This document shows positions 1 through 64,000 of a DNA stretch of 64,000 bases, one piece after another (position 1 is the stretch's first letter; the number at the start of each line of letters is the position of its first letter). Origin of the DNA: Myxacorys almedinensis A. Lineage in GTDB: Bacteria; Cyanobacteriota; Cyanobacteriia; Leptolyngbyales; Leptolyngbyaceae. The position numbers were made by a program, and so were the translations under genes. Below the pieces are notes generated by a model. The model was not told the DNA's origin, did no database searches, and saw nothing but the letters and a program-made list of their open reading frames with translations. The stretch is from positions 1 to 64,000 of the forward strand of contig NZ_WVIE01000026.1 in assembly GCF_010091945.1 (NCBI RefSeq). Direction: 5' to 3'.

Positions 1-69
1 GAAACCGTTGCTTCTGTCACTGGCTTTAGCTTTATCGTAAATGCACTATCTGTCGCAGGCATTTTTTGA
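1..69 (+). CDS. C-terminal fragment of an unknown protein (cut by window edge)
   Basis: Reading frame 1 is open from the first base to a TGA at 67-69 and encodes 22 residues ending in FIVNALSVAGIF. The tail is hydrophobic and could be the last part of a membrane segment, but the fragment is too short to name. It converges on the NRPS gene on the other strand, with the folded spacer at 86-231 between them. It could be a chance open frame, though the hydrophobic, non-repetitive composition is protein-like. Confidence 0.4.
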   Translation, partial: ETVASVTGFSFIVNALSVAGIF

Positions 70-85
70 TTTGGTATTAGGCTAG

Positions 86-231
86 TTCACACCGGAAAGT
101 GTGAGAGGCAGGTTCCGGTGCTGCAAAAAGGTGATGCAGCTAACCGGTATCCTGACTTGTTGGCTTAACCCGACCTCAGGTTAATGATAGCGAAAGCCTC
201 AATGGGTTTTGACAATCAAGCAGCAGTCAAA
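86..231. other. Highly structured spacer, candidate structured RNA
   Basis: Several helices can be drawn by eye on the plus strand. A 5' hairpin pairs 88-92 with 99-103. An outer helix GAGGC (105-109) pairs with GCCTC (196-200) and encloses two further hairpins. The first is CCGGT-GCTGCA (115-125) with TGCAGC-TA-ACCGG (135-147). The second is CCTGA (151-155) with TCAGG (176-180), extended by GTTGG (159-163) with CCGAC (170-174). A small GC-GAAA-GC hairpin (190-197) competes with the outer helix. A last hairpin, TTTGAC (208-213) with GTCAAA (226-231), overlaps the NRPS stop codon and may help termination. I do not recognise a known riboswitch. It could be a structured RNA, an intron relic or an elaborate terminator. 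Confidence 0.45.
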
Positions 232-3200
232 CTGTAGTTAAAGCTGTCAGACTATGGCGCTCTGGAATATTGAGAAATCCACTTTCTATGAAGTAAGAAA
301 AGTAAGTTTCGAGAACACTATCATCAATTGGCAAGCACTGAATCTCTGTATTCGCCAATCCTACAATTGTGTTTTGGCAATCTACTCTCTGAAGCGCTAG
401 GGTTTCTAGAGAAACCGGCTTACCGCTTTTTTCTGAAAATAGGGAAATCAGAGGACTCAAAGCATTATTTTGAGTTGATTTGAGAGCAGATAACTCAGCT
501 TGCCACTGTTCATAAGTGACGAGTTGAATTGAATAATTCAGCGATTTTATGTGCTGTACTAGTTTTTCTAGGGGCAAAAAATGGGGGTTAACCAAATGAA
601 ATGCCTTGCCCCACGATTCTGGTTGTCTAGATAAATGGACGATCGTTTGGCTAATGTAATTAACCGGAGTGAGATTCATATTCAACTCTAAGTTTGGAGC
701 TTTACCAAGTTGAATTAATCCTTTGATAATTCTGCTGATCAGGTCGTCTGTTTTAGATACGCCTGTTTGGTCGTGTCCGACAATCATGCCTGCTCTAAAA
801 ATACAGGTTGGGATGCCGCGATCGCGAGCCGCCATGATCAACTTTTCAGCCACCCATTTGCTCTGGGCATAACCGTTATAAAGCCCTTCTGCTCCCAATA
901 GGTCGTCTTGCTCTAGCAGGCGTTTTGTATCGGCGTAGGCAGATGAATGAAACACATCCAGCGTTGAAATAAAATGGACAGGCTTAGTCTTACACTGGCA
1001 GGCTAATTTCAACACTTCTTGTGTACCCAAGACGTTCGCGGCTCGAAGTGCTGTGTAAGGATAGATGAGATTAACAAACGCACCATTGTGATAAATCAGA
1101 TCAATTTTGCCTGCTAGCTCCTGAAAGTCTTGATGAGAAAGCCCTAAAAGCGGTTGCGCCAGATCTCCTAGCACAGGAACAATTCTAGAGGCGTACTCAG
1201 GATGGTTTAATCGATATCGAGCCAGGTTTTGGGCAATCTTCTGCATGCCTTCTTCTTCAGTTGAGGCACGGACTAAACAATAAACCTTCCCTAGGGTCTG
1301 CTCTAGAAGTTCCTGAAGCAAGAATGCGCCTAAGAATCCGGTGGCTCCGGTAAGGAAGATAGCTTGGGGTTCGACAAGGGTAGGGAGCGTCCCTTTAGAA
1401 TAAATCGAAGGAGCAAGCACTGTATCAGCTTGCAGGTCTACCCACGTTAGATCATTCTTATCTGATGCACTTTCTCCATCAGAATGTTGCAAAGTTGCGT
1501 TTTTTGCAGGGTTGCGCTTGGCGTTAATTGCTTGGGCTAATCCTGCTATGGTAGGCGACTGGAAGAGGGCAATTAGCGACAGTTCAATCTGAAACGTTTC
1601 TTCTACGTGAGCCATTAACTGAGTGACGAGAAGCGAATGTCCTCCCAACTCAAAAAAGCTATCGTGGACGCCAATTTGCTCTATGCCCAACATCTGCGAC
1701 CAGAGACTCGCCAACTGTTCCTCAACTTTCGTCTGAGGTGCGACATAAACGGCTTCCAAGTCTGGGCGAGCCTGACTAGGCGCAGGTAAAGCGCGGCGAT
1801 CGATCTTCCCATTGGGGGTGAGAGGCAACGACTCTAGCACCATAAAAGTAGAAGGAATCATGAATGCGGGCAGTTTCTCTCTGAGGAAAGCGCGTAATTT
1901 TGGAATGAGGTCTTTGGCACTTGTGGTTCTGGTTGGATTGTTGGCATAAGTACTCAAAGGCTGCATCTCGGTTTGGGAGGCAGGCAAGGCTGCGATCGCC
2001 CAAGCATTAGCGACTTGAACCCCTGGCGATCGCTGTTGCAGCAAAACGTCATAACAACCGATTTCTCCTGAAGCAGACCAATTGATCGACACATCATAGG
2101 CAACGTCTTGGCTGAGTTGCCACACCTCTTCTGGGTCAACTCCAGTACGCTGCAATTGGTGTTCTAACTGTTTCCATAGATCTTCTATCGTGTTGGGGCA
2201 TTCAGAGCTTGTCAACACTTGAAGGGTTGTCATTTCTGCTGCAATGCGCGCATTAGGAATGCCGGTAATGCTGACTCGCTCTGGCTTTTCCTCTAGTAAA
2301 AACTGACGAATCTTAGAAAGCGTTAAGGTTTGCTGTTGCCAATCTAACCAAATCGGCTCAGCATCTGGCTGTGTACTGGTTTCAACCTGCAGAACCACAT
2401 CGTAGCGAAAGCGCGTCAGTTCATTATGGTAGGAACCCCGCTTGATCTGCACTTGAACTTGATCGACTTGAGGAAAATGATGCTGAAATGCGGTGAAGAA
2501 TCTTGGATCGATCACAAGTTCTCTTTCGTGATTGATGCGATCGCGGATGCGCTGCTGTAAATGAGTGGTTGACCCAGAGTTGACCGATTGGTGAAGTTGT
2601 ACAGAGGTATGGAATGCTTCTAAGAGCGGCAAACTTCGCACATCACCAACAAAAATGTGACCTCCCGGTTTGACGGCTCGTACAGCCATTTTTAGCACGT
2701 TTACAAGATAGTCAATATTCGGAAAATATTGAATCACAGAGTTGAGAACAATCGTATCTACCGACTGTGGCTCAATGTTTTCTAAAGCATCAGCTGCTTT
2801 TTGGTAAAGCGTTACATTCGACCCATGGGGATAGGTTTTCTGTAATTGCTGATCAATATAGCGAATCGCTTCCGCAGAAATGTCTGTACCAATGTAGTGA
2901 GAGCAGTAAGGAGCGAGGCGAAACAACAGTAACCCTGTACCACAACCAATTTCTAAAATTTTTTGGGGGCGTAGTGCAAGAATGCGATCGACCGTGTGTT
3001 GAACCCATTCTTTTAGTTCGTGGGCAGGAGTCATCTTACCCGTGTAGCTGCTGTTCCATCCGGCGATATTAAATGTAGGATCGTGTTCATTTACTGCTTC
3101 GCTATAGGCAGCACTCCAGATCTTTTGCCATTGCGATGTGATTTCAGCATTTTCAGCCACGGGGGCTAATCCATTGGGTTCTGTCACCTGTACATCAGAT

Positions 3201-4576
3201 TTAGGTGCAATATAGGCGACGAGACGTTTTTCTTCGCCATCGTTTCCATGGGCAATAACGACCGTTTCTTTGACATCATCATGCTGGCTGAGCGCCGCTT
3301 CAATATCTCCAAGTTCGATTCGGTGACCTCGAATTTTGACCTGATGATCAATGCGCCCAATGTACTGAATGCTGCCATCTGGAAGAGAACGGGCTAAATC
3401 GCCTGTTCGATAAAGCCGTGCTCTGGGCGTAGTGCTAAATGGGTCGCGAATGAACTTTTCTTGAGTCAACTCTGGGCGATTAAAGTAGCCGCGGGCAACG
3501 CCCTCTCCGCCAATGAAGACTTCTCCAGGCACACCAGGAGCAGCAAGTTTAAGAGTATCCCCTCTGCGGCGTGCGGGTTCCTCGATCAGGTAGATTTGAG
3601 TGTTTGCGATCGCGTGACCCAACGGCACAGCGCCCTCTCCGGGCCCAACTTTGCCCACCATTGACCACACCGTTGTTTCGGTAGGTCCATACATTTGCCA
3701 CAACGAATCGCCTCGCTCTAAAAGTTGATTAGCAAGCGATCGCGTCAGGGCTTCTCCACCACACAGCATCTTCAGATCTTTTTTGCCCCGCCACCCGGCG
3801 CTTAGTAGCATTCGCCAAGTTGCTGGAGTCGCCTGCATCACAGTTGCCTTCGATTCGGACAAAAGTTTGGATAGTAGCGCTCCGTTGGATGCGAGCTCGC
3901 GACTGACTAAAAGGATGCCAGCACCCACGCTCAGCGGCAAGAACAATTCCAGAACTGCAATATCAAACGAAATCGTAGTTACGGCTAGAAGAATGTCGTG
4001 ATGGGTCAGTCCGGGTTCTGCCTGCATAGAGCGCAAGAAATTGACGGCAGCTTGGTGGGTAATCTGGACGCCTTTGGGCTTACCCGTTGAGCCAGAGGTG
4101 TAGATTACATAGGCTAAATGGTCGGCTGTAACCAGGCTAACGAGATTTTCTGTAGGCTGCTGGGCTACAGTTTGCCAGTCGATATCGAGGCAAAGCACAT
4201 GGGCGTGATCAGCCTGTGGCAAGAGTGGCAGGAGAGAGTGTTGAGTGATTAGAACGGGAAGTTGGGTGTCGTCAATGACAAATGCCAACCGATCTTGGGG
4301 GTAGTTGGGGTCGAGCGGAACATATGCCCCGCCTGCTTTTAAAATGCCTAGCAGAGCGATGAGCAAGTTCAGCGATCGCTCGACACAAATGCCAACTAGG
4401 GTTTCTGACTTTACCCCAAGAGTTTGTAGATGGTGGGCTAGTTGGTTTGCTTTTTCATTTAGCTCTTGATATGTCAGCCGTTGGCTCTGAAAAGTGGCTG
4501 CTATGGCATCAGGAGTTTTTGAAGCTTGCAGTTCAATGAGGTGATGAATAGCAACATTATCTGTAGCAAACGGCAT
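227..4576 (-). CDS. Stand-alone NRPS module: adenylation, methyltransferase, carrier, thioester reductase
   Basis: The protein has 1449 residues from the chosen start at 4576, where AAGGAG (4588-4583) lies 6 nt before ATG. The open frame extends 34 codons further upstream without such a site. Order of domains: adenylation (about 10-455; YTSGSTGKPKG, YGPTET, YRTGDL), an inserted SAM methyltransferase (about 475-730; LEIGCGTG), the rest of the adenylation domain with NGKIDR, a carrier domain with FFELGGHSLL whose serine takes phosphopantetheine, and a C-terminal NAD(P)H thioester reductase (TGATGFLG, YAQSK catalytic pair). There is no condensation or thioesterase domain. Specificity positions read D-I-L-Q-L-G-M-V-W-K, close to the glycine code DILQLGLIWK. 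The likely reaction is glycine activation, N-methylation on the carrier and reductive release as an aldehyde or alcohol. Domain order is seen; product is inference. Confidence 0.88.
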   Translation of the reverse strand: MPFATDNVAIHHLIELQASKTPDAIAATFQSQRLTYQELNEKANQLAHHLQTLGVKSETLVGICVERSLNLLIALLGILKAGGAYVPLDPNYPQDRLAFVIDDTQLPVLITQHSLLPLLPQADHAHVLCLDIDWQTVAQQPTENLVSLVTADHLAYVIYTSGSTGKPKGVQITHQAAVNFLRSMQAEPGLTHHDILLAVTTISFDIAVLELFLPLSVGAGILLVSRELASNGALLSKLLSESKATVMQATPATWRMLLSAGWRGKKDLKMLCGGEALTRSLANQLLERGDSLWQMYGPTETTVWSMVGKVGPGEGAVPLGHAIANTQIYLIEEPARRRGDTLKLAAPGVPGEVFIGGEGVARGYFNRPELTQEKFIRDPFSTTPRARLYRTGDLARSLPDGSIQYIGRIDHQVKIRGHRIELGDIEAALSQHDDVKETVVIAHGNDGEEKRLVAYIAPKSDVQVTEPNGLAPVAENAEITSQWQKIWSAAYSEAVNEHDPTFNIAGWNSSYTGKMTPAHELKEWVQHTVDRILALRPQKILEIGCGTGLLLFRLAPYCSHYIGTDISAEAIRYIDQQLQKTYPHGSNVTLYQKAADALENIEPQSVDTIVLNSVIQYFPNIDYLVNVLKMAVRAVKPGGHIFVGDVRSLPLLEAFHTSVQLHQSVNSGSTTHLQQRIRDRINHERELVIDPRFFTAFQHHFPQVDQVQVQIKRGSYHNELTRFRYDVVLQVETSTQPDAEPIWLDWQQQTLTLSKIRQFLLEEKPERVSITGIPNARIAAEMTTLQVLTSSECPNTIEDLWKQLEHQLQRTGVDPEEVWQLSQDVAYDVSINWSASGEIGCYDVLLQQRSPGVQVANAWAIAALPASQTEMQPLSTYANNPTRTTSAKDLIPKLRAFLREKLPAFMIPSTFMVLESLPLTPNGKIDRRALPAPSQARPDLEAVYVAPQTKVEEQLASLWSQMLGIEQIGVHDSFFELGGHSLLVTQLMAHVEETFQIELSLIALFQSPTIAGLAQAINAKRNPAKNATLQHSDGESASDKNDLTWVDLQADTVLAPSIYSKGTLPTLVEPQAIFLTGATGFLGAFLLQELLEQTLGKVYCLVRASTEEEGMQKIAQNLARYRLNHPEYASRIVPVLGDLAQPLLGLSHQDFQELAGKIDLIYHNGAFVNLIYPYTALRAANVLGTQEVLKLACQCKTKPVHFISTLDVFHSSAYADTKRLLEQDDLLGAEGLYNGYAQSKWVAEKLIMAARDRGIPTCIFRAGMIVGHDQTGVSKTDDLISRIIKGLIQLGKAPNLELNMNLTPVNYISQTIVHLSRQPESWGKAFHLVNPHFLPLEKLVQHIKSLNYSIQLVTYEQWQAELSALKSTQNNALSPLISLFSEKSGKPVSLETLALQRVDCQNTIVGLANTEIQCLPIDDSVLETYFSYFIESGFLNIPERHSLTALTTV

Positions 4577-4825
4577 TACGTTCTCCTTGACCTTGGATAC
4601 TAAACTAGACAGATTCTTAGTGTGTTGAATTGCTGTATAAATTGATACGGCAAATTCCACTACACTTAGATTTCCCAAGAGCCGAAGTTAAGGAAACGGT
4701 GCTTCACGTTTAATTTACGATCGTCAGATATTATTTAAAAGGTCGATTTTGTTGCCAGATTGTGTATTTTTTGATTGAATAACTATGGTCTCAACGTTTG
4801 TTCTGTGGAGATCTCTTTTTGTCGC

Positions 4826-5089
4826 TTAGGCGAGAACAAACGAAACCAACGCATTGACGCCAAGGGCGTATTCCAAATCATCGATATAGGTCACGTTACG
4901 CCATTCGTCTAAAACGCAAAGGAGCGATCGCACTGCCAGATCTCGCTGAATCAGGTCTACAACAGCTTGCCATGCTTCGGTAGGTGTGATGAAATAGCCG
5001 AGTTGGATCATGCCGCCTTCGTGCCACCAAATGCTAATCCATCCCGGATCGTGTTCCATAATTTCTACACATTGTCCAAGGTATTCCAT
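4826..5089 (-). CDS. Conserved-looking small hypothetical protein
   Basis: This 87-residue acidic protein lies upstream of the NRPS gene on the same strand, about 250 bp from the NRPS start. The composition is protein-like, with several tryptophans (WISIWWHEGG) and no signal peptide or membrane segment except a mildly hydrophobic last ten residues. I do not recognise the family. The ATG at 5089-5087 is the only plausible start; no clear Shine-Dalgarno precedes it. It could be co-transcribed with the NRPS, but nothing in its sequence suggests a biosynthetic role. Confidence 0.55.
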   Translation of the reverse strand: MEYLGQCVEIMEHDPGWISIWWHEGGMIQLGYFITPTEAWQAVVDLIQRDLAVRSLLCVLDEWRNVTYIDDLEYALGVNALVSFVLA

Positions 5090-5636
5090 AATGTTTTCGC
5101 TTCATATTTGAGTTTGATGTGCAACTAAGATACTGACCCTGCTGCGATCGTGTCGTCTACTGAAGGGAAAGGAGCCTGCGATCGCACTCTATATCTGTAG
5201 AAGCAGCCTATAGATATAGGGTGCGCCTTGAGTAGGGGAATGTTTCGAGTTCTTCACTTTCGCGAGAAGAGGGTCAAAGGTGAGGGCATTCTAGGTCATA
5301 GCGTCCGTTTTGAAGTTAATGCTGAAGGACACACTTCCCTACAACGTTCTGATCTGCAAGATCGTTTCGCTTTCACGTCCCTCATCAACTTTTTAGATAG
5401 ATATTTCTTGTAGACCTGGGTTTCAGGCTTGTACCGAGCCTATAAAATCTTTTTTAGAAAATTTTTTCTATTTAATTGAACCTATCTCCCTACTTGCACA
5501 GTCAAAGAGATATGACCCTCGGTTCTCGTTAAAATTGTGAATTACTTTTCATCCTTTAGACCGATACATTTAGTACACTAAGTGCTTTACAAAACTTAAC
5601 ATGTTGACCCTTTCAGCCCTTCTGAGCCGCTAAATT
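5090..5636. other. Intergenic region with an AT-rich hairpin
   Basis: This 547-bp spacer separates the divergent hypothetical gene and the RND adaptor gene, so it must hold both promoters. The clearest structure is a 12-bp hairpin, CACTCTATATCT (5185-5196) with AGATATAGGGTG (5212-5223), one wobble pair, loop of 15 nt, and no following T run, so it is not a classic terminator. An A/T-rich tract lies at about 5445-5480. A 61-codon open frame at 5228-5413 has no start signal or family resemblance, and I do not call it. Confidence 0.5.
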
Positions 5637-7079
5637 ATGTCGCCTCCACAGTTACCGCTTCGCAAACCGCGCCGTCTCCTGTCTACGGCTTTGATGGTTC
5701 GATTAGGCTTTGTTGGGCTGCTCTTGGTTGGAACAGGGTGTAACCTTATCCCTTCTGGCGATGCCCAGACCCGACCAGACGCCCGCTCCCAGAGCGGGCC
5801 GGCAGCAGTGGATGTTGCGATCGCTCGTGAGTCTGCCCTCGAAACCGCGACTGCCTACACTGGGACGACCCGCCCCTTTCGGGAGGTTTCACTGCGATCG
5901 CAAGCCGAAGGGCAACTCACCGATTTGAGCGTTGATGTTGGCGATCGGGTGATTCGGGGGCAAACGTTAGCCCGGATTGATAATCGGCTCTCGACGGCGG
6001 CAGTGGCGCAGGCACAAGCGGAAGTAGCGGCACGAGAATCGGAAGTAGCAAGCCTGCAAGCCGATGCTGATGATGCTCAGACTCAGGTAGAGCGATCGCG
6101 CTTAGAGTTGCAGCAGGCGAGATCGGATGCCAGCAGACAGGCACAACTCCTGCGCTCTGGCGCGATTTCTGAGCAGCAGGCTGAAACTGCCCAAACCAAT
6201 GCCAAAACGGCAGAACAAGCGCTTCGCTCTGCTGAACGGCAGGTTCGCAATCGGCAGCAGGCAGTAGCGGCGGCGCAGCGGCGCGTGACGGCACAGCAAG
6301 CGCTCGTTGCTCAGGAGGAAGAACGCCAGTCGTACAGCACCCTCACTGCCCCGGTCAGCGGCTCGGTGCTAGAACGCCTGACGGAGCTAGGAAACTTAGC
6401 GCAGCCCGGCAATGAGATTTTGAGGCTAGGAGACTTTAGCCAAGTCAAGGTGGAAGTGCAGGTCTCAGAGCTAGAGCTTGGGCAGATTCGCGAAGGGCAG
6501 CAGGCGCAAGTCCGGCTAGATTCGCTGCAAAATCAGACCCTGATCGGTCGAGTGACGCGCATTTCACCAGCGGCTGATCCGCGATCGCGCCTCATCCCGA
6601 TTGAAGTTACAATCCCCAATCAAAATCAGCGCATTGGTAGTGGGCTGTTGGCGCGGGTCAGCTTTAACTCGCGTCAGGCACAGCAGGTGGTGGTTCCAGA
6701 AACCGCTGTGCAAACCGGCAACCGCAGGCAAGGAGCAGCAGGAAATCGTTCGGGCAATTCGGGCGAAACTCGCGATCGCGGAGCTTCTCAGCCCCAAACT
6801 GCTAGCCGCACAACCTCTGGTAATCGTGCTTCTGCATCATCCCAAGCCGAGCAACAACCCCGAAGCGCCACCTTATTTGTAGTGAACCGCACCGGAGACC
6901 AGGCAACGGTGGCAGCCCGCCAAGTGCAAGTGGGCAATCGTAAAGATGGGCAAGTCGAAATTTTGTCGGGGTTGAAGCCGGGCGAATCCTTTGTGGTACG
7001 CAGCAGTGGTGAACTGAAAGAGGGTGATCCAGTCCGGCTGAGTTTGATTTCTGAAACTAACGAAAACGAGAAAAGCTAG
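5637..7079 (+). CDS. RND efflux periplasmic adaptor (HlyD/MFP family)
   Basis: A 480-residue membrane-fusion protein bridging the inner-membrane pump encoded next to it and an outer-membrane channel not encoded here. The N terminus has a basic stretch and a hydrophobic segment ending at a lipobox-like GTGC, so it is probably a lipoprotein. A barrel-sandwich half motif ([17 protein letters not shown]) comes first, then a long Ala/Gln-rich coiled-coil hairpin (about residues 120-230), the second lipoyl half ([16 protein letters not shown]), a beta-barrel region ([17 protein letters not shown]) and the membrane-proximal end. An unusual low-complexity Ser/Arg/Gln insert sits at about 360-405, longer than is usual. 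The gene is 13 bp upstream of the pump gene, so the two form an operon. Confidence 0.92.
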
Positions 7080-7092
7080 GGTAGGAATTCAC

Positions 7093-10000
7093 ATGACTTC
7101 ATCTTCTCAGCCACGCGGCTTTAGCATCAGTGGCATTGCAGTTCGGCGGCATATTGGAACGCTGATGTTAACACTGGCTGTTATGGCGATCGGCGTCTTT
7201 TTTCTGTTTACCATTCAGGTGGATCTGCTACCGTCGATTACGTATCCCCGGATTGGCGTACGAGTCAACGCTCCCGGCATTTCGCCAGAAGTTGCGATCG
7301 ATGAAGTGACTCGTCCTTTGGAGGAAGCCTTATCAACCACTGAAGGCGTTGTACAGACGTTTTCCACCACTCGTGAGGGTCAGGTAAACGTCGATCTGTA
7401 TTTTCAGCCAGGGGGCAATATTGATCAAGCCTTAAACGATGCAACGGCGGCGTTCAATCGTGCTCGTGGTCGGCTTCCTAGTACCATTGAAGAACCTAGA
7501 TTATTTAAAGTTGATCCCTCTCAACTCCCCGTTTACGAAGTTGCCCTCACGTCAGACTCATTAGAACCGGTTGATTTGCGCGTATTCGCTGATGAAGAAT
7601 TGGGTCGGGAACTGACCGTGGTTGACGGCGTTGCGGCGGTAGACGTGGCGGGTGGGGTTTCAGAAGAAGTCCGAGTGTTGGTTGATTTTGATCGGCTGCA
7701 ATCGTTGGGCGTCGGGCTAAATGAGATCTTGACCCAACTGTCTGAAACGAATCGAGATGTTTCGGGTGGGCGAATTTTAGGCGAAAACTCCGAGCCGTTG
7801 ACACGGGCAATTGGACGCTTTCAAGACGCTTCAGAAATCGAAAATCTGTCCTTTATTGTGAGTGATGCGCCAGAATCGGGCAATGCATCGGGCACCACAG
7901 ATAGCCCAGAGGCAACCCGGCGCGTTTATTTGCGAGACGTTGCGGAGGTCAGCGATGGTACGCAGCAGCAACGACTCTTTGTCACGCTCAACGGTAGCCC
8001 TGCCGTTAAACTCAGCATTCAGAAACAACCGGATGCCAATACAATTCAAGTTGTAGAAGGGGTGAAGCGGCGGATTGAAGAGCTTAGAAGTGCGGGCGTT
8101 GTGCCGCAAGATATGCAGCTATTGCCGACCTTAGACGAGTCGATTTTTATTCGCAATTCGATTTCTAACGTCACCACTGCTGGTTTGGTTGGGGCGGGGC
8201 TAGCCGCGATCGCAGTTCTCCTATTTCTGGGTTCGATTCGTCAGACGCTGATTATTGTTCTATCGATTCCGTTAGCCACGCTCACAGCTATTATCTTGAT
8301 GCGATTGTTCAACCTGTCGCTCAACGTGTTTAGCTTGGGCGGTTTAGCTTTGGGCGTGGGCATTGTGGTAGACAACTCGATCGTCATGCTGGAAACGATC
8401 GCCGAAGGCTCTGGGATGACGCTGGGGCACGAATCTCGCACCCGGCTTAACTCCCAAGAATTGATTGAGCAATCGATTGTCAGCAGTCAGTCTGTAGAAT
8501 CTGCCCTACTTGCTTCTACGAGTACAAACCTGGTTGCGGTGTTACCTTTTTTGCTGATTGGCGGATTCATTGCACTCCTGTTTAACGAACTAATTTTAAC
8601 GATTAGTTTTTCCGTTGCTGCTTCCATTTTCGTTGCTGTTACGATCGTGCCGATGATGGCATCACGGCTGTTGGCGATCCGATGGTCGAGCCGAGTTGGG
8701 CAAACCTGGCTCCTGCGGAACTTTAACCAACGGTTTGAAGCCTCGACACGCCAGTATCGATCGCTGCTAGATACAGTGCTGCGGCGGCGATTGCTGGTGA
8801 TTGCGATTACCTTTCTAGTGTTGGGCGGCAGCAGCCTTTTGGTTCTAGGCAGCATTCCCCAAGAAATTTTGCCGCGCCTCAGCACTGGGCAAGCGAATCT
8901 GTTTGCGCGATTTGCACCTGGCACACCGATCAATACAAGCCTCAAAGTCATGAGTGAGGTGGATAAAATTTTATCGGAGCAGCCGGAAACAGAATATGTT
9001 TTTACTACGATTGGCGGGTCTCTGTTTGGCAGCAACACGAGTGAAAACGCAGTGCGAAGCTCTAGTAACATCACCCTCAAACCAGGGACAAATGTCCCAG
9101 AATTTGTCGAGCGCGTTACTCAAGAATTTAATCGACTCAACTTAGTAGACACGCTGCTACGCCTAAGCCCAGGACAAGTGCGAGGGCTGATTCTTAACAA
9201 TTCTCCGGTGCGGGGTGCAGATGTGGATGTGCTGTTGCAGGGCAATAGTGCCGCTCAACTAGAGCAGGCAGGGCGACAAGTGATCGCAGCGTTGGGTCAG
9301 GCAAAATTGGCGAGATATCGCCCCGACACAGATCAGCGCCAACCTGAAATTCAGATTCGCCGCGATCGCGAGCGAGCCGCCGAACTTGGACTCAACACTC
9401 AAGACATTGGCACGACGATTCAAACTGCCCTTGAAGGCTCTGTCCCGACACAGCTTCAACGGGGAAACCGGCTGGTTGATGTGCGGGTTGAATTAAAGGA
9501 CGGCGTGATTCAGCGCCCGTCGCAACTTGCCCAGTTGCCGCTTTTCACCCCTGATAGGCAGCTTGTGAGGCTGGGGGATATTGCTCAAATTGAGACTGGA
9601 GAAGCCCCTGGAGAAATTCAGCGCATTAACCAACGCCAAGTCTTTCAGATTGCCGGAACGTTGAATGATGACGCAAGTTTGGGAGGAGCTTTAGAAGAAG
9701 TCAATCAGATCTTCCAAACGCTTCAGCTACCGGAAGGAGTGAGTCGGCTGCCAAGCTCAGCCGCGCAAAGTAACCAGCAAATTCAGTCGGCGCTGCCGCT
9801 CTTAGGCGGGCTGGCGGCGTTTCTCGTGTTTGTTGTGATGGCAGTGCAATATAACTCTTTAGTCGATCCGCTCGTGATTATGCTAACCATTCCCCTTGCG
9901 ATCGCAGGTGGGATTTGGGGACTCTTCATCACCAACACTGCGATCGGCGCAACGGTGATTGTTGGGGCTGTCCTCTTGGTAGGTATTGTTGTGAACAACG

Positions 10001-10407
10001 CGATCGTCATGGTGGAGTTGGCTAACCAGATCCGCGAACGAGACGGCGTGACCCGGCGAGTTGCCATGCTGCAAGCCGCCCCTCAGCGACTTCGACCAAT
10101 TCTAATGACGGCGATCACAACCGTTTTAGGGATGTTTCCGCTTGCCTTAGGCTTGGGCGAGGGCGGCGAGTTCTTGCAACCGCTTGGAATTGTGGTGTTT
10201 TCTGGCTTGTCGCTAGCAACGATTCTCACGCTCTTCATTATTCCTTGCTTTTATCTACTGCTCCATGATATTTTTGGACGATTTGAAGCGAAGGAACGAG
10301 TTGAGCAACGCGCAAAGACTTCATTCGATTCGGAAGATAATAAAGGTGAGGAGGCGTTTGATGTACCTCCAGTGCGGAGTCCTGAAGAGAGCTTGCCCAG
10401 AAAGTAG
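7093..10407 (+). CDS. RND family efflux pump permease (AcrB/HAE1-like)
   Basis: An 1104-residue proton-driven exporter, slightly longer than the usual 1020-1050. It shows the family pattern of a first membrane helix (about 20-40), a large porter domain, a helix cluster (about 355-575), a second porter domain and a final helix cluster (about 905-1065). Family motifs include LGGLALGVGIVVDNSIVM in the fourth helix, carrying the acidic pair region of the proton relay, and AIVMVELANQIRERDG near the end. The cytoplasmic C-terminal tail of about 40 residues is acidic and unrelated to the core. The substrate (drug, metal or lipid) cannot be told from sequence. Together with the adaptor gene 13 bp upstream it lacks only a TolC-like channel. 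Confidence 0.94.
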   Translation: MTSSSQPRGFSISGIAVRRHIGTLMLTLAVMAIGVFFLFTIQVDLLPSITYPRIGVRVNAPGISPEVAIDEVTRPLEEALSTTEGVVQTFSTTREGQVNVDLYFQPGGNIDQALNDATAAFNRARGRLPSTIEEPRLFKVDPSQLPVYEVALTSDSLEPVDLRVFADEELGRELTVVDGVAAVDVAGGVSEEVRVLVDFDRLQSLGVGLNEILTQLSETNRDVSGGRILGENSEPLTRAIGRFQDASEIENLSFIVSDAPESGNASGTTDSPEATRRVYLRDVAEVSDGTQQQRLFVTLNGSPAVKLSIQKQPDANTIQVVEGVKRRIEELRSAGVVPQDMQLLPTLDESIFIRNSISNVTTAGLVGAGLAAIAVLLFLGSIRQTLIIVLSIPLATLTAIILMRLFNLSLNVFSLGGLALGVGIVVDNSIVMLETIAEGSGMTLGHESRTRLNSQELIEQSIVSSQSVESALLASTSTNLVAVLPFLLIGGFIALLFNELILTISFSVAASIFVAVTIVPMMASRLLAIRWSSRVGQTWLLRNFNQRFEASTRQYRSLLDTVLRRRLLVIAITFLVLGGSSLLVLGSIPQEILPRLSTGQANLFARFAPGTPINTSLKVMSEVDKILSEQPETEYVFTTIGGSLFGSNTSENAVRSSSNITLKPGTNVPEFVERVTQEFNRLNLVDTLLRLSPGQVRGLILNNSPVRGADVDVLLQGNSAAQLEQAGRQVIAALGQAKLARYRPDTDQRQPEIQIRRDRERAAELGLNTQDIGTTIQTALEGSVPTQLQRGNRLVDVRVELKDGVIQRPSQLAQLPLFTPDRQLVRLGDIAQIETGEAPGEIQRINQRQVFQIAGTLNDDASLGGALEEVNQIFQTLQLPEGVSRLPSSAAQSNQQIQSALPLLGGLAAFLVFVVMAVQYNSLVDPLVIMLTIPLAIAGGIWGLFITNTAIGATVIVGAVLLVGIVVNNAIVMVELANQIRERDGVTRRVAMLQAAPQRLRPILMTAITTVLGMFPLALGLGEGGEFLQPLGIVVFSGLSLATILTLFIIPCFYLLLHDIFGRFEAKERVEQRAKTSFDSEDNKGEEAFDVPPVRSPEESLPRK

Positions 10408-10738
10408 ACTCTAGAGAACCCAAGTGTTGGTCACTTAGCACAGAGAACGATCGCGCCTCCTTCTACAGAAGGCAGACAGCACGCTGGTTTCAAGTCGCTT
10501 TCCGGACTAAAGACCTGCACTGAAGAAGATAACAGAACTGGATAGCCCTCGGCTTTCTTGATTAGAGAAACCAATTTGGCACTCCTCTACTGAGTTTTCA
10601 CCATTAAGAAAGCTCATTTGAAACCCGCGTCATGATCCCCTTACGTTGGATTAAAAAGTTGCCCAAAGGATTTGAAACTCTTTAAACTCTACCGTTAGGT
10701 GGAATTATAAATTTCTATACTAAGGACGTTGAGATCTT
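10408..10738. other. Intergenic spacer before PBP2
   Basis: This 331-bp spacer between two plus-strand genes holds only a weak 5-bp hairpin (CCTTC 10459-10463 with GAAGG 10468-10472) and an A/T-rich stretch at about 10700-10725 close to the PBP2 start. A TATACT at 10716-10721 lies too near the AAGGA ribosome-binding site to be a convincing -10 element. I see no gene in it. Confidence 0.4.
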
Positions 10739-12514
10739 ATGGCGACAGGCTTTTCAGGGGCATCTACTAGAAACTGGGTCAATCGGGCGCGATCGCATCG
10801 TTCGTCTCGCGCTATTGTTTTACTGATGATTGCGGCGGGGCTGATCAGCATCTGCTTATTCCGGGTTGCCTATCTTCAGCTTGTGCAAGGTCAGTATCAT
10901 CGGCAACTTGCAGACAACAATCGGATTCGACCATTGCCCATTGTTGCCGATCGGGGCAATATCCTCGATCGCAAAGGCAATACCCTAGCCACAAGCGAGT
11001 TGTCGCGATCGGTCTACCTCTACCCGCGAGAGCAACCAAAAGAGCAATGGCAAGAAAGTGCCAAACAGTTGAGCCAGATTCTAGATATTCCTGCCGCAGA
11101 CATTCTCAAACAGATTGAAGAGCGGGGATACCAGTCGGCAATGCCCGTCAGAATTTACCGAAAACTTGACGAACAGCGATTCATTGCCCTATCTGAAAGT
11201 GGGGCGATCCCCGGACTTGAAATGCAACCGGAATCCAACCGATTTTATCCCCACGGCAGTTTGGCATCTCATGTCATGGGATATATCGGCGAGGCAACCC
11301 GCGACGATTTGATCAACCACCCCGAATTTCCGGTTGGGATGTTGCTTGGCAAAGCGGGGATCGAGCGGATTGCAGATGATGTGCTGCGAGGAAAATGGGG
11401 TAATCGGCTGATTCAGGTCGATTCGGTGGGCAAAGAGCTAAATATGCTGGGAGTCCAGCAACCTGTGTCTGGTGTGCCTCTGCAACTTACGTTAGATCTC
11501 AAATTGCAGCAAGCCGCCGAAAAAATGCTCAACAATCGGCGGGGCGCCGTTGTCGCGATGGATGTGAAGACGGGGGCTGTTTTGACGCTGGCAAGCGGGC
11601 CATCGTTTGATCCGGGTATGTTTACGCGAAAAATCACTCAGAATGAATGGGATGCGCTTCAGAACGAAAATACCCCCCTGTTAAACCGGGCGCTGCAAGG
11701 GTATCCGCCCGGAAGCACGTTCAAAATTGTGACGGCAGCCGCAGGAATGCAATCGGGCAAATTTTCTCCTGAGTCTACGTTAATGACCTATGGAGCGCTC
11801 AACATTGGGGGAACGTTTTTCCACGAGCATGGCGGCAGCGGCTACGGCGTAATTGGCTTTCGAGAGGCATTTACGGTTAGCAGCAACACTTTTTTCTACC
11901 AGGTCGGTATGGCAGCAGGTCCAGAAGAAATTGCAAAATGGGGGCGCAATCTTGGCATCGGGATCTCATCTAACATGGGGCTAGATGGGGCTAGTCATGG
12001 AATCATTCCGACGCCAGAGCAAAAGGAGTCGCTCTACAACGAGCCTTGGTATGGTGGCGACACGGTTAGTATGTCGATTGGGCAAGGCGTTGTGCAGGTG
12101 ACACCCCTAGAAATGGCGGTTATGGTTTCTGCGATCGCAAACGGTGGCAAGCGAGTTAAGCCTCATTTGATGGTGAATCAAAACTTCCAGCCCGATGCAC
12201 AGCCTACTCCTACGGGATTGAATCCAGCAACCATCAAGGTGATTCAAGAAGGGCTAGCGGCAGTTGTGAAAGAGGGAACGGCGCGTCAGCTTAACGATGG
12301 CTCTATCCCGCCAACTGCTGGAAAAACAGGAACCGCAGAGGTGCTAGGACAGCGTGATAATGCGGTGTACGTAGGCTACGGACCGGTGAACAATCCCCAA
12401 ATTGCAGTGGCAGTTGTCGTCGAGAATGGTGGGTTTGGGGCAGAATCGGCAGTGCCAATTGCCCACGAGGTTTACAAAGCATATTTTGGTTCTCAGAAGA
12501 AATCTGGTTCCTAA
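10739..12514 (+). CDS. mrdA: Penicillin-binding protein 2, peptidoglycan transpeptidase
   Basis: A 591-residue class B PBP that cross-links peptidoglycan during cell elongation, anchored in the cytoplasmic membrane. One N-terminal membrane helix (about 28-48) is followed by the dimerisation/pedestal domain (RPLPIVADRGNILDRKG at about 61) and the transpeptidase domain. The three active-site motifs are present: STFK (in PPGSTFKI), SSN (VSSNTFF) and KTGT (AGKTGTAEV). Its length is normal for the family. It stands apart from mreBCD and rodA, which are not in the window. AAGGA lies 12 nt before the ATG, a somewhat long spacing. A PBP3/FtsI assignment is less likely because of the MrdA-type pedestal and the PPGSTFK context. 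Confidence 0.9.
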   Translation: MATGFSGASTRNWVNRARSHRSSRAIVLLMIAAGLISICLFRVAYLQLVQGQYHRQLADNNRIRPLPIVADRGNILDRKGNTLATSELSRSVYLYPREQPKEQWQESAKQLSQILDIPAADILKQIEERGYQSAMPVRIYRKLDEQRFIALSESGAIPGLEMQPESNRFYPHGSLASHVMGYIGEATRDDLINHPEFPVGMLLGKAGIERIADDVLRGKWGNRLIQVDSVGKELNMLGVQQPVSGVPLQLTLDLKLQQAAEKMLNNRRGAVVAMDVKTGAVLTLASGPSFDPGMFTRKITQNEWDALQNENTPLLNRALQGYPPGSTFKIVTAAAGMQSGKFSPESTLMTYGALNIGGTFFHEHGGSGYGVIGFREAFTVSSNTFFYQVGMAAGPEEIAKWGRNLGIGISSNMGLDGASHGIIPTPEQKESLYNEPWYGGDTVSMSIGQGVVQVTPLEMAVMVSAIANGGKRVKPHLMVNQNFQPDAQPTPTGLNPATIKVIQEGLAAVVKEGTARQLNDGSIPPTAGKTGTAEVLGQRDNAVYVGYGPVNNPQIAVAVVVENGGFGAESAVPIAHEVYKAYFGSQKKSGS

Positions 12515-12664
12515 TCAATCGTCTATAGACACAGCAATAGAGAGACACAGCAATAGAGATTTTTGAGTATTTTCAGAAATCCTTTTTTGTTGTGAAAGGA
12601 ACAAATATAATTAATACACAGAAATAAATCTGGGTACTTTTGGTGTTTTCCGAGTTGAGGCGTT

Positions 12665-13663
12665 GTGGGTGGGAGCAAGTTTGTGGATTACGATCTTCCG
12701 AGCTTTTCAATTATTTTAGAAACGGAAAACTTGGCGAATGCTGACTTAAAAGGACTTTCGCGATCGCTCTCCTCGCTTGCTGCCCAAGACCCGGCTCCTA
12801 CTTATGCAAATGAAGTTATTCTGATCGATAGTGGCAATACCCCAACCGAAGTGCTAAAAGAATTGTGTTGCCTCTATCCTTGGGTCAAAATTCATGAAGC
12901 CCAAGCTGGTATTGGATATTACCAGTCCAAAATGTTAGGAGCAAAGCTAGCAACTGGAGAAATTATTGTTTACTACGATTCTGATTGTGTCTATGCTCAT
13001 CAATGGTTAAAAACCATATTGCAACCATTTTTACAATCAAAAGATGTCCAAATTGTTGCAGGTGAGACCGTAACAAATAATGTTGGAATTTATGGCACTG
13101 CGATGGCAATGACCTATATTTTCCCTCCATTTTCTGGTCAACAAGAGTTAACTTCAACAAAGCAATATTTTCTAAACAATGTTGCTTTTCGTCAAGACTT
13201 TTTGCTGCGCTATCCGATTCCTACACAGTTGCCGCTTTACCGAGGAAACTGCGTTATTCATGCCCATCACATCCGAGAGCAAGGCATTATCATTTGGCAG
13301 CAACCGCAGGCGAGAGCGTTTCATGCGCCTCCCAATGGCGTCTCTCATTTCTTCTGGCGATTTCTGTTAATTGGGCATGATTATTACTGGCAAAGGCGGC
13401 TCCTCAGACCTGGCAAAAAACAGACTAAAATAGATGATCTGAGCATGAATGGGATAGGCGGAAAACTACAGATATTTCGCGATCGCATTCATAAACTGGT
13501 AGCAAACGACCTTCGCCATTTATTCTTTTTGCCGCTAGCGATTCCGATCATGATTGCCTCAGCGTTGCTAATTTATCTGGGTTTCCTAATCACGACTTGG
13601 AAACCAAACTATCTGTTAGCGCAATATAACAAACTTTTAGAAGAGAGCCAACGGGTTACCTGA
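12665..13663 (+). CDS. Family 2 glycosyltransferase
   Basis: A 332-residue protein with a GT-A fold: SFSIILETEN at the N terminus, EVILIDSGNT for nucleotide binding, and a DSD metal-binding motif in VYYDSDCVYAHQW at about residue 100. A hydrophobic segment near the C terminus (about 285-312) suggests membrane association. The donor sugar and acceptor cannot be read from sequence. It starts at GTG 12665 preceded by GAGG four bases upstream. It follows mrdA by 150 bp on the same strand; both may act on the cell envelope, but co-transcription is uncertain. Confidence 0.85.
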   Translation: MGGSKFVDYDLPSFSIILETENLANADLKGLSRSLSSLAAQDPAPTYANEVILIDSGNTPTEVLKELCCLYPWVKIHEAQAGIGYYQSKMLGAKLATGEIIVYYDSDCVYAHQWLKTILQPFLQSKDVQIVAGETVTNNVGIYGTAMAMTYIFPPFSGQQELTSTKQYFLNNVAFRQDFLLRYPIPTQLPLYRGNCVIHAHHIREQGIIIWQQPQARAFHAPPNGVSHFFWRFLLIGHDYYWQRRLLRPGKKQTKIDDLSMNGIGGKLQIFRDRIHKLVANDLRHLFFLPLAIPIMIASALLIYLGFLITTWKPNYLLAQYNKLLEESQRVT

Positions 13664-13716
13664 CAATGCTCTTACGCCCTCTGGCACAGCCACCGGAGTG
13701 CGTTTTATAGCCACGC

Positions 13717-14661
13717 CTACGAATTGGGTAGCAAGGTTTCTTCAGCTAACGTTACCGCGCTACCCAACGGCTGAGTCACTTGGCGAAGCAAAATGGTTTC
13801 TAAACGGTTGTTTCTAATCCGAAGGGCTTCGAGTTCAAGTTCACCCCATTGCACGCGATCGCGCTCGGCTGGAACGTGCCCTACCTGATGAATCATAAAG
13901 CCAGCCAAGGTTTTGTAGGCGTCGCTCGGTGGAAAGTTTACCCCAAGTTGCTGGTTCAAGTCTTGCAAATCCATAGAGCCGTCTACTTTGACCGAATACG
14001 GGTCGCAGTGAACAATTGGCGTATCGGATGGCACGGCTTCGCGATCGCGCGATCCGATCAGCAGGTTCACCGTAGCATTGAGCACCACCAACGCCGGAGC
14101 AAAAAGATAGGAACAGAGGTTTAGGGGACGAATCAAGAGCAGCGCGGTGCGTTCTGGCGCTTGAGAAGCCAAGACTTTGGGGACGAGTTCGCCTAAAACG
14201 ATCTCGACGTAGGTCACGAGTAAAAACGCGATCGCAGTCGCAATCGAGTGACTCGTCAGCATCGCAGGCAAGGGCGGAATGGGTAATCGCGCGATCCAGG
14301 GTTCGATCCAATGCACCGTTGCGCCTTCGCCAAGCCAACCGAGGAGAAGGCTGCCTGCTGTGGTTCCGGTTTGGGTGACCGAGAGATACTGCTTGAGGTT
14401 ATTTTGGGCGTGCTGCACCTGTTGGGCGATGGCTTGAGTCTCGGTCTGTTGCGTGAGCCGATAGATTTCGCCTTTGGACGCAGATACGATCGCAAGTTCT
14501 GCGGCGACAAAAAACGCAATCACCAAGACCAAAACAAGTAATATTGCCAATTGCAAAAGCGCCTCTGCGGCTTCAATCTCGATGGTGTGTAGAAAGGTCA
14601 AAGCTCGGCTCCAAATTGTTAAGGAAGATACCTTTACTAGTTTAGTGAGTTCGTTAGCCAA
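13717..14661 (-). CDS. CNNM/HlyC-CorC family membrane protein lacking the CBS pair
   Basis: A 314-residue membrane protein. Residues about 35-205 form a DUF21/CNNM transmembrane domain (IAFFVAAELAIVSASKGEI, EIVLGELVPKVLASQAPER). They are followed directly by a CorC_HlyC ligand-binding domain (about 222-300; YSVKVDGSMDLQDLNQQLG, TLAGFMIHQVGHVPAE). Full-length relatives place two CBS domains of about 120 residues between these parts, and they are absent here. The family is linked to magnesium or other cation transport. The junction falls beside a HIP1 octamer (14041-14048). The listed start is a TTG codon with AAGGGG some 10 nt upstream; a second in-frame TTG lies downstream, so the start is uncertain. 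It converges with the glycosyltransferase gene. Confidence 0.85.
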   Translation of the reverse strand: MANELTKLVKVSSLTIWSRALTFLHTIEIEAAEALLQLAILLVLVLVIAFFVAAELAIVSASKGEIYRLTQQTETQAIAQQVQHAQNNLKQYLSVTQTGTTAGSLLLGWLGEGATVHWIEPWIARLPIPPLPAMLTSHSIATAIAFLLVTYVEIVLGELVPKVLASQAPERTALLLIRPLNLCSYLFAPALVVLNATVNLLIGSRDREAVPSDTPIVHCDPYSVKVDGSMDLQDLNQQLGVNFPPSDAYKTLAGFMIHQVGHVPAERDRVQWGELELEALRIRNNRLETILLRQVTQPLGSAVTLAEETLLPNS

Positions 14662-14884
14662 ACGACTTGTACCCCTTGGCGCAGTTTCCAGAAGAGACGT
14701 TGGTGCTAGCTTTAGCCAGGTTGTTGGTCTCTATGGTTTCTCCGTTATAAATTAGATCTCCACCACAGAGCGATCTAATGAGAGACTTTAGAGTTAGGAT
14801 TTTTGGTGTTGCTTCCCTTTCACACAAAAGAGTGTGGCAACGTTGCACCAGGATTTGGTTGAATCTCTGATTCTTCTTACTTTT

Positions 14885-15763
14885 ATGTTTCAGCGCCCTC
14901 TCATTTGTACTGACTTTACAGACGGCTTGCAGCGTTTGGTTCATTTCATCCCTGCCTTGGCGATGGGTGGCATGACGCAGATTGTTTTTCTCCATGTCGT
15001 TCCATTGGTTGAGAAAGCAGGAGTTCCGCGAGCGGATACTGAAAAGATGGATCGCGCTCAGGAACAACTCGCGATCGCGCTCAACGATCTGCCTGCTGGG
15101 GTTGACGTGAAGGTAGAAGTTCAAGCTGGAAAAGCGGTTGATGCCATTGTTCAGGCGACAAAGACCTATGAAGCCGATGTGATCCTGTTGGGAACACAGA
15201 GCCGAAATCTACTCACTGAAAAGCTGTTTGGCAGCACCACCATTGCCCTTGCGAAGGAAGCTAATATTCCGTTATTCACCATCCGTCCTCAGTTGATTTC
15301 GACCTACACCTCAGAAGAACTAAATTTGCGGTGTCAACATTTGTTTCGCGATGTGTTGTTGCCTTACGATGACAGCGATGCTGCAAAATATACGGCTGAG
15401 CAGATCAAGCAGTTAGCGCAGGCAAATGGCAATCACTGCATCAGAAGTTGCTTTCTCTGTTGGGTGGTTGAAGGTGGTGGCAGAACGGCGCTATCGGCTC
15501 AGGATGAACAAAACTTTATCACGCAAAAGCTAGAGCCGCTCCGGGATCAATTGCAAGCGGTGGGAATTCAAACTGAGATTGAAGTTCGGCATGGAAATCC
15601 GATGGCTGAGCTATTGATGGCGGCGCAAGAGTTGGAGATTAGCACGATCGCGCTTTCATCGAATAACGTCAGCCCTTTGTTAGAGTGGTCGTCTCCTAGC
15701 TTTGCGAATGAGTGCGTGCGTCGCAGTATGCATCCTGTGCTTTATTTCCCATTCAAAAGATGA
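14885..15763 (+). CDS. Tandem universal stress protein
   Basis: From ATG 14885 the product has 292 residues and begins FQRPLICTDFTDG, which matches the usual first strand of a Usp domain; an upstream GTG at 14834 would add 17 residues unlike the family. Two Usp domains are visible. The first (about 1-140) has ADVILLGTQSRNLLTEKLFGS, and the second (about 145-292) starts FRDVLLPYDDSD. The second domain's nucleotide-binding loop is degenerate (ALSSNNVSPLLEW in place of GxxGxSxxxxxxxGS). These cytoplasmic proteins bind ATP or act as stress chaperone-like factors; the exact role is unknown. It is a single gene, converging with the kinase gene. Confidence 0.85.
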   Translation: MFQRPLICTDFTDGLQRLVHFIPALAMGGMTQIVFLHVVPLVEKAGVPRADTEKMDRAQEQLAIALNDLPAGVDVKVEVQAGKAVDAIVQATKTYEADVILLGTQSRNLLTEKLFGSTTIALAKEANIPLFTIRPQLISTYTSEELNLRCQHLFRDVLLPYDDSDAAKYTAEQIKQLAQANGNHCIRSCFLCWVVEGGGRTALSAQDEQNFITQKLEPLRDQLQAVGIQTEIEVRHGNPMAELLMAAQELEISTIALSSNNVSPLLEWSSPSFANECVRRSMHPVLYFPFKR

Positions 15764-15849
15764 TTGTGCCGTCGCGTCCTAAAGCAGTGTGGTGGCGCAG
15801 CGAATCGCCGTTATTCCGTCAACGAATCAATCGTTTGTCTTGCTTCTGC

Positions 15850-15916
15850 CCCTGCGATCGCACAGCGCTGTTTGCGATTCGCAAGTAGCAGCGCCAAGCA
15901 CCGTGCGATCGCAGGG
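15850..15916. repeat. Nested HIP1-bearing inverted repeat between convergent genes
   Basis: A perfect 14-bp inverted repeat, CCCTGCGATCGCAC (15850-15863) with GTGCGATCGCAGGG (15903-15916), encloses a second stem GCGCTG (15865-15870) with CAGCGC (15889-15894) and a third TTGCG (15872-15876) with CGCAA (15880-15884). All three nest into one long hairpin between the stress-protein gene and the kinase gene, which converge. Each outer arm carries a HIP1 octamer. It could block transcription from both sides, although there is no T tract. Confidence 0.7.
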
Positions 15917-15956
15917 ACTAACAGCCGAATACTTACTTTGAACCGGATCACGCTAC

Positions 15957-17663
15957 CTAAATAGAAAGCGATACGGTAAAAGTTGTACGACCGGGAATAC
16001 TATGAACTGCGATCGCGCCTTCGTGCTTATCAATAATTTTTTTCACAATGCTCAACCCTAGTCCGCTTCCTTCTCCCATGGGTTTTGTTGTGAAAAACGG
16101 CTCAAACAATCGAGAGTGCAAATCGCTGGCAATCCCGGTTCCAGTATCGGTGATGCCCACTTGCACCCAAGAAGAACCGGCAGCCTTTGCCGACTCAACT
16201 TTAGTGCTAATGGTTAGCGTTCCGGTATAGTCCATCGCTTGGATGGCATTGTGAATTAGATTTGCCCACACTTGATTAAGTTCATCAGGGCAGCAGCGAA
16301 TTAGAGGAACCTCCTCGTAATCTCGCACAACGTTTACACCGCGCTTAATTTTATTAGCATAGAGCATAAGTGTAGTTTCAATGCCTGCAATCACATCTGC
16401 TTTCACCATTGTGCTTTCGTTATCTTTGCGAGCATAGGTTTTGAGTGCAAGCACAACTTTAGATGTTTGCATTGCCGCCGTCTCGATCGTTTGTACACTG
16501 CGCTGTGCGCTCGTTAGTTGATATACCATTGTAAGAATCAGATCTCGATGCTTGTCATTTAGTATTGCGTCTGACGATGCAATATTTTCATAAATTCCAA
16601 TATCCATTAGCGTGTCTGCAACCTGATCGGCATCTGTAACCTGGCGTTGCTCTAACTGTTGAATTAAGTTGCGTTTAAGCTGCCGTTTTTCCCGGGACGA
16701 TCGCGCCGATAAACTTGGGAGAGAGGCTTGCGATCGCTGTAAAAGGGCAAACAGATCATCTCGGCGCTCGGCGGAAAGGAGGTGTAAAACGTGAGGAAGC
16801 TGTTGAAGATCGTGCTTAAAGAAAGTAGAAACATTTTCAACAGATGAGCAAATGGCTCCAAGCGGGGTATTCATTTCATGGGCAACGCCTGCCACAAGCT
16901 GACCTAGAGCCGCTAGCTTCTCAGATTGAATTAATTTTGTTTGGGTTGTTTTAAGTTCGGCTAACGTGAGGCTTAAATCTTTATTTTTTTGCTGTAATTC
17001 CTGTTCGGTTTGCTTTCGATCGGTGACGTTCCGAGCCACCCACATCGCCGTGTTTTGATCGATAGGCGAAATGCTTGCATCTGACCAAGTTGTTTCTCCG
17101 TCTAACGTGAGGCTATATTCTACAGTGATCGTTTCTTGCAACGTTAGAGCGCGTTGAATATAACCCAAAAACTGATCAGCAACCTCAGAGGGAAACACCT
17201 CGTGTAAGGTCTTGCCGAGGCGCTTTTCATCAGGATGATAAAGAATCCGCTTTTGGCTCGTTTCGGGGATTTTGATGTGGCGACCATCGCGATCGTAGAC
17301 AAAAACCAACTGATCCATTGCTGCAAATAAGGCTTCAAACTCTGCATTAGCCTGGACAAGAGCGCGAGTCCGTTCTTCGATGTACGGCTCTGAAAGGTTG
17401 CTCAGCCCGCCTCCAGATAATTGCCCATCGGCTTCTGTGGACGCAGAAACCGGTTGACTAACGGGGCTGAGATTTAGGCGAGACAGCCATTGCGCGGTTA
17501 AAATGCTAGCTGAGATCGCGCTACCGGATGCGATCGCGGCTAGCTGCAAGGTTTCTCTCACGCTGTAAGATGAAAGATAGCTCATAAGCCCCACTGTGCC
17601 GACAATTGGAACGACAGACGAGGCGATGAGAACAAATCTGAGCGGTAAACGTTGGTTTTGCAT
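15957..17663 (-). CDS. PAS-domain sensor histidine kinase
   Basis: A 568-residue membrane kinase. Two N-terminal hydrophobic segments (about 8-30 and 36-57) are followed by a PAS domain (about 105-215; QLVFVYDRDGRHIKIPETSQ, ending in VARNVTDRKQTEQEL), a coiled coil, and a phospho-acceptor H-box (LVAGVAHEMNTPLGAICSSV, about 260). A stretch of about 100 residues rich in charged helices separates the H-box from the ATPase domain. The ATPase has an N-box (WANLIHNAIQAM) and G-boxes (DTGTGIASD, GSGLGLSI). The upstream gene stops 3 bp before its ATG, so the two are translationally linked. The signal is unknown. Confidence 0.9.
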   Translation of the reverse strand: MQNQRLPLRFVLIASSVVPIVGTVGLMSYLSSYSVRETLQLAAIASGSAISASILTAQWLSRLNLSPVSQPVSASTEADGQLSGGGLSNLSEPYIEERTRALVQANAEFEALFAAMDQLVFVYDRDGRHIKIPETSQKRILYHPDEKRLGKTLHEVFPSEVADQFLGYIQRALTLQETITVEYSLTLDGETTWSDASISPIDQNTAMWVARNVTDRKQTEQELQQKNKDLSLTLAELKTTQTKLIQSEKLAALGQLVAGVAHEMNTPLGAICSSVENVSTFFKHDLQQLPHVLHLLSAERRDDLFALLQRSQASLPSLSARSSREKRQLKRNLIQQLEQRQVTDADQVADTLMDIGIYENIASSDAILNDKHRDLILTMVYQLTSAQRSVQTIETAAMQTSKVVLALKTYARKDNESTMVKADVIAGIETTLMLYANKIKRGVNVVRDYEEVPLIRCCPDELNQVWANLIHNAIQAMDYTGTLTISTKVESAKAAGSSWVQVGITDTGTGIASDLHSRLFEPFFTTKPMGEGSGLGLSIVKKIIDKHEGAIAVHSIPGRTTFTVSLSI

Positions 17664-17666
17664 GGG

Positions 17667-18860
17667 CTATTTCAAGGGCAACGTAAACCAAAACTTAGCT
17701 CCTTGACCCGCCGCACTAACGACGCCAATTTCCCCGCCATGAGCCTGAATGATTTGGCGAGAAAGATACAATCCTAAGCCAACACCGAGCGATCGTCGTG
17801 CCCGTTTCCCTTGGGTATATCGCTCAAACATAGATACCTTTTCCAGGTCAGGAATGCCAGTTCCATTATCTTCAACACTGCACCTGACAACGCCATCTTC
17901 AACAGAAGCGCAAATCATAATGCAAATACCAGGAGGATTGTGTTTTAGAGAATTATTAATTAGATTCTCAAACACTCGTCTTAGCTGGAAGGGATCAATA
18001 GTAACAAGCGGTAAATCGGGTGGAACGGCGTTGATTAGTTTAGCTTGCTGTTCGGTAGTGAATGGTTCTAGGTCTGCTGCGATCGCGCTTACAAAGGCGG
18101 CTAAGTCAGTCGGTTCGTAATGAAGCAACGTTCCCTGAGCATCGCTCAACTGAATTTGCAGCAAACAGTCTAGGAGCTTGAGTTGTCGTTCACTGCTTTC
18201 AATCATTCGATCGATCATCGATCGGGTGAGGGGAATCGGATCAGACACCAGCTTTTGTAAGCGCCTAAAAACTAATAACGTTCCGGTTGCTGGAGTTCTT
18301 AGATCGTGGGTGACAGCGTGTAAGAACTCATCTTTTAAGCAGCTTAGTTTTTCCAATTCCTCCATTTTTTGTTGCAGTTGCTCAGTCCGCTCCTGAATCT
18401 GTACTTCTAGCGTTATATTTAATTCCTTAAGTTTGTTGGTCTGGGCTTCTAATTTTCGATCTTTTAAGTAGTTTTGTACCGCTTCGGCGATTGTTAAGTT
18501 AACATCTTCCGGCGTCCAGGGTTTGGCAATATAACGATAGAGTCTAGCATTTCGCAGCGCATTGCTCACTGCTTCTAAATCTGCTTGCCCACTAATCATA
18601 ATATTGAGCGTCTGAGGAGAGCGATCGTGGATGCGCTGCAATAAAATATCTCCTTTTAGCCCAGGCATAATGTAATCTGCGAGCACCAGCGCAACCTCAT
18701 AATTCTCGCTCTGAAGTTCTTCAAATAGCTCTAGGGCTTCTTCTGCGCCTTCTGCGGTTTCAATGAGGCAGCTATCGCCCAACACGCGCTTGAGGTCGAT
18801 TTTAAGGCTTTCAAGAACGGTTGGCTCGTCATCTACGCAAATCACAACAGGTTTACTCAT
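17667..18860 (-). CDS. Response regulator fused to histidine kinase
   Basis: A 397-residue soluble hybrid in which the receiver comes first: ICVDDEPTVLESL at the N terminus, phospho-acceptor Asp in LVLADYIMPGLKGD (about 62), conserved Lys in IAKPWTPEDV. A coiled coil (about 130-170), an H-box (FLHAVTHDLRTPATG, about 185) and an ATPase domain (NLINNSLKHNPPG, DNGTGIPDLEKV, GVGLGLYLSRQI) follow. Such proteins pass a signal from an upstream kinase through their own kinase domain. It is the first gene of an operon with the PAS kinase, 3 bp apart. No DNA-binding output gene is next to them. Confidence 0.9.
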   Translation of the reverse strand: MSKPVVICVDDEPTVLESLKIDLKRVLGDSCLIETAEGAEEALELFEELQSENYEVALVLADYIMPGLKGDILLQRIHDRSPQTLNIMISGQADLEAVSNALRNARLYRYIAKPWTPEDVNLTIAEAVQNYLKDRKLEAQTNKLKELNITLEVQIQERTEQLQQKMEELEKLSCLKDEFLHAVTHDLRTPATGTLLVFRRLQKLVSDPIPLTRSMIDRMIESSERQLKLLDCLLQIQLSDAQGTLLHYEPTDLAAFVSAIAADLEPFTTEQQAKLINAVPPDLPLVTIDPFQLRRVFENLINNSLKHNPPGICIMICASVEDGVVRCSVEDNGTGIPDLEKVSMFERYTQGKRARRSLGVGLGLYLSRQIIQAHGGEIGVVSAAGQGAKFWFTLPLK

Positions 18861-19194
18861 GTTTAAACTTGTCCTAGCTTGAATAGAGACACAAATTGCC
18901 CTTCAAATGTTACGTTCTTCAAAGTGTTTGTCCTTCAAATGATAAAGGGCTGGCTCACCCAAATTGCTGAAGCGAGTTCAGGCGTTGCTGCATGCAGGAT
19001 TTAGCTTACCCTCGCTGGTTCTCAGGTAAGGGCAGATCCATCGATTCATATCTAAGTTCAGCGCTCCTCTGCTTCACAGAGTTACCTAAGTTGGGCTGAT
19101 AGGAGCGTTGCCAATAACATACCAAAAAGGCTGTACAGCAAATCTGCCGACAGCCTTCTCGCAATATTAGTTTAACTAAGAAAATCCAGGGAGA
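18861..19194. other. Intergenic spacer upstream of the signalling operon
   Basis: This 334-bp spacer separates two minus-strand genes, so it holds the promoter of the regulator-kinase operon and the end of chlI. Near the operon start is a repeated CTTCAAATG word (18901-18909 and 18932-18940). The chlI-proximal part contains the terminator at 19122-19157. I see no gene. Confidence 0.5.
19122..19157 (-). terminator. Rho-independent terminator of chlI
   Basis: Read on the minus strand, AAGGCTGT (19157-19150) pairs with ACAGCCTT (19134-19127) and runs into a T tract (AAAAA at 19124-19128 on the plus strand). The 8-bp stem followed by Ts, 38 bp beyond the chlI stop codon, fits an intrinsic terminator. 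Confidence 0.75.
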
Positions 19195-20295
19195 CTATCC
19201 TATTATCTCTATGCCAAACACTTGCCCAAAGACCTTTTCTACTTTGTAACCCGAATCGATCGATTCCATCGGGTCTTTTCGTAAGCGATGGCGCAGGCAC
19301 AGAGGCGCAATCCGACGAATATCATCAACCGTTACCTCGGTGCGACCCTCAAGTGCCGCCAGTGCTTTGGCAGCGCGGTTAGTCACGATGTCTCCCCGCA
19401 GACCATCTACATCTAATTCAGAACAAACTTGAGAAATTTTAACGCGCAAGTCATGATCGATCGCGATCGATCTCAATCGTGACTGAGCGTCTACGATCGT
19501 TTGTTGAAGCGCGTCTTGCTGCGGCTGATAGCTCTCAAGAAAGGGAATTGGGTCTTGATCAAACTCAGTACGTTGTTCAACAATTTGCACGCGCAACTCA
19601 GGCTCTTTCACCGTGCGAATTTCGGCATGCATGCCAAAGCGATCGAGCAGTTGGGGACGCAGTTCACCTTCTTCTGGGTTGCCAGAGCCAACTAGGACAA
19701 ACCGAGCGGGGTGGCGAATCGAGATGCCCTCTCGCTCAACCGTGTTCCAACCTGACGCCGCCGAATCGAGCAACACATCTACCAAGTGATCATCGAGCAG
19801 ATTGACTTCATCCACGTAGAGGATGCCCCGATTTGCCCGTGCCAGCAAGCCCGGTTCAAAGGCTTTTACCCCTTCAGAGAGCGCTTTTTCAATGTCGATC
19901 GTGCCGCACACTCGGTCTTCTGTCGCACCCAACGGCAGATCCACCATCATCACTTTTTTCTGAGCCACCGGTACGTCTGATCCTTGCTCGATCAGGTGAC
20001 GCACCTCGTCTCCCATCAGTTCAGGATCGCTGGGATGGCTGTTAAAGGGGTCATCTGCCACGACTTCGATTTCGGGCAGCAGATCTGCCAGCGCTCGAAT
20101 CGTCGTTGATTTGCCCGTGCCGCGATCGCCCATGATCATCACCCCCCCGATTTTGGGGTCAATGATATTAAGAAGCAGTGCCAGCTTCATTTCTGCTTGC
20201 CCGACGATCGCGGTGAAGGGGAATACTGCCCGACGGCGAGGATGAGCCACAGTGGCGCGTCCGTTTTGTGATCTAGCTTCTGTCGTATAGGTCAC
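19195..20295 (-). CDS. chlI: Magnesium chelatase ATPase subunit I
   Basis: A 366-residue AAA+ ATPase of the ChlI/BchI type, which with ChlD and ChlH inserts Mg2+ into protoporphyrin IX, the first committed step of chlorophyll synthesis. The sequence shows [16 protein letters not shown], Walker [10 protein letters not shown] (about 57-65), Walker [17 protein letters not shown], sensor [23 protein letters not shown], and the C-terminal helical lid. Length is normal. It is monocistronic here, with its own terminator downstream and dapB transcribed divergently 148 bp away. Confidence 0.96.
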
Positions 20296-20443
20296 GGGAT
20301 ATCCTGAAAAATTTAAGACAATTTTAATAGGCGTCCTTTATTGTGACATATTGCGGGAAGCGAAAACCAGGGAAGACCAGGGATGAAAAAATAGCTAGAC
20401 TGAGTTATTCAAAACCAGGGGTTGTGTAGCACAAGGGGCGAGT

Positions 20444-21265
20444 ATGGCGAGTCAAATTCCGGTGGTGGTCAATGGTGCGACGGGGAAAATGGGTCGCGAA
20501 ATTGTAAAGGCGGTGTCTCAGGCGCAAGACATGACGCTGATTGGTGCGATCGCACGCAATCCCAACCATGTGGGCGAAGATATTGGAGAAGTCATCGGTT
20601 GCGGGGCGTTAGAAGTGCCTGTGACCAATGACTATGAGCCGATGATGGCAATGCTGTCTCAAGAAAAGCAATTGGGCGTAGTGGTGGATGTAACCCATCC
20701 GGATGCGGTGTATGGCAATATTCGCTCTGCGATCGCCTATGGCGTGCGCCCCGTTGTCGGCACAACTGGCTTGAGTCTCGCTCAGATTCAAGAATTAGCC
20801 GAATTTGCCGATAAGGCAAGCACAGGATGCCTGATCGCCCCAAATTTTTCTATCGGTGTTGTGCTGCTTCAGCAGGCAGCCGTTCAAGCTTCTCAGTATT
20901 TTGATCATGTGGAAATTATTGAGCTTCATCACAATCAAAAAGCGGATGCTCCTAGCGGAACGGCAGTGCAAACCGCACAATTATTGGCAGAGCTAGGCAA
21001 AACCTACAATCCGCAACTTGTCGAGGAAACGGAAAAAATAGCGGGGGCAAGAGGCGCACAGGCAGAGGAAGGAATTCGGATTCACAGCGTACGGTTGCCG
21101 GGTTTGGTCGCCCATCAGGAAGTGATTTTTGGAGGGGATGGGCAAATCTATACCCTGCGGCACGATGCTAGCGATCGCACTTGTTATATGCCTGGAGTCT
21201 TGCTGTCGATTCGCAAAGTGTTGCAGCTTAAGACGTTGGTGTATGGGCTGGAGAAAATTCTCTAA
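20444..21265 (+). CDS. dapB: 4-hydroxy-tetrahydrodipicolinate reductase
   Basis: A 273-residue NAD(P)H-dependent enzyme of lysine and diaminopimelate synthesis, reducing the dehydrated form of HTPA to tetrahydrodipicolinate. The N-terminal Rossmann motif [13 protein letters not shown], the GTTGL segment, the cofactor-linker APNFSIGV, and the substrate-binding catalytic region [18 protein letters not shown] (His-His and Lys) are all present. The ATG at 20444 gives the standard N terminus. It is divergent from chlI and convergent with the DUF928 gene, so it stands alone. Confidence 0.96.
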
Positions 21266-21354
21266 CTGTCCGGCTTAGACAACGTTCGACCTGCTTCTCC
21301 CAACAGTAGGAAAAGCAGGTCGAGAAAGTCTCCTATCTTGCGAAGAGCGCTACG

Positions 21355-22068
21355 TTATGGCTTGAGGTCAGGGGTGGGAAGGATGGGCGTAGGCGCGATC
21401 GCACCCATTCCTACCGAATCCAACAGCGACATCCAGTGTTGACTCAGGGCTACATCGTCAGGTTGCGCCTTCCGCAAATCATCTAACGTCAGCAGCGCGT
21501 TCCACCAAACCCCCGACTCAGCATAGAGAAACGCCTTTTCCTGCGGGGTAGCCTTGGCTAACCGTTGGCTGAGCATCGCATCGGGCTGAATGCGTTCTAG
21601 CTTGCCTTCGATAAGGGTTGCCGTCGAGCGATCAACCACATTTGCCAGGAGGGACACAGACCAACGGTACTGGCTATTTACTTCTAGCGGGGGTAAAGAA
21701 GCATTCTCAAAATTCACCCGCACGACTCCAGGCATGGGCGGAACCGCCATCTCTTTCTTAAACAAGGTTTTCTTGCCATCTGCCGTTCTAATTCGCAAAA
21801 CCATCATTTTGGCAGAGGTCTTTGGAATGTAGACCATCAACGTTGGATAGGCATCTGTCGTGTATCCAATGCTAGTTTGAGGGGCGATCATTTGCAGTTG
21901 GTTGACTGGCTCGCTGCCGCCTCGGCTTGCCCCTCCCCGCGTAATCGAAAGTGTCCCTCGGCTGGGCGGTCTAAACTTGAGAACTGATTTTGCCATCCCT
22001 GTGTCTGCAATACCTGCCAGTAAAAGGGTTAGCGTTATCAATGCGAGAGATTGACGTTTGTTAAACAT
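21355..22068 (-). CDS. DUF928 family exported protein
   Basis: A 237-residue protein with a signal peptide (LALITLTLLLAGIADTGMA, about 8-27) and a beta-rich region carrying the family pattern TTDAYPTLMVYIP, FKKEMAVPP and QYRWSVSLL, ending in a helical part (QEKAFLYAESGVWWNALLTL). DUF928 proteins are common in cyanobacteria, often beside CHASE2 or adhesion-type genes; their function is not known. No such partner is adjacent here. It is probably periplasmic or extracellular. Confidence 0.85.
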   Translation of the reverse strand: MFNKRQSLALITLTLLLAGIADTGMAKSVLKFRPPSRGTLSITRGGASRGGSEPVNQLQMIAPQTSIGYTTDAYPTLMVYIPKTSAKMMVLRIRTADGKKTLFKKEMAVPPMPGVVRVNFENASLPPLEVNSQYRWSVSLLANVVDRSTATLIEGKLERIQPDAMLSQRLAKATPQEKAFLYAESGVWWNALLTLDDLRKAQPDDVALSQHWMSLLDSVGMGAIAPTPILPTPDLKP

Positions 22069-22300
22069 AGGAAAATTGATCTGTTTGTGTTAGGAAAACC
22101 AGCGCGATCGCAGGGGATTAAGTCTTTGAGAAACCCCAATTTTTAGAGTTCCCACTCGTTAGATTGAGCAAGATTGTGAGAGACACTCTTTCTTCTGACA
22201 CATGCGATCGTGGCTCTAACGCGCTACTACTAAAAGACAAGCGATTTCAAAGCGCAGATCACTTGTTTTACTGCACATCAACCCTGAGCCAAATTCACCA

Positions 22301-22807
22301 ATGACTGTTTCTCCCAATCACGCTGATCAGCTTGAGAAGCTGCGCGATCTTGTTAAAGACATCGAATACTGTATGCTGACAACCGTAAATCCAGACGGTA
22401 GCTTGCACAGCCGCCCCATGGCACTCAATCACGAGATCGAGGAAAATGGCGATCTTTGGTTTTTCACCTACGCCAGTTCTTACAAAGTCGATGAGGTAAA
22501 TCACAATCACCACGTCAACGTTAGTTTTGCTGCGCCAAATAAGCAAACCTATGTTGCCCTGTCTGGTCAAGCTGAATTGGTACGGGACAAGCAAATGATG
22601 GAACAGCTTTGGGTTCCTGATCTCAAAGCATGGTTTCCCAACGGAATAGATGAGCCAGATATTGCTTTACTGAAGGTCAGCGTTGAGAAAGCAGAATACT
22701 GGGATTCCCCTTCTGGGATTGTGGCAAAAACTATAGGTTTTGTGAAAGCAGCCACAACCGGAGAAGCAACCACTATTGGCGAAAATGAAAAATTTGACCT
22801 GAAATAG
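22301..22807 (+). CDS. Pyridoxamine 5'-phosphate oxidase-like, general stress protein 26 type
   Basis: A 168-residue split-barrel flavin-type protein. It shows LRDLVKDIEYCMLTTVNPDGSLHSRPM, LWFFTYASSYKVDEV and VNVSFAAPNKQTYVALSG, typical of the general stress protein 26 branch rather than of vitamin B6 PdxH. These proteins bind FMN, FAD or related cofactors; the substrate is unknown. The C-terminal part contains the SPSGIV segment typical of this branch. The gene stands alone and has a strong terminator about 55 bp downstream. Confidence 0.87.
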   Translation: MTVSPNHADQLEKLRDLVKDIEYCMLTTVNPDGSLHSRPMALNHEIEENGDLWFFTYASSYKVDEVNHNHHVNVSFAAPNKQTYVALSGQAELVRDKQMMEQLWVPDLKAWFPNGIDEPDIALLKVSVEKAEYWDSPSGIVAKTIGFVKAATTGEATTIGENEKFDLK

Positions 22808-22861
22808 CCCAGCCTGCCTCTGAATCTAACTCACAGAAGCACAGGTGCGAATCGCAAAAAT

Positions 22862-22904
22862 ATCCCGCTAGTTTTGGCATGAGATTAGCGGGATTGTCTA
22901 TTTT
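22862..22904 (+). terminator. Rho-independent terminator
   Basis: ATCCCGCTA (22862-22870) pairs perfectly with TAGCGGGAT (22886-22894), a 9-bp stem with a 15-nt loop, followed by TGTCTATTTT. It lies 55 bp past the stop codon of the pyridoxamine-oxidase-like gene. Confidence 0.8.
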
Positions 22905-23069
22905 GAAGCCTGGTTCAAGTTGGTTTGAATCCCCAAACTCTAGAGGCAAATTTTATGTTTTTGGGTCGCTTTGCACAAATCCTTGCACAAATTATGTAGG
23001 TGTAATTGCAGGCTCCTAATACAGTTAACATAAGAGATCAAGCTAAGCTGTATTACAGAAGATTGAAGT

Positions 23070-23549
23070 ATGAGCATTTACGATTTTCAAGTCACTGCGA
23101 TCGATGGCAACGCGCAGGCATTGGACACCTACCAGGGAAAGGTTTTGCTGATCGTGAATGTTGCTAGCAAGTGTGGCTTCACCCCACAATATGCTGGGTT
23201 AGAGGCTTTATATCGAAAATATAAGGATAAAGGGTTTGAGGTCTTGGGGTTTCCCTGCGACCAGTTCGGGCATCAAGAACCAGGCAACGAAGCCGAGATT
23301 CAAAGTTTTTGTTCGCTCAACTATGACGTCAGTTTTCCACTTTTTGCCAAAATCGAGGTGAATGGCAATCAAGCTCATCCGCTTTACCAGTACCTCAAAT
23401 CAGCCCAGAAAGGGTTGTTTGGCACTGAGGCAATCAAGTGGAATTTCACTAAGTTTTTGGTCAATCAGGACGGGGCGATCGTGCAACGGTACGCGCCAAC
23501 AGACACCCCAGAGCGGATTGAGAAGGATCTTGTGCCGCTACTGAGCTAG
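23070..23549 (+). CDS. Glutathione peroxidase / thiol peroxidase
   Basis: A 159-residue soluble peroxidase. The peroxidatic site is Cys in VNVASKCGFTPQY (about 35), the second family motif is GFPCDQFGHQEPG with the catalytic Gln and the likely resolving Cys, and the third is KWNFTKFLV with Trp and Asn. Selenocysteine is replaced by Cys, as in most bacteria, so it probably uses thioredoxin or NADPH-linked thiols to reduce lipid and organic hydroperoxides. Length is normal. It is a single gene. Confidence 0.94.
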   Translation: MSIYDFQVTAIDGNAQALDTYQGKVLLIVNVASKCGFTPQYAGLEALYRKYKDKGFEVLGFPCDQFGHQEPGNEAEIQSFCSLNYDVSFPLFAKIEVNGNQAHPLYQYLKSAQKGLFGTEAIKWNFTKFLVNQDGAIVQRYAPTDTPERIEKDLVPLLS

Positions 23550-23825
23550 AAGTAAGCGGGCTTTGTGTCTTACAATCTGCCAAGAAATTTGCCAAACGTC
23601 AAACCGACCCGATCATCGCTAAATCTCGTTCCTCAGCAAAGTTTAACCCTCGCTTGGCTGCCAAAGCTGGCACGTCTTCTCTAGTTGCCATCTTCTTTAA
23701 CCCAGTGGGTCAATCTCAAGAATTCCACACTGAGCGGCTTTGGCGACGAGTATGGGCAGCGGAAGGAGGAAATGTTGCAGCGATATAGAATAGATTGTGA
23801 AGTAAAGCGAAGGATAACGGTTGTG

Positions 23826-24212
23826 ATGGATGCAGCAGCACCTCAACGTTCTGACGAAACGGTAGAACTAGCGCCAAATTATGCCATTCCGAGCGTGTTA
23901 GTTTTTGTTGGTCTCCCTTTTGTGTTGATAAATCTGTGGGTCGGAAGTGCGATCGCGCTTTTTGGCATATTCTTACTGTTTCAAGCTGTCTCCCTTCGGT
24001 TACGATTTACCCCCAGTGATTTAGATATCTATCGAGGCGAGACGCTAATTCGTCGTTTTCCTTATCAAGAGTGGCAAAATTGGGAAATCTTTTGGTCGTC
24101 TGTGCCCATTCTGTTTTATTTTCGAGAAGTTAAAAGTATTCATTTCCTACCCATCATTTTTGACCCTAAAATGTTACGGACTTGCCTAGAGCAACGCTGT
24201 CCTAAACCGTAA
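23826..24212 (+). CDS. DUF3119 family membrane protein
   Basis: From ATG 23826 the product has 128 residues, with a hydrophobic hairpin (about 20-60; SVLVFVGLPFVLI, IALFGIFLLFQAV) and a C-terminal PH-like region (LDIYRGETLIRRFPYQEWQNW) typical of cyanobacterial DUF3119. An alternative ATG at 23772, preceded by GGAAGGAGG at short spacing, adds 18 residues that do not resemble the family. It is followed closely by the DUF3086 gene and plsY on the same strand, suggesting a shared envelope or membrane-lipid context. Function unknown. Confidence 0.8.
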   Translation: MDAAAPQRSDETVELAPNYAIPSVLVFVGLPFVLINLWVGSAIALFGIFLLFQAVSLRLRFTPSDLDIYRGETLIRRFPYQEWQNWEIFWSSVPILFYFREVKSIHFLPIIFDPKMLRTCLEQRCPKP

Positions 24213-24250
24213 CGGTCTGATTTTATGCCCTGTACCCCACTGTCTATTTC

Positions 24251-25369
24251 ATGAATTCTGACGAGTTGCCCACTGCCCACCCTGATCCAGCGCTTCATCC
24301 ATCGAATGAGCCTTCTTCCCTGTCAGACCCTGCTGCCAACAAAGCTTCTACAGAAACTGACTCTCGCGAAGCAAATCTAACTCAGCACATCTTAGAACTA
24401 CAACAGCAAGAACAGGATCTTAGGCAGGAGATCAAGGCGCTAAAGGTAACGCGCGCCGAATTGCAGGCTCAAACGTTGGAGGCACAAGTGAGTTTTGGAC
24501 GGCTCGTGCAGCAAAATTTGAGTGATTTAGAGCAACGTAGGCAGACCCTGCAACTTGCGATCGAACAACTGGAACGCCGTCAAGATCGGATTCGTAACGA
24601 AATGCGAACCACCTTTGCCGGAGCCTCTCAAGATATTGCTATTCGTGTTCAGAGCTTCAAAGATTATCTGGTCGGCAGTTTGCAAGACCTCGCGATCGCG
24701 GCAGATCAGCTAGAGCTACAAACGTCACCCGCACCAGTTCCCTCCATCCCGCCACCTCGCAGTGTAGAACGGATCACGCCTTCAGAAGCACCCCGGCAAA
24801 AGCCAACTCCCAAATTTGCGGAAGAGAAATTTCAAGACGAAGGACGCCAAGTTCGCAGCATTATCGATCAATTCCGCAACCAGCCCGACTACTATGGACC
24901 GGTCTGGAAACTACGTCGCACCTTTGAGCCAGTTCACGCTGAGCGAGTTTCAAACTGGTTTTTCACCCAAGGCGGCAAAGGCGCAATCCGCACGATGGGA
25001 TCTCGATTGCAGAATATTCTGATTGCCTCTGCCACTATTTCGATTTTGTATAACCTCTACGATGATCGCCTGCGGACGCTTATTCTTGCCAACTCTCCAG
25101 AACGGCTAGGCGAATGGCGACGGGGGTTGCAAGATTGTCTGGGAGTATCGCGCAGCGACTTTGGCAGCGATCGCGGCATTACTATGTTTGAAACCCCCGA
25201 ACAACTTGCCCTCAAAGCAGAACGGCTAGAAAAAGATGGATATTTACCGCTCATTGTGATCGACGAAACCGAAGAAGCGATCAGCTTAGCGTTGCTGCAA
25301 TTTCCGTTATGGCTGGCGTTTGCGCCGACTCCGCAGCAGCTTGTTCAGCAGCAATCGTACCTTTACTAG
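24251..25369 (+). CDS. DUF3086 family protein with coiled coil
   Basis: A 372-residue protein. A long coiled coil (about 38-120, rich in Gln, Glu and Leu) leads to a proline-rich linker and a globular C-terminal domain (about 195-370) with DYYGPVWKLRRTFEPVHAER and ISILYNLYDDRLRTLILANSPERLGEWRR, which I recognise as DUF3086. No signal peptide, membrane segment or catalytic motif is seen. It sits 38 bp after the DUF3119 gene and 85 bp before plsY. The order DUF3119-DUF3086-plsY suggests a function tied to membrane lipids, but that is inference. Confidence 0.82.
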   Translation: MNSDELPTAHPDPALHPSNEPSSLSDPAANKASTETDSREANLTQHILELQQQEQDLRQEIKALKVTRAELQAQTLEAQVSFGRLVQQNLSDLEQRRQTLQLAIEQLERRQDRIRNEMRTTFAGASQDIAIRVQSFKDYLVGSLQDLAIAADQLELQTSPAPVPSIPPPRSVERITPSEAPRQKPTPKFAEEKFQDEGRQVRSIIDQFRNQPDYYGPVWKLRRTFEPVHAERVSNWFFTQGGKGAIRTMGSRLQNILIASATISILYNLYDDRLRTLILANSPERLGEWRRGLQDCLGVSRSDFGSDRGITMFETPEQLALKAERLEKDGYLPLIVIDETEEAISLALLQFPLWLAFAPTPQQLVQQQSYLY

Positions 25370-25454
25370 AACTGGGTGAAGAAATGGGTTGCTGATTTTT
25401 CGGCTCTCGTTACGTTTACAATAAGCCCATCTTTGCTCCTTTTTTGCATATTCT

Positions 25455-26147
25455 ATGCTGCCCTGGTTTATCAATAATGGACTTCTGCTCCTTTTTGCCT
25501 ATCTGCTTGGCTCGATTCCGACGGGCTATCTGGCAGGGCGAATGTTGAAAGGAATCGATATCCGCCAAGAAGGCTCAGGATCTACAGGCGCGACGAATGT
25601 GTTGAGAACCGTTGGAAAAGCGCCTGCGATCGTAGTTCTGGCGATCGATATTCTCAAAGGCGCATTCGCAATTTTGGCAGTAAAATATGCCTTCGCGCAT
25701 CTCCCTGGATGGCTCTATTTTACAAAAGTTGTAGACGTAGGGCTTGCCACTTGGCAGCCTTGGATGGTAGTGCTGGCGGGATTGCTGGCATTGCTGGGGC
25801 ACAGCAAATCGATCTGGCTAAACTTCATGGGCGGAAAATCGGTTGCGACCAGTTTGGGAATTTTACTGGCGATGAATTGGATGGTGGGGATCAGCACGTT
25901 GGGCGTATTTGGGTTGAGTATTGCGATCACCCGAATTGTGTCGATTAGCTCAATTTTAGGCGCGATCGCTGCCGCTATTTTAATGCTCGGATTTGGGCAA
26001 CCCTTGTCTTACTGTTTATTTGCGATCGCAGGCGGCACGTATGTAATTTGGCGACACCGCACTAATATTCAGCGTTTGCTGGCTGGAACCGAACCCAAAC
26101 TGGGGCAGAAACTTACTCCAGAACCAGAAGGCGATCCCACCAGTTAA
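25455..26147 (+). CDS. plsY: Acyl-phosphate:glycerol-3-phosphate acyltransferase
   Basis: A 230-residue integral membrane enzyme that transfers an acyl group from acyl-phosphate to glycerol-3-phosphate, the first acylation of phospholipid and glycolipid synthesis. Motif 1 is YLLGSIPTGYL, followed by RQEGSGSTGATNVLRT (phosphate loop), motif 2 GHSKSIWLNFMGGKSVATSLG, and the C-terminal motif with YVIWRHRTNIQRLLAGTEPKLG. Five to seven hydrophobic segments are visible. It probably belongs to the transcription unit of the two DUF genes before it and is followed by a hairpin that may terminate transcription. Confidence 0.96.
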   Translation: MLPWFINNGLLLLFAYLLGSIPTGYLAGRMLKGIDIRQEGSGSTGATNVLRTVGKAPAIVVLAIDILKGAFAILAVKYAFAHLPGWLYFTKVVDVGLATWQPWMVVLAGLLALLGHSKSIWLNFMGGKSVATSLGILLAMNWMVGISTLGVFGLSIAITRIVSISSILGAIAAAILMLGFGQPLSYCLFAIAGGTYVIWRHRTNIQRLLAGTEPKLGQKLTPEPEGDPTS

Positions 26148-26206
26148 GCTGCCACCACGGTTTTGAATGGAGTCGGCTCAGCCATCGCCTCTCTAAACCC
26201 ATGAAA

Positions 26207-26235
26207 GCTGCCCTGATCGATACCATCAGAGCAGC
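26207..26235. terminator. Hairpin between convergent plsY and PEP-CTERM genes
   Basis: GCTGC (26207-26211) pairs with GCAGC (26231-26235) and CTGAT (26213-26217) with ATCAG (26225-26229), with one mismatch between the two stems. Flanking T runs are short on both strands (CCTTAA on plus, CTTTC on minus), so it is a weak bidirectional terminator at best. Confidence 0.5.
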
Positions 26236-26266
26236 CTTAAGGGATTGTGTTTAGTCTTTCCGAGGG

Positions 26267-27007
26267 TTAAACAGACTGGGCAATTTTGACGACCTTGCCT
26301 TGCAGCTTTTTGCGTCCGAGACCCATCCCACCAACAGCTAAAATGCCCAACAATGCGCTTGGTTCAGGCACTTTTTTAGGAGGGGGCGGTTGCACGATGC
26401 CGCCGCTTACCTTATCACTACCAGCACCAACATCTACTTGCTGAAACCGTCCTGCAACGCTGAGCGAACCATCCTTGAACCCGCTTAGAAACGCACTTTC
26501 AAGGATTTTTGCGTTGAGGTTTGTACCACTAAAGAGGAAGCTAACCGTTGCCGACTCTCCTGCTTTTAGACCTAAATTGGCGTTGCCTCCTGCAAAGCTT
26601 TTTCGAGGAGTGCTGATGCCAACATCATAGGTTCCATAAGGTGGGAGGGATACATTCTTCCAGAGCTTTGTGAAATTGCTGCCGTTGGAGGATTGTAACG
26701 ACACGTTTAGCCCAGACACGATATCAAAAGCAACGCCAACTAGGCTAGACTGATTGGCTCCCAGCCCAACAGTGCCATTTGTATTGTTCGTCATGCCCAA
26801 ATTGAGCAACACGTTAGAGTCGCTTTGAACAAAATCGAAATTTAGTTTGGCAGTAGAGCCTGTGTTCTCTGTGCTACCAAACTGCGGATCGATTGCGAGA
26901 GTAAATGCCTGTGCCGAATTTGGCATGATGGCAGAAGATGCTGCGATCGCGGCAGTGGCTAAAGTTGCGATCGCCGCGGCTTTAGAAAGATTCATCAAGT
27001 TCATCAT
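26267..27007 (-). CDS. PEP-CTERM sorting-domain protein
   Basis: A 246-residue exported protein. An N-terminal signal peptide (ATLATAAIAASSAIMPNSAQA, about 13-33) is followed by a beta-rich, Asn/Gly/Ser-rich body and a C-terminal PEP-CTERM tail: VPEPSALLGILAVGGMGLG followed by basic residues RKKLQGK. The tail is the recognition site of exosortase, which is not encoded in this window. The body resembles other secreted cyanobacterial proteins but has no named domain I can see. It is monocistronic, divergent from obgE. Confidence 0.88.
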   Translation of the reverse strand: MMNLMNLSKAAAIATLATAAIAASSAIMPNSAQAFTLAIDPQFGSTENTGSTAKLNFDFVQSDSNVLLNLGMTNNTNGTVGLGANQSSLVGVAFDIVSGLNVSLQSSNGSNFTKLWKNVSLPPYGTYDVGISTPRKSFAGGNANLGLKAGESATVSFLFSGTNLNAKILESAFLSGFKDGSLSVAGRFQQVDVGAGSDKVSGGIVQPPPPKKVPEPSALLGILAVGGMGLGRKKLQGKVVKIAQSV

Positions 27008-27268
27008 CTGAGTTGTTTCAGGTTTAAATAACGGTTAGAGGAGTTTGCTAAACTTGGCAATGCACTGTTTACAGGAGGCGACTCTCCAAAACGTGTTCGT
27101 AAAAACTAACATTCTCTTAGAAAGAATGTCGATACTTTCACTATCACTTCATAAAAAGTTCTCAGTATTTTTCAGGTTCTTCTAAACCTTTTTATACTGA
27201 TAATACAGACCAAATCATTAGCCGGGCAAAGGGTTTGTATTGATGAAGTTGGCATCGTCTGACTATGA

Positions 27269-28333
<1,065 letters not shown>

Positions 28334-28366
28334 ATCACCAACCGTTCAACTTTAACTACCGTTTGC

Positions 28367-30109
28367 TCATGGATTGCTTTGGGCAGATTTGAGTCTTGGA
28401 ATGCTTGCCCCTTGAGGATCGCTTGGAGAAACCGCCGGATTTGCGGGTGCCGGGCTAGCAGGATTGGCACTACCCGGATGGGGATTCGCTTCAGTCGCTG
28501 GGGTCTGAGGGGCAGGCTGGCTAGAGCGCTCGAAATATTGATAGGTCAGCGTCGAGATTTGGCGAATCAGGTTTTGAGCGTTGTCATCATTGTGAGGACG
28601 CTTGACCAAGACCCCGATGACATAGCGTTTGCCAGAGGGCATATCCACCATGCCGATATCGCCGACGAGTGACCCAATATCGCCAGTTTTGTGCGCGATC
28701 GTCGCTCCTTCCCCTAAGCCCCTTGGTAGCAACGAATCGGTCACGACATTCCGCATCATATCGAGCATTCGGGCTTGCGATCGCGAGGACACCATCTGTC
28801 CACTGTTGATCATACTCATCAGGGTTGCCATGTCTTTCGGGCTGGTAGTGTTCGTGCCGCCCAAGTCAGGTAGCGGATTCCGAATTGCCGTATGGGTTAA
28901 ACCCCAGGTCTGAAAACGCTGATTTAGTGCATCTTTACCGCCCAGCCGATCGATAATCATATTTGTCGCAGTGTTGTCGCTCACCGTGATCATTTTTGTC
29001 ACCACTTCTAGCGCCAAAAACCGAGATCCGGGTGGCTGATACTGCAAATCGCCCGCCTCAGTAGCGATCAGGTCTGGGCGCATGGTCAGCATTTCATCAA
29101 GGCGAATTTTCCCCGCATCTACCTCTTGAAAAAAAGCAGCAAGCACTGGAACCTTAATCGTGCTAGCCGCTGCAAAGGAGTTTGAGGCGTTGATATCTAG
29201 AAAGGTATGAGTATCTAGATCGACAACCATCACGCCCGGCGTTAGCTGAGTCAGAGGCGCGGTTCCTTCGGAGGTGCGCGGTGCGCCAATCACGGCTTGA
29301 ACCTGAGCCTTGAGCGGCACAATTTCTTCGGAGAGCTTTAACAACGGCAAAGCAGGCTGGCTCGGAGCAACCGCAACGTCTGTTTTCTCTGCTTGCGCCT
29401 CAGCCGAAAAGCGAGTGGCAGGATCCCAAGCAGAGAGAATGGTTCCTGCAAGGACGCCAATCCCAACGCCTAAAATCAACAGTCGGGTTCCATATAAAAT
29501 GGCAAGCCCTGATGCTGTCCGAGGGCGAAACGCGGGAGGGCGATCTCGCCGCGTTGATGGGGAGTTGAGCCGCGAGGTGAGCGGTCGGGTGGGGCGAAGC
29601 TCGTTTGCAACAGTCGGTCTTGACGAGCGACGCGGCTGATGGGTAGCAGAAGAATTTCCAAGCGGTGTCATCACAGACAAACGGCGTTCTTGGAGGGGCA
29701 CTGTCGTTCCCTCTAGGGGCTTTAGGGGTAGGGATGACCGTCGCCGGTTACTTTTTGACAATGAGGCGAAAAGCTGGAACGGGAGCGTTAGCCAATAGGA
29801 TTGGCGGTGAGGCGGTTCGGGTGATGGACGTCGCCGCGATGTTTTTCCAGCCGCGTTCTGGGGTGCCGATCGAATAGACCCTGCATTTTGCGCGGTGGAT
29901 CGCGTTGTTGCCACGTCGCTCTTTGCATCGCGACGTGGCTCCCTTAGAGATCTACTTTGCGTGGGTTGGGGAGAAGGGCTTTTGCTCGGACTAACGGGGA
30001 TGAGCCGTTGAGGAGCGCGGTGCCGCGATTGGCTCTGCTGAGTTCTGAAGGAGCGTGGCAAGGAAGCCTCGTGTTCAGATGTGTCTTGCCCGTTCTCGAA
30101 TTCCCACAT
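28367..30109 (-). CDS. Membrane-anchored class A beta-lactamase-like serine hydrolase
   Basis: A 580-residue protein. The first ~195 residues are a basic, Ser/Pro/Arg-rich low-complexity region with no domain. A single membrane segment follows (about 200-222; ILYGTRLLILGVGIGVLAGTIL), then a penicillin-binding fold with STIK (serine nucleophile and lysine), SDN (TVSDNTATNM) and KTG (AHKTGDIGSLVG), and a Pro/Ala-rich tail. The usual class A ExxLN loop motif is not evident, so it may be a peptidoglycan-related carboxypeptidase rather than an antibiotic-hydrolysing enzyme. Topology predicts a cytoplasmic disordered tail and a periplasmic enzyme domain. It converges with obgE. Confidence 0.87.
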   Translation of the reverse strand: MWEFENGQDTSEHEASLPRSFRTQQSQSRHRAPQRLIPVSPSKSPSPQPTQSRSLREPRRDAKSDVATTRSTAQNAGSIRSAPQNAAGKTSRRRPSPEPPHRQSYWLTLPFQLFASLSKSNRRRSSLPLKPLEGTTVPLQERRLSVMTPLGNSSATHQPRRSSRPTVANELRPTRPLTSRLNSPSTRRDRPPAFRPRTASGLAILYGTRLLILGVGIGVLAGTILSAWDPATRFSAEAQAEKTDVAVAPSQPALPLLKLSEEIVPLKAQVQAVIGAPRTSEGTAPLTQLTPGVMVVDLDTHTFLDINASNSFAAASTIKVPVLAAFFQEVDAGKIRLDEMLTMRPDLIATEAGDLQYQPPGSRFLALEVVTKMITVSDNTATNMIIDRLGGKDALNQRFQTWGLTHTAIRNPLPDLGGTNTTSPKDMATLMSMINSGQMVSSRSQARMLDMMRNVVTDSLLPRGLGEGATIAHKTGDIGSLVGDIGMVDMPSGKRYVIGVLVKRPHNDDNAQNLIRQISTLTYQYFERSSQPAPQTPATEANPHPGSANPASPAPANPAVSPSDPQGASIPRLKSAQSNP

Positions 30110-30258
30110 ACGAAATTTCCCCTATCGATGAAAGATGGCGATATTTGGTTTTAGGGATTGTACCTTGAGTTTGCAGAACTGGCGAGAGCGAAAGAAAGAG
30201 GCAAGACGTAGCAAGACGCACCCTTAGTTAGCTGCGCTACCGTTAGCAAACCTATTGA

Positions 30259-30690
30259 GCAACAGGGTCGGGTGGCGCGATTGAACAGGTAAAAAGTACG
30301 GTGCAAGATAATTTGAGCGAAGACATGGTGGCATATCAGATTGAGAACGCTTCCGGACAGGCGGTGGGACAGCACACATTAACAGGAAGTGGAACCTTTG
30401 CTCAAGCGATCGCAGAACTCGCTCTTAGAAATACAACGCTGACACAGGAAAAGGCGTATAACGGGTAAAATTATCACAGCCTTTCCAGAGGCAAATTTCC
30501 TCTCGCTTTCATTAGCTTCAGTAGGTTGAATAACTGCTAAAGCCGATCAAGCCGAGGCAGCAATTATGGAACTATAGGAACGACGGGGAACGGATGAACT
30601 TTCTCGTAAGCAAACCTTGCTTGATCGATTAATCGATTTTATTTTTGATACGGAACCTAGCGCAGACCTTCCTTCATTGCCTTTTCCATC
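30259..30690 (+). pseudogene. Decayed protein-coding gene of unknown family
   Basis: Protein-like sequence runs through this spacer but is broken. Frame 1 (30259-30468) reads DMVAYQIENASGQAVGQHTL and AQAIAELALRN before TAA. A one-base shift at the G/A run around 30463-30470 lets it continue as KIITAFPEANFLSLSL to a TGA (30527-30529). It goes on as ITAKADQAEAAIMEL to a TAG (30575-30577), then [20 protein letters not shown] and on to about 30690. The joined reading is helical and non-repetitive in character, unlike random translation of spacer DNA. I do not know the family. An intact short protein from ATG 30325 (about 47 residues) is the alternative. Decay is inferred from the composition of the frames only. 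Confidence 0.4.
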
Positions 30691-30809
30691 GTCTATCTCG
30701 CGTTTCAGAACTAAAATTGTATCTATTTGTATATGCTCTGCGACCAAGACCTGTCGTTTTTGCTATGGTAGAATTTCTGTCAAATGAGCATAGGCAAGGA
30801 TTTTCAGGC

Positions 30810-31133
30810 ATGTCAGCAGCCGCACAAGTTACAGACTCAACCTTCGACCAAGAAGTGCTGCAAAGCGAGGTTCCCGTTTTAGTTGATTTCTGGGCACCCT
30901 GGTGTGGTCCCTGCCGCATGGTAGCGCCTGTGGTAGATGAAATCGCCGCGCAGTTTGAGGGCAAGGTCAAGGTCGTTAAAGTCAACACCGACGACAATCC
31001 CAGCATTGCGAGCAAATACGCCATCCGTAGCATCCCGACTCTGATGATCTTCAAGGGTGGGCAGCGCGTGGATATGGTCGTCGGTGCTGTTCCTAAGACA
31101 ACGCTATCAAACACGCTAGAGAAGTATCTCTAA
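30810..31133 (+). CDS. trxA: Thioredoxin
   Basis: A 107-residue thioredoxin from ATG 30810, with AAGGA (30796-30800) nine bases upstream; the open frame extends 55 codons further but that part is unlike the family. The active site is WCGPC in [16 protein letters not shown], and the cis-proline loop is SIPTLMIF. Protein disulfide reduction in the cytoplasm and regulation of Calvin-cycle and peroxidase enzymes are the usual roles in cyanobacteria. The glutathione peroxidase-like gene earlier in the window is a likely client. A clear terminator follows. Confidence 0.95.
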
Positions 31134-31185
31134 GTCAAACTTGATCTCTGTCCTTTCAAGCGTCGTCATCAGTTACAAGATTTAG

Positions 31186-31214
31186 CGCCTTAGTTTTTTA
31201 GCTGAGGCGTTTTT
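31186..31214 (+). terminator. Rho-independent terminator of trxA
   Basis: CGCCTTAG (31186-31193) pairs with CTGAGGCG (31202-31209), one wobble, followed by TTTTT (31210-31214). It is 53 bp after the trxA stop codon. Confidence 0.85.
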
Positions 31215-31284
31215 CAGTAACGACGAGATCTTACAGCCCCTGAAAATCTCGACTAAAATAAAGTGCCATCGCGTGGAGGAGTTC

Positions 31285-32403
31285 ATGGCTGTTGATCCTT
31301 CGGATCTTGCAAAGCAGAATCCTTTTGAGATTCATAGAACAGATCGATCACCAATTGATCTTGAGGCGCTCCGAGCATCGCTAAACGCCTTGATTGATCA
31401 CTTGCCGAAGCTAGAGCACGGGGATCTAATTGCTCAAGCGTTGAGTATGATCACTCGGGTGGCTGGCGAAGACATCGATCGCTTGGACTGGAAGATTCTC
31501 AATGCCTCTGTTCAGGATATGGAACGGGCGTTTACCACGTTCTACCCCTACCGCCATGTTCGGAAGATTGCTATTTTTGGGTCTGCCCGGATTCAGCCCG
31601 GTACCGATGAATATGAAATGGCCAAGGACTTTGCTCAGCGTGTTACTGCTCAAGGTTATATGGTGATTACTGGAGCAGGCGGCGGCATTATGCAAGCTGG
31701 AAACGAGGGAGCAGGAGCCGAAAATTCGTTTGGTCTTAACATTCAGCTACCGTTTGAGCAAGGTGCGAATCTGTTTATCCAAGGTAATCCAAAGCTGGTT
31801 CCGTTTAAATATTTTTTTACTCGAAAAGTTTTCTTCTTAAAGGAAAGCGATGCGTTGGCGCTATTTCCAGGGGGCTTTGGCACGCAGGATGAGGCGTTTG
31901 AGTGCTTGACGCTGACTCAGACTGGAAAGGCGGCACCGGTGCCGTTAGTGCTGATTGATAAACCGGGAGGAAACTACTGGCACGATTGGGCGGAATATAT
32001 TGATAAGCAGCTATTAAAACGTGGCTTGATTAGCCCTGACGATCCGAGCCTGTATACCTTAACGGATGATTTGCAGGTTGCGAGTGATGCGATTTCTAGC
32101 TTTTATCAGGTGTATCACTCTAGCCGCTATGTGGGGGCACATTTGGTGATGCGGCTGAAATCGGAGTTGTCGGATGCTGCCGTTGAAGAACTCAACGATC
32201 GCTTTAGCGATATTTTAGTGAAAGGCAGAATCGAGAAAACTAGGGCATTGTCAGAAGAGAAACAAGACGAAACGGTTGATTTACCCCGTCTGATGCTTTA
32301 TTTCAATCAGCGAGATTTGGGGCGGCTTTACCAACTGATTCGGGCGATTAATGTGCTGGGCACGCCTTCGGTAGAAGACTCGGCGCATCCAGAACGCAAG
32401 TAG
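31285..32403 (+). CDS. LOG family protein (TIGR00730-like)
   Basis: A 372-residue protein from ATG 31285, with GGAGG five bases upstream. The central domain has the LOG motifs: IAIFGSARI, GAGGGIMQAGNEGA and PGGFGTQDEAFE, which form the nucleotide-monophosphate site of cytokinin-riboside phosphoribohydrolases. An N-terminal helical extension of about 90 residues and a C-terminal extension of about 80 distinguish it from short LOG proteins of about 180-200. The family was long mis-named lysine decarboxylase. The likely activity is hydrolysis of a nucleotide 5'-monophosphate to base and ribose phosphate; the substrate is unproven. Confidence 0.85.
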   Translation: MAVDPSDLAKQNPFEIHRTDRSPIDLEALRASLNALIDHLPKLEHGDLIAQALSMITRVAGEDIDRLDWKILNASVQDMERAFTTFYPYRHVRKIAIFGSARIQPGTDEYEMAKDFAQRVTAQGYMVITGAGGGIMQAGNEGAGAENSFGLNIQLPFEQGANLFIQGNPKLVPFKYFFTRKVFFLKESDALALFPGGFGTQDEAFECLTLTQTGKAAPVPLVLIDKPGGNYWHDWAEYIDKQLLKRGLISPDDPSLYTLTDDLQVASDAISSFYQVYHSSRYVGAHLVMRLKSELSDAAVEELNDRFSDILVKGRIEKTRALSEEKQDETVDLPRLMLYFNQRDLGRLYQLIRAINVLGTPSVEDSAHPERK

Positions 32404-32506
32404 GCAACAGTGGCGGCAGATTTGGGTGCGGCGGCTTTGGTGGCGGATGTGGAGGATTGTCCCTTTGGGTGTATCCGTCCTTTCCGCGTGCCGCCCGGTC
32501 GCCGGG

Positions 32507-33973
32507 TTAGTTCATCACCCAGTTGACTAACGTTCTGACGCCGTATCCCGTTGCACCTGCGCCGTTATAGCTATTTTCCTTGTCTGCCCACACGGGACCT
32601 GCAATATCGAGGTGTGCCCAAGGGGTCTCTTTAACAAACTGTTTGAGGAAGATTGCAGCCGAGATTGCGCCGCCTGCCCGAGCACCCGTATTCTTCATGT
32701 CGGCAATGCCTGATTTCATGCTCTCGAAGTATTTCTCTTCCATGGGCATTCGCCAGAGTTTTTCGCCGGCTTGTTCAGAGGCGCTGACGAGTTGATCAGC
32801 AACTGCATCATTTGGACTCCATAATCCGGCGATGCTGTCGCCCAAGGCAATGACGCAGGCTCCGGTTAAGGTTGCCAGATCGACGATCGCATCGACTTCT
32901 AACGTTTCTGCAAACACGAGAGCATCTGCCAGGGTGAGGCGTCCTTCGGCGTCGGTGTTGTTGATCTCGATGGTTTTCCCATTGGAAGCGGTGAGAATAT
33001 CACCGGGGTGAATGGCATGACCGCTGATCATGTTCTCTGTCGCGGCGATGATGAAATGCACTTCGACATCGGGTTTGAGTTGCGCGATCGCTTTGGCGGC
33101 TCCGAGGGTTGCCCCTGCACCGCCCATATCGGTTTTCATCATTTCGATGCCGCTGCCTGCGCCTTTGATGTTGAGACCTCCAGAGTCGAAGGTTAGACCT
33201 TTGCCGATGATCGCGACTTTCTTGCGCGCCGTTCCTTCTGGTTTGTAGGTTAAATGAATGAATTTGGGGGGCAAATCGGACGCTTGAGCAACGCCTAAAA
33301 AGGCTCCCATACCCAATTTTTCACAGTCTTCTTTTTCAAGAATTTCTGAGTGCAAGCCAAATTCTGATGCGATCGCGCTTGCCGTTTCCGCCAGGGTCAC
33401 CGGCGTTACATAATTTGCCGGAGCCGCGACCAAGGCTCTAGCTAAAAATACGCCAGAGCAAATTTTATGAGCTTTCGCGATCGCGTCATCTTGTCCGGCT
33501 AATTCTAATAACTCGATCTGCTCGATCGGCAGACTGTCATCGGGTTCTGACTTAAACCGACGATCTTGATACAGCGCAAGCTCAACGCCTTCTGCGATCG
33601 CTTGGGCACTAGCGGCAGCATCGTCATTCACAACCGGTAAATAAATGCCCACGGTTTTGCAGCGATTGCGTTTCGCCAGTTTGGCGGCGGTAGCTCCTGC
33701 CCGTCTGAGACTTTCTAGCGTGGCGGTTTCTGCCTTACCAAGCCCGACCAAGATCAGTTTGCGAAAGGGACTGCCGGTGATCCGAGTTGAAGCGCTACTG
33801 GCAGATTTGCCCTTAAAGTCTGTATCGGTGATTAAATCTTTTAACGCGCCTGACAGCTTATTGTCTAAGATTTCTAAGGTGCCTGTGAGGTCAGTTGCGC
33901 CCTCAAATATGCCAATCGCTAATCCCTCTCCTGCCCACTCTAAGATCGAGGTTTCCGTTGCTCGTAAATTCAT
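32507..33973 (-). CDS. pepA: Leucyl aminopeptidase
   Basis: A 488-residue M17 metallopeptidase releasing N-terminal residues from peptides in the cytoplasm. The N-terminal regulatory domain is followed by a catalytic domain containing [15 protein letters not shown] (metal-binding Lys/Asp), [23 protein letters not shown] (the family signature) and [10 protein letters not shown]. Length is normal (about 490-500). It converges with the LOG gene and diverges from the lytic transglycosylase gene; it is monocistronic. Confidence 0.96.
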
Positions 33974-34286
33974 CCAGTACTACCTTTTATTGGGTTCAAT
34001 CACTGGTTTCTAGTATTGCTTAAAACTGAACAATGAGGCGGCATCTCAAAGGGGCAAATCGCCGGACTGGCTAGAAAAGAATTTAAGTATTTAAAGTTAT
34101 ATTGAGTACTCTAGAAGTTTAGAGTTCGGTATATGTAATTAGATGGTAAAAGAGAGGGGATTGAGCAATGATGGTGCTGCATTGTTGCGTCAAGTCTCAA
34201 TACCGCTCCATGTCACGAACAGATTGATTTTTGCTATAACTGCTAACAGCTTGTGAGATTTTACCCAACCCCCTGGGAGATAATCG
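33974..34286. other. Divergent promoter region between pepA and the transglycosylase gene
   Basis: A 313-bp A/T-rich spacer holding both promoters. The only structure I see is a 6-bp hairpin ACTCTA (34108-34113) with TAGAGT (34120-34125). No open frame or RNA gene stands out. Confidence 0.4.
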
Positions 34287-36470
34287 ATGGTGATGAAAGA
34301 ACGGAAGGTTTGGATTTCACTGGCAGTCGGAGCCGGGGCGCTAGCGCTCGTGTCAGGCGTAGTATTGCCAATCGAGAAATTGTTAAAGCAAGACGCTCAG
34401 CCGTCTGCGGATTTGGGAGCACCAGAAACCGTTAGCTCTAAGCCAAACACGATCGGCGCACCGGGCAAAGTGGTTAGCCCTTTGGTAGCGCAGTCTGCTC
34501 AACAACGGGCGGGAACGCTGGAAGCCGTGGTCAACAAGCGTGATGCGTCGTTAGAGCGAAACCGCGCTCGGTATATGCTGGCGAGCGATTTGGTGGCGCA
34601 AGGGCAAGGCGAGAAAGCGTTAGAGCCGTTGAAGAATTTAGAGAATGATTATCCTGTGTTAGCGCCGCAAATTTTGCTCAAGCGTGCCCAAGCTTATCAG
34701 GCAGCAGGCAGGCAGAAGGACGCGATCGCAGCGTGGCAGGAGATCGTGAAGCAGCATCAGGGCGATCCAGCCGCCGCCGAAGCACTATTTTTATTGGGAA
34801 AAAATAATCCAAACTATTGGGATCAAGCGCTGACTCAGTTTCCGGCGCATCCGCGATCGCTGGAAATTGCCAAACTTCGCTTTCAGAAAAATCAAAAGCA
34901 GTTGCCCGTGCTGCTAACCCTGGCAAAATATGGCGTAGACACCAAAGGCTATACCCAGATTCTCGACAAGCTGACCAGCGAGTTTGCGTCTCAACTCAAG
35001 CCTGCCGATTGGGACGCGATCGCCTTTGGCTATTGGGAAAACCTGGTTTACGACAAAGCCGCGATCGCGTATTCCCGTGCGCCCCAAACCCCCCAAAATG
35101 TCTATCGCTCTGGTCGAGGGCTGCATCTCACCGGAACTGCCGGGAGTGAGGCGCGCTATCAGCAAGTGGTGCGGCAGTTTCCCAAGTCTGAGGAAGCCGG
35201 ACTGGCGCTGATGCGGTTGGCAAGCCTTGCAGATACGCCGCAAAGTGCGATCGCATACTACGATCAGGTGGCTCAGCACTTTCCGAGCCGGGCGGCTGAA
35301 GCGTTACTGGAAAAGTCGAAAAAACTCGACACGCTGAATAGCGCCAAAACCGCAGCGATGATGCGACAACTCGTTTTGAGCCAGTATGCCGACTCGAATG
35401 CAGCGGCTGAGATGCGATGGACGTATGCCCAAGATCGCGCCAAGGCAGGCGATCTTAAACTTGCCAGAGAATGGGCAGCCCCGATTCTCAAGAGCCGCTC
35501 TAAGAGCGACATTGCTGCCCAAGCTGGATTTTGGGTTGGCAAGTGGTCTCAGCGCCTTGGTCAAGACGAAGTGGCAAAGGAGGCGTATGAGCAGGTGTTG
35601 AAGCAACATCCGGAGTCTTATTATGCGTGGCGTTCAGCCGGGATGCTGGGCTGGAATGTCGGCGACTTTAGCACCGTACGATCGCTCAATCCGCCTGTGC
35701 GAAAGCCTGCTGCCCGTCCAGAGTTGCTGGCAGGATCAGACGCGATGAAAGAACTCTACCAAATGGGACAAGACCGCGATGCTTGGGCATATTGGCAGGT
35801 TGAGTTTCGAGATCGCACCAACCCAACGGTGGCAGAGCAGTTTACCGATGGCATCATGCGGTTGGGGATAGGAGATAACTTAGACGGCATTTATATGGTG
35901 TCGAGTTTGCGCGATCGCGAGACGCCTGAAGATCAAGAACACTACCAGCACCTCGTGCAACAGCCCGCCTACTGGCAAGCGCTCTATCCCTTCCCATTTG
36001 TTGAAGAGATCGAAAGTTGGTCTCAACAGCGCCAACTCAACCCGATGCTCGTCACAGCGTTGATTCGCCAAGAATCCCGGTTTGAGCCTAACATCCGCTC
36101 TAGTGTTGGAGCCGCAGGGTTGATGCAAGTCATGCCCGAAACCGCCTCTTTTATTGCCACTAACATCAAGCTGAAGGAATATAAGCTCGACGATCCGCAG
36201 GACAATATCAACCTGGGCACCTGGTATTTAGATCACACCCATCAAGAATACGCCAACAACTCAATGCTTGCGATCGCCAGCTACAATGCTGGACCGGGCG
36301 CGGTTGGGGGGTGGGTCAGCAAGGCTAAAACTCAAGACGCTGATGAATTTGTCGAGCAGATTCCCTACCAGGAGACGCGAGGCTACGTGAAATCGGTTTT
36401 GGGCAACTACTGGAACTATATGCGGCTGTACAATCCTGAGCTTTCGCAACGGCTGTCTCAACTGTCTTAA
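34287..36470 (+). CDS. Soluble lytic murein transglycosylase (Slt70 type)
   Basis: A 727-residue envelope protein. One N-terminal hydrophobic segment (about 9-27) acts as signal or anchor. A long superhelix of TPR-like repeats (about 80-520, e.g. LEPLKNLENDYPVL, YDQVAQHFPSRAAEAL) precedes a C-terminal lysozyme-like domain. The catalytic Glu is in LIRQESRFEPNI, followed by SSVGAAGLMQVMPETA and IASYNAGPGAVG. It cleaves glycan strands to 1,6-anhydro-muropeptides during growth and recycling. The start at 34287 or at the next ATG (34293) is not resolved. It is monocistronic with a strong terminator. Confidence 0.93.
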   Translation: MVMKERKVWISLAVGAGALALVSGVVLPIEKLLKQDAQPSADLGAPETVSSKPNTIGAPGKVVSPLVAQSAQQRAGTLEAVVNKRDASLERNRARYMLASDLVAQGQGEKALEPLKNLENDYPVLAPQILLKRAQAYQAAGRQKDAIAAWQEIVKQHQGDPAAAEALFLLGKNNPNYWDQALTQFPAHPRSLEIAKLRFQKNQKQLPVLLTLAKYGVDTKGYTQILDKLTSEFASQLKPADWDAIAFGYWENLVYDKAAIAYSRAPQTPQNVYRSGRGLHLTGTAGSEARYQQVVRQFPKSEEAGLALMRLASLADTPQSAIAYYDQVAQHFPSRAAEALLEKSKKLDTLNSAKTAAMMRQLVLSQYADSNAAAEMRWTYAQDRAKAGDLKLAREWAAPILKSRSKSDIAAQAGFWVGKWSQRLGQDEVAKEAYEQVLKQHPESYYAWRSAGMLGWNVGDFSTVRSLNPPVRKPAARPELLAGSDAMKELYQMGQDRDAWAYWQVEFRDRTNPTVAEQFTDGIMRLGIGDNLDGIYMVSSLRDRETPEDQEHYQHLVQQPAYWQALYPFPFVEEIESWSQQRQLNPMLVTALIRQESRFEPNIRSSVGAAGLMQVMPETASFIATNIKLKEYKLDDPQDNINLGTWYLDHTHQEYANNSMLAIASYNAGPGAVGGWVSKAKTQDADEFVEQIPYQETRGYVKSVLGNYWNYMRLYNPELSQRLSQLS

Positions 36471-36496
36471 CTAATTTGTTGTCTTAACTAATTTGT
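36463..36496 (+). repeat. 17-bp tandem duplication at the transglycosylase stop codon
   Basis: The unit GTCTTAACTAATTTGT occurs at 36464-36479 and again at 36481-36496, period 17 bp. The first copy contains the TAA stop of the transglycosylase gene, so the second copy lies just outside the coding region. Confidence 0.85.
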
Positions 36497-36514
36497 AACA
36501 ACTTGTTAAGTGAT

Positions 36515-36547
36515 AAAAGCTTTCTCTGCATCCTAGAGAAGGCTTTT
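36515..36547 (+). terminator. Rho-independent terminator of the transglycosylase gene
   Basis: AAAAGCTTTCTCT (36515-36527) pairs with AGAGAAGGCTTTT (36535-36547) over 13 bp with one wobble pair, ending in a TTTT arm. It lies 45 bp past the stop codon. The rest of the spacer to 36770 shows no gene. Confidence 0.85.
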
Positions 36548-36770
36548 CTGTGTGGTTATAGTCAGCAAACCTTACCTCTGATAGATGTTAGAGCGATCGC
36601 GGCTCTATTCAACGGCGGCGGAACAGCTACGATCGCACCCCCGCCACAGGCTTTAAAACATGAAACTACACATTTCTTATATATTTTTGGTAATAAATCT
36701 GAACCAAAGTAGCAAAGTCTTAAACTGTTAGATAGAAACCACTTGTCTTATCGCTGATCGCACACTCACC

Positions 36771-39650
36771 ATGACTAACTCTGAACAAATTGAGAGTGTA
36801 ACGTCGCAAGTTGCAAATTCAGCCTTGCACCTCGAAACTGGTGTGCCTTTCAGAAGAACGAGCCAGCAGATCAAGGCAGAAATTGAGGCAGCCTTTGGGT
36901 TTGTTCCTCCCTTCTTTGAGCCAGCAGAATCGACGCCGCAGGTGCTAGAAAACATGTGGCAACAGACCCTGACTGCCTACGTCAAAAACCCATTACCCGC
37001 CCTATTTAAGGAGAAACTGTCTGCCTATCTGTCGCGCTTTTGTGCCGTTCCCTACTGCATGATCTGTCATAGCTGCACCTTGCGCCCGCTTGGGTTATCG
37101 GCACAACAAGTCCTAGAGTTGCTAGAAACCGCACCGCCGATCGAAACCGATGTCGATCAGCACCTCGCGCGACTTGCAGCCCAGCCCGCTCTTCTCCTTG
37201 ATGGGTCAGCGCTACCCTCAGAGTTAGAACAGAGCCTGCTCGCCTGCGCTATTTTTATTGCGCTAGAACACGAGCAAGCAGAACCCTATCGCCTCGAGCT
37301 ACGCCGAATTTTGGGCGTCGTCAACTATCAGTATTTGATCGTCTTCATTGCTTACGTAAAGACCTGTCATGTCTGGATGGAAGCATATCCCGAAGTGGCG
37401 TATGAAGCCGATCAGCGAGTGCAGAAAAATCTGAGTTTTCTCTTGGCAGACGAGCCTGCTTTAGCTGACTTTTTTCGCAACTACCGAGAACGAGCGAAAC
37501 GAGAATCTCAAAGCCGTGCAGAACAACTGGCAGAGTTTGCCGAACGGCAGCGCCAAGAAGAAGTGCTGCGTCAGCAGGTTGCCCAAGAGCGATTGGTGAT
37601 GGAAATTTCTCAACGCATTCGTCGATCGCTGAATCTAGACGAGATCCTCAGCACGGCTGTGGCAGAAGTTCGGCAGTTGCTCGATGTTGATCGGGTATTT
37701 ATCTATCGGTTTGAACCGGATTGGAGCGGCATAATTGCTGTGGAATCCGTTATTGCTGAATGTCTGTCGATCGAGGGAACCCGAATTACGGACTCGTTTT
37801 TTGTCCAACCTGCGACTCGTGAGCTTTATAAACAGGGGCGGATTCAAGCCATTTCGGATATTGATAGCGAAAACCTGTCTAACTGCCACCGTGACTTGCT
37901 TGCTCGTCTCCAAGTGCGCGCCAACGTGGTGGTGCCAATTGTGCAAGGTGAGCAGCTATGGGGCTTGCTGGTTGCCAACCACTGCTTGGCTGCCCGACAA
38001 TGGCAGGCGCTAGAGCTTACCTTGCTTCAGCATTTGGCCACACAGTTAGCGATCGCGATTCAGCAATCTGGGCTTTACCAACAAGTTCAAGCCGAGCTTA
38101 GCGAACGTCGCCGCTCAGAGGAAAAAATTCGGGAACAAGCGGTGCTCCTTGATGTGACGACCGATGCAATTTTGGTTCTCAACCTAGACAATCAAATCTT
38201 ATTTTGGAATAAAGGAGCGAACCAACTCTACGGTTGGTCAACGGCTGAAGCTCTGACCATGAGTGCCCGCGATTTGTTAGGGCAAAACCCTCCCCTTCAG
38301 CTTGAAGAGATTCAGAAAATGGTGGTGGAGACCGGCAAGTGGCAAGGTGAACTGCCTCAACTGACCAAAAACGGTAAGGAAGTTTTGGTAGAAAGCCGTT
38401 GGACATCGGTCATGGCAGAGGGGCAACTCACCTCGATTCTGGTTGTGAATACTGACATTACTCAGAAGAAACAGCTTGAGCGGCAGTTTCTCCATGCTCA
38501 GCGCCTTGAGAGCCTGGGTACGCTGGCGGGAGGCATCGCCCACGATTTGAACAATATTTTGACGCCCATTCTTGCGATCGCGCAGTTGCTCCAGCTTAAA
38601 CTGGGCGATATGGATGAGTCTACCCAACGGTTTCTGAAGATGCAGGAAACCAACGCTAGACGGGGTGCGGCATTGGTTAACCAGGTGTTGTCGTTTGCCC
38701 GAGGAGCCGAAGGCAAGCGCGTCAAACTCCAGGTGCAGCATCTGCTTTTAGAGCTAAAGCAGATTATCGACGGAACCTTTCCCAAAGCGATCGCCCTCCG
38801 GATGGACTTGGAACCCCACCTTTGGGTAACGTCAGCAGATGCGACCCAACTGCATCAAGTGCTGATGAATCTTTGCGTCAATGCTCGTGATGCGATGCTG
38901 GAGGGCGGTACGCTCAGCATTTCTGCTAAAAATCTCCTCATCGATCACACCTACGCCCAAATGAATCTGGCGGCGGAGGCAGGGTCTTACATTGTTATTT
39001 CTGTCGCAGATACGGGAACGGGCATCGCACCTGAGGTAATAGATAGAATTTTTGAGCCATTTTTCACAACAAAAGAGGCGGGCAAAGGCACAGGGCTAGG
39101 GCTGTCAACGGTGATTGGCATTGTTAGAAATCATGGGGGATTTGTCAATGCCTACAGCGAACCTGGGCAAGGCACTGAATTTAAAGTGTATTTGCCCGCC
39201 GTGCAAGGTGCGGAAATGCAGCAAATAGACCAGTCTGAACCGCTTTTGGGCAACGGAGAACTCGTGCTGGTAGTAGACGACGAGGTGACGATTCGGGAGA
39301 TTACGAAAGCGTCATTAGAGACCTATCGCTATACCGTCTTGGTTGCCAATGATGGCATTGAGGCAATTGCGCTCTATGCCCAGCACAAGGACAGAGTGAG
39401 CGCTGTTTTGATGGATATGATGATGCCAAATATGGCGGGTTTAACCGCGATCGGCATTTTGAGGCGCATTAATCCGTTAGTCAAGATTATCGCGGTGAGT
39501 GGATTGTCTTCGACCGAGAAAGTGACAGCAGCCATGGAGGCAGGGGTGAGCGCCTTTTTGTCTAAGCCCTACACGGCTCAAGAACTGCTGAAAACCCTGG
39601 ACTCGGTGCTGGTCAAGACGAAAGTTCCACAGCATGCCTCAGAGGTCTAA
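36771..39650 (+). CDS. Hybrid histidine kinase with AhpD-like, cyanobacteriochrome GAF and PAS domains
   Basis: A 959-residue soluble sensor. Residues 1-210 resemble an AhpD/carboxymuconolactone-decarboxylase fold with a cysteine cluster: C91, C96, C99, H100, C102 (a CxxC at 96-99). A coiled coil (about 240-275) leads to a GAF domain (about 280-435) with YRFEPDWSG and Cys372-His373 in LSNCHRDLLARLQVRANVVV, the canonical bilin-attachment position of cyanobacteriochromes; the DxCF motif is DSFF, so a second cysteine is absent. A PAS domain (about 455-565), HisKA with H591 (GGIAHDLNNI), ATPase (NLCVNARDAM, DTGTGIAPE) and a C-terminal receiver (LVVDDE, VLMDMMMPNMAG, SKPYT) follow. It starts at the ATG following CACC. 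Signal and partner are unknown; bilin binding is inferred from one motif. Confidence 0.85.
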   Translation: MTNSEQIESVTSQVANSALHLETGVPFRRTSQQIKAEIEAAFGFVPPFFEPAESTPQVLENMWQQTLTAYVKNPLPALFKEKLSAYLSRFCAVPYCMICHSCTLRPLGLSAQQVLELLETAPPIETDVDQHLARLAAQPALLLDGSALPSELEQSLLACAIFIALEHEQAEPYRLELRRILGVVNYQYLIVFIAYVKTCHVWMEAYPEVAYEADQRVQKNLSFLLADEPALADFFRNYRERAKRESQSRAEQLAEFAERQRQEEVLRQQVAQERLVMEISQRIRRSLNLDEILSTAVAEVRQLLDVDRVFIYRFEPDWSGIIAVESVIAECLSIEGTRITDSFFVQPATRELYKQGRIQAISDIDSENLSNCHRDLLARLQVRANVVVPIVQGEQLWGLLVANHCLAARQWQALELTLLQHLATQLAIAIQQSGLYQQVQAELSERRRSEEKIREQAVLLDVTTDAILVLNLDNQILFWNKGANQLYGWSTAEALTMSARDLLGQNPPLQLEEIQKMVVETGKWQGELPQLTKNGKEVLVESRWTSVMAEGQLTSILVVNTDITQKKQLERQFLHAQRLESLGTLAGGIAHDLNNILTPILAIAQLLQLKLGDMDESTQRFLKMQETNARRGAALVNQVLSFARGAEGKRVKLQVQHLLLELKQIIDGTFPKAIALRMDLEPHLWVTSADATQLHQVLMNLCVNARDAMLEGGTLSISAKNLLIDHTYAQMNLAAEAGSYIVISVADTGTGIAPEVIDRIFEPFFTTKEAGKGTGLGLSTVIGIVRNHGGFVNAYSEPGQGTEFKVYLPAVQGAEMQQIDQSEPLLGNGELVLVVDDEVTIREITKASLETYRYTVLVANDGIEAIALYAQHKDRVSAVLMDMMMPNMAGLTAIGILRRINPLVKIIAVSGLSSTEKVTAAMEAGVSAFLSKPYTAQELLKTLDSVLVKTKVPQHASEV

Positions 39651-39680
39651 CCCTAGACGATGGGATCAAACGCTGGATGG

Positions 39681-40079
39681 TTAAATAAACAAGCTGGGTG
39701 AGATATGAAAAAACTCACCCAATGCTTTAGCTTGTGCTTTGCTAATCGATCGCTTTCCATTCACGATTTCTGAAACGACGCCGCTCGATCCAACAATGCC
39801 AACTAAATCGGCTTGACGAGTTCCGCTTGATTCTAAAATATGCTGAAGAATTTCATGCGGTGCAGGTTTGTCCATCGGATAAGTCTCAGTCTCATATACC
39901 TCGATCAACGTCACGACTAACTTGAGCAACGCTCGTTCTTCAGGAGTGTGGTTTTTCGCAAAGAAAAGCCGTTCTGCGATCGCTAACGCCTGATCGTACT
40001 CTTCTTCTGTCTCAATGACTTTAGGAGTCACCTCAGTCAGCAAATTGCGGTATGCATCCTTATCAAAAGTGAGGGTCAT
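39681..40079 (-). CDS. higA: HigA-type antitoxin with HTH domain
   Basis: A 132-residue protein. The C-terminal helix-turn-helix (about 85-132; GTRQADLVGIVGSSGVVSEI, NGKRSISKAQAKAL) is typical of HigA antitoxins that bind toxin and repress their own promoter. The N-terminal half (ETEEEYDQALAIAERL) is the family's dimerisation region. The reading frame is intact. It follows the toxin gene directly and would overlap its original 3' end by 17 nt if the toxin stop at 40123-40125 were sense. Confidence 0.9.
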   Translation of the reverse strand: MTLTFDKDAYRNLLTEVTPKVIETEEEYDQALAIAERLFFAKNHTPEERALLKLVVTLIEVYETETYPMDKPAPHEILQHILESSGTRQADLVGIVGSSGVVSEIVNGKRSISKAQAKALGEFFHISPSLFI

Positions 40080-40122
40080 CTTTCCATCTGTCTTTGTTAT
40101 ATTCGCTATGAGTTAAGAAGTA

Positions 40123-40368
40123 TTATCTGTAGTAAATCATTTGGTTTTCGTAGTTGATGCTGACAATTAATCGATAGTCATTGCCTTTAATGTTAAAGAT
40201 GGTAAAGTTTCCAACCGCTTCAGTCTCCTTGTAGATTTTACGAACTTCTTCTAAATTATTCTGCCATTTCGCTTTTTTGACAGTTGAGAGCCATGCCTCT
40301 ACTTGGTTCTTGACGTTGGGATACTGCTCAGCGTCTACTCGTAGATTCCGGTCTGTAATTAAATGCAT
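40123..40368 (-). CDS. higB: HigB-type toxin, truncated by an in-frame TAA
   Basis: An 81-residue HigB-like mRNA interferase (WLSTVKKAKWQNNLEEV, GNFTIFNIKGNDYRLIVSIN). It ends at YYR where TAA sits at 40125-40123. Translating on past the stop in the same frame gives YFLTHSEYNKDRWK and ends at a TGA at 40065-40063, 101 codons in all including the stop. This is the normal HigB C terminus (THxEYDK motif), and the reading then overlaps the higA start as expected. The truncation removes the conserved His/Glu/Tyr end, so the toxin is probably inactive. A point mutation or sequencing error in one codon would explain it. Confidence 0.88.
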   Translation of the reverse strand: MHLITDRNLRVDAEQYPNVKNQVEAWLSTVKKAKWQNNLEEVRKIYKETEAVGNFTIFNIKGNDYRLIVSINYENQMIYYR

Positions 40369-40484
40369 ATTCTATTTTTAAGTTTTTCATAATAATAAAT
40401 ATCAATCATGCTAAGTCCTCTCATTTTGAGAGGAGCTTGTCAAGAGTATCGATAGAATGATCAACATCTTTGCTTAAATTCTGT

Positions 40485-43400
40485 ATGTCTCGTTGGCAAT
40501 TTTGGATCGATCGCGGCGGCACGTTTACCGATATTGTGGCTCGGAAACCGGATGGCACTCTGGTGATTCACAAACTGCTGTCAGACAATCCAGAACGCTA
40601 TGATGACGCGCCTTTGCAAGGAATCCGAGATCTGCTTGGCATCGCACCCGATCAGCCTATTCCATCAGAACAAATCGAAGTCATCAAAATGGGAACGACA
40701 GTCGCAACGAATGCGCTGCTAGAACGCAACGGCGATCGCACCCTTTTAATCGTTACCCATGGCTTTCGGGATGCGTTGCGAATTGGATATCAAAATCGCC
40801 CCAATATTTTTGCCCGTGAGATTGTGTTGCCAGAGATGCTCTATGAGCGAGTGATCGAAGTTGAGGAACGCTATAGTGCCCAAGGCGAGGAGCTTTTACC
40901 GATTTCATCTGATGTAGAATTGCGATTGACCTTTGCATTACAAAAAGCGTTTGATTTGGGTATTTGTTCCTGTGCGATCGCATTCCTGCACGGCTACCGG
41001 TATCCGCACCACGAACAGCAGGTCGCCGCGATCGCGCACCGCATCGGGTTTACTCACGTTTCAGTTTCTCACCAGGTCAGCCCATTGATGAAACTGATCA
41101 GTCGCGGTGATACAACAGTGGTCGATGCTTACCTGTCGCCCATTTTGCGCCGCTATGTCGATCGATTGGCAAAGGCATTTGATCAGACGGCAACTCGACC
41201 TCGGTTGCTGATGATGCAGTCGAACGGTGGATTGACCGACGCCCGGTTTTTTGGGGGGAAAGACAGCATTTTGTCGGGTCCAGCCGGGGGAATTGTGGGC
41301 GCAGTGCAGACCAGCGATCGCGCCGGATTCACCAAAATCATCACGTTTGATATGGGCGGCACCTCGACCGATGTTGCCCACTACAACGGCGAATATGAGC
41401 GCACGTTTGAAACCGAAGTGGCAGGGGTGCGAGTGCGATCGCCGATGATGGCAATTCACACTGTGGCGGCGGGGGGCGGCTCGATCGTGCGGTTTGATGG
41501 CAGCCGCTATCGGGTCAGTTCAGACTCGGCGGGGGCAGATCCGGGACCGGCGTGCTATCGCAAGGGCGGGGCGCTGACCATCACCGACTGTAATGTGATG
41601 CTCGGTCGGTTGCAGCCCGATTTCTTTCCGCAGGTGTTTGGGGCAACAGGAGATTTACCGATCGATCCTGAAATTGTGCGCCAGAAATTTACCGAGCTTG
41701 CATCAGACATTGAAACTGCCACGGGAAACCCAGTGTTACCAGAAGATGTAGCACAGGGCTTTCTTGCGATCGCAGTGGAAAAAATGGCAAGTGCGATCAA
41801 AAAAATCTCGGTTCAGCGGGGTTATGACATCACCGATTATACGCTCTGCTGCTTCGGCGGGGCGGGGGGGCAACATGCCTGTGCGATCGCAGAGACGTTG
41901 GGCATCTCGCAAATCTTCTTACATCCTTATGCAGGGGTGCTTTCGGCTTACGGAATGGGACTTGCCGACCAGCGAGTATTGCGGGAATGTGCGATCGAGA
42001 AAGACCTCTGTGATGGGGTATTGCAAGAGCTTGAAAACCAGTTTGCGCGGCTGATAGCAGACGGAGAATCACAACTAAATCAACAAGGTGCAACTCCGAC
42101 TGATGTAATTCGACGAGTTCATTTGCGATATGTGGGAGAAGACTCAGCGTTGATTGTTGAAATGAATACTTTGGATCGTATAGTTCAATATTTTGAGGAA
42201 TGCTATCAACAACGATTTGGCTTTGTTTCACCAAACAAACCATTGGTGGTTGAGGCAATCTCTACAGAAACGATCTCAGCAACAGATTTAGCAATAGAAC
42301 CTGATCGTTCAATTCCTCGCACAACGTTGCTCACCCCTGTTGCAATAGAGCAGGTATACATTGGTGGTGCGTGGCAGGCTACCCCGATTTTTCGGAGAGA
42401 AGACTTGCGATCGCACGATGTTATTTCTAGCCCGGCTCTGGTGATCGAGCCGACGGGCACCAACCTTATCGAACCAGGTTGGCAAGCTGAAATGACTGAA
42501 CATGGACATCTCATTCTTCGCAACATTCATTGTTCGGCTGGAAACCATCACTCTTATGCGATCATTTCTACCAAGCCTGATCCAGTGTTGCTTGAGATTT
42601 TCAATTATTCGTTTACTGCGATCGCAGAGCAAATGGGCTTTGCCCTGCAAAACACAAGTTCTTCTGTCAACATTAAAGAGCGCCTAGATTTTTCCTGCGC
42701 CATTTTCGATCACCATGGTCAACTAGTTGCAAATGCTCCTCATATCCCAGTGCATCTCGGTTCGATGAGCGATAGTGTGATCGCTTTGGTTAATGCATAC
42801 GACAACGCATTTCAGCCAGGAGATGTTTACGTTTCCAACAATCCGTATAACGGTGGAACTCATTTACCTGACATTACCGTTATTACGCCCGTATTCACAA
42901 CCGCCAACGCTAAAAATTCTGCATCACCCTTGTTTTTCGTCGCCTCTAGAGGGCACCATGCTGACATTGGCGGAATCACCCCCGGATCGATGCCTCCCAA
43001 CAGCACCGCGATCGCTCAAGAAGGCATCTTAATCGACAATATTAAACTCGTCGATCACGGTCAATTTCAAGAGCAAGTCATGCTCGATTTGCTCACCCAT
43101 TCGCCCTACCCTGCCCGCAATCCTCAGCAAAATTTAGCGGATCTAAAAGCGCAAATTGCCGCCAACGAGCGCGGCGTGCAAGACCTCCGAACCCTGATCG
43201 CGCACTTCGGGTTAGACACGACTCAAGCGTATATGCAGCATGTCCAAACCAATGCCGAAGCGGCGGTGCGAAACGCTATTGAGGCGCTGCAAAACGGCAG
43301 CTTTACTTACAAAATGGATGACGGTAGCCAGATTCAAGTTGGTGTCACAATCAATTCTAGCGATCGCACTGCCACAATTGACTTCACCGGAACATCCCCT

Positions 43401-44132
43401 CAACAGCCCACCAACTTCAATGCGCCGCTAGCTGTCTGCAAAGCTGCCGTTCTGTATGTGTTTCGGACGTTGCTAGACGATGAGATCCCCCTAAATGCAG
43501 GCTGTCTTAAACCGCTAAACATCATCGTTCCAGAAAAATGTTTGCTTAATCCTACCTATCCTGCCGCGATCGTCGCTGGAAATGTTGAAACGTCGCAAGC
43601 CATAACCAACGCTTTGTATGGCGCGCTAGGAATGCTGGCTGCATCACAAGGAACAATGAATAATTTCACCTTTGGGAATCAACAGTATCAATACTATGAA
43701 ACAATTTGCGGTGGCTCTGGTGCAGGTTCTACGTTTGATGGAACCGATGCTGTTCAAACGCATATGACCAATTCTCGCCTCACCGATCCAGAAGTTTTAG
43801 AATGGCGATTTCCTGTCTTGCTAGAAGATTTTTCTATTCGTCCTGATAGTGGAGGTAAGGGTCTCTACCAAGGCGGAAATGGTGTTACCCGACGCATCCG
43901 ATTTCGGGAAGCAATGACAGCTGCTATTTTGTCAGGTCATCGCGTTGTTCAGCCGTTTGGGTTGCACGGAGGAGAACCTGGGCAAGTGGGACGAAACTAT
44001 CTTCAGCGTCGGGATGGTCAAATCAAGCTACTGGGCGGTAAAGCCGAAGTAGAGATGCAGGCTGGTGATGTATTTGTGATTGAAACTCCTGGGGGTGGCG
44101 GATTTGGCGAACTGCCGAAAACTGCTATCTGA
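40485..44132 (+). CDS. 5-oxoprolinase (ATP-hydrolysing), HyuA-HyuB fusion
   Basis: A 1215-residue enzyme from ATG 40485; a TTG five codons upstream is less likely because [18 protein letters not shown] is the conserved start. The N-terminal half is the HyuA kinase-like part ([44 protein letters not shown]), the middle has [20 protein letters not shown], and the C-terminal half is HyuB ([46 protein letters not shown]). It opens 5-oxo-L-proline to glutamate using ATP and so recovers glutamate from glutathione or protein breakdown. Length (usual 1200-1290) is normal. It ends inside the convergent transporter gene (8-bp overlap). Confidence 0.94.
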
Positions 44133-45027
44133 TTCCGGGCTGATTTGCAAAAACTTGTTGCTTCAACGTTGTGCAGGCTTGTTTGATGGCATCGATGCTA
44201 CCCGGATTGACCAATCCGTAGTAATCCAAAACATATACTCGATTATTGCTCACTGCTTTTAGTTGATTCCAAATCGGATTTGATTTAAATTGCTCAACCA
44301 CTCCTTCACCCGTACTCACCAAAATAATCACCTCTGGATTCACCTCCAGCACTTTCTCAGGAGAAAGCAGGGCATACCCTGAAAATTCTGCTCCGCCCTG
44401 AAGGTCTGCCGCCACATTTTTGGCACCAAAGCGAGCCAACGTATCTCCGGCCCAGCTTGCCTTATTGGGGGAAAGCAACGGCTTTGGATTGGCTAACACC
44501 AAGGTCGAAGGTGCCATTTTAGGAGCATCTGCAAGGAACGCTCGATATTCTTGCAACAATGGCTCAGGATCGGCGCTCAGCGTTGCCGCCAGGGTTGTTG
44601 TTAGCGTTTCCAAATTTTCCCAACTATTGACTTCGGTGAGCAAAGTCCGAATTCCTGACTCGTTCAATCGTTTTGCAACATCGGCATGAAAACTTGATGC
44701 CCCAATGACCAGATCAGGCTGGAGTGCCACGATCGCTTCCAAATTAGGACTGGTGCGCCCCTCGCTGACGGTAGGAAGCGCCTTAAAGCGCTGATCTTGT
44801 CTCAGGAGACTGCTTCCCGGAATGCCAACTAGTTTTTTGCCATCTAGTCGCTGCACCAGATCAGCCGTTAACGAAGTCAGGGCAATGACACGCGCTACAT
44901 TTGGCTGAGGAGTTGGCGTTACCGAGGCTGGGTTTGCGGGAGAATTTGAAGCCGTTGGAGGCTGCGAACAAGCCCCTAAGGCAAGACACAATCCCAAGCC
45001 AACCCATCGAAGCATCCAAGAGTTCAT
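44125..45027 (-). CDS. Periplasmic heme/iron-chelate binding lipoprotein (BtuF/HmuT type)
   Basis: A lipoprotein of about 300 residues (lipobox LALGACSQ) with two Rossmann-like lobes linked by a long helix, type III binding protein fold: [54 protein letters not shown]. It delivers its ligand from the TonB receptor to the ABC permease. Three ATGs stand in a row; the third (45027) is 7 nt after a perfect AGGAGG and is chosen. It is the last gene of the operon permease-ATPase-receptor-binding protein and starts just after the receptor stop codon. Confidence 0.87.
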
Positions 45028-45038
45028 CATCATACCTC

Positions 45039-47363
45039 CTAAAATTGTACCTTGAGACTGGCTGCTACACTGGTTCCTGGCTGTGTGTAGAGATCAAGAT
45101 TGCGATCGCTGCTGGTCAACCCGCGCACATCTCCATACCGGAAATATCTTTGATTGAACAAGTTATACACTCCAATGTTAAACAATACGTTGTCACTAAT
45201 GTTGTAGTACCCAAGCAAATCAACGGTTGTATAGCCTTTTGGCTCAAACTGATTGGGCGTTTCCGTCCGGTCGATTCGATCTTTGGCGGCAACGAGGGTG
45301 GTCACCAGTTGCGCGCCCCAGCGATCGTTGGGGGCTTGATATTTCAGCCCAACCACTGCCTTAAAGGGATCGACTGAGTTTAAGGGCTGATCGGTTTCGA
45401 GGTTGTTTCCCTCCGCAAATGCCAGCGCACTAAATAGACTTAACCCATCCGATCGACGGTTAAAGCGCCATTCACCCTTGGCTTCCACTCCATAAATTTC
45501 GGCTCCTTTTAGGTTCCGGGCTTGAAACTGCTGAAAGTTTTGCGCCCCAATAGGAACCGTGCCCACAAACACAGTATCGATAAAGTTTTTATATCGATTG
45601 TAGAATCCGGTGATGCCCAAGTTGGCTTGCAAAGAGTTGTAGCGCAGTCCGGCTTCAAAGCCGTTGCTGGTTTCTGGCTCTAGGTTGGCATTGGGTAAGA
45701 CGGTGTAGAACGCCGCAAAATTAGTAAATGCGATCGCGGCATCATTGTAAGGTGGGCTGCGAAACCCTCGTGCATACTGAGCAAATGCCGAAAGTTGTGG
45801 CGTGAGTTTTGCAACGATGCCAAACTTGGGTGACACTGAAGATGCTGCTAATGCCTCTACTTGATAATTGGCAGTGTTAATGCGAGCAAAATCAGCATCA
45901 TCGGAATTGGGATTAAGTTTGTAGTAGTCATAGCGAATGCCAGGGATCAAAGTAATTCGACCGTTTGCAAATTCAATTTCGTCTTGTACATAAATGCCAA
46001 GTTGAAAGGTATTGGTGTCAGGAAAAGTTTTATTGGGAAACTGTTCACCAAACACATTTTTAGTCACTGCGCCAGTCGTAAGGTTAAACTCTGTTGCGTC
46101 TCTAGGGCGAGAGGTGGCTGTGTTAAACAGATCAAACCCGTAGGTCAACCGATGGGAAAGGCTCCCAGTTTTGAAATTGCTTTGGATCTGAGTGTTGCCC
46201 CCAACGATCGCTTGACTGAATTCGTTTTTGGTAACTCGACGACGGCTAGAACTTCCGATTTGGCGCTGTTGTTCGCTGTATTCTGTGGTCTGAGCATCTT
46301 GGTAATAGATCTGCGATCGCACGTTCTGCACCCAGGCGCTATTCGGATTGTTAAACTCGTAGCCTAAGCTGATCCGTCCTCGCTTAGCATAGTCTTCGGC
46401 ATCTTGCCTAATCAGCCGCGAGCCAGGAGGTCCAGGAAGGGGACTTGCGGCGCTCAAAACTTGCGTATCAACTTGTCGATCGAAAAACTCTCCGGTCAGC
46501 TTCAGCGTATTAAAGTCATTCAGCCGATGCACAATTTTACCGAGAACGTTATTTCCATCTACGGTCTGAGGATTAGGATCAAGAGTACTATTGTTCTTAA
46601 CTTCATTTCCATCTCGGCGAGTGTACAGCAGCAAAACAGAGGTGTTGCCATCTTTTGCAGCAGTTGTAAACGTTTCAGACAAATTGTTGTCAACACTATC
46701 AAATGAGACTTTGCCGCTAAAATACGAATTTTTGCCAAAAATATTGAGAAAGTCTTGAGGATCTTTTGTAATGTAGGAAACTACGCCCCCGATCGCATCG
46801 CTGCCATACAGCGTAGAGGCTGCACCTCGAATGATTTCGACCCGTCTGAGGGCATCAAAATCAACGACATCGCGGCTTGTATTCGTCATGTTTAGAATAT
46901 CTGGAACTCGCACCCCATCTACCTGAATCAGGACACGATTTCCATCAATGCCGCGAATATTGAAACTAGAATTTCTGCCCCGAGTCGGACGGTTGCTAAC
47001 CGAAATTCCGGGTTCATAGCGAATCAAATCTTCAATATCTCGAACAAAATTTGTTTCGAGATCGGTGAGGTCAAAAACGGAAATGGTTCCGGCAGAATCC
47101 CGAACAGCACGGGGACTCCGAGTGCCCGTAACACTGATTTCCTCTTCAATTTCCTCTTCAATTTCTTCTTCTACTGTAAGAGGTGTTTGCCCTAGCAATC
47201 GAGCTTCCGTTGCAGGATGGGTGATGTCTTTGATGCGGGGAATACTCGATTGAGATTGTAAATTTGACTCAGAACTTGGCGTTGCGCTGGTTGCTTGGAG
47301 GGCAACAAAAAAGCTGGAAACCAAAACAGAAACAGCTTGAACTAACCGAAGGCTAACGATCAT
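45039..47363 (-). CDS. TonB-dependent receptor, heme/hemoprotein-type
   Basis: A 774-residue outer-membrane beta-barrel receptor. From ATG 47363, which overlaps the ATPase stop codon as ATGA (translational coupling), a signal peptide is followed by an N-terminal acidic repeat EEEIEEEIEEEI, a TonB box-like ISVTGT, a plug (DLETNFVRDIEDLIRYEPGI, GRNSSFNIRGIDGNRVLIQV) and the barrel ending in SLKVQF. The FRSP...LPNANLEPE segment corresponds to the FRAP/NPNL region of heme receptors, but no histidine lies between those motifs, unlike the classical members. An earlier ATG (47384) adds seven residues. The likely cargo is heme or a ferric chelate. Confidence 0.88.
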   Translation of the reverse strand: MIVSLRLVQAVSVLVSSFFVALQATSATPSSESNLQSQSSIPRIKDITHPATEARLLGQTPLTVEEEIEEEIEEEISVTGTRSPRAVRDSAGTISVFDLTDLETNFVRDIEDLIRYEPGISVSNRPTRGRNSSFNIRGIDGNRVLIQVDGVRVPDILNMTNTSRDVVDFDALRRVEIIRGAASTLYGSDAIGGVVSYITKDPQDFLNIFGKNSYFSGKVSFDSVDNNLSETFTTAAKDGNTSVLLLYTRRDGNEVKNNSTLDPNPQTVDGNNVLGKIVHRLNDFNTLKLTGEFFDRQVDTQVLSAASPLPGPPGSRLIRQDAEDYAKRGRISLGYEFNNPNSAWVQNVRSQIYYQDAQTTEYSEQQRQIGSSSRRRVTKNEFSQAIVGGNTQIQSNFKTGSLSHRLTYGFDLFNTATSRPRDATEFNLTTGAVTKNVFGEQFPNKTFPDTNTFQLGIYVQDEIEFANGRITLIPGIRYDYYKLNPNSDDADFARINTANYQVEALAASSVSPKFGIVAKLTPQLSAFAQYARGFRSPPYNDAAIAFTNFAAFYTVLPNANLEPETSNGFEAGLRYNSLQANLGITGFYNRYKNFIDTVFVGTVPIGAQNFQQFQARNLKGAEIYGVEAKGEWRFNRRSDGLSLFSALAFAEGNNLETDQPLNSVDPFKAVVGLKYQAPNDRWGAQLVTTLVAAKDRIDRTETPNQFEPKGYTTVDLLGYYNISDNVLFNIGVYNLFNQRYFRYGDVRGLTSSDRNLDLYTQPGTSVAASLKVQF
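47137..47172. repeat. 12-bp in-frame repeat, three copies, in the receptor gene
   Basis: ATTTCCTCTTCA at 47137-47148 and 47149-47160, and a third variant copy ATTTCTTCTTCT at 47161-47172, encode the EEEI repeat in the receptor's N terminus. The 12-bp period keeps the reading frame. Confidence 0.85.
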
Positions 47364-48232
47364 AGGTCTCGATGAGGTGAACATGATGATGGCATTGACT
47401 CAGATATTGGCTCAGAAAATGACTCAGATAACGATGGGGCTGAGGATTCGGTAGATGCAGCCGAAATAGGACAAATTTGTAAACCAACCGGAGTGTCGAG
47501 AGCAACGGCTCTAATGCCAAAAACATTGAGCAAGGTTTCAGGAGTCAAGACATTTTCTGGCTCTCCGACTGCCCATAAACACCCCTCTCGCAACATGGCT
47601 AATCGATCGCTGTAGCGAGCAGCCAGATTAATATCGTGCAACACTGTGATGATCGTTAAGTGATTATCTCGATTGAGATAACTCAACTGATCTAACAACT
47701 CTAATTGGTGACGCAAATCTAAATAGGTAGTGGGTTCATCTAGCAATAAAATTTTTGGATCTTGCGCCAATGCTAATGCCAGAAAAGCACGCTGTCGCTC
47801 GCCGCCAGAGAGTTGCTCAACTGGGCGATCTTGCAAGGGTTGTAACTGCGTTTGCGCGATCGCATGATTGACAAGGACGCGATCGCGAGCGCTTAAATCC
47901 CACTGCCACCAAGGTTGATGCGGCGCTCGTCCTAAACTGACAAGCTGCTGCACCGTTAGCCCAGTGGGAATGGTTTGCTGTTGTGGCAAAAACGCAAGCT
48001 GCTGAGCAATGGCTTGAGCAGGCTGAGTATGAATCGCTTTGCCATCGAGCAATACAACGCCGTGGTATGGTGCTAAAGCTCGACTGATAAGCTTTAATAG
48101 TGTTGACTTCCCCGATCCGTTTGCGCCGATCAGACTCAGCCATTCTCCCGACTGTAGCGATAGAAAAATATCGCGCACGATCGACTGCCCCTCATACCCA
48201 CCCGACACGTTTTGAATTTCTAGGAGAGACAT
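47360..48232 (-). CDS. ABC transporter ATP-binding protein (FecE/HmuV type)
   Basis: A 290-residue ATPase: Walker A GANGSGKST (about 36-44), Q-loop LPQQQTIPTG, signature LSGGERQRAF, Walker B ILLLDEPTTYLDL, H-loop VLHDINLAAR. A Ser/Glu-rich tail of about 30 residues at the C terminus is not part of the fold. Its stop codon overlaps the receptor start as ATGA, showing translational coupling. It powers uptake with the permease encoded 18 bp upstream. Confidence 0.92.
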   Translation of the reverse strand: MSLLEIQNVSGGYEGQSIVRDIFLSLQSGEWLSLIGANGSGKSTLLKLISRALAPYHGVVLLDGKAIHTQPAQAIAQQLAFLPQQQTIPTGLTVQQLVSLGRAPHQPWWQWDLSARDRVLVNHAIAQTQLQPLQDRPVEQLSGGERQRAFLALALAQDPKILLLDEPTTYLDLRHQLELLDQLSYLNRDNHLTIITVLHDINLAARYSDRLAMLREGCLWAVGEPENVLTPETLLNVFGIRAVALDTPVGLQICPISAASTESSAPSLSESFSEPISESMPSSCSPHRDL

Positions 48233-48250
48233 AGGGCTAAAATCCTTGGG

Positions 48251-49291
48251 CTAAAATCCTTTTGCCAGTTTAGAGCGACGATAGAGCAGCACAATAAATA
48301 AGGGGCAGCCTAAAAGGGAAGTCACCGCTCCAACCGGCAGTTCTATTGCCCCCAACCGGGCTAAAAGATCCGATAGCGTGAGCACCCAAGCCCCAGCGAT
48401 CGCAGAGAGCGGCAGCACCCATCGATAATCGGCTCCTACCAACAGACGGACGCCATGGGGCACCACTAGCCCCACAAATCCGACTAGTCCTGCAATGCTG
48501 ACGGCGCTAGCAGCGAGCAAGGTGGCGATCGCTCCTATCCAAATCCGCGATCGCCCTAAGGAAATGCCTAACCCAACGGCTAGATCATCGCCTAAACTCA
48601 GCACATTCATGGTTTTGCCTAACGTGCTGCCGAGCAAGAGCGCGATCGCAATGTAAGGAAATGACATTTTGACTTCCGACCAACCCCGCCCATTCAAACT
48701 CCCGGTAAGCCAAATCAGTGCAGCTTGCACTCTGCCTTCTTCTGCAAAGAGTAGAAAGACGGTTTGAATTGAAAATAATAGGAAACTAAAAGCAACGCCG
48801 CCAAGAATCAATCGCTCAATAGAAATTCCAACGCTTGTTCTAGCCAGCGTATAAACCAAAAGAGAGACTAAAATTGCACCTAGCCAAGCTGCAAGAGGAA
48901 CCCAGGTGAGAAATAATCCTAACGTGATCAGCACGATCGCAACAAGTCCTGCACCTGCTGAAATGCCCAGTATATAAGCATCTGCTAGACTATTTCGCAA
49001 CATGCCTTGCAGCAATGCACCCGACATTCCCAGGGATGCGCCAACCAATACTCCTGCAATGATTCGCGGTAGCCGCAACTCCCAAATAATAGTCTGCTGC
49101 ATGGGGCTGCCCGATCGCAAAATAGCTTGCCATACTTCTGTTCCCGTTAAGGATACAGAGCCTTGAGTGAGTGACAACCCGATCGTTAGCACTAACACCA
49201 CAGTCAATACGACAGTCACCAAGGCAGGATAATTTTGAACCAAAGTGAGATGTTGCCAAGGTTTTGTCAGTGAAAAAGAAAGACGAGTCAT
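48251..49291 (-). CDS. FecCD-family ABC permease
   Basis: A 346-residue integral membrane protein with about ten helices and the FecCD signatures RLPRIIAGVLVGASLGMSGAL near the N terminus and ISIAGLVGFVGLVVPHGVRL near the C terminus, as in permeases for cobalamin, heme and siderophores. It forms a homodimer with the neighbouring ATPase. It is the first gene of the four-gene operon, with the Fur box in the spacer upstream. Only one permease gene exists, as expected for a homodimeric Btu/Hmu transporter. Confidence 0.93.
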   Translation of the reverse strand: MTRLSFSLTKPWQHLTLVQNYPALVTVVLTVVLVLTIGLSLTQGSVSLTGTEVWQAILRSGSPMQQTIIWELRLPRIIAGVLVGASLGMSGALLQGMLRNSLADAYILGISAGAGLVAIVLITLGLFLTWVPLAAWLGAILVSLLVYTLARTSVGISIERLILGGVAFSFLLFSIQTVFLLFAEEGRVQAALIWLTGSLNGRGWSEVKMSFPYIAIALLLGSTLGKTMNVLSLGDDLAVGLGISLGRSRIWIGAIATLLAASAVSIAGLVGFVGLVVPHGVRLLVGADYRWVLPLSAIAGAWVLTLSDLLARLGAIELPVGAVTSLLGCPLFIVLLYRRSKLAKGF

Positions 49292-49795
49292 GGCTTGCCG
49301 CTAGATAAGGTCACGTTGCTTTGCTGCCGTTTTTACTTTGAATAAAAGTTGCCTTAACCAGAGGTTATTGCAATTACAGGTAAAATCATTCAGATGTTCA
49401 AAAGCAACCGTAACGGAGAATACCACCGTCAGAGTAAGCATTTTAAGGCTTTAGGGCGCTAATTGCTATGGCAAAAACTATACAGCTAATGATAATTAAT
49501 ATCAAGTATCTTGATAAATTTGTTTGAATAAGATAAAACTATCAATATACTTTTGAAGGAACAGTAGTAGAAAACCGTGTTGAAAGGGGTCAAAAGACGG
49601 AGGAATCAAGCTTTTAGGCTATGCGAGCGAAGGCGCTTCTGTGCTCCGGCGGCTCGCTTTAGGAGTAGTGAGAGCAGCACACATTCAGCCTGGTGCAAAA
49701 TCTGAGCTAACTTTGGGTAGATGCAAAAGCAATGCTCAATCCTGTAACCTCAATCGGTGTGAAGCGTTAACCGATAGTAAATTCAGCGTTCTTTT
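49292..49795. other. Divergent promoter region of the iron-uptake operon and DoxX gene
   Basis: A 504-bp A/T-rich spacer. Besides the Fur box at 49485-49503, it shows a GC-rich patch (about 49624-49660; arms GCGAGC and GCTCGC). I looked for a cobalamin riboswitch for the operon and found none of its conserved strings on the relevant strand. No gene is seen. Confidence 0.55.
49485..49503 (-). promoter_or_regulatory. Fur box upstream of the iron/heme uptake operon
   Basis: The 19-bp string GCTAATGATAATTAATATC matches the Fur consensus GATAATGATAATCATTATC at 16 of 19 positions. It lies about 194 bp upstream of the permease start, in the spacer shared with the divergent DoxX gene. Under low iron, release of Fur would switch on the receptor-ABC operon. 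Confidence 0.7.
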
Positions 49796-50230
49796 ATGAA
49801 TTCTTCTCAGCATTTGCGCTACCGTCGTAAAGAAATTCTGCGGATTATTTTATCCATAGCACTGATCATTGTTGGTAGCGCTCACTTTATTAAACCAGAC
49901 CAATTTGCTCGCATTGTGCCACCACCGTTTCCACCGTTTGCATCTGTGTACATCAGTGGCGTCTTTGAAATTTTAGGTGGTATTGGTTTGTTGATTCCGT
50001 CTGTCAGTGTAGCCGCCGCTTGGGGATTAATCGCTCTGTTTATCGCCGTGTTTCCTGCCAATATCTACATGGCGCTGCACAACATTAAGCTAGAAGGAAT
50101 TCCTCAGAACCAAGCGTTGTATTGGGGCAGATTGCCACTTCAGGCAGTGCTGATCGCTTGGGCATACTGGTATACTCGCCATTCTGAACGGCAGCCCGGA
50201 GCAGAGGCAAAATTCCTCGATTCAAAATAG
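49796..50230 (+). CDS. DoxX family membrane protein
   Basis: A 144-residue membrane protein with four hydrophobic segments (about 14-31, 45-66, 69-90, 105-125). It shows the family features GSAHFIKPDQFARIVPPPFP and GVFEILGGIGLLIPSVS. DoxX-type proteins are linked to membrane redox or oxidative-stress complexes; the role here is unknown. It diverges from the iron-uptake operon, and the Fur box between them could affect it as well. Confidence 0.85.
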   Translation: MNSSQHLRYRRKEILRIILSIALIIVGSAHFIKPDQFARIVPPPFPPFASVYISGVFEILGGIGLLIPSVSVAAAWGLIALFIAVFPANIYMALHNIKLEGIPQNQALYWGRLPLQAVLIAWAYWYTRHSERQPGAEAKFLDSK

Positions 50231-50310
50231 CGAAGCGAAAGCCGGTAGAAAGGCTCGATCGCTCGCAGGGTTTGTTATGTTAGGAGAGATTCTAGAATAG
50301 CGTTCAAAAA

Positions 50311-50337
50311 CCGCGATCGCAGGGGTTACGATCGCGG
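50311..50337 (+). terminator. HIP1-containing hairpin after the DoxX gene
   Basis: CCGCGATCG (50311-50319) pairs perfectly with CGATCGCGG (50329-50337), a 9-bp stem with a 9-nt loop, about 80 bp past the DoxX stop. It lacks a clean T run, so its role as a terminator is uncertain. Confidence 0.5.
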
Positions 50338-50412
50338 CAGCAAACCTATTATGATGGGCTACTTGGTTCTAATGAGCGCAATTCAACGCCTTCAAAAACA
50401 CAGAGCCAGCCA

Positions 50413-50958
50413 TTAAGCGCCCAATTTAGCACTGCCAAAGGTGGCATTAAACTTACGACACCAGATGACAGCAGATTTGTAATCTGCTAAGTTGACGCCT
50501 GCTGGAATCTCATAGCGCTGTGCGCCACGGTAAGCTTTTAGAGGAGCCACAACTACGTATTCTCCTTCTTTGAGGGCATAAGCAGGGGCTTTGGCTGGCT
50601 CTAGAACATTGGCGGATCGATGTAATGCAATGACCAGATCAGGTCCCATCTCCGACGTTTTGAACCCTGGATCGAGTTCTAGAAAGGCTTTGCCATCTTG
50701 GGTAATCAGATTCACCGTTCCCTGAGTTGGATGCTCTCCGGAGGCAAATATGCCCGAAGCAATGGGCGCGCCTGCTGCCATCGCCGCCGGTGAAGACTGC
50801 GCGCTTACCGTTGCAGAGGGCGAAGACTGCGCCAAGGTAGGCGCGACGCTAGACGAAGCGGGGCCTTCGGACGCTTGATTTGAAGCCGTTTGTCCACACC
50901 CTGAGATCGCAACGACTGCGAGGCTCGATACTAACCAATCACTCAATTTCATGATCAA
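50413..50958 (-). CDS. DM13-domain lipoprotein
   Basis: A 181-residue lipoprotein (ISGCGQTAS lipobox) with a Ser/Ala-rich linker and a C-terminal DM13 domain (about 70-180): ASGEHPTQGTVNLI, FLELDPGFKTSEMGPDLVIAL, NLADYKSAVIWCRKFNATF. DM13 carries an almost invariant Cys and is proposed to take part in redox or electron-transfer steps at membranes. It is probably periplasmic. The DoxX gene converges with it; both point to envelope redox, but a link is inference. Confidence 0.86.
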   Translation of the reverse strand: MIMKLSDWLVSSLAVVAISGCGQTASNQASEGPASSSVAPTLAQSSPSATVSAQSSPAAMAAGAPIASGIFASGEHPTQGTVNLITQDGKAFLELDPGFKTSEMGPDLVIALHRSANVLEPAKAPAYALKEGEYVVVAPLKAYRGAQRYEIPAGVNLADYKSAVIWCRKFNATFGSAKLGA

Positions 50959-51041
50959 ATCTCCCTTGATATGCTGAAGCAGTTTGTCGAATAATGAGAT
51001 TTTGTAACCCTCATCGCAGAAAGGCTACAAAACCTCATCGT

Positions 51042-51536
51042 TTAGCCCCTAGTTAAACCGTCGATTCTGGCAGTTCCAACAGGAATGGTGCTGGCAATGC
51101 CGACCCGTTTTGCTGTGATGCTGTAAAATAACGTGCTGTCTTCATGCTCAAAGGCTCGTACACTGGACATCTTGATTTGCACCGTCTGCCCTGTCTCAAC
51201 GGGCTGCTCAAACGCGATCGCGACTTCCTCTCTGCTCGACGCAATCTTAGCTGGAATCGCTCTACCAGCCCCATCTAAAACCCGCACCTGAGTAAGCCTT
51301 CCCATTTGAGGTGGGATCTGCACCCTGATATCTTCTAGCGCCATGCCCCCTACCGCAACTCGAATAATGTGGTGATCATTGACCAAAGCAGAACTGCTGA
51401 TCAACGGAGCCGAAGAATTGAGGCGTAGTTGCTGCGTAGCTTGCGTTGTTGCTACTCGTGGTGCAGCAGAGGCAGAGGTGGTTGCTAGAGCGGTAAACAA
51501 GAAGGCGGCTACACTGCTACGGATAAAACGTTTCAT
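51042..51536 (-). CDS. Exported DUF2808-like protein
   Basis: A 164-residue exported protein with a signal peptide (SSVAAFLFTALATTSASA, about 7-24) and a beta-rich domain (DIRVQIPPQMGRLTQVRVLD, VAIAFEQPVETGQTVQIKMS, LFYSITAKRVG), fitting the DUF2808 pattern of cyanobacterial secreted proteins of unknown function. It lies upstream of the DM13 gene on the same strand with an 83-bp gap, so the two may be co-transcribed. Assignment to DUF2808 is by eye and moderately sure. Confidence 0.7.
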   Translation of the reverse strand: MKRFIRSSVAAFLFTALATTSASAAPRVATTQATQQLRLNSSAPLISSSALVNDHHIIRVAVGGMALEDIRVQIPPQMGRLTQVRVLDGAGRAIPAKIASSREEVAIAFEQPVETGQTVQIKMSSVRAFEHEDSTLFYSITAKRVGIASTIPVGTARIDGLTRG

Positions 51537-52178
51537 GTTCTTTAATCATTAAGGTTGTTAGAACTGATGTCAGAAGTGCTTCCACTACCATAAATTAAGC
51601 GTTTATATATCGAATTTACTCATGTAAACAAGATGCACAGGCTTAATTTTTTGACGTTGCTAAATCGATGTCTAAACTTTCAGATTTGCCCCCGCCGCCT
51701 GCATCCCTTCTCTTGCGATCGCTTAAGAAAGAAAGCTTGAAGCAAGGACGAAATCAAGGTTTGGCTCACTTCTTAGTTCTTCTATTGTTAGATTAAATCG
51801 TGTTGCTGAATACAACCTGATCCATGCCTGAGAATTTGCTGAGAGATATTGTTATCGCTTGAATGATAGATTTAACAGCTAATTTTGTATGCAATAGTTT
51901 TATAGATATACACACAATAACCAATCCTAACGGACATGGTGGTTCCAAACCACTCATGAGATTTAACATCAATTTAAACAGTAGATGCGACAGATCGGTG
52001 AGTCGCCAAGGCGTGCTGAAACCCCACCGCCTATGGCTCCTCCCCTTACCAAGAAGAGGTTGGGAGGGGTCGGATCTATCGCGATCGCAAATCAATTTGG
52101 TATAACAACCCGCCCAGTTTCTCGCAACCGCCCCTGTCGTTAGGAGATTTCTGAGGGTTGAGGCTTCCATCAACTCCG
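51537..52178. other. Intergenic region with a degenerate repeat and a possible short open frame
   Basis: A 642-bp spacer. A 42-codon open frame starts at ATG 51668 (MSKLSDLPPPPAS...) but has no other support. At about 52020-52075, a C/G-rich segment (CTCCCCTTACCAAG, GGTTGGGAGGGG) resembles the widespread cyanobacterial intergenic repeat of the type CCAACCTCCCCTT. Overlapping long frames at 51793-52173 and 51863-52105 are products of that repeat and are not called. Confidence 0.45.
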
Positions 52179-53447
52179 CTACGATATTTTCTGCATCTGC
52201 CAGATTAGCTGCTGAGCAATGCGGTCTGCGGCTCCAGGGTTGCCCATGCGACGACGACCATTTTCTGCGATCGCACTCAGGTGATCAGGGTTGTTCAGCA
52301 GCGATCGCAGGGCATCGGCAACCTGATTTGGCTGTGAAACTAAGGTGACAGAGGCTCCTAGCAGGCGAGTCTGCGCTTCGGCAAAGGCAGGTGTAAACTG
52401 AGGTCCTGCTCCTGGCATTGTGATCACAGGTTTGCCAAGACCGACAAATTGTTCGGTGGCAGTGCCAGCCAGGGCGATCGCAACATCAGATTTTTGAATG
52501 CATTCTGCGAATTGCCCTGGTATTAGCGTTAACGTTGATTTTTTATTGCTAAGACCAATCGTATAACTATTTTCGTTTGTTTGTTGCCAGCGATAAGTTA
52601 ATAGCTGCTGGTGAAATTCGTCGAGATCGAGTTTGGGCGCGATCGCGGCTAGGCAATTTACCGGACGTGCTTCAACAACGCCATCTAGCGATCGCAAAAT
52701 GAGTTCCCAGTTGGCGAAGACTTCGGGCGGGCGAGAACCGGGAATCAGCGCCAGTGTCAGGGGGCGAGAAGCGCTCCAGTCTGAGCTATTTTCTGGGCGA
52801 TCTAGCGGTGAGCCGTTTAACTCTAAGCCGTTTAACTCTAAGCCGTCCATCATAGGATTGCCCAAGTCGAAGGCAGGAACGTTGAAGCGCTGAAGAATTT
52901 GGCTGGTGATGCGATCGCGGGGAAATACCGCTTTACACTGGGGGCGTTGCATTAGCCAACGATCCCACGGTTGATAAATGCATCCGGTCGAGCGCTCGAT
53001 GCGATCGTCCCACCATGAGGAACGGGGCAACCATCCGGTTTCATCCCGTAAATAATATTCCGATTTAGCCGTGCCAACAAAGGCAAACGGTACGCCACTT
53101 ATCCAGGCAAACAGCATCGGCACAATATCGCCCACAGCTAAAATCAGCGATGCTCCGCCTTCGTTTGCCCACGATCGCACCGCTTTTATTTGGTCTAGGG
53201 TGAGGGTGATCAGTCCGCCTTGAAGATCTCGCGCTAACTGCCGCCCGTCCATATAAACAAACCCTCCCGACGGCATTGCCTTGACCGAGCCAATGAGTGG
53301 AACCCCAGCCGTTTGGTAAACGTGCCCCTCGCCCACAATTGGCAGGGCGTAAATGGTGGGGCAGTCAGGATGGTGTTGCAAAGCTTGAAGAATGCGGAGA
53401 GCGATGATATCTTCACCGTGACCGTTGCTGAGGCAGAGGAGGCGCAT
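52179..53447 (-). CDS. LpxB-like lipid-A-disaccharide synthase-related protein
   Basis: A 422-residue protein from ATG 53447 (MRLLCLSNGHGEDII); an earlier ATG at 53501 adds 18 residues with no family resemblance. It shows a GT-B fold with GHVYQTAGVPLIG, ILAVGDIVPMLFAWISGVPF, LIPGSRPPEVF and a C-terminal sugar-nucleotide site (VAIALAGTATEQFVGLGKPV). The cyanobacterial branch is related to LpxB but distinct, and its acceptor is not known. A 15-bp unit AGCCGTTTAACTCTA is repeated in tandem at 52811-52840 and gives the peptide LELNGLELNG. Confidence 0.85.
   Translation of the reverse strand: MRLLCLSNGHGEDIIALRILQALQHHPDCPTIYALPIVGEGHVYQTAGVPLIGSVKAMPSGGFVYMDGRQLARDLQGGLITLTLDQIKAVRSWANEGGASLILAVGDIVPMLFAWISGVPFAFVGTAKSEYYLRDETGWLPRSSWWDDRIERSTGCIYQPWDRWLMQRPQCKAVFPRDRITSQILQRFNVPAFDLGNPMMDGLELNGLELNGSPLDRPENSSDWSASRPLTLALIPGSRPPEVFANWELILRSLDGVVEARPVNCLAAIAPKLDLDEFHQQLLTYRWQQTNENSYTIGLSNKKSTLTLIPGQFAECIQKSDVAIALAGTATEQFVGLGKPVITMPGAGPQFTPAFAEAQTRLLGASVTLVSQPNQVADALRSLLNNPDHLSAIAENGRRRMGNPGAADRIAQQLIWQMQKIS
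52811..52840. repeat. 15-bp tandem repeat in the LpxB-like gene
   Basis: AGCCGTTTAACTCTA at 52811-52825 and 52826-52840, with a third partial copy (AGCCGT) from 52841. It encodes a duplicated LELNG motif in a surface-type loop and keeps the frame. Confidence 0.85.
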
Positions 53448-53641
53448 GAGGGAGACAAGAGGTTTAGAAGGGTTTGGAAAGGGGTAGGGTTGCGATCGCA
53501 ACGCCTATCGGTTACAGAGGACGTTGGGGTGAGGGCAAATTTAGCATGAAACCGGGACAGACAGCGGTTGCGATCGCAGGGCACCTCGCAGCGTAACAAA
53601 ACCTTGTAAGATTTGGGAGCAATTGAGTTTAGAGAGTTCGC

Positions 53642-54670
53642 GTGTTAGCCGCATTACTATACGGTCAAGAAGATTTACGCCTAGAAACAGTTCCCGATCC
53701 CACGCCGCAACCTGGAGAAGTGGTGATGCGAGTGGGAGTGGCAACAACCTGTGGAACAGACCTCAAAGTGTGGCGGCGAGGAGGTCATGCCAAGATGCTA
53801 ACGCCGCCAACCCCATTTGGGCATGAGGCGGCAGGGCAAATTGTGGCGCTGGGGCAAGGGGTGACAGGGTGGAACCTTGGCGATCGCGTGGTCGCGAATA
53901 ATTCTGCGCCCTGCATGACCTGTTTTTTCTGCCATCGTCAAGAATATTCGCTCTGTACCGATTTGAGTTTTAACAACGGCACCTTTGCCCAATATCTCAA
54001 GATCCCTGCCCCAATCGTGCGTCACAATCTGCTGCTGATCCCAGACGGGTTGCCCGACGCGATCGCAGCGATGACCGAGCCGTTAGCCTGCGTTCTGCAT
54101 GGCGTGGCGCGATCAAATGTGAAACCGGGCGATCGCGTGGTTCTGTTTGGCGATGGGGCAATCGGGCTAATGTTTGTGGCAGCACTGGCTCAGCGCTCAA
54201 CCGAGGTAATTGTGTTTGGCGGCAGTGACTCTCGCTTACACATTGCCAAAACTTTTGGAGCCGCAAAGACGTTTAACTATCACCAAATGTCTGATATTCC
54301 AGCCCAGGTGAAAGCCCTCACCGACGGCTGGGGCGCGGACGTGGTGATCGAGGCAACGGGCGTTCCATCGGCGTGGGAAACTGCGATCGCGTGTGCCCGA
54401 CCCGGAGCCACCGTGAATTTGTTTGGCGGTTGCCCCCGCAACACGACAATTACGGTCAACACCGAGCAACTGCACTACAATGAACTGACTTTAAAGGGGG
54501 TGTTTCACAATACGCCGGAGTTTGTGCGATCAGCGCTGGCATTTCTGGCAAGGGGAACGGTTCCCTTTGAGTTGCTAATCAGCGACCATCAACCGCTCCA
54601 AAACTTGGAACATGTTTTTCAAGCGATGAAAGCACGAACCGTAGTTAAGGTCGCGATCGGCGATCGCTAA
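53642..54670 (+). CDS. Zinc-dependent medium-chain dehydrogenase
   Basis: A 342-residue alcohol/sorbitol-dehydrogenase-like enzyme. The catalytic zinc ligands are Cys in TTCGTDLKVW, His-Glu in FGHEAAGQI, and a glutamate near TEPLACVLHG. The structural zinc set Cys-x2-Cys-x2-Cys-x7-Cys is in NSAPCMTCFFCHRQEYSLC, and the NAD(P) fold is VVLFGDGAIGLMFVA. It begins with GTG. The substrate is unknown; a polyol or threonine-type substrate is typical of the branch. It is divergent from the LpxB-like gene and followed closely by an exported protein gene. Confidence 0.9.
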   Translation: MLAALLYGQEDLRLETVPDPTPQPGEVVMRVGVATTCGTDLKVWRRGGHAKMLTPPTPFGHEAAGQIVALGQGVTGWNLGDRVVANNSAPCMTCFFCHRQEYSLCTDLSFNNGTFAQYLKIPAPIVRHNLLLIPDGLPDAIAAMTEPLACVLHGVARSNVKPGDRVVLFGDGAIGLMFVAALAQRSTEVIVFGGSDSRLHIAKTFGAAKTFNYHQMSDIPAQVKALTDGWGADVVIEATGVPSAWETAIACARPGATVNLFGGCPRNTTITVNTEQLHYNELTLKGVFHNTPEFVRSALAFLARGTVPFELLISDHQPLQNLEHVFQAMKARTVVKVAIGDR

Positions 54671-54707
54671 GGGCAACCTGAGGGTAGCAGTTTGTTTGTG
54701 AGGGAAA

Positions 54708-55304
54708 ATGCAAGTGGTTTGTAACTATGGGGCAATTTTAGGAATCGGATTTTTTGTGCTGGTGGGGGCGTCTTCCGCCACTGCGCTTCCCGGACAGTCG
54801 ATCGATGAAGTCGCCTCGTGGATGCAGGCAAATCCAACGGTGCGTCCAAGACGAGGCGAGAAGTTGTTAGTTCGCAAGCAAGATTCGGCGGCTCAAAGCT
54901 TTTCGTTTCAGGCGTCTCTCTTGCCCCCTGGCAAAATCACTGCCCTCGCCAACGGTGGCATAGTGCGGAGCGAGGTGCTGACGTTGTTTGATGTTCGCAA
55001 CGGGGTAACGTTCGACCGGCTGAGAGCATCGCTGCGGAACATCTACGGAGCAACCCTCTCGCAAGACTACGATCGTGCCCAAGTCATCTACACCTACCCC
55101 ACTGCCAACACTATTCAGCACGAGGTAAACCGAGCCGATCCCCACCGAGCCGCCCTCCAAGGCGAATTGCGCCAAAGCGATCGCTATGCCTATTGGCTAG
55201 AAGTTGCCCAAACCTCTGAAGGGCGCGCCACCTCAGGACGCCTCACCGTACTTTTGCGGGACGATGTAGAGAAACTCGCCGCCGAATTGAGGAACAAAGA
55301 ATGA
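54708..55304 (+). CDS. Exported protein of unknown function
   Basis: A 198-residue protein with a signal peptide (about 8-27; AILGIGFFVLVGASSATA), 37 bp after the dehydrogenase gene on the same strand. The mature part has an Arg-rich stretch (RPRRGEKLLVRK) and a helical C-terminal half (LRASLRNIYGATLSQDYDRA, VEKLAAELRN). No known domain is recognised. GAGGG before the ATG may act as ribosome-binding site at short spacing. Confidence 0.75.
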   Translation: MQVVCNYGAILGIGFFVLVGASSATALPGQSIDEVASWMQANPTVRPRRGEKLLVRKQDSAAQSFSFQASLLPPGKITALANGGIVRSEVLTLFDVRNGVTFDRLRASLRNIYGATLSQDYDRAQVIYTYPTANTIQHEVNRADPHRAALQGELRQSDRYAYWLEVAQTSEGRATSGRLTVLLRDDVEKLAAELRNKE

Positions 55305-55402
55305 CGCGAGACCCAATTTTCCCATTCAGGACAAGAGCAAATGAAACAAGAGCAAGTGAGAAAGTAGGGTTCAAGCCCTTCGGCGTCTAGGAGATATTTG
55401 CT

Positions 55403-56620
55403 GTGAAGTTGCGACAACTGATTCCCTTTTTCGATACCACCGCCCTCGATTGGGCTTGGGAAGCCCGAATTTTGCGCTGGCTAACCTTTGTGTGGATCTT
55501 TGTCGGCTTAGCTATCATGTTTAGCGCCTCCTATCCTGATGGTGATGCCAACTACAACGACGGACTCTATTTCGTCAAGCGACAACTGATTGCGATCGCC
55601 ATCGGCATGATCGGCTTCAATATTCTCGTGCATTCTCCGCTCCGCTACCTTCAAGGCATCGCTGACTGGGTATTCTTTGTTCTCCTCGCGGGCATCCTGA
55701 TTACGTTGATGCCCGGCGTCGGAACGTCTGTCAATGGCGGCACCCGCTGGATTGCCGTCGGCTCTTTCTTAATCCAGCCCTCGGAACTGATCAAACCCTT
55801 CATTATTTTGCAAAGTGCTCGCATCTTTGGGCAGTGGGAGCGGTTGACCTGGACAGTCCGCCTCAGGTGGATGGGCATTTTCTGCGTGATGCTATTTGCC
55901 ATCTTGCTGCAACCCAACCTCAGTACAACTGCCCTATGTGGCATCACGCTTTGGCTGATTGCGCTGGCGGCAGGTCTGCCCTACCTCTACCTGTGGGGAA
56001 CCGCAGGCGCGGGGTTACTTCTTGCCACCCTGAGTATCAGTTTGCGAGAGTATCAACGGCGACGGGTGATGTCGTTTCTCAATCCGTGGGCTGACCCCTC
56101 CCAAGACGGCTATCAACTGATTCAAAGTTTGCTGGCGGTTGGTTCTGGGGGCATTCAGGGAAGCGGCTTTGGACTTTCGCAACAAAAATTATTTTATTTA
56201 CCCATTCAATACACTGACTTCATTTTTGCCGTTTTTGCAGAAGAGTTTGGCTTGCTGGGTAGCCTGTCTCTGATGCTGATGCTCTTGGTCTATGCCACGA
56301 TGGCACTCATTGTGGCGCGCAAGGCAAGAAATGCCATTCATCGATTGGTTGCGATCGGGGTGATGGTGCTAATGGTGGGTCAGTCGCTGATTAATATTGC
56401 AGTAGCAACGGGAGCTTTGCCTACCACGGGGTTGCCGCTCCCGTTCTTTAGCTACGGCGGCAGTTCTATGATTTCCAGCTTGGTGTGTGCGGCGTTGTTG
56501 ATTCGGGTTGCCCGCGAAAGCAGTGAAGCGGAAGTGGTTTCTCTGTCTGAGCGTCGTTCTAAAGCGCCCGTCGAGCTAAATTCCCGTCGTAGAAAACAGC
56601 GCTCTGTGCCCCATTTATAG
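55403..56620 (+). CDS. ftsW: Lipid II polymerase FtsW (SEDS family)
   Basis: A 405-residue polytopic SEDS glycosyltransferase that polymerises lipid II at the septum. The family signatures are NGGTRWIAVGSFLIQPSELIK, the Asp/Glu-containing loop RRRVMSFLNPWADPSQDGYQLIQSLLAVGSGG, and the C-terminal TTGLPLPFFSYGGSSMIS. It begins with GTG (GGAG about nine bases upstream). A RodA assignment is possible because the two are close in sequence; the cell-division context gene ftsZ is not near. It is in the same orientation as the exported protein before it, 98 bp apart. Confidence 0.88.
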   Translation: MKLRQLIPFFDTTALDWAWEARILRWLTFVWIFVGLAIMFSASYPDGDANYNDGLYFVKRQLIAIAIGMIGFNILVHSPLRYLQGIADWVFFVLLAGILITLMPGVGTSVNGGTRWIAVGSFLIQPSELIKPFIILQSARIFGQWERLTWTVRLRWMGIFCVMLFAILLQPNLSTTALCGITLWLIALAAGLPYLYLWGTAGAGLLLATLSISLREYQRRRVMSFLNPWADPSQDGYQLIQSLLAVGSGGIQGSGFGLSQQKLFYLPIQYTDFIFAVFAEEFGLLGSLSLMLMLLVYATMALIVARKARNAIHRLVAIGVMVLMVGQSLINIAVATGALPTTGLPLPFFSYGGSSMISSLVCAALLIRVARESSEAEVVSLSERRSKAPVELNSRRRKQRSVPHL

Positions 56621-56721
56621 CACTCTGAAAACGAGATCATTACCTCTAAAGCGGTACTCGCAAAACGAACTATCTCCCAGGAGGATCGTCATAACGAAGA
56701 GTAGTGATTGAAAGCGAACGT

Positions 56722-57270
56722 ATGAGTGTTTCCTTGGCTCGTCAGATCAGCATCGGACTTGGCGCAGCAATAATTTTTGCCAGTAGTCCTGCTTTCTCAG
56801 CAGAACAAGTTGTGTTGAAGTACAGAGTTTTACGAGAGTCTGTTTCGGTTAGCGAACTGACCACCTTTGCCAACACCGGACAAGCCTCTCCTGACCTGCA
56901 AACCTATTTTCGGCTATCTAGACAAAACCCTGAAGCTGTTCGGCAAACGCTGACCCGGCAAGTCAGTGTTAATCCTGTCCTGCTCGATCGCGTCCTCAAC
57001 AGCCCCCTAGGAAATGGCATCCTCGATCAACTCGGTCAGGCGATTCAGACGCCTAGGGGAGGTGCAGAACGCCAAGCTCTGAGAGCCGCCCTGACGCTTT
57101 CTGCAAGCGATGATGGCAAAGTGTCGATTTTAGAAATTTTGCAGAAGTACCCAACGCAGGAAGTCGTGGTTGATGGCGATCGCGTTGAGGGGACATACCG
57201 TCAGCTTAATCAGCTTGCAGAGCGGTTAAGAAATCCCCTAGGTAATATCCTCAGCCGTATTTTCAGGTAA
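56722..57270 (+). CDS. DUF1400 family exported protein
   Basis: A 182-residue protein from ATG 56722 (a GTG-started frame begins six codons upstream), with a signal peptide (LGAAIIFASSPAFSA). DUF1400 usually forms the N-terminal half of cyanobacterial alpha/beta hydrolases; here it stands alone (VVLKYRVLRESVSVSELTTFANTG, SRQNPEAVRQTLTRQVSVNPVLLDRVLNS, RLNQLAERLRNPLG) with no catalytic triad. It may be a truncated or free-standing form with a structural role. Confidence 0.8.
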   Translation: MSVSLARQISIGLGAAIIFASSPAFSAEQVVLKYRVLRESVSVSELTTFANTGQASPDLQTYFRLSRQNPEAVRQTLTRQVSVNPVLLDRVLNSPLGNGILDQLGQAIQTPRGGAERQALRAALTLSASDDGKVSILEILQKYPTQEVVVDGDRVEGTYRQLNQLAERLRNPLGNILSRIFR

Positions 57271-57319
57271 CTCGCTTTAGCTGACCGACTCTCCCTGAAG
57301 CCTATTTTCACAGAGGGAG

Positions 57320-57379
57320 AGTCTAGCAATCGGAACCATCCACCCATCTACCCATCTACTCAACGTTGACAATCTACTA
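57320..57379. repeat. Intergenic repeat, copy 1
   Basis: The first copy of a repeat shared with 58811-58878. It contains AGTCTAGCAATCGGAACCAT (57320-57339) and ACTCAACGTTGACAATCTACTA (57358-57379), joined by an 18-nt pyrimidine-rich stretch (CCACCCATCTACCCATCT). It lies downstream of the small gene at 57453-57674, which is on the opposite strand. Confidence 0.8.
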
Positions 57380-57452
57380 GGTTGCCTAACTTTGTTGCGT
57401 CTGTTAGAACTCGGTAGAGCGCTAGCGATCGGCTCTAATTTAACGGGCAGGG

Positions 57453-57674
57453 TCAGTATGCCAACGTTTCTAGCGTTTCTTTGAGATAGCTGTGAACTAG
57501 GGCATCCAAATTTAGGGTCTGAAATTGTTCGTCTCCTGTGTGTTCCAATTGCCATCGTTGGAAGCCAGAGCTACCTGCGATCGCGCGCTTCAAGTTTTCC
57601 CAAACGTGAGGCTCACCTGTGAAGGCACGGTTAGCACTGTTGGTAAAGGGGGAGGGGGAGTGAGGAGTTGTCAT
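57453..57674 (-). CDS. Small hypothetical protein
   Basis: A 73-residue protein with no signal or membrane segment: a polar Ser/Pro-rich N terminus, then a helical part (FQRWQLEHTGDEQFQTLNLDALVHSYLKETLETL). It has protein-like composition and is followed by the repeat at 57320-57379. I do not recognise the family. Confidence 0.55.
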   Translation of the reverse strand: MTTPHSPSPFTNSANRAFTGEPHVWENLKRAIAGSSGFQRWQLEHTGDEQFQTLNLDALVHSYLKETLETLAY

Positions 57675-57858
57675 AATGTATCTTAAAATACGTCAGAAAG
57701 AGAAATAACGTCAGAAAGAGCAGCAAAAATTGCAGTCAAGTGCTGAGAAATGCAACGCTAAGATGAGTACGAGTCAGGGCTTGACTTTCTTCTCAGCATA
57801 GCGCGTGGAAGCTAAGCGTCTGTGTCTAGGGCGACATTTGAAATCAAACTGACCAAAA

Positions 57859-58551
57859 TCATACCGACGGGTCGCTAGATGGAGCAGCCCCCTGGGATGG
57901 CTCAGGTGAAATTGCTGAAACCGAGGGTTTGGCAGCAGGTGACAGAGACGAATCTGGAATCATCGGTGGCAAGATCTGATTGACCCGCGCACCAATCACC
58001 GAGAAGTTGTGAGGAATTTGATCTAGCCCAAAAGCAGGAGACGCTGCAAACTCTGCATCAGATGCCAACATCACTCGCAACACGCTAAGCGGCACTTGCA
58101 AAAACAGATTTGCCCCCAAAAACCCGATCGCGGCGACGAGCAACCCGATTCCTCGCAAGCTAGACGAAATTGGCGTTATGTCAGATGCGATCGGGGCGAT
58201 CGTGTAAAGTTGGTTTAACAAGATAGCCATCAATGCGGCTCCGCTCCCGATCCAAATAGGGTTGCGACGTGTCCTAAATAGGGTCAGAAGGCGGCGCTGA
58301 GCATCGGTGAGATGGTCTGGTTTGATCGCAATGACGAGCAGGCTAAAAATATAGAACGGCTGCTGCCACTGCATCCAAATAATGGGTGCAATGCCAAGAA
58401 TAAGAATGATGCCCAACTCAAGCCACGCAGGCAGCACCGGATCACCTGCGGCAAATCCTAGTAAACACAAGAGCAACGATGCTGGAACGGCTGCTACTCC
58501 TGCCACATGAATCCACAGATACGGATCAGACCAGAACGATCGCATAGTCAA
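57859..58551 (-). CDS. Low-complexity-tail membrane protein
   Basis: A 230-residue membrane protein: four to five hydrophobic segments in the first 165 residues (HVAGVAAVPASLLLCLLGFA, LELGIILILGIAPIIW, IGSGAALMAILLNQLYTIA, GLLVAAIGFLGANLFL) and a Ser/Pro/Ala-rich disordered C terminus of about 35 residues. The layout matches the cyanobacterial low-complexity-tail membrane protein family, whose function is not known. It is monocistronic. Confidence 0.82.
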   Translation of the reverse strand: MTMRSFWSDPYLWIHVAGVAAVPASLLLCLLGFAAGDPVLPAWLELGIILILGIAPIIWMQWQQPFYIFSLLVIAIKPDHLTDAQRRLLTLFRTRRNPIWIGSGAALMAILLNQLYTIAPIASDITPISSSLRGIGLLVAAIGFLGANLFLQVPLSVLRVMLASDAEFAASPAFGLDQIPHNFSVIGARVNQILPPMIPDSSLSPAAKPSVSAISPEPSQGAAPSSDPSV

Positions 58552-58883
58552 CGCCTAATGGATGCCATGACTTAGTATAGGACGTTGGGCGATCCTCGGA
58601 TCTTTAGTCTCTTTCGAGTTGGCTCGCGGAAATCGCCATCGAGCAAGTTTCCACCCTTTCAAGCCATCCCCCGACCTTTGCATAGAGGTTTTGTTTTCCT
58701 CTTTTTCGGGAGAGGGGATGGAGATGAATTAGGCAGAGTAGACAAAGGGCTAGTGGTCTGTCAAGTTTGAAATGATGGATTAGGAGTGGATGGGTGGGGG
58801 GTAGATGGATAGTCTAGGAATCGGAACCATTGACTCATGCACCCCTCTACCCCTCAACTCAACGTTGACAATCTACTAAGCTC
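58552..58883. other. Intergenic spacer containing repeat copy 2
   Basis: A 332-bp spacer between two minus-strand genes. Its chlI-like terminators are absent; the main content is G-rich runs (about 58785-58805; GGATGGGTGGGGGG) that could pair with the C-rich middle of the repeat copy, and the repeat at 58811-58878. No gene is called. Confidence 0.5.
58811..58878. repeat. Intergenic repeat, copy 2
   Basis: AGTCTAGGAATCGGAACCAT (58811-58830) and ACTCAACGTTGACAATCTACTA (58857-58878) match copy 1 at 57320-57379, one substitution in the first arm and none in the second. The 26-nt middle is again pyrimidine-rich but longer. It ends 5 bp from the stop of the small gene at 58884-59105, while copy 1 ends 73 bp from its small gene. 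Confidence 0.8.
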
Positions 58884-59105
58884 TTAAGGGTGAGCCATTT
58901 CCTCCGTGCGCTGTTGCTTGAGTTCCTGCAACCGATGGAGGAGCGTCTCGGTTTCTGCTTGCAGGTTTAACAGTTTGGCTTGTTGGTCTGCCTGGTAAAG
59001 CGTTTTCATTTTTTCTAAAGATGTTGCTAACGTTGCAGCCGTGGTGAGGTGAGGGTCGAGAACTGCGCTGTTGCTGAATTGAAGATTTGAAACGTTAGAT
59101 GCCAT
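58884..59105 (-). CDS. Small coiled-coil hypothetical protein
   Basis: A 73-residue protein with a Ser/Thr-rich N terminus and a strong amphipathic helix (about 28-68; LEKMKTLYQADQQAKLLNLQ...). It has the same length as the small protein at 57453-57674 but no clear sequence likeness. It has no signal or membrane segment and no recognised family. Confidence 0.6.
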   Translation of the reverse strand: MASNVSNLQFSNSAVLDPHLTTAATLATSLEKMKTLYQADQQAKLLNLQAETETLLHRLQELKQQRTEEMAHP

Positions 59106-59420
59106 AGGACTTAGTAATTTTTACTTACTCACACCAATAAACTATCTTAACCTGAACTTATGTAAGGAGAGCGCTTTGGCGCACATTTTCGATGACGCAC
59201 TTGCTAGCAGGTTGTTCCGAGGGAATCTAGCTTAGGAAGGAGATTTAAGTTCAATTTGTTCCACTCTAATGAGGCAAGAGTGAGGTAAGCGATGGTGCGA
59301 TCGCGTGGCTCAATGACCCCATTCTGAGTGTTGGCGATCCGCGAGGGGTAGGCACGATGAATCGCAGAGATTCGGAGTAAACTAGGATCTACCTTGTTGC
59401 ACTGTAAGAAATAGACTCCT
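59106..59420. other. Divergent spacer before threonine synthase
   Basis: A 315-bp spacer holding the promoters of the small coiled-coil gene and thrC. I see no hairpin with a T run and no open frame. A GGAAGGAGA at about 59236-59244 has no coding frame behind it. Confidence 0.4.
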
Positions 59421-60530
59421 GTGACCTTAAGCTTGTCTGCATCGGAATCCCCTTCTGAAGCCCTGCCCAGAGTAGCAAATTGGCACGGTTTGATTCACAC
59501 CTATCGGCACTATTTGCCCGTGACCGACCGCACACCGATCGTGACGCTGCACGAAGGGAATACGCCGCTCATTCCTGCCCCTGCGATCGCATCTGAGATC
59601 GGGCGAGGGGTTCAGGTTTTTGTGAAATATGACGGACTCAACCCGACCGGTAGCTTCAAAGATCGGGGCATGACCATGGCAATCACGAAAGCCAAGGAAG
59701 CAGGAGCCAAAGCCGTTATTTGTGCCAGTACTGGAAATACGTCCGCCGCCGCCGCCGCCTATGCTCGACGGGGCGGAATGCGTGCCTATGTGCTGATTCC
59801 AGATGGCTATGTGGCGCTGGGCAAACTGGCGCAGGCGTTGTTGTATGGGGCAGAGGTGCTATCGATTAAGGGAAACTTCGATCGCGCCCTGGAAATTGTG
59901 CGAGAGGTGTCGGAAAACTATCCTGTGACACTGGTAAATTCGGTGAATCCTTACCGCTTAGAAGGGCAGAAAACTGCCGCGTTTGAGGTCGTAGACGTGC
60001 TGGGCGATGCCCCTGATTGGTTGTGCATTCCGGTGGGAAATGCAGGGAATATCAGTGCCTACTGGATGGGGTTTTGTGAATATCACCAGGAAGGGCGGTG
60101 CTCCCATTTGCCGAAAATGATGGGATTTCAGGCGGCGGGGGCGGCTCCTTTGGTGAGCGGCGAAAAGGTGACGCATCCAGAAACCTTGGCGACGGCAATT
60201 CGGATTGGGAATCCGGCGAATTGGCAGCGTGCGATCGCGGTTCAAGAAGCGAGCCGGGGTGAGTTTAATGCAGTGACTGATGATGAGATTATGACGGCAT
60301 ATCGCAAGTTAGCGGCTCACGAAGGCATCTTCTGCGAACCTGCGAGTGCGGCGTCTGTGGCAGGCTTGCTCAAGCACAAGGAGAAGGTTCCGGCGGGGGC
60401 AAAGGTGGTGTGCGTGCTGACTGGAAACGGCTTGAAAGATCCAGATTCAGCGATTAAATTTAGCGAAAACAATTTCAGACAGGGAGTTGAGCCGCACTTA
60501 GAGATCGTCGCGCAGATGATGGGGTTTTAA
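59421..60530 (+). CDS. thrC: Threonine synthase
   Basis: A 369-residue PLP enzyme converting O-phosphohomoserine to threonine. The PLP-lysine motif [11 protein letters not shown] (Lys about 89) and the phosphate-cup region [14 protein letters not shown] are clear, as is the C-terminal glycine loop [12 protein letters not shown]. The ORF starts at GTG with no obvious ribosome-binding site, a weak point of the start choice. It converges with the coiled-coil gene at 60570-61025, and a short hairpin (GGGCT/AGCCC, about 60535-60562) lies between them. Confidence 0.95.
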
Positions 60531-60569
60531 CCGGGGCTGGTGATGAACTAGCCCGACCTGGATTGCTTG

Positions 60570-61025
60570 TCAGTCCTGGGGGTTTAGCTTCGCCAACATT
60601 TCCACTGCATCCCCTAATGCCATTGAAAGATCTTTGCGGGTTTGGGCGTGGCTGAGTTGCTCGGTTTTGAAGTCGTCTGCTAAGCGATCGCGCTCTGCCC
60701 AGATCTCAATCAGGGTTGCTTTAAGGGCAGCCACCGTATCGAGGTGCTCAATTTTCTGTTCAATGTCTGACCGAAGCGCATCTACGATTCCGTCGGAGGT
60801 GGGCTTTGCGCTCGTCTCTGGTGGCAACGGGCTGGTCGCGGGTTGCGCTGCCACGAGGGGCTGCACCGCCGATTCTGCTTCTGCCCGTCGCTGGTGCGCT
60901 TCGATCTCATAGCGTTTTCGCCAGTTGTCGGCGCTGGCATGAGCCGATGCTTCTGCCTGCTGCGCTTTTTGCAGTTGCCGCTTGAGATCTTGAATTTCGT
61001 TCAACCACTGAACCACATCTGCCAT
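60570..61025 (-). CDS. Hypothetical coiled-coil protein
   Basis: A 151-residue soluble protein. The first ~55 residues form an amphipathic coiled coil (LNEIQDLKRQLQKAQQAEAS...), a Pro/Thr-rich linker follows (about 75-95), and a second helical region (LRSDIEQKIEHLDTVAALKATLIEI) ends the protein. No enzyme motif is present. It lies 77 bp upstream-side of the cytochrome gene in the same orientation and is probably a conserved cyanobacterial protein of unknown role. Confidence 0.7.
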   Translation of the reverse strand: MADVVQWLNEIQDLKRQLQKAQQAEASAHASADNWRKRYEIEAHQRRAEAESAVQPLVAAQPATSPLPPETSAKPTSDGIVDALRSDIEQKIEHLDTVAALKATLIEIWAERDRLADDFKTEQLSHAQTRKDLSMALGDAVEMLAKLNPQD

Positions 61026-61102
61026 TGCCCTATCCTTCTTGCAAGCCTTAGCCCATCAAGATACACCAAGAGTTGCCTGTGGAGGCAAGGCAAGCTAATT
61101 TT

Positions 61103-61447
61103 TCAACGCCAACCGAGGTGAGCTTGTTCTAGCACGTAAGCAGACACCGTTTGAATCTGCTCAGGGGTTAGCCGTTCTTGGTAGGCAGACATGTTGCCTT
61201 TGCCGTGGGTGACAATTTCTGCGATCGCGGCTTCTGTTCCATATCCGTTTTTCTCTAACGCCTTGAGCTTCAGCGTTTTCCCCCGTCGAACGATGTTGCC
61301 TCCGTTGGCATGGCACCCCGCACAGTGCAGGTCAAACAAGGGTGCTCCTCTAGCCGTCTCAGCCCAAACGGGTAGAACAATCACTGCCCACCCAATGAAC
61401 GCGCCTAATACAGCGATCCCAATTTGCTTAATCACGAGTTCCTTCAT
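61103..61447 (-). CDS. Cytochrome c6-like electron carrier
   Basis: A 114-residue exported c-type cytochrome. A signal peptide (IAVLGAFIGWAVIVLPVWA) is followed by the heme site CAGCH, then HANGGNIVRRGKTLKLKAL, the axial Met in KGNMSAYQERLT, and the c6-type end VSAYVLEQAHLGW. It would carry electrons from cytochrome b6f to photosystem I or oxidase in the thylakoid lumen. It may instead belong to the low-potential c6B/c6C-type branch; petJ is not asserted for that reason. Confidence 0.85.
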   Translation of the reverse strand: MKELVIKQIGIAVLGAFIGWAVIVLPVWAETARGAPLFDLHCAGCHANGGNIVRRGKTLKLKALEKNGYGTEAAIAEIVTHGKGNMSAYQERLTPEQIQTVSAYVLEQAHLGWR

Positions 61448-61577
61448 GGTTCAAGCTTTAGTTCAAGTCTTAAGTTCAAGCTCCAGTTCAAACTGTTGGT
61501 CTCTCTTTTGCTCCATCCTCCCACACCCTGCTAATTCGAGGCACAATAACAAATAACGTGAGGAAAAAGGAGTTTTT

Positions 61578-62075
61578 GTGCTGGTCAGAATTGGGATTGC
61601 GATCGCGTGCTTTGCGATCGCGTTTGTCTTAGCAAGCCTGGTGGAGTATTGGATGCATCGCCTGATGCATGTGTCTGAAAAAATCGGAGAACGGCACCGC
61701 GATCACCATCGCCGCAACGAAGGTCAGGGCGTGGTTTGGGAGTTTTTCGACTATATCAAAGGCACGCTCATCATTATGTGCCTGCTGTTCTTTTATTCTC
61801 TCGAAGCTGGGATTGGCTGGTTTTTAGGGGGCATGGTTTATGCAGCGTTTTCGTCTTACGCACACCAACTCCAGCACGAAAATCCGACTAAATGCTTTTG
61901 GATGAAGATGCCGGTGCACTATGTCCATCACAAGTACGGCATGTGGCATCACAATTTTGGTTTAGCGGTGGATTGGTGGGATCACGTTTTTGGAACGTAC
62001 AAAGCAGTGGATTGGCTGAGTGAAAAAGAGTTGAGTCAGCCCGATCGCGGCTATCTAGAGTTGCGCTGGCGATAG
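61578..62075 (+). CDS. Fatty acid hydroxylase / sterol desaturase family membrane enzyme
   Basis: A 165-residue membrane di-iron enzyme. The histidine clusters are EYWMHRLMH, ERHRDHHRR, AHQLQHEN, HYVHHKYGMWHHNFG, and the family end DWWDHVFGTY. AAGGAG lies five bases before the GTG start. The family includes fatty-acid 2-hydroxylases and sterol desaturases; the end motif favours this group over CrtZ carotenoid hydroxylase. The gene 169 bp downstream encodes an Mpo1-like protein, which would act on 2-hydroxy fatty acids. Confidence 0.87.
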   Translation: MLVRIGIAIACFAIAFVLASLVEYWMHRLMHVSEKIGERHRDHHRRNEGQGVVWEFFDYIKGTLIIMCLLFFYSLEAGIGWFLGGMVYAAFSSYAHQLQHENPTKCFWMKMPVHYVHHKYGMWHHNFGLAVDWWDHVFGTYKAVDWLSEKELSQPDRGYLELRWR

Positions 62076-62244
62076 GGAATTTGACATTTGGGAGGGGGGA
62101 TGCTCACGACACGAGGATCGCCCCCTCTTTGTTTGGCGCTCTGTTACAGTCTGCAAACCCGATGTTAAATCTTTCGATCGCTGCGAACTGGGCAAAAAAT
62201 TGCTGTGTTATCGTTCCAAGAACTGATCCGGACTCAGGGAAATC

Positions 62245-62556
62245 ATGACGTACTTTCAAGCAGCAAAAGCCCATTTCATTGCTTCCCATCAGAATCCCAT
62301 CAATCAAGCTCTGCACCATTTGACCAATTTACTTGCGATCGCATCTGTCGTCTATCTATTCATCGATTGGCGAATGACGGTGCTGTGCCTCGTTTTAACC
62401 CAAGTGTTTGCCCTCGGTGGACACGCCGTATTCGAGAAAAACGAGCCTGCTTTTGTGAAATATCCCGGTATTACCATTCTTGCGTCTTTGCAGTGGTCGT
62501 TTGAAAACTGGTTTGGCTTTCGTCAGCTTTGGCAACGTGCTAAAGCCAAAGCTTAA
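62245..62556 (+). CDS. Mpo1-like (DUF962) membrane protein
   Basis: A 103-residue membrane protein with the DUF962 pattern: AHFIASHQNPINQALHHL in the first part and GGHAVFEKNEPAFVKYPG in the second, around two hydrophobic stretches. Yeast Mpo1 is an Fe(II) dioxygenase that cleaves 2-hydroxy fatty acids (alpha-oxidation), and histidines of the type seen here are its metal ligands. Its neighbour is a fatty-acid-hydroxylase-like gene on the same strand. The stop codon TAA (62554-62556) runs into a triple 18-bp repeat. Confidence 0.82.
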   Translation: MTYFQAAKAHFIASHQNPINQALHHLTNLLAIASVVYLFIDWRMTVLCLVLTQVFALGGHAVFEKNEPAFVKYPGITILASLQWSFENWFGFRQLWQRAKAKA

Positions 62557-62608
62557 AGTCTTTACCCGATCCAAAGTCTTTACCCGATTCAAAGCCTTTG
62601 CCCGATCC
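62555..62608 (+). repeat. Three tandem 18-bp repeats
   Basis: Three units of AAAGTCTTTACCCGATCC (62555-62572, 62573-62590, 62591-62608), with substitutions in the second (TTC end) and third (C and G changes). They start in the stop codon of the Mpo1-like gene and lie between it and the amidohydrolase start. Confidence 0.9.
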
Positions 62609-62631
62609 GATGCCCTTTCTACGGAGTTTTT

Positions 62632-64000
62632 ATGTATCAAGGTCTACCTGTTATTGATGCTGACGCTCACAAATTGGAAAATCCCCTTGTCATTCGCGAC
62701 TACATTCCCCCGGAATACCGCGATCGCGTAGGCTTGATCGTGGACAATCTCGGCGATCAACGAATGCGCGTGATTGATTTCAACCCCGAAACCGGACACA
62801 ACGATCTCGTTCGCCTGTTTCCGCAACCCCAAGGGCTGGGCAAAGGAGGGTTCCGCAATCTTCACCCAGAAACCACACTAGGAGCAATTTTCAACGATGT
62901 CCGCGTTGCTCATATGGACGAAGAAGGCGTCGATGTTCAGGTGATTTACGGCACCTGGAACCTCAGCTTCTCTAGCTACCTCGACAAAGACCTTGCGATC
63001 GCGCTTTGCCGCGCTTACAACAATTACATGGCAGACGACTGCCGCAGCCATAGCGATCGCCTCAAGCCGATCGGAGTCCTGCCGTTGCAAGACGTGGAAG
63101 AAGCGGTCAAAGAAATGTATCGCTGCGTCAACGAACTCGGCATGATCGGTGTTTCCGTCGCGCCAAATATCGCCGTTCCTCACCCCAAAGCCCCCGATGC
63201 TTTTCCAGAAATTCGTACCTGCAAAACCATTAGCCATGCCGATTTCGAGCCAATTCTCCGCGCCGCCGTTGATCTAGATATTGCGATCGGGCTACACGGT
63301 GGTCCCGGTTCCTACATGGTCGGCGGGTTGTCAGATCACACCGAAACCTTTGTCCTCAGTCATATCTTTGTGCAGCGCAACCAGCAGCAGCTTGCCCTTG
63401 CCCGCATGGTCTTCGATGGCGTATTCGAGCGATTCCCGACCCTGCGAGTTGGTTTTCTAGAAGGTGGCTGCGGCTGGATTCCCGATCTGGCTCATTCCTT
63501 CCACGAACACTGGGAAAAGCGAATTCGCGACTTTGATCCCAAGCATCCCTATCGCCCCTCGTTGGTTGATTTCACCAAACTGATGATTCAAGAACGGGGC
63601 ATTCACAACAGCAGCAACATCATGACTCAGGCAAAAAACCTGTTCGATCTGATGTGGACAAAGCAGCACGACCCCAGCAAAATTGACGACGCCAGCTTAT
63701 ACGAACACTCTGATCTGCGCCACCGCGACCCGATGGAATACTTCGCACGGGGGCAAATCTTCGCCTCGTTTGAATCCGACGATCCCGCCCCTGCCTACCT
63801 CCACACCGGAATGGGCGAAATGGGCAAGCACATCGCCTGTTTTTCTGGAGACTATGGGCATTGGGATGGTGTGCTGCGTAACTGTGTTGCCTCTGTTGCC
63901 GAAGTGACCGACTACGATCGCGATCACCTCGCCCTACTGTTTGCCGGAAATGCCCTTGCCCTCTACGGCGATCGCTTAAAGAATACGCTCCCTCAAACCC
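62632..64000 (+). CDS. Amidohydrolase-2 family metal-dependent hydrolase (cut by window edge)
   Basis: Open from ATG 62632 to the end of the window, about 456 residues so far and no stop. GGAG (62623-62626) lies five bases before the ATG. The N-terminal metal motif is PVIDADAHKLENP, the central motif DLDIAIGLHGGPG, with FVQRNQQQLALARMVFDGV and RVGFLEGGCGWIPDLAH, and the C-terminal Asp in CFSGDYGHWDG. It belongs to the TIM-barrel amidohydrolase-2 group (decarboxylases and hydrolases of aromatic or cyclic substrates); the substrate is not known. The 3' end lies outside the window. Confidence 0.85.
   Translation, partial: MYQGLPVIDADAHKLENPLVIRDYIPPEYRDRVGLIVDNLGDQRMRVIDFNPETGHNDLVRLFPQPQGLGKGGFRNLHPETTLGAIFNDVRVAHMDEEGVDVQVIYGTWNLSFSSYLDKDLAIALCRAYNNYMADDCRSHSDRLKPIGVLPLQDVEEAVKEMYRCVNELGMIGVSVAPNIAVPHPKAPDAFPEIRTCKTISHADFEPILRAAVDLDIAIGLHGGPGSYMVGGLSDHTETFVLSHIFVQRNQQQLALARMVFDGVFERFPTLRVGFLEGGCGWIPDLAHSFHEHWEKRIRDFDPKHPYRPSLVDFTKLMIQERGIHNSSNIMTQAKNLFDLMWTKQHDPSKIDDASLYEHSDLRHRDPMEYFARGQIFASFESDDPAPAYLHTGMGEMGKHIACFSGDYGHWDGVLRNCVASVAEVTDYDRDHLALLFAGNALALYGDRLKNTLPQT

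Follow-up and report, generated by a model that had tools for sequence, protein, structure and literature searches.

Cyanobacteria have to gauge light along with the oxidative by-products that it causes, and the question raised by this locus, which lies in a window of 64,000 nucleotides of Myxacorys almedinensis A (the whole stretch of DNA analysed), is whether one protein could balance a light signal against redox state. The original prediction recognised an N-terminal cluster of cysteines (C91, C96, C99 and C102) followed by GAF, PAS, HisKA, ATPase and receiver domains, and all of these were found by Pfam search and residue check (Table 1). HisKA, HATPase_c and the receiver all score above the Pfam cut-offs, which identifies the protein as a hybrid histidine kinase. 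It contains ten cysteines (91, 96, 99, 102, 159, 199, 331, 372, 405 and 702), six of which are inside the AhpD-fold N-terminal sensory domain (hereafter NT).

Table 1. Features of the gene, with positions in the window and the basis of each assignment (counts refer to 110 distinct NT domains)
Feature	Residues	Position	Strand	Basis or remark
Whole gene, NT - signalling helix - CBCR GAF - PAS - HisKA - HATPase - REC hybrid kinase	959 aa	36771..39650	+	ATG start
AhpD-fold N-terminal sensory domain (NT)	28-224	36852..37442	+	AlphaFold model, VIA-align, hhalign
Equivalent of Glu118 of Mtb AhpD by alignment	E81	37011..37013	+	E in 108/110
Cysteine absent from AhpD	C91	37041..37043	+	C in 99/110
Position of Cys130, with which the CxxC of AhpD starts; lost	V93	37047..37049	+	Cys in 0/110
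Equivalent of Cys133 of AhpD by alignment	C96	37056..37058	+	C in 90/110
H100, equivalent of His137 of AhpD, with new C99 and C102	C99-H100-S-C102	37065..37076	+	C99 100/110, H100 107/110, C102 103/110
Cysteine of CHxW motif, in long helix 183-205 of the NT model	C199	37365..37367	+	C in 101/110
Signalling helix, predicted continuous, NT to GAF	238-284	37482..37622	+	Model of residues 1-443; gap conservation
CBCR-type GAF	288-430	37632..38060	+	Pfam E 1.6e-24; phmmer; structure alignment
DSFF replacing DxCF second-Cys motif	341-344	37791..37802	+	Sequence alignment
Expected bilin attachment site	C372-H373	37884..37889	+	Aligned with CH of solved CBCR 6OAP
PAS domain	459-563	38145..38465	+	Pfam
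HisKA, H-box AHDLNN (H591)	582-647	38514..38711	+	Pfam; motif
HATPase_c	690-810	38838..39200	+	Pfam
C-terminal receiver (Response_reg), likely phospho-acceptor D882	832-943	39264..39599	+	Pfam; motif

The light input is the easier of the two to recognise. The GAF domain is of the phytochrome/CBCR type, since it aligns with bilin-binding GAF domains at Z up to 24.3, and, as in CBCRs, no PHY domain follows it, PAS and kinase coming next (Pfam). Its nearest solved relative by sequence is that of PPHK, a dual-sensor histidine kinase of Leptolyngbya sp. JSC-1 (6OAP, 6OAQ, 6OB8): phmmer finds 6OAP at E 5e-46, its CH and D..F residues being shared by the window GAF, and structure alignment with the PPHK GAF gives 50-53% identity and Z 23.2-23.6. 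Cys372-His373 does occupy the canonical bilin place, as proposed from the sequence, and C372 is kept in all 22 readable NT-adjacent GAFs, the 23rd being truncated by the end of its stretch. The proposed lack of the DxCF cysteine was also borne out, which places the domain outside the DXCF two-cysteine subgroup. Judging from sequence, it is a one-cysteine CBCR-type GAF, probably red/green, that would carry its bilin on C372; the same genome encodes a ferredoxin-dependent bilin reductase. Like the window kinase, PPHK has one canonical Cys and two inputs on one kinase, and a published table gives a measured Pg at 562 nm for it (PMC11480761). However, the other input of PPHK, which that paper calls phosphorylation-responsive, is not AhpD-fold.

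The nature of the second input depends on NT. The AhpD-like fold proposed from the sequence was borne out for NT: its AlphaFold model (pLDDT 90.2, pTM 0.84) has as top solved matches by VIA-align the peroxidase-related AhpD proteins 2pfx, 3c1l, 6k40 and 2prr (Z 13.8-14.1 over 167-168 residues; for 2pfx, Z 14.1, rmsd 3.2, 167 residues). Furthermore, hhalign relates NT to a CMD/peroxidase-related profile, made of cyanobacterial relatives of this type, at 97.3% (E 2e-11), and still at 96.6% when the target is reduced to L169-L172, rows that TIGR01926 retrieves but NT does not. None of twenty column shuffles exceeded 4.9%, and the reversed, GAF and linker controls all stayed at or below 0.3%, so that NT can be considered homologous in sequence to CMD/peroxidase-related proteins. 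Other searches gave less. With the single NT sequence, the hits 2ouw (E 0.03) and 1gu9 (E 0.15) were both outranked by a designed repeat protein (E 0.00036), which was taken as a chance match. Profile A1 reached 2ouw at E 2.1e-8 but includes the distant CMD-like L010-L012 and is therefore not leaned on, whereas profile A2, from which distant sequences were excluded, reached it at E 0.24 only; of the 45 members of A1, a set that takes in L010-L012, 20 match TIGR01926 and four match CMD, with E up to 1. Foldseek returned nothing at E <=0.001 for the NT model (best 0.022, probability 1.00). Since sequence searches alone are insufficient, the assignment is based on the VIA-align Z, on hhalign with its controls and on the alignment of residues; on these grounds, NT as modelled is an all-helical AhpD fold. 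No Pfam or NCBIfam model, including CMD (PF02627) and the NCBIfam AhpD, gave a credible match to the window NT. Hence, annotations of NT proteins are likely to name the GAF, PAS or kinase alone. A larger model of residues 1-443 (pTM 0.51), used for secondary structure and the GAF match rather than for domain arrangement, predicts the helix 238-284 with pLDDT block means of 54-79.

Does NT keep AhpD chemistry together with the fold? Residue equivalences were obtained by aligning NT to the Mtb AhpD structure 1gu9 (Z 7.3-7.4 with 1gu9 and 1knc), and conservation was read from 110 distinct NT domains including that of the window, i.e. those left of 153 rows once 34 duplicates and 9 rows that were too short (<120 aligned residues) had been removed. 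The Glu118/Cys133/His137 relay of AhpD is present as E81/C96/H100. By contrast, C130 and H132 of AhpD correspond to V93 and Y95. The suggestion that the cysteine cluster contains the catalytic CxxC of AhpD was hence not upheld: only Cys133 has a counterpart, and C96-x-x-C99 is a separate pair, one helical turn beyond. Since the Cys130 equivalent is lost, the canonical two-cysteine peroxidase cycle is not to be expected in NT. NT therefore has the fold, the active-site Glu, the second Cys and the His in common with the peroxidase-related AhpD proteins (2pfx, 3c1l, 6k40, 2prr; NCBIfam TIGR01926), but it lacks their first CxxC Cys, carries the additional C91, C99, C102 and C199 and is fused to signalling domains. 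NT is not alone in having lost the first cysteine, since six of the seven CMD-like short rows L010-L016, which are outside the 110-domain set, also have another residue at position 93 (Thr in one, Ser in five); the seventh, L010, has Cys there and is thus a relative with the full CxxC.

The five cysteines C91, C96, C99, C102 and C199 are conserved beyond chance, since each is kept in 90-103 of the 110 domains. All five are present together in 82 domains, and at least one is missing in 28 (C199 being unread in one of these). C96 is absent from 20 domains, of which 18 retain C99 and C102, one C102 only and one none of the four; the AhpD-type reactive cysteine is therefore dispensable in some NT domains. 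Losses often affect lineage-specific subsets, either C96 with or without C91, or C99, C102 and C199 together, as in L151-L153 and a Pseudomonas protein. All 11 domains lacking C91 also lack C96, and all seven lacking C102 also lack C99. These linked losses hint at two pairs in the sequence alignment, C91/C96 and C99/C102, although many of the losses follow clades and so represent few independent events.

Our best explanation, which we hold as a whole with moderate confidence, is that the protein is a soluble hybrid histidine kinase in which two inputs are stacked, NT reading oxidant or thiol redox and GAF reading light, both of which set one kinase. NT would have abandoned the two-cysteine peroxidase cycle of AhpD while retaining E81/C96/H100 and acquiring C91, C99, C102 and C199, and would most likely sense oxidants or thiol redox through C96 and its surroundings, which would pass reversibly into oxidised or disulfide forms. 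The one-cysteine GAF with bilin on C372 would be the second input. The two inputs would converge on a single helical spine, running along the predicted helix to GAF and then PAS, that would set autophosphorylation of H591 and transfer to D882. Alignments and models show the order of the domains, the two folds, the conserved residues, the constant length of the linker and the modular recurrence of NT; the attachment of the bilin, its colour, the chemistry of redox sensing, the direction in which the kinase is controlled and its downstream partner are inferred. Thiol or peroxide sensing by NT is possible but unproven, and is weakened by the 20 domains without C96.

NT could instead be a small-molecule sensor with a pocket around R89, Y95, H100, H200 and W202, in which the cysteines would be secondary. 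These residues are more constant than any cysteine (R89, Y95 and W202 each in 109/110, H100 in 107/110, H200 in 105/110), and the AhpD fold of Sestrin2 acts as a leucine sensor. Leucine-bound Sestrin2 (5dj4) aligns with the NT model at Z 8.1 (rmsd 3.6, 148 residues), a middling value for a helical fold, and resembles NT in role only, being eukaryotic, leucine-binding and devoid of kinase or bilin. As this reading does not account for four to five cysteines being so strongly retained, we consider it unlikely. Slightly less likely still is a metal centre (iron-sulfur, zinc or heme) bound by the five cysteines and H100 and sensing redox, oxygen or metal. The joint conservation of the cysteines is in its favour, and C96-x-x-C99-H100 formally corresponds to a CxxCH heme motif, but c-type heme attachment is unlikely without an export signal and none was seen by eye in the protein. 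A precedent exists in the cyanobacterial kinase Hik2/CSK, which is reported to carry a redox-responsive [3Fe-4S] cluster (PMC6949291). However, because cysteines are lost in subsets, often lineage-specific, which ill suits one four-ligand site, a four-cysteine iron-sulfur cluster ranks behind thiol chemistry.

The distribution of NT bears on whether it senses at all. The gap between NT and GAF is 51-52 residues in 22 of the 23 adjacent fusions, and 22 of the 23 NT-CBCR rows fall in one clade. Going by these sequences, NT-CBCR goes back essentially to a single old fusion, its linker being of fixed length, and forms a conserved family that is not peculiar to this genome. In line with the original prediction, which knew of no described AhpD-CBCR fusion, none of the papers searched contains both 'cyanobacteriochrome' and 'AhpD', or both 'cyanobacteriochrome' and 'carboxymuconolactone decarboxylase'. 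NT itself is an undescribed cysteine-rich domain. Since four rows inside the clade keep NT and kinase without GAF, NT is no mere accessory of the light sensor; relatives without GAF include L031 of Calothrix. Moreover, the cyanobacterial outputs placed after NT include HK, GGDEF and, immediately after it, GGDEF-EAL. NT thus appears to be a recurrent input module of kinases and c-di-GMP enzymes, joined to unrelated outputs as sensory domains are. AhpD-superfamily proteins form oligomers, and NT might accordingly be a dimerisation or structural cap without sensing, leaving the protein functionally just a CBCR kinase. This is improbable given the tightly conserved polar and cysteine site, the retention of NT where GAF is missing and its position ahead of c-di-GMP enzymes in L041 and L050, where no further domain is recognised at E 1e-5. 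An active AhpD-type peroxidase tethered to the light sensor, which the fold and the E118/C133/H137 equivalents would permit, is very improbable from the alignment, as the Cys130 equivalent is missing in all 110 domains and C96 in 20.

Outside cyanobacteria, an NT gene directly precedes an HWE kinase gene on a Pseudomonas plasmid. A search of the plasmid collection with this Pseudomonas NT protein returned only itself, and no record of the phage collection matched NT. Non-cyanobacterial Bacteria were covered by these collections and by patterns built from the window sequence, so that NT may in fact be more widespread. Tentatively, and with somewhat less than even confidence for the whole, NT can be viewed as a modular sensory domain family in which the active site of an AhpD fold was rewired into a redox or cofactor input of kinases and c-di-GMP enzymes, the first CxxC cysteine being lost and CxxCHxC plus a distant Cys gained, and of which one old lineage was locked to a red/green CBCR through a helical linker of constant length, giving a chain that would integrate light and redox.

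If NT is a redox input, the fields of light sensing and redox signalling would be joined on one polypeptide; a review from 2026 that covers redox signalling in cyanobacteria (PMC13421787) mentions neither 'cyanobacteriochrome' nor 'AhpD'. Ready controls for what NT senses exist in nature, as C96, C99/C102 and GAF are each present in some variants and missing from others.

The neighbourhoods of 17 named NT-CBCR loci and of the window gene (window 30001-46000) were compared, counting clusters present in at least three loci. Upstream of the kinase gene there is a thioredoxin gene in the window, at a distance of 5.6 kb, and also in L035 and L036, at no more than about 4 kb; non-adjacent and absent from 15 of the 18 neighbourhoods, it is a weak support for a redox role of NT. 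No operon partner of the window gene was obvious, and promoter and terminator scans around it stayed at chance level. The largest true-neighbour cluster has five loci, one of which (L025) joins through a different protein (CHASE3-PAS), so that an ethylene-receptor-like kinase is found in four. In addition, a frame of 214-237 aa is common to L043, L045 and L046.

The N-terminal domain of the window kinase (NT, residues 28-224) almost certainly has an AhpD-like fold. Pfam offered no credible family for residues 1-220, its two matches at E 0.098 and 0.24 being unrelated ones; against NCBIfam, residues 1-235 drew no match at E up to 1. Its AlphaFold model, based on a 45-sequence alignment, is entirely helical (pLDDT 90.2, pTM 0.84). 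VIA-align ranks peroxidase-related AhpD proteins highest (2pfx, Z 14.1; 3c1l and 6k40, Z 13.9; 167 residues, rmsd 3.2-3.4), just above the Z of about 13 below which helical folds may share a common arrangement. The 13 top-ranked entries comprise proteins titled AhpD or CMD, a debrominase (Bmp8) and proteins whose function is unknown or putatively antioxidant; Mtb AhpD (1knc) and Sestrin2 (5dj4) reached Z 7.4 and 8.1. Independent support comes from hhalign, which matched 39 NT sequences to seven CMD or peroxidase-related proteins at 97.3% (E 2e-11) and to just L169-L172, the four found by TIGR01926, at 96.6%. Shuffling the columns twenty times never exceeded 4.9%, and the controls (reversed, GAF, linker) stayed at or below 0.3%. 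Modelling and comparison thus bear out the AhpD-like region of the original prediction.

The N-terminal part holds six of the ten cysteines of the kinase, and the cluster C91/C96/C99/C102 had been taken to contain the CxxC of AhpD, a reading that does not hold. A HMMER alignment with Mtb AhpD (1gu9), gap-free over residues 78-122, places Glu118 on E81, Cys130 on V93, His132 on Y95, Cys133 on C96 and His137 on H100. Its E-value (0.31) is weak alone, but the register is trusted because it is identical with 2ouw and with a cyanobacterial CMD-like protein that has the full CxxC (L010, BLASTP E 4e-11). Since Cys130 falls on V93 and Cys133 on C96, C96-x-x-C99 is a different pair from the AhpD motif. 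Moreover, position 93 is Cys in none of the 110 distinct NT domains, a count that leaves out, for their length, the distant CMD-like L010-L016 (Cys once, Thr once, Ser five times). Among these 110, the residues retained are E81 (108), R89 (109), Y95 (109), H100 (107), H200 (105) and W202 (109), and the cysteines C91 (99), C96 (90), C99 (100), C102 (103) and C199 (101), all five together in 82.

Two lineages show complementary cysteine losses. C96 is missing in 20 of the 110 domains. Fifteen of them (L008, L136-L140 and L142-L150, L141 excepted) have Phe or Leu instead and all keep C99 and C102; 13 of the 15 form one clade (SH-aLRT 96), and the other five C96-less domains are scattered (L021, L091, L101, L128, L165). 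L151-L153 and a Pseudomonas protein have C91 and C96 and lack C99, C102 and C199. Because the losses are separate, neither the AhpD-type C96 nor the new pair C99/C102 is universal in the aligned domains, while Y95, H100 and W202 come close to it. Nothing else speaks as strongly against NT being a simple thiol peroxidase, and for this reason we give even odds to the sensing of thiol or peroxide state by NT. A metal centre in NT and a small-molecule ligand bound by it are both live alternatives. That NT is a sensory domain of some kind is probable, with good confidence.

The GAF domain is very likely to bind a bilin. Its nearest solved relatives in sequence are cyanobacteriochrome (CBCR) GAFs, namely those of the dual-sensor kinase PPHK of Leptolyngbya sp. 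JSC-1 (6OAP, E 5e-46) and miRFP670nano (2.3e-38). In a model of residues 1-443, it aligns with bilin GAFs at Z 23-24 and is 50-53% identical to the PPHK series and 50% identical to miRFP670nano. C372, proposed earlier as the bilin site, is present in 18/18 aligned fusion proteins, followed by His in 17 and Tyr in one. It is also found in all 22 readable GAFs of the 23 distinct proteins with a GAF directly after NT (the 23rd is cut off). As also proposed, DSFF replaces DxCF: D341 is kept in 22/22 and F343 occupies the Cys position in 21/22. Since a table in PMC11480761 gives 562 nm for the green-absorbing state of PPHK, a red/green one-cysteine photocycle would be the natural expectation. The genome has one match to ferredoxin-dependent bilin reductase (E 2.9e-75) and 17 to the window GAF, its own included. 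A 1437-aa frame on contig C30 of the same genome (G000) has several matches to this GAF one after another and is probably a multi-GAF photoreceptor.

In the best supported reading, light, via a bilin on C372, and the chemical state of NT would be two inputs acting through one helical spine, jointly setting phosphorylation of H591 (HisKA) and D882 (receiver).

NT and the CBCR GAF were joined long ago and with a rigid spacing. The gap between the two domains, largely a predicted helix (238-284), measures 51-52 residues in 22 of the 23 direct fusions and 49 in the remaining one. A quick tree was built from 107 of the 110 NT domains, the rest being too short. In it, all but one of the 23 CBCR rows lie in one 26-row set (SH-aLRT 95), and the CBCR label needs 4 changes, against an average of 21.1 after shuffling. 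The one CBCR row outside the set, L165, has neither C96 nor C99, and its GAF carries Cys-Tyr. The four further rows of the set, L031, L038, L117 and L118 (those with names being Calothrix), combine NT with a kinase but have no GAF (L031 being NT-PAS-HisKA-HATPase-REC by Pfam); since they are nested within the CBCR set, they look like cases of GAF loss with NT kept, with SH-aLRT as the only support and a midpoint root. In the open-licence papers searched, 'cyanobacteriochrome' never occurs together with 'carboxymuconolactone decarboxylase' or 'AhpD'. By title or abstract opening, none of the matches listed in a broader open-licence search describes such a domain, and AhpD, carboxymuconolactone and peroxid do not occur in PMC8846402.

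Coordinates of the kinase, its domains and neighbouring or related loci
Feature	Position	Strand	Remark
NT-GAF-PAS-HisKA-HATPase-receiver kinase	36771-39650	+	959 aa
GAF	residues 288-430		Pfam
PAS	residues 459-563		Pfam
HisKA	residues 582-647		Pfam
HATPase	residues 690-810		Pfam
Receiver	residues 832-943		Pfam
Thioredoxin	30645-31130	+	Pfam E 6.7e-35
TPR-Slt transglycosylase	34287-36470		ends 300 bases upstream of kinase gene
Small ORF	39681-40079	-	no Pfam match at 1e-5
5-oxoprolinase	40470-44132		downstream, past small ORF
Thioredoxin, L035	1921-2301		Pfam E 4.3e-29
Thioredoxin, L036	2301-2681		Pfam E 4e-29
ETR1_N kinase/REC-GerE/receiver block, L024	3328-5923		upstream
Same block, L029	3462-5912		upstream
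Same block, L035	2516-5873		upstream
Same block, L036	2915-5873		upstream
NT-enzyme fusion, L087	2664-6686
Pseudomonas NT-like locus, L135	5974-7723
Multi-GAF frame, G000 contig C30	8290-11046

NT is a mobile, probably sensory module. Its 46 related loci in the named genome collection are all cyanobacterial, judged by record title. Searched with the window domain, 16 of the phylum's 386 genomes gave matches, nine strongly (E below 1e-19) and seven through distant CMD-like proteins (E 3e-7 to 5e-4). At E 1e-10 or better, the NT profile was found in 7/42 genomes of the window's order and 49/388 of the order of G005. Pfam was run on 37 relatives, a few being the same gene twice and some truncated at the locus end. 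NT precedes CBCR GAF-PAS-HisKA-HATPase-REC in 10/10 proteins of one Pfam set and in L024; elsewhere it is followed by PAS-kinase-REC, several PAS and a kinase, or GGDEF. In L041 and L050, GGDEF-EAL comes after NT, and nothing is recognised between the two at E 1e-5. L087 is an unusual fusion of sensor and enzyme, a single 1341-aa frame with NT, PAS, acyltransferase and glycosyltransferase. NT can also stand further in, as a GAF precedes it in L086 (= L005). Beyond the cyanobacteria, a plasmid of Pseudomonas sp. HR96 (NZ_CP139142.1) carries the gene of a 260-aa protein that resembles NT (27.6% identity), with a HWE kinase in the same frame past one stop codon and a receiver gene next.

The window kinase gene has no obvious operon partner; the small minus-strand ORF resembles a HigA-type antitoxin. 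Flanks were compared for 17 named NT-CBCR loci; in four of them (L024, L029, L035, L036), same-strand signalling genes precede the kinase: an ETR1_N (ethylene-receptor-like) kinase, a response regulator of REC-GerE (LuxR) type and a single receiver. This block is a candidate output pathway in those relatives only, and block and kinase are a candidate operon joining ethylene-type and light/redox input. A thioredoxin gene lies upstream of the kinase in 3 of 18 compared neighbourhoods, 5.6 kb away with three genes in between in the window and about 3.6 kb away in L035 and L036, which is suggestive at most and could be chance.
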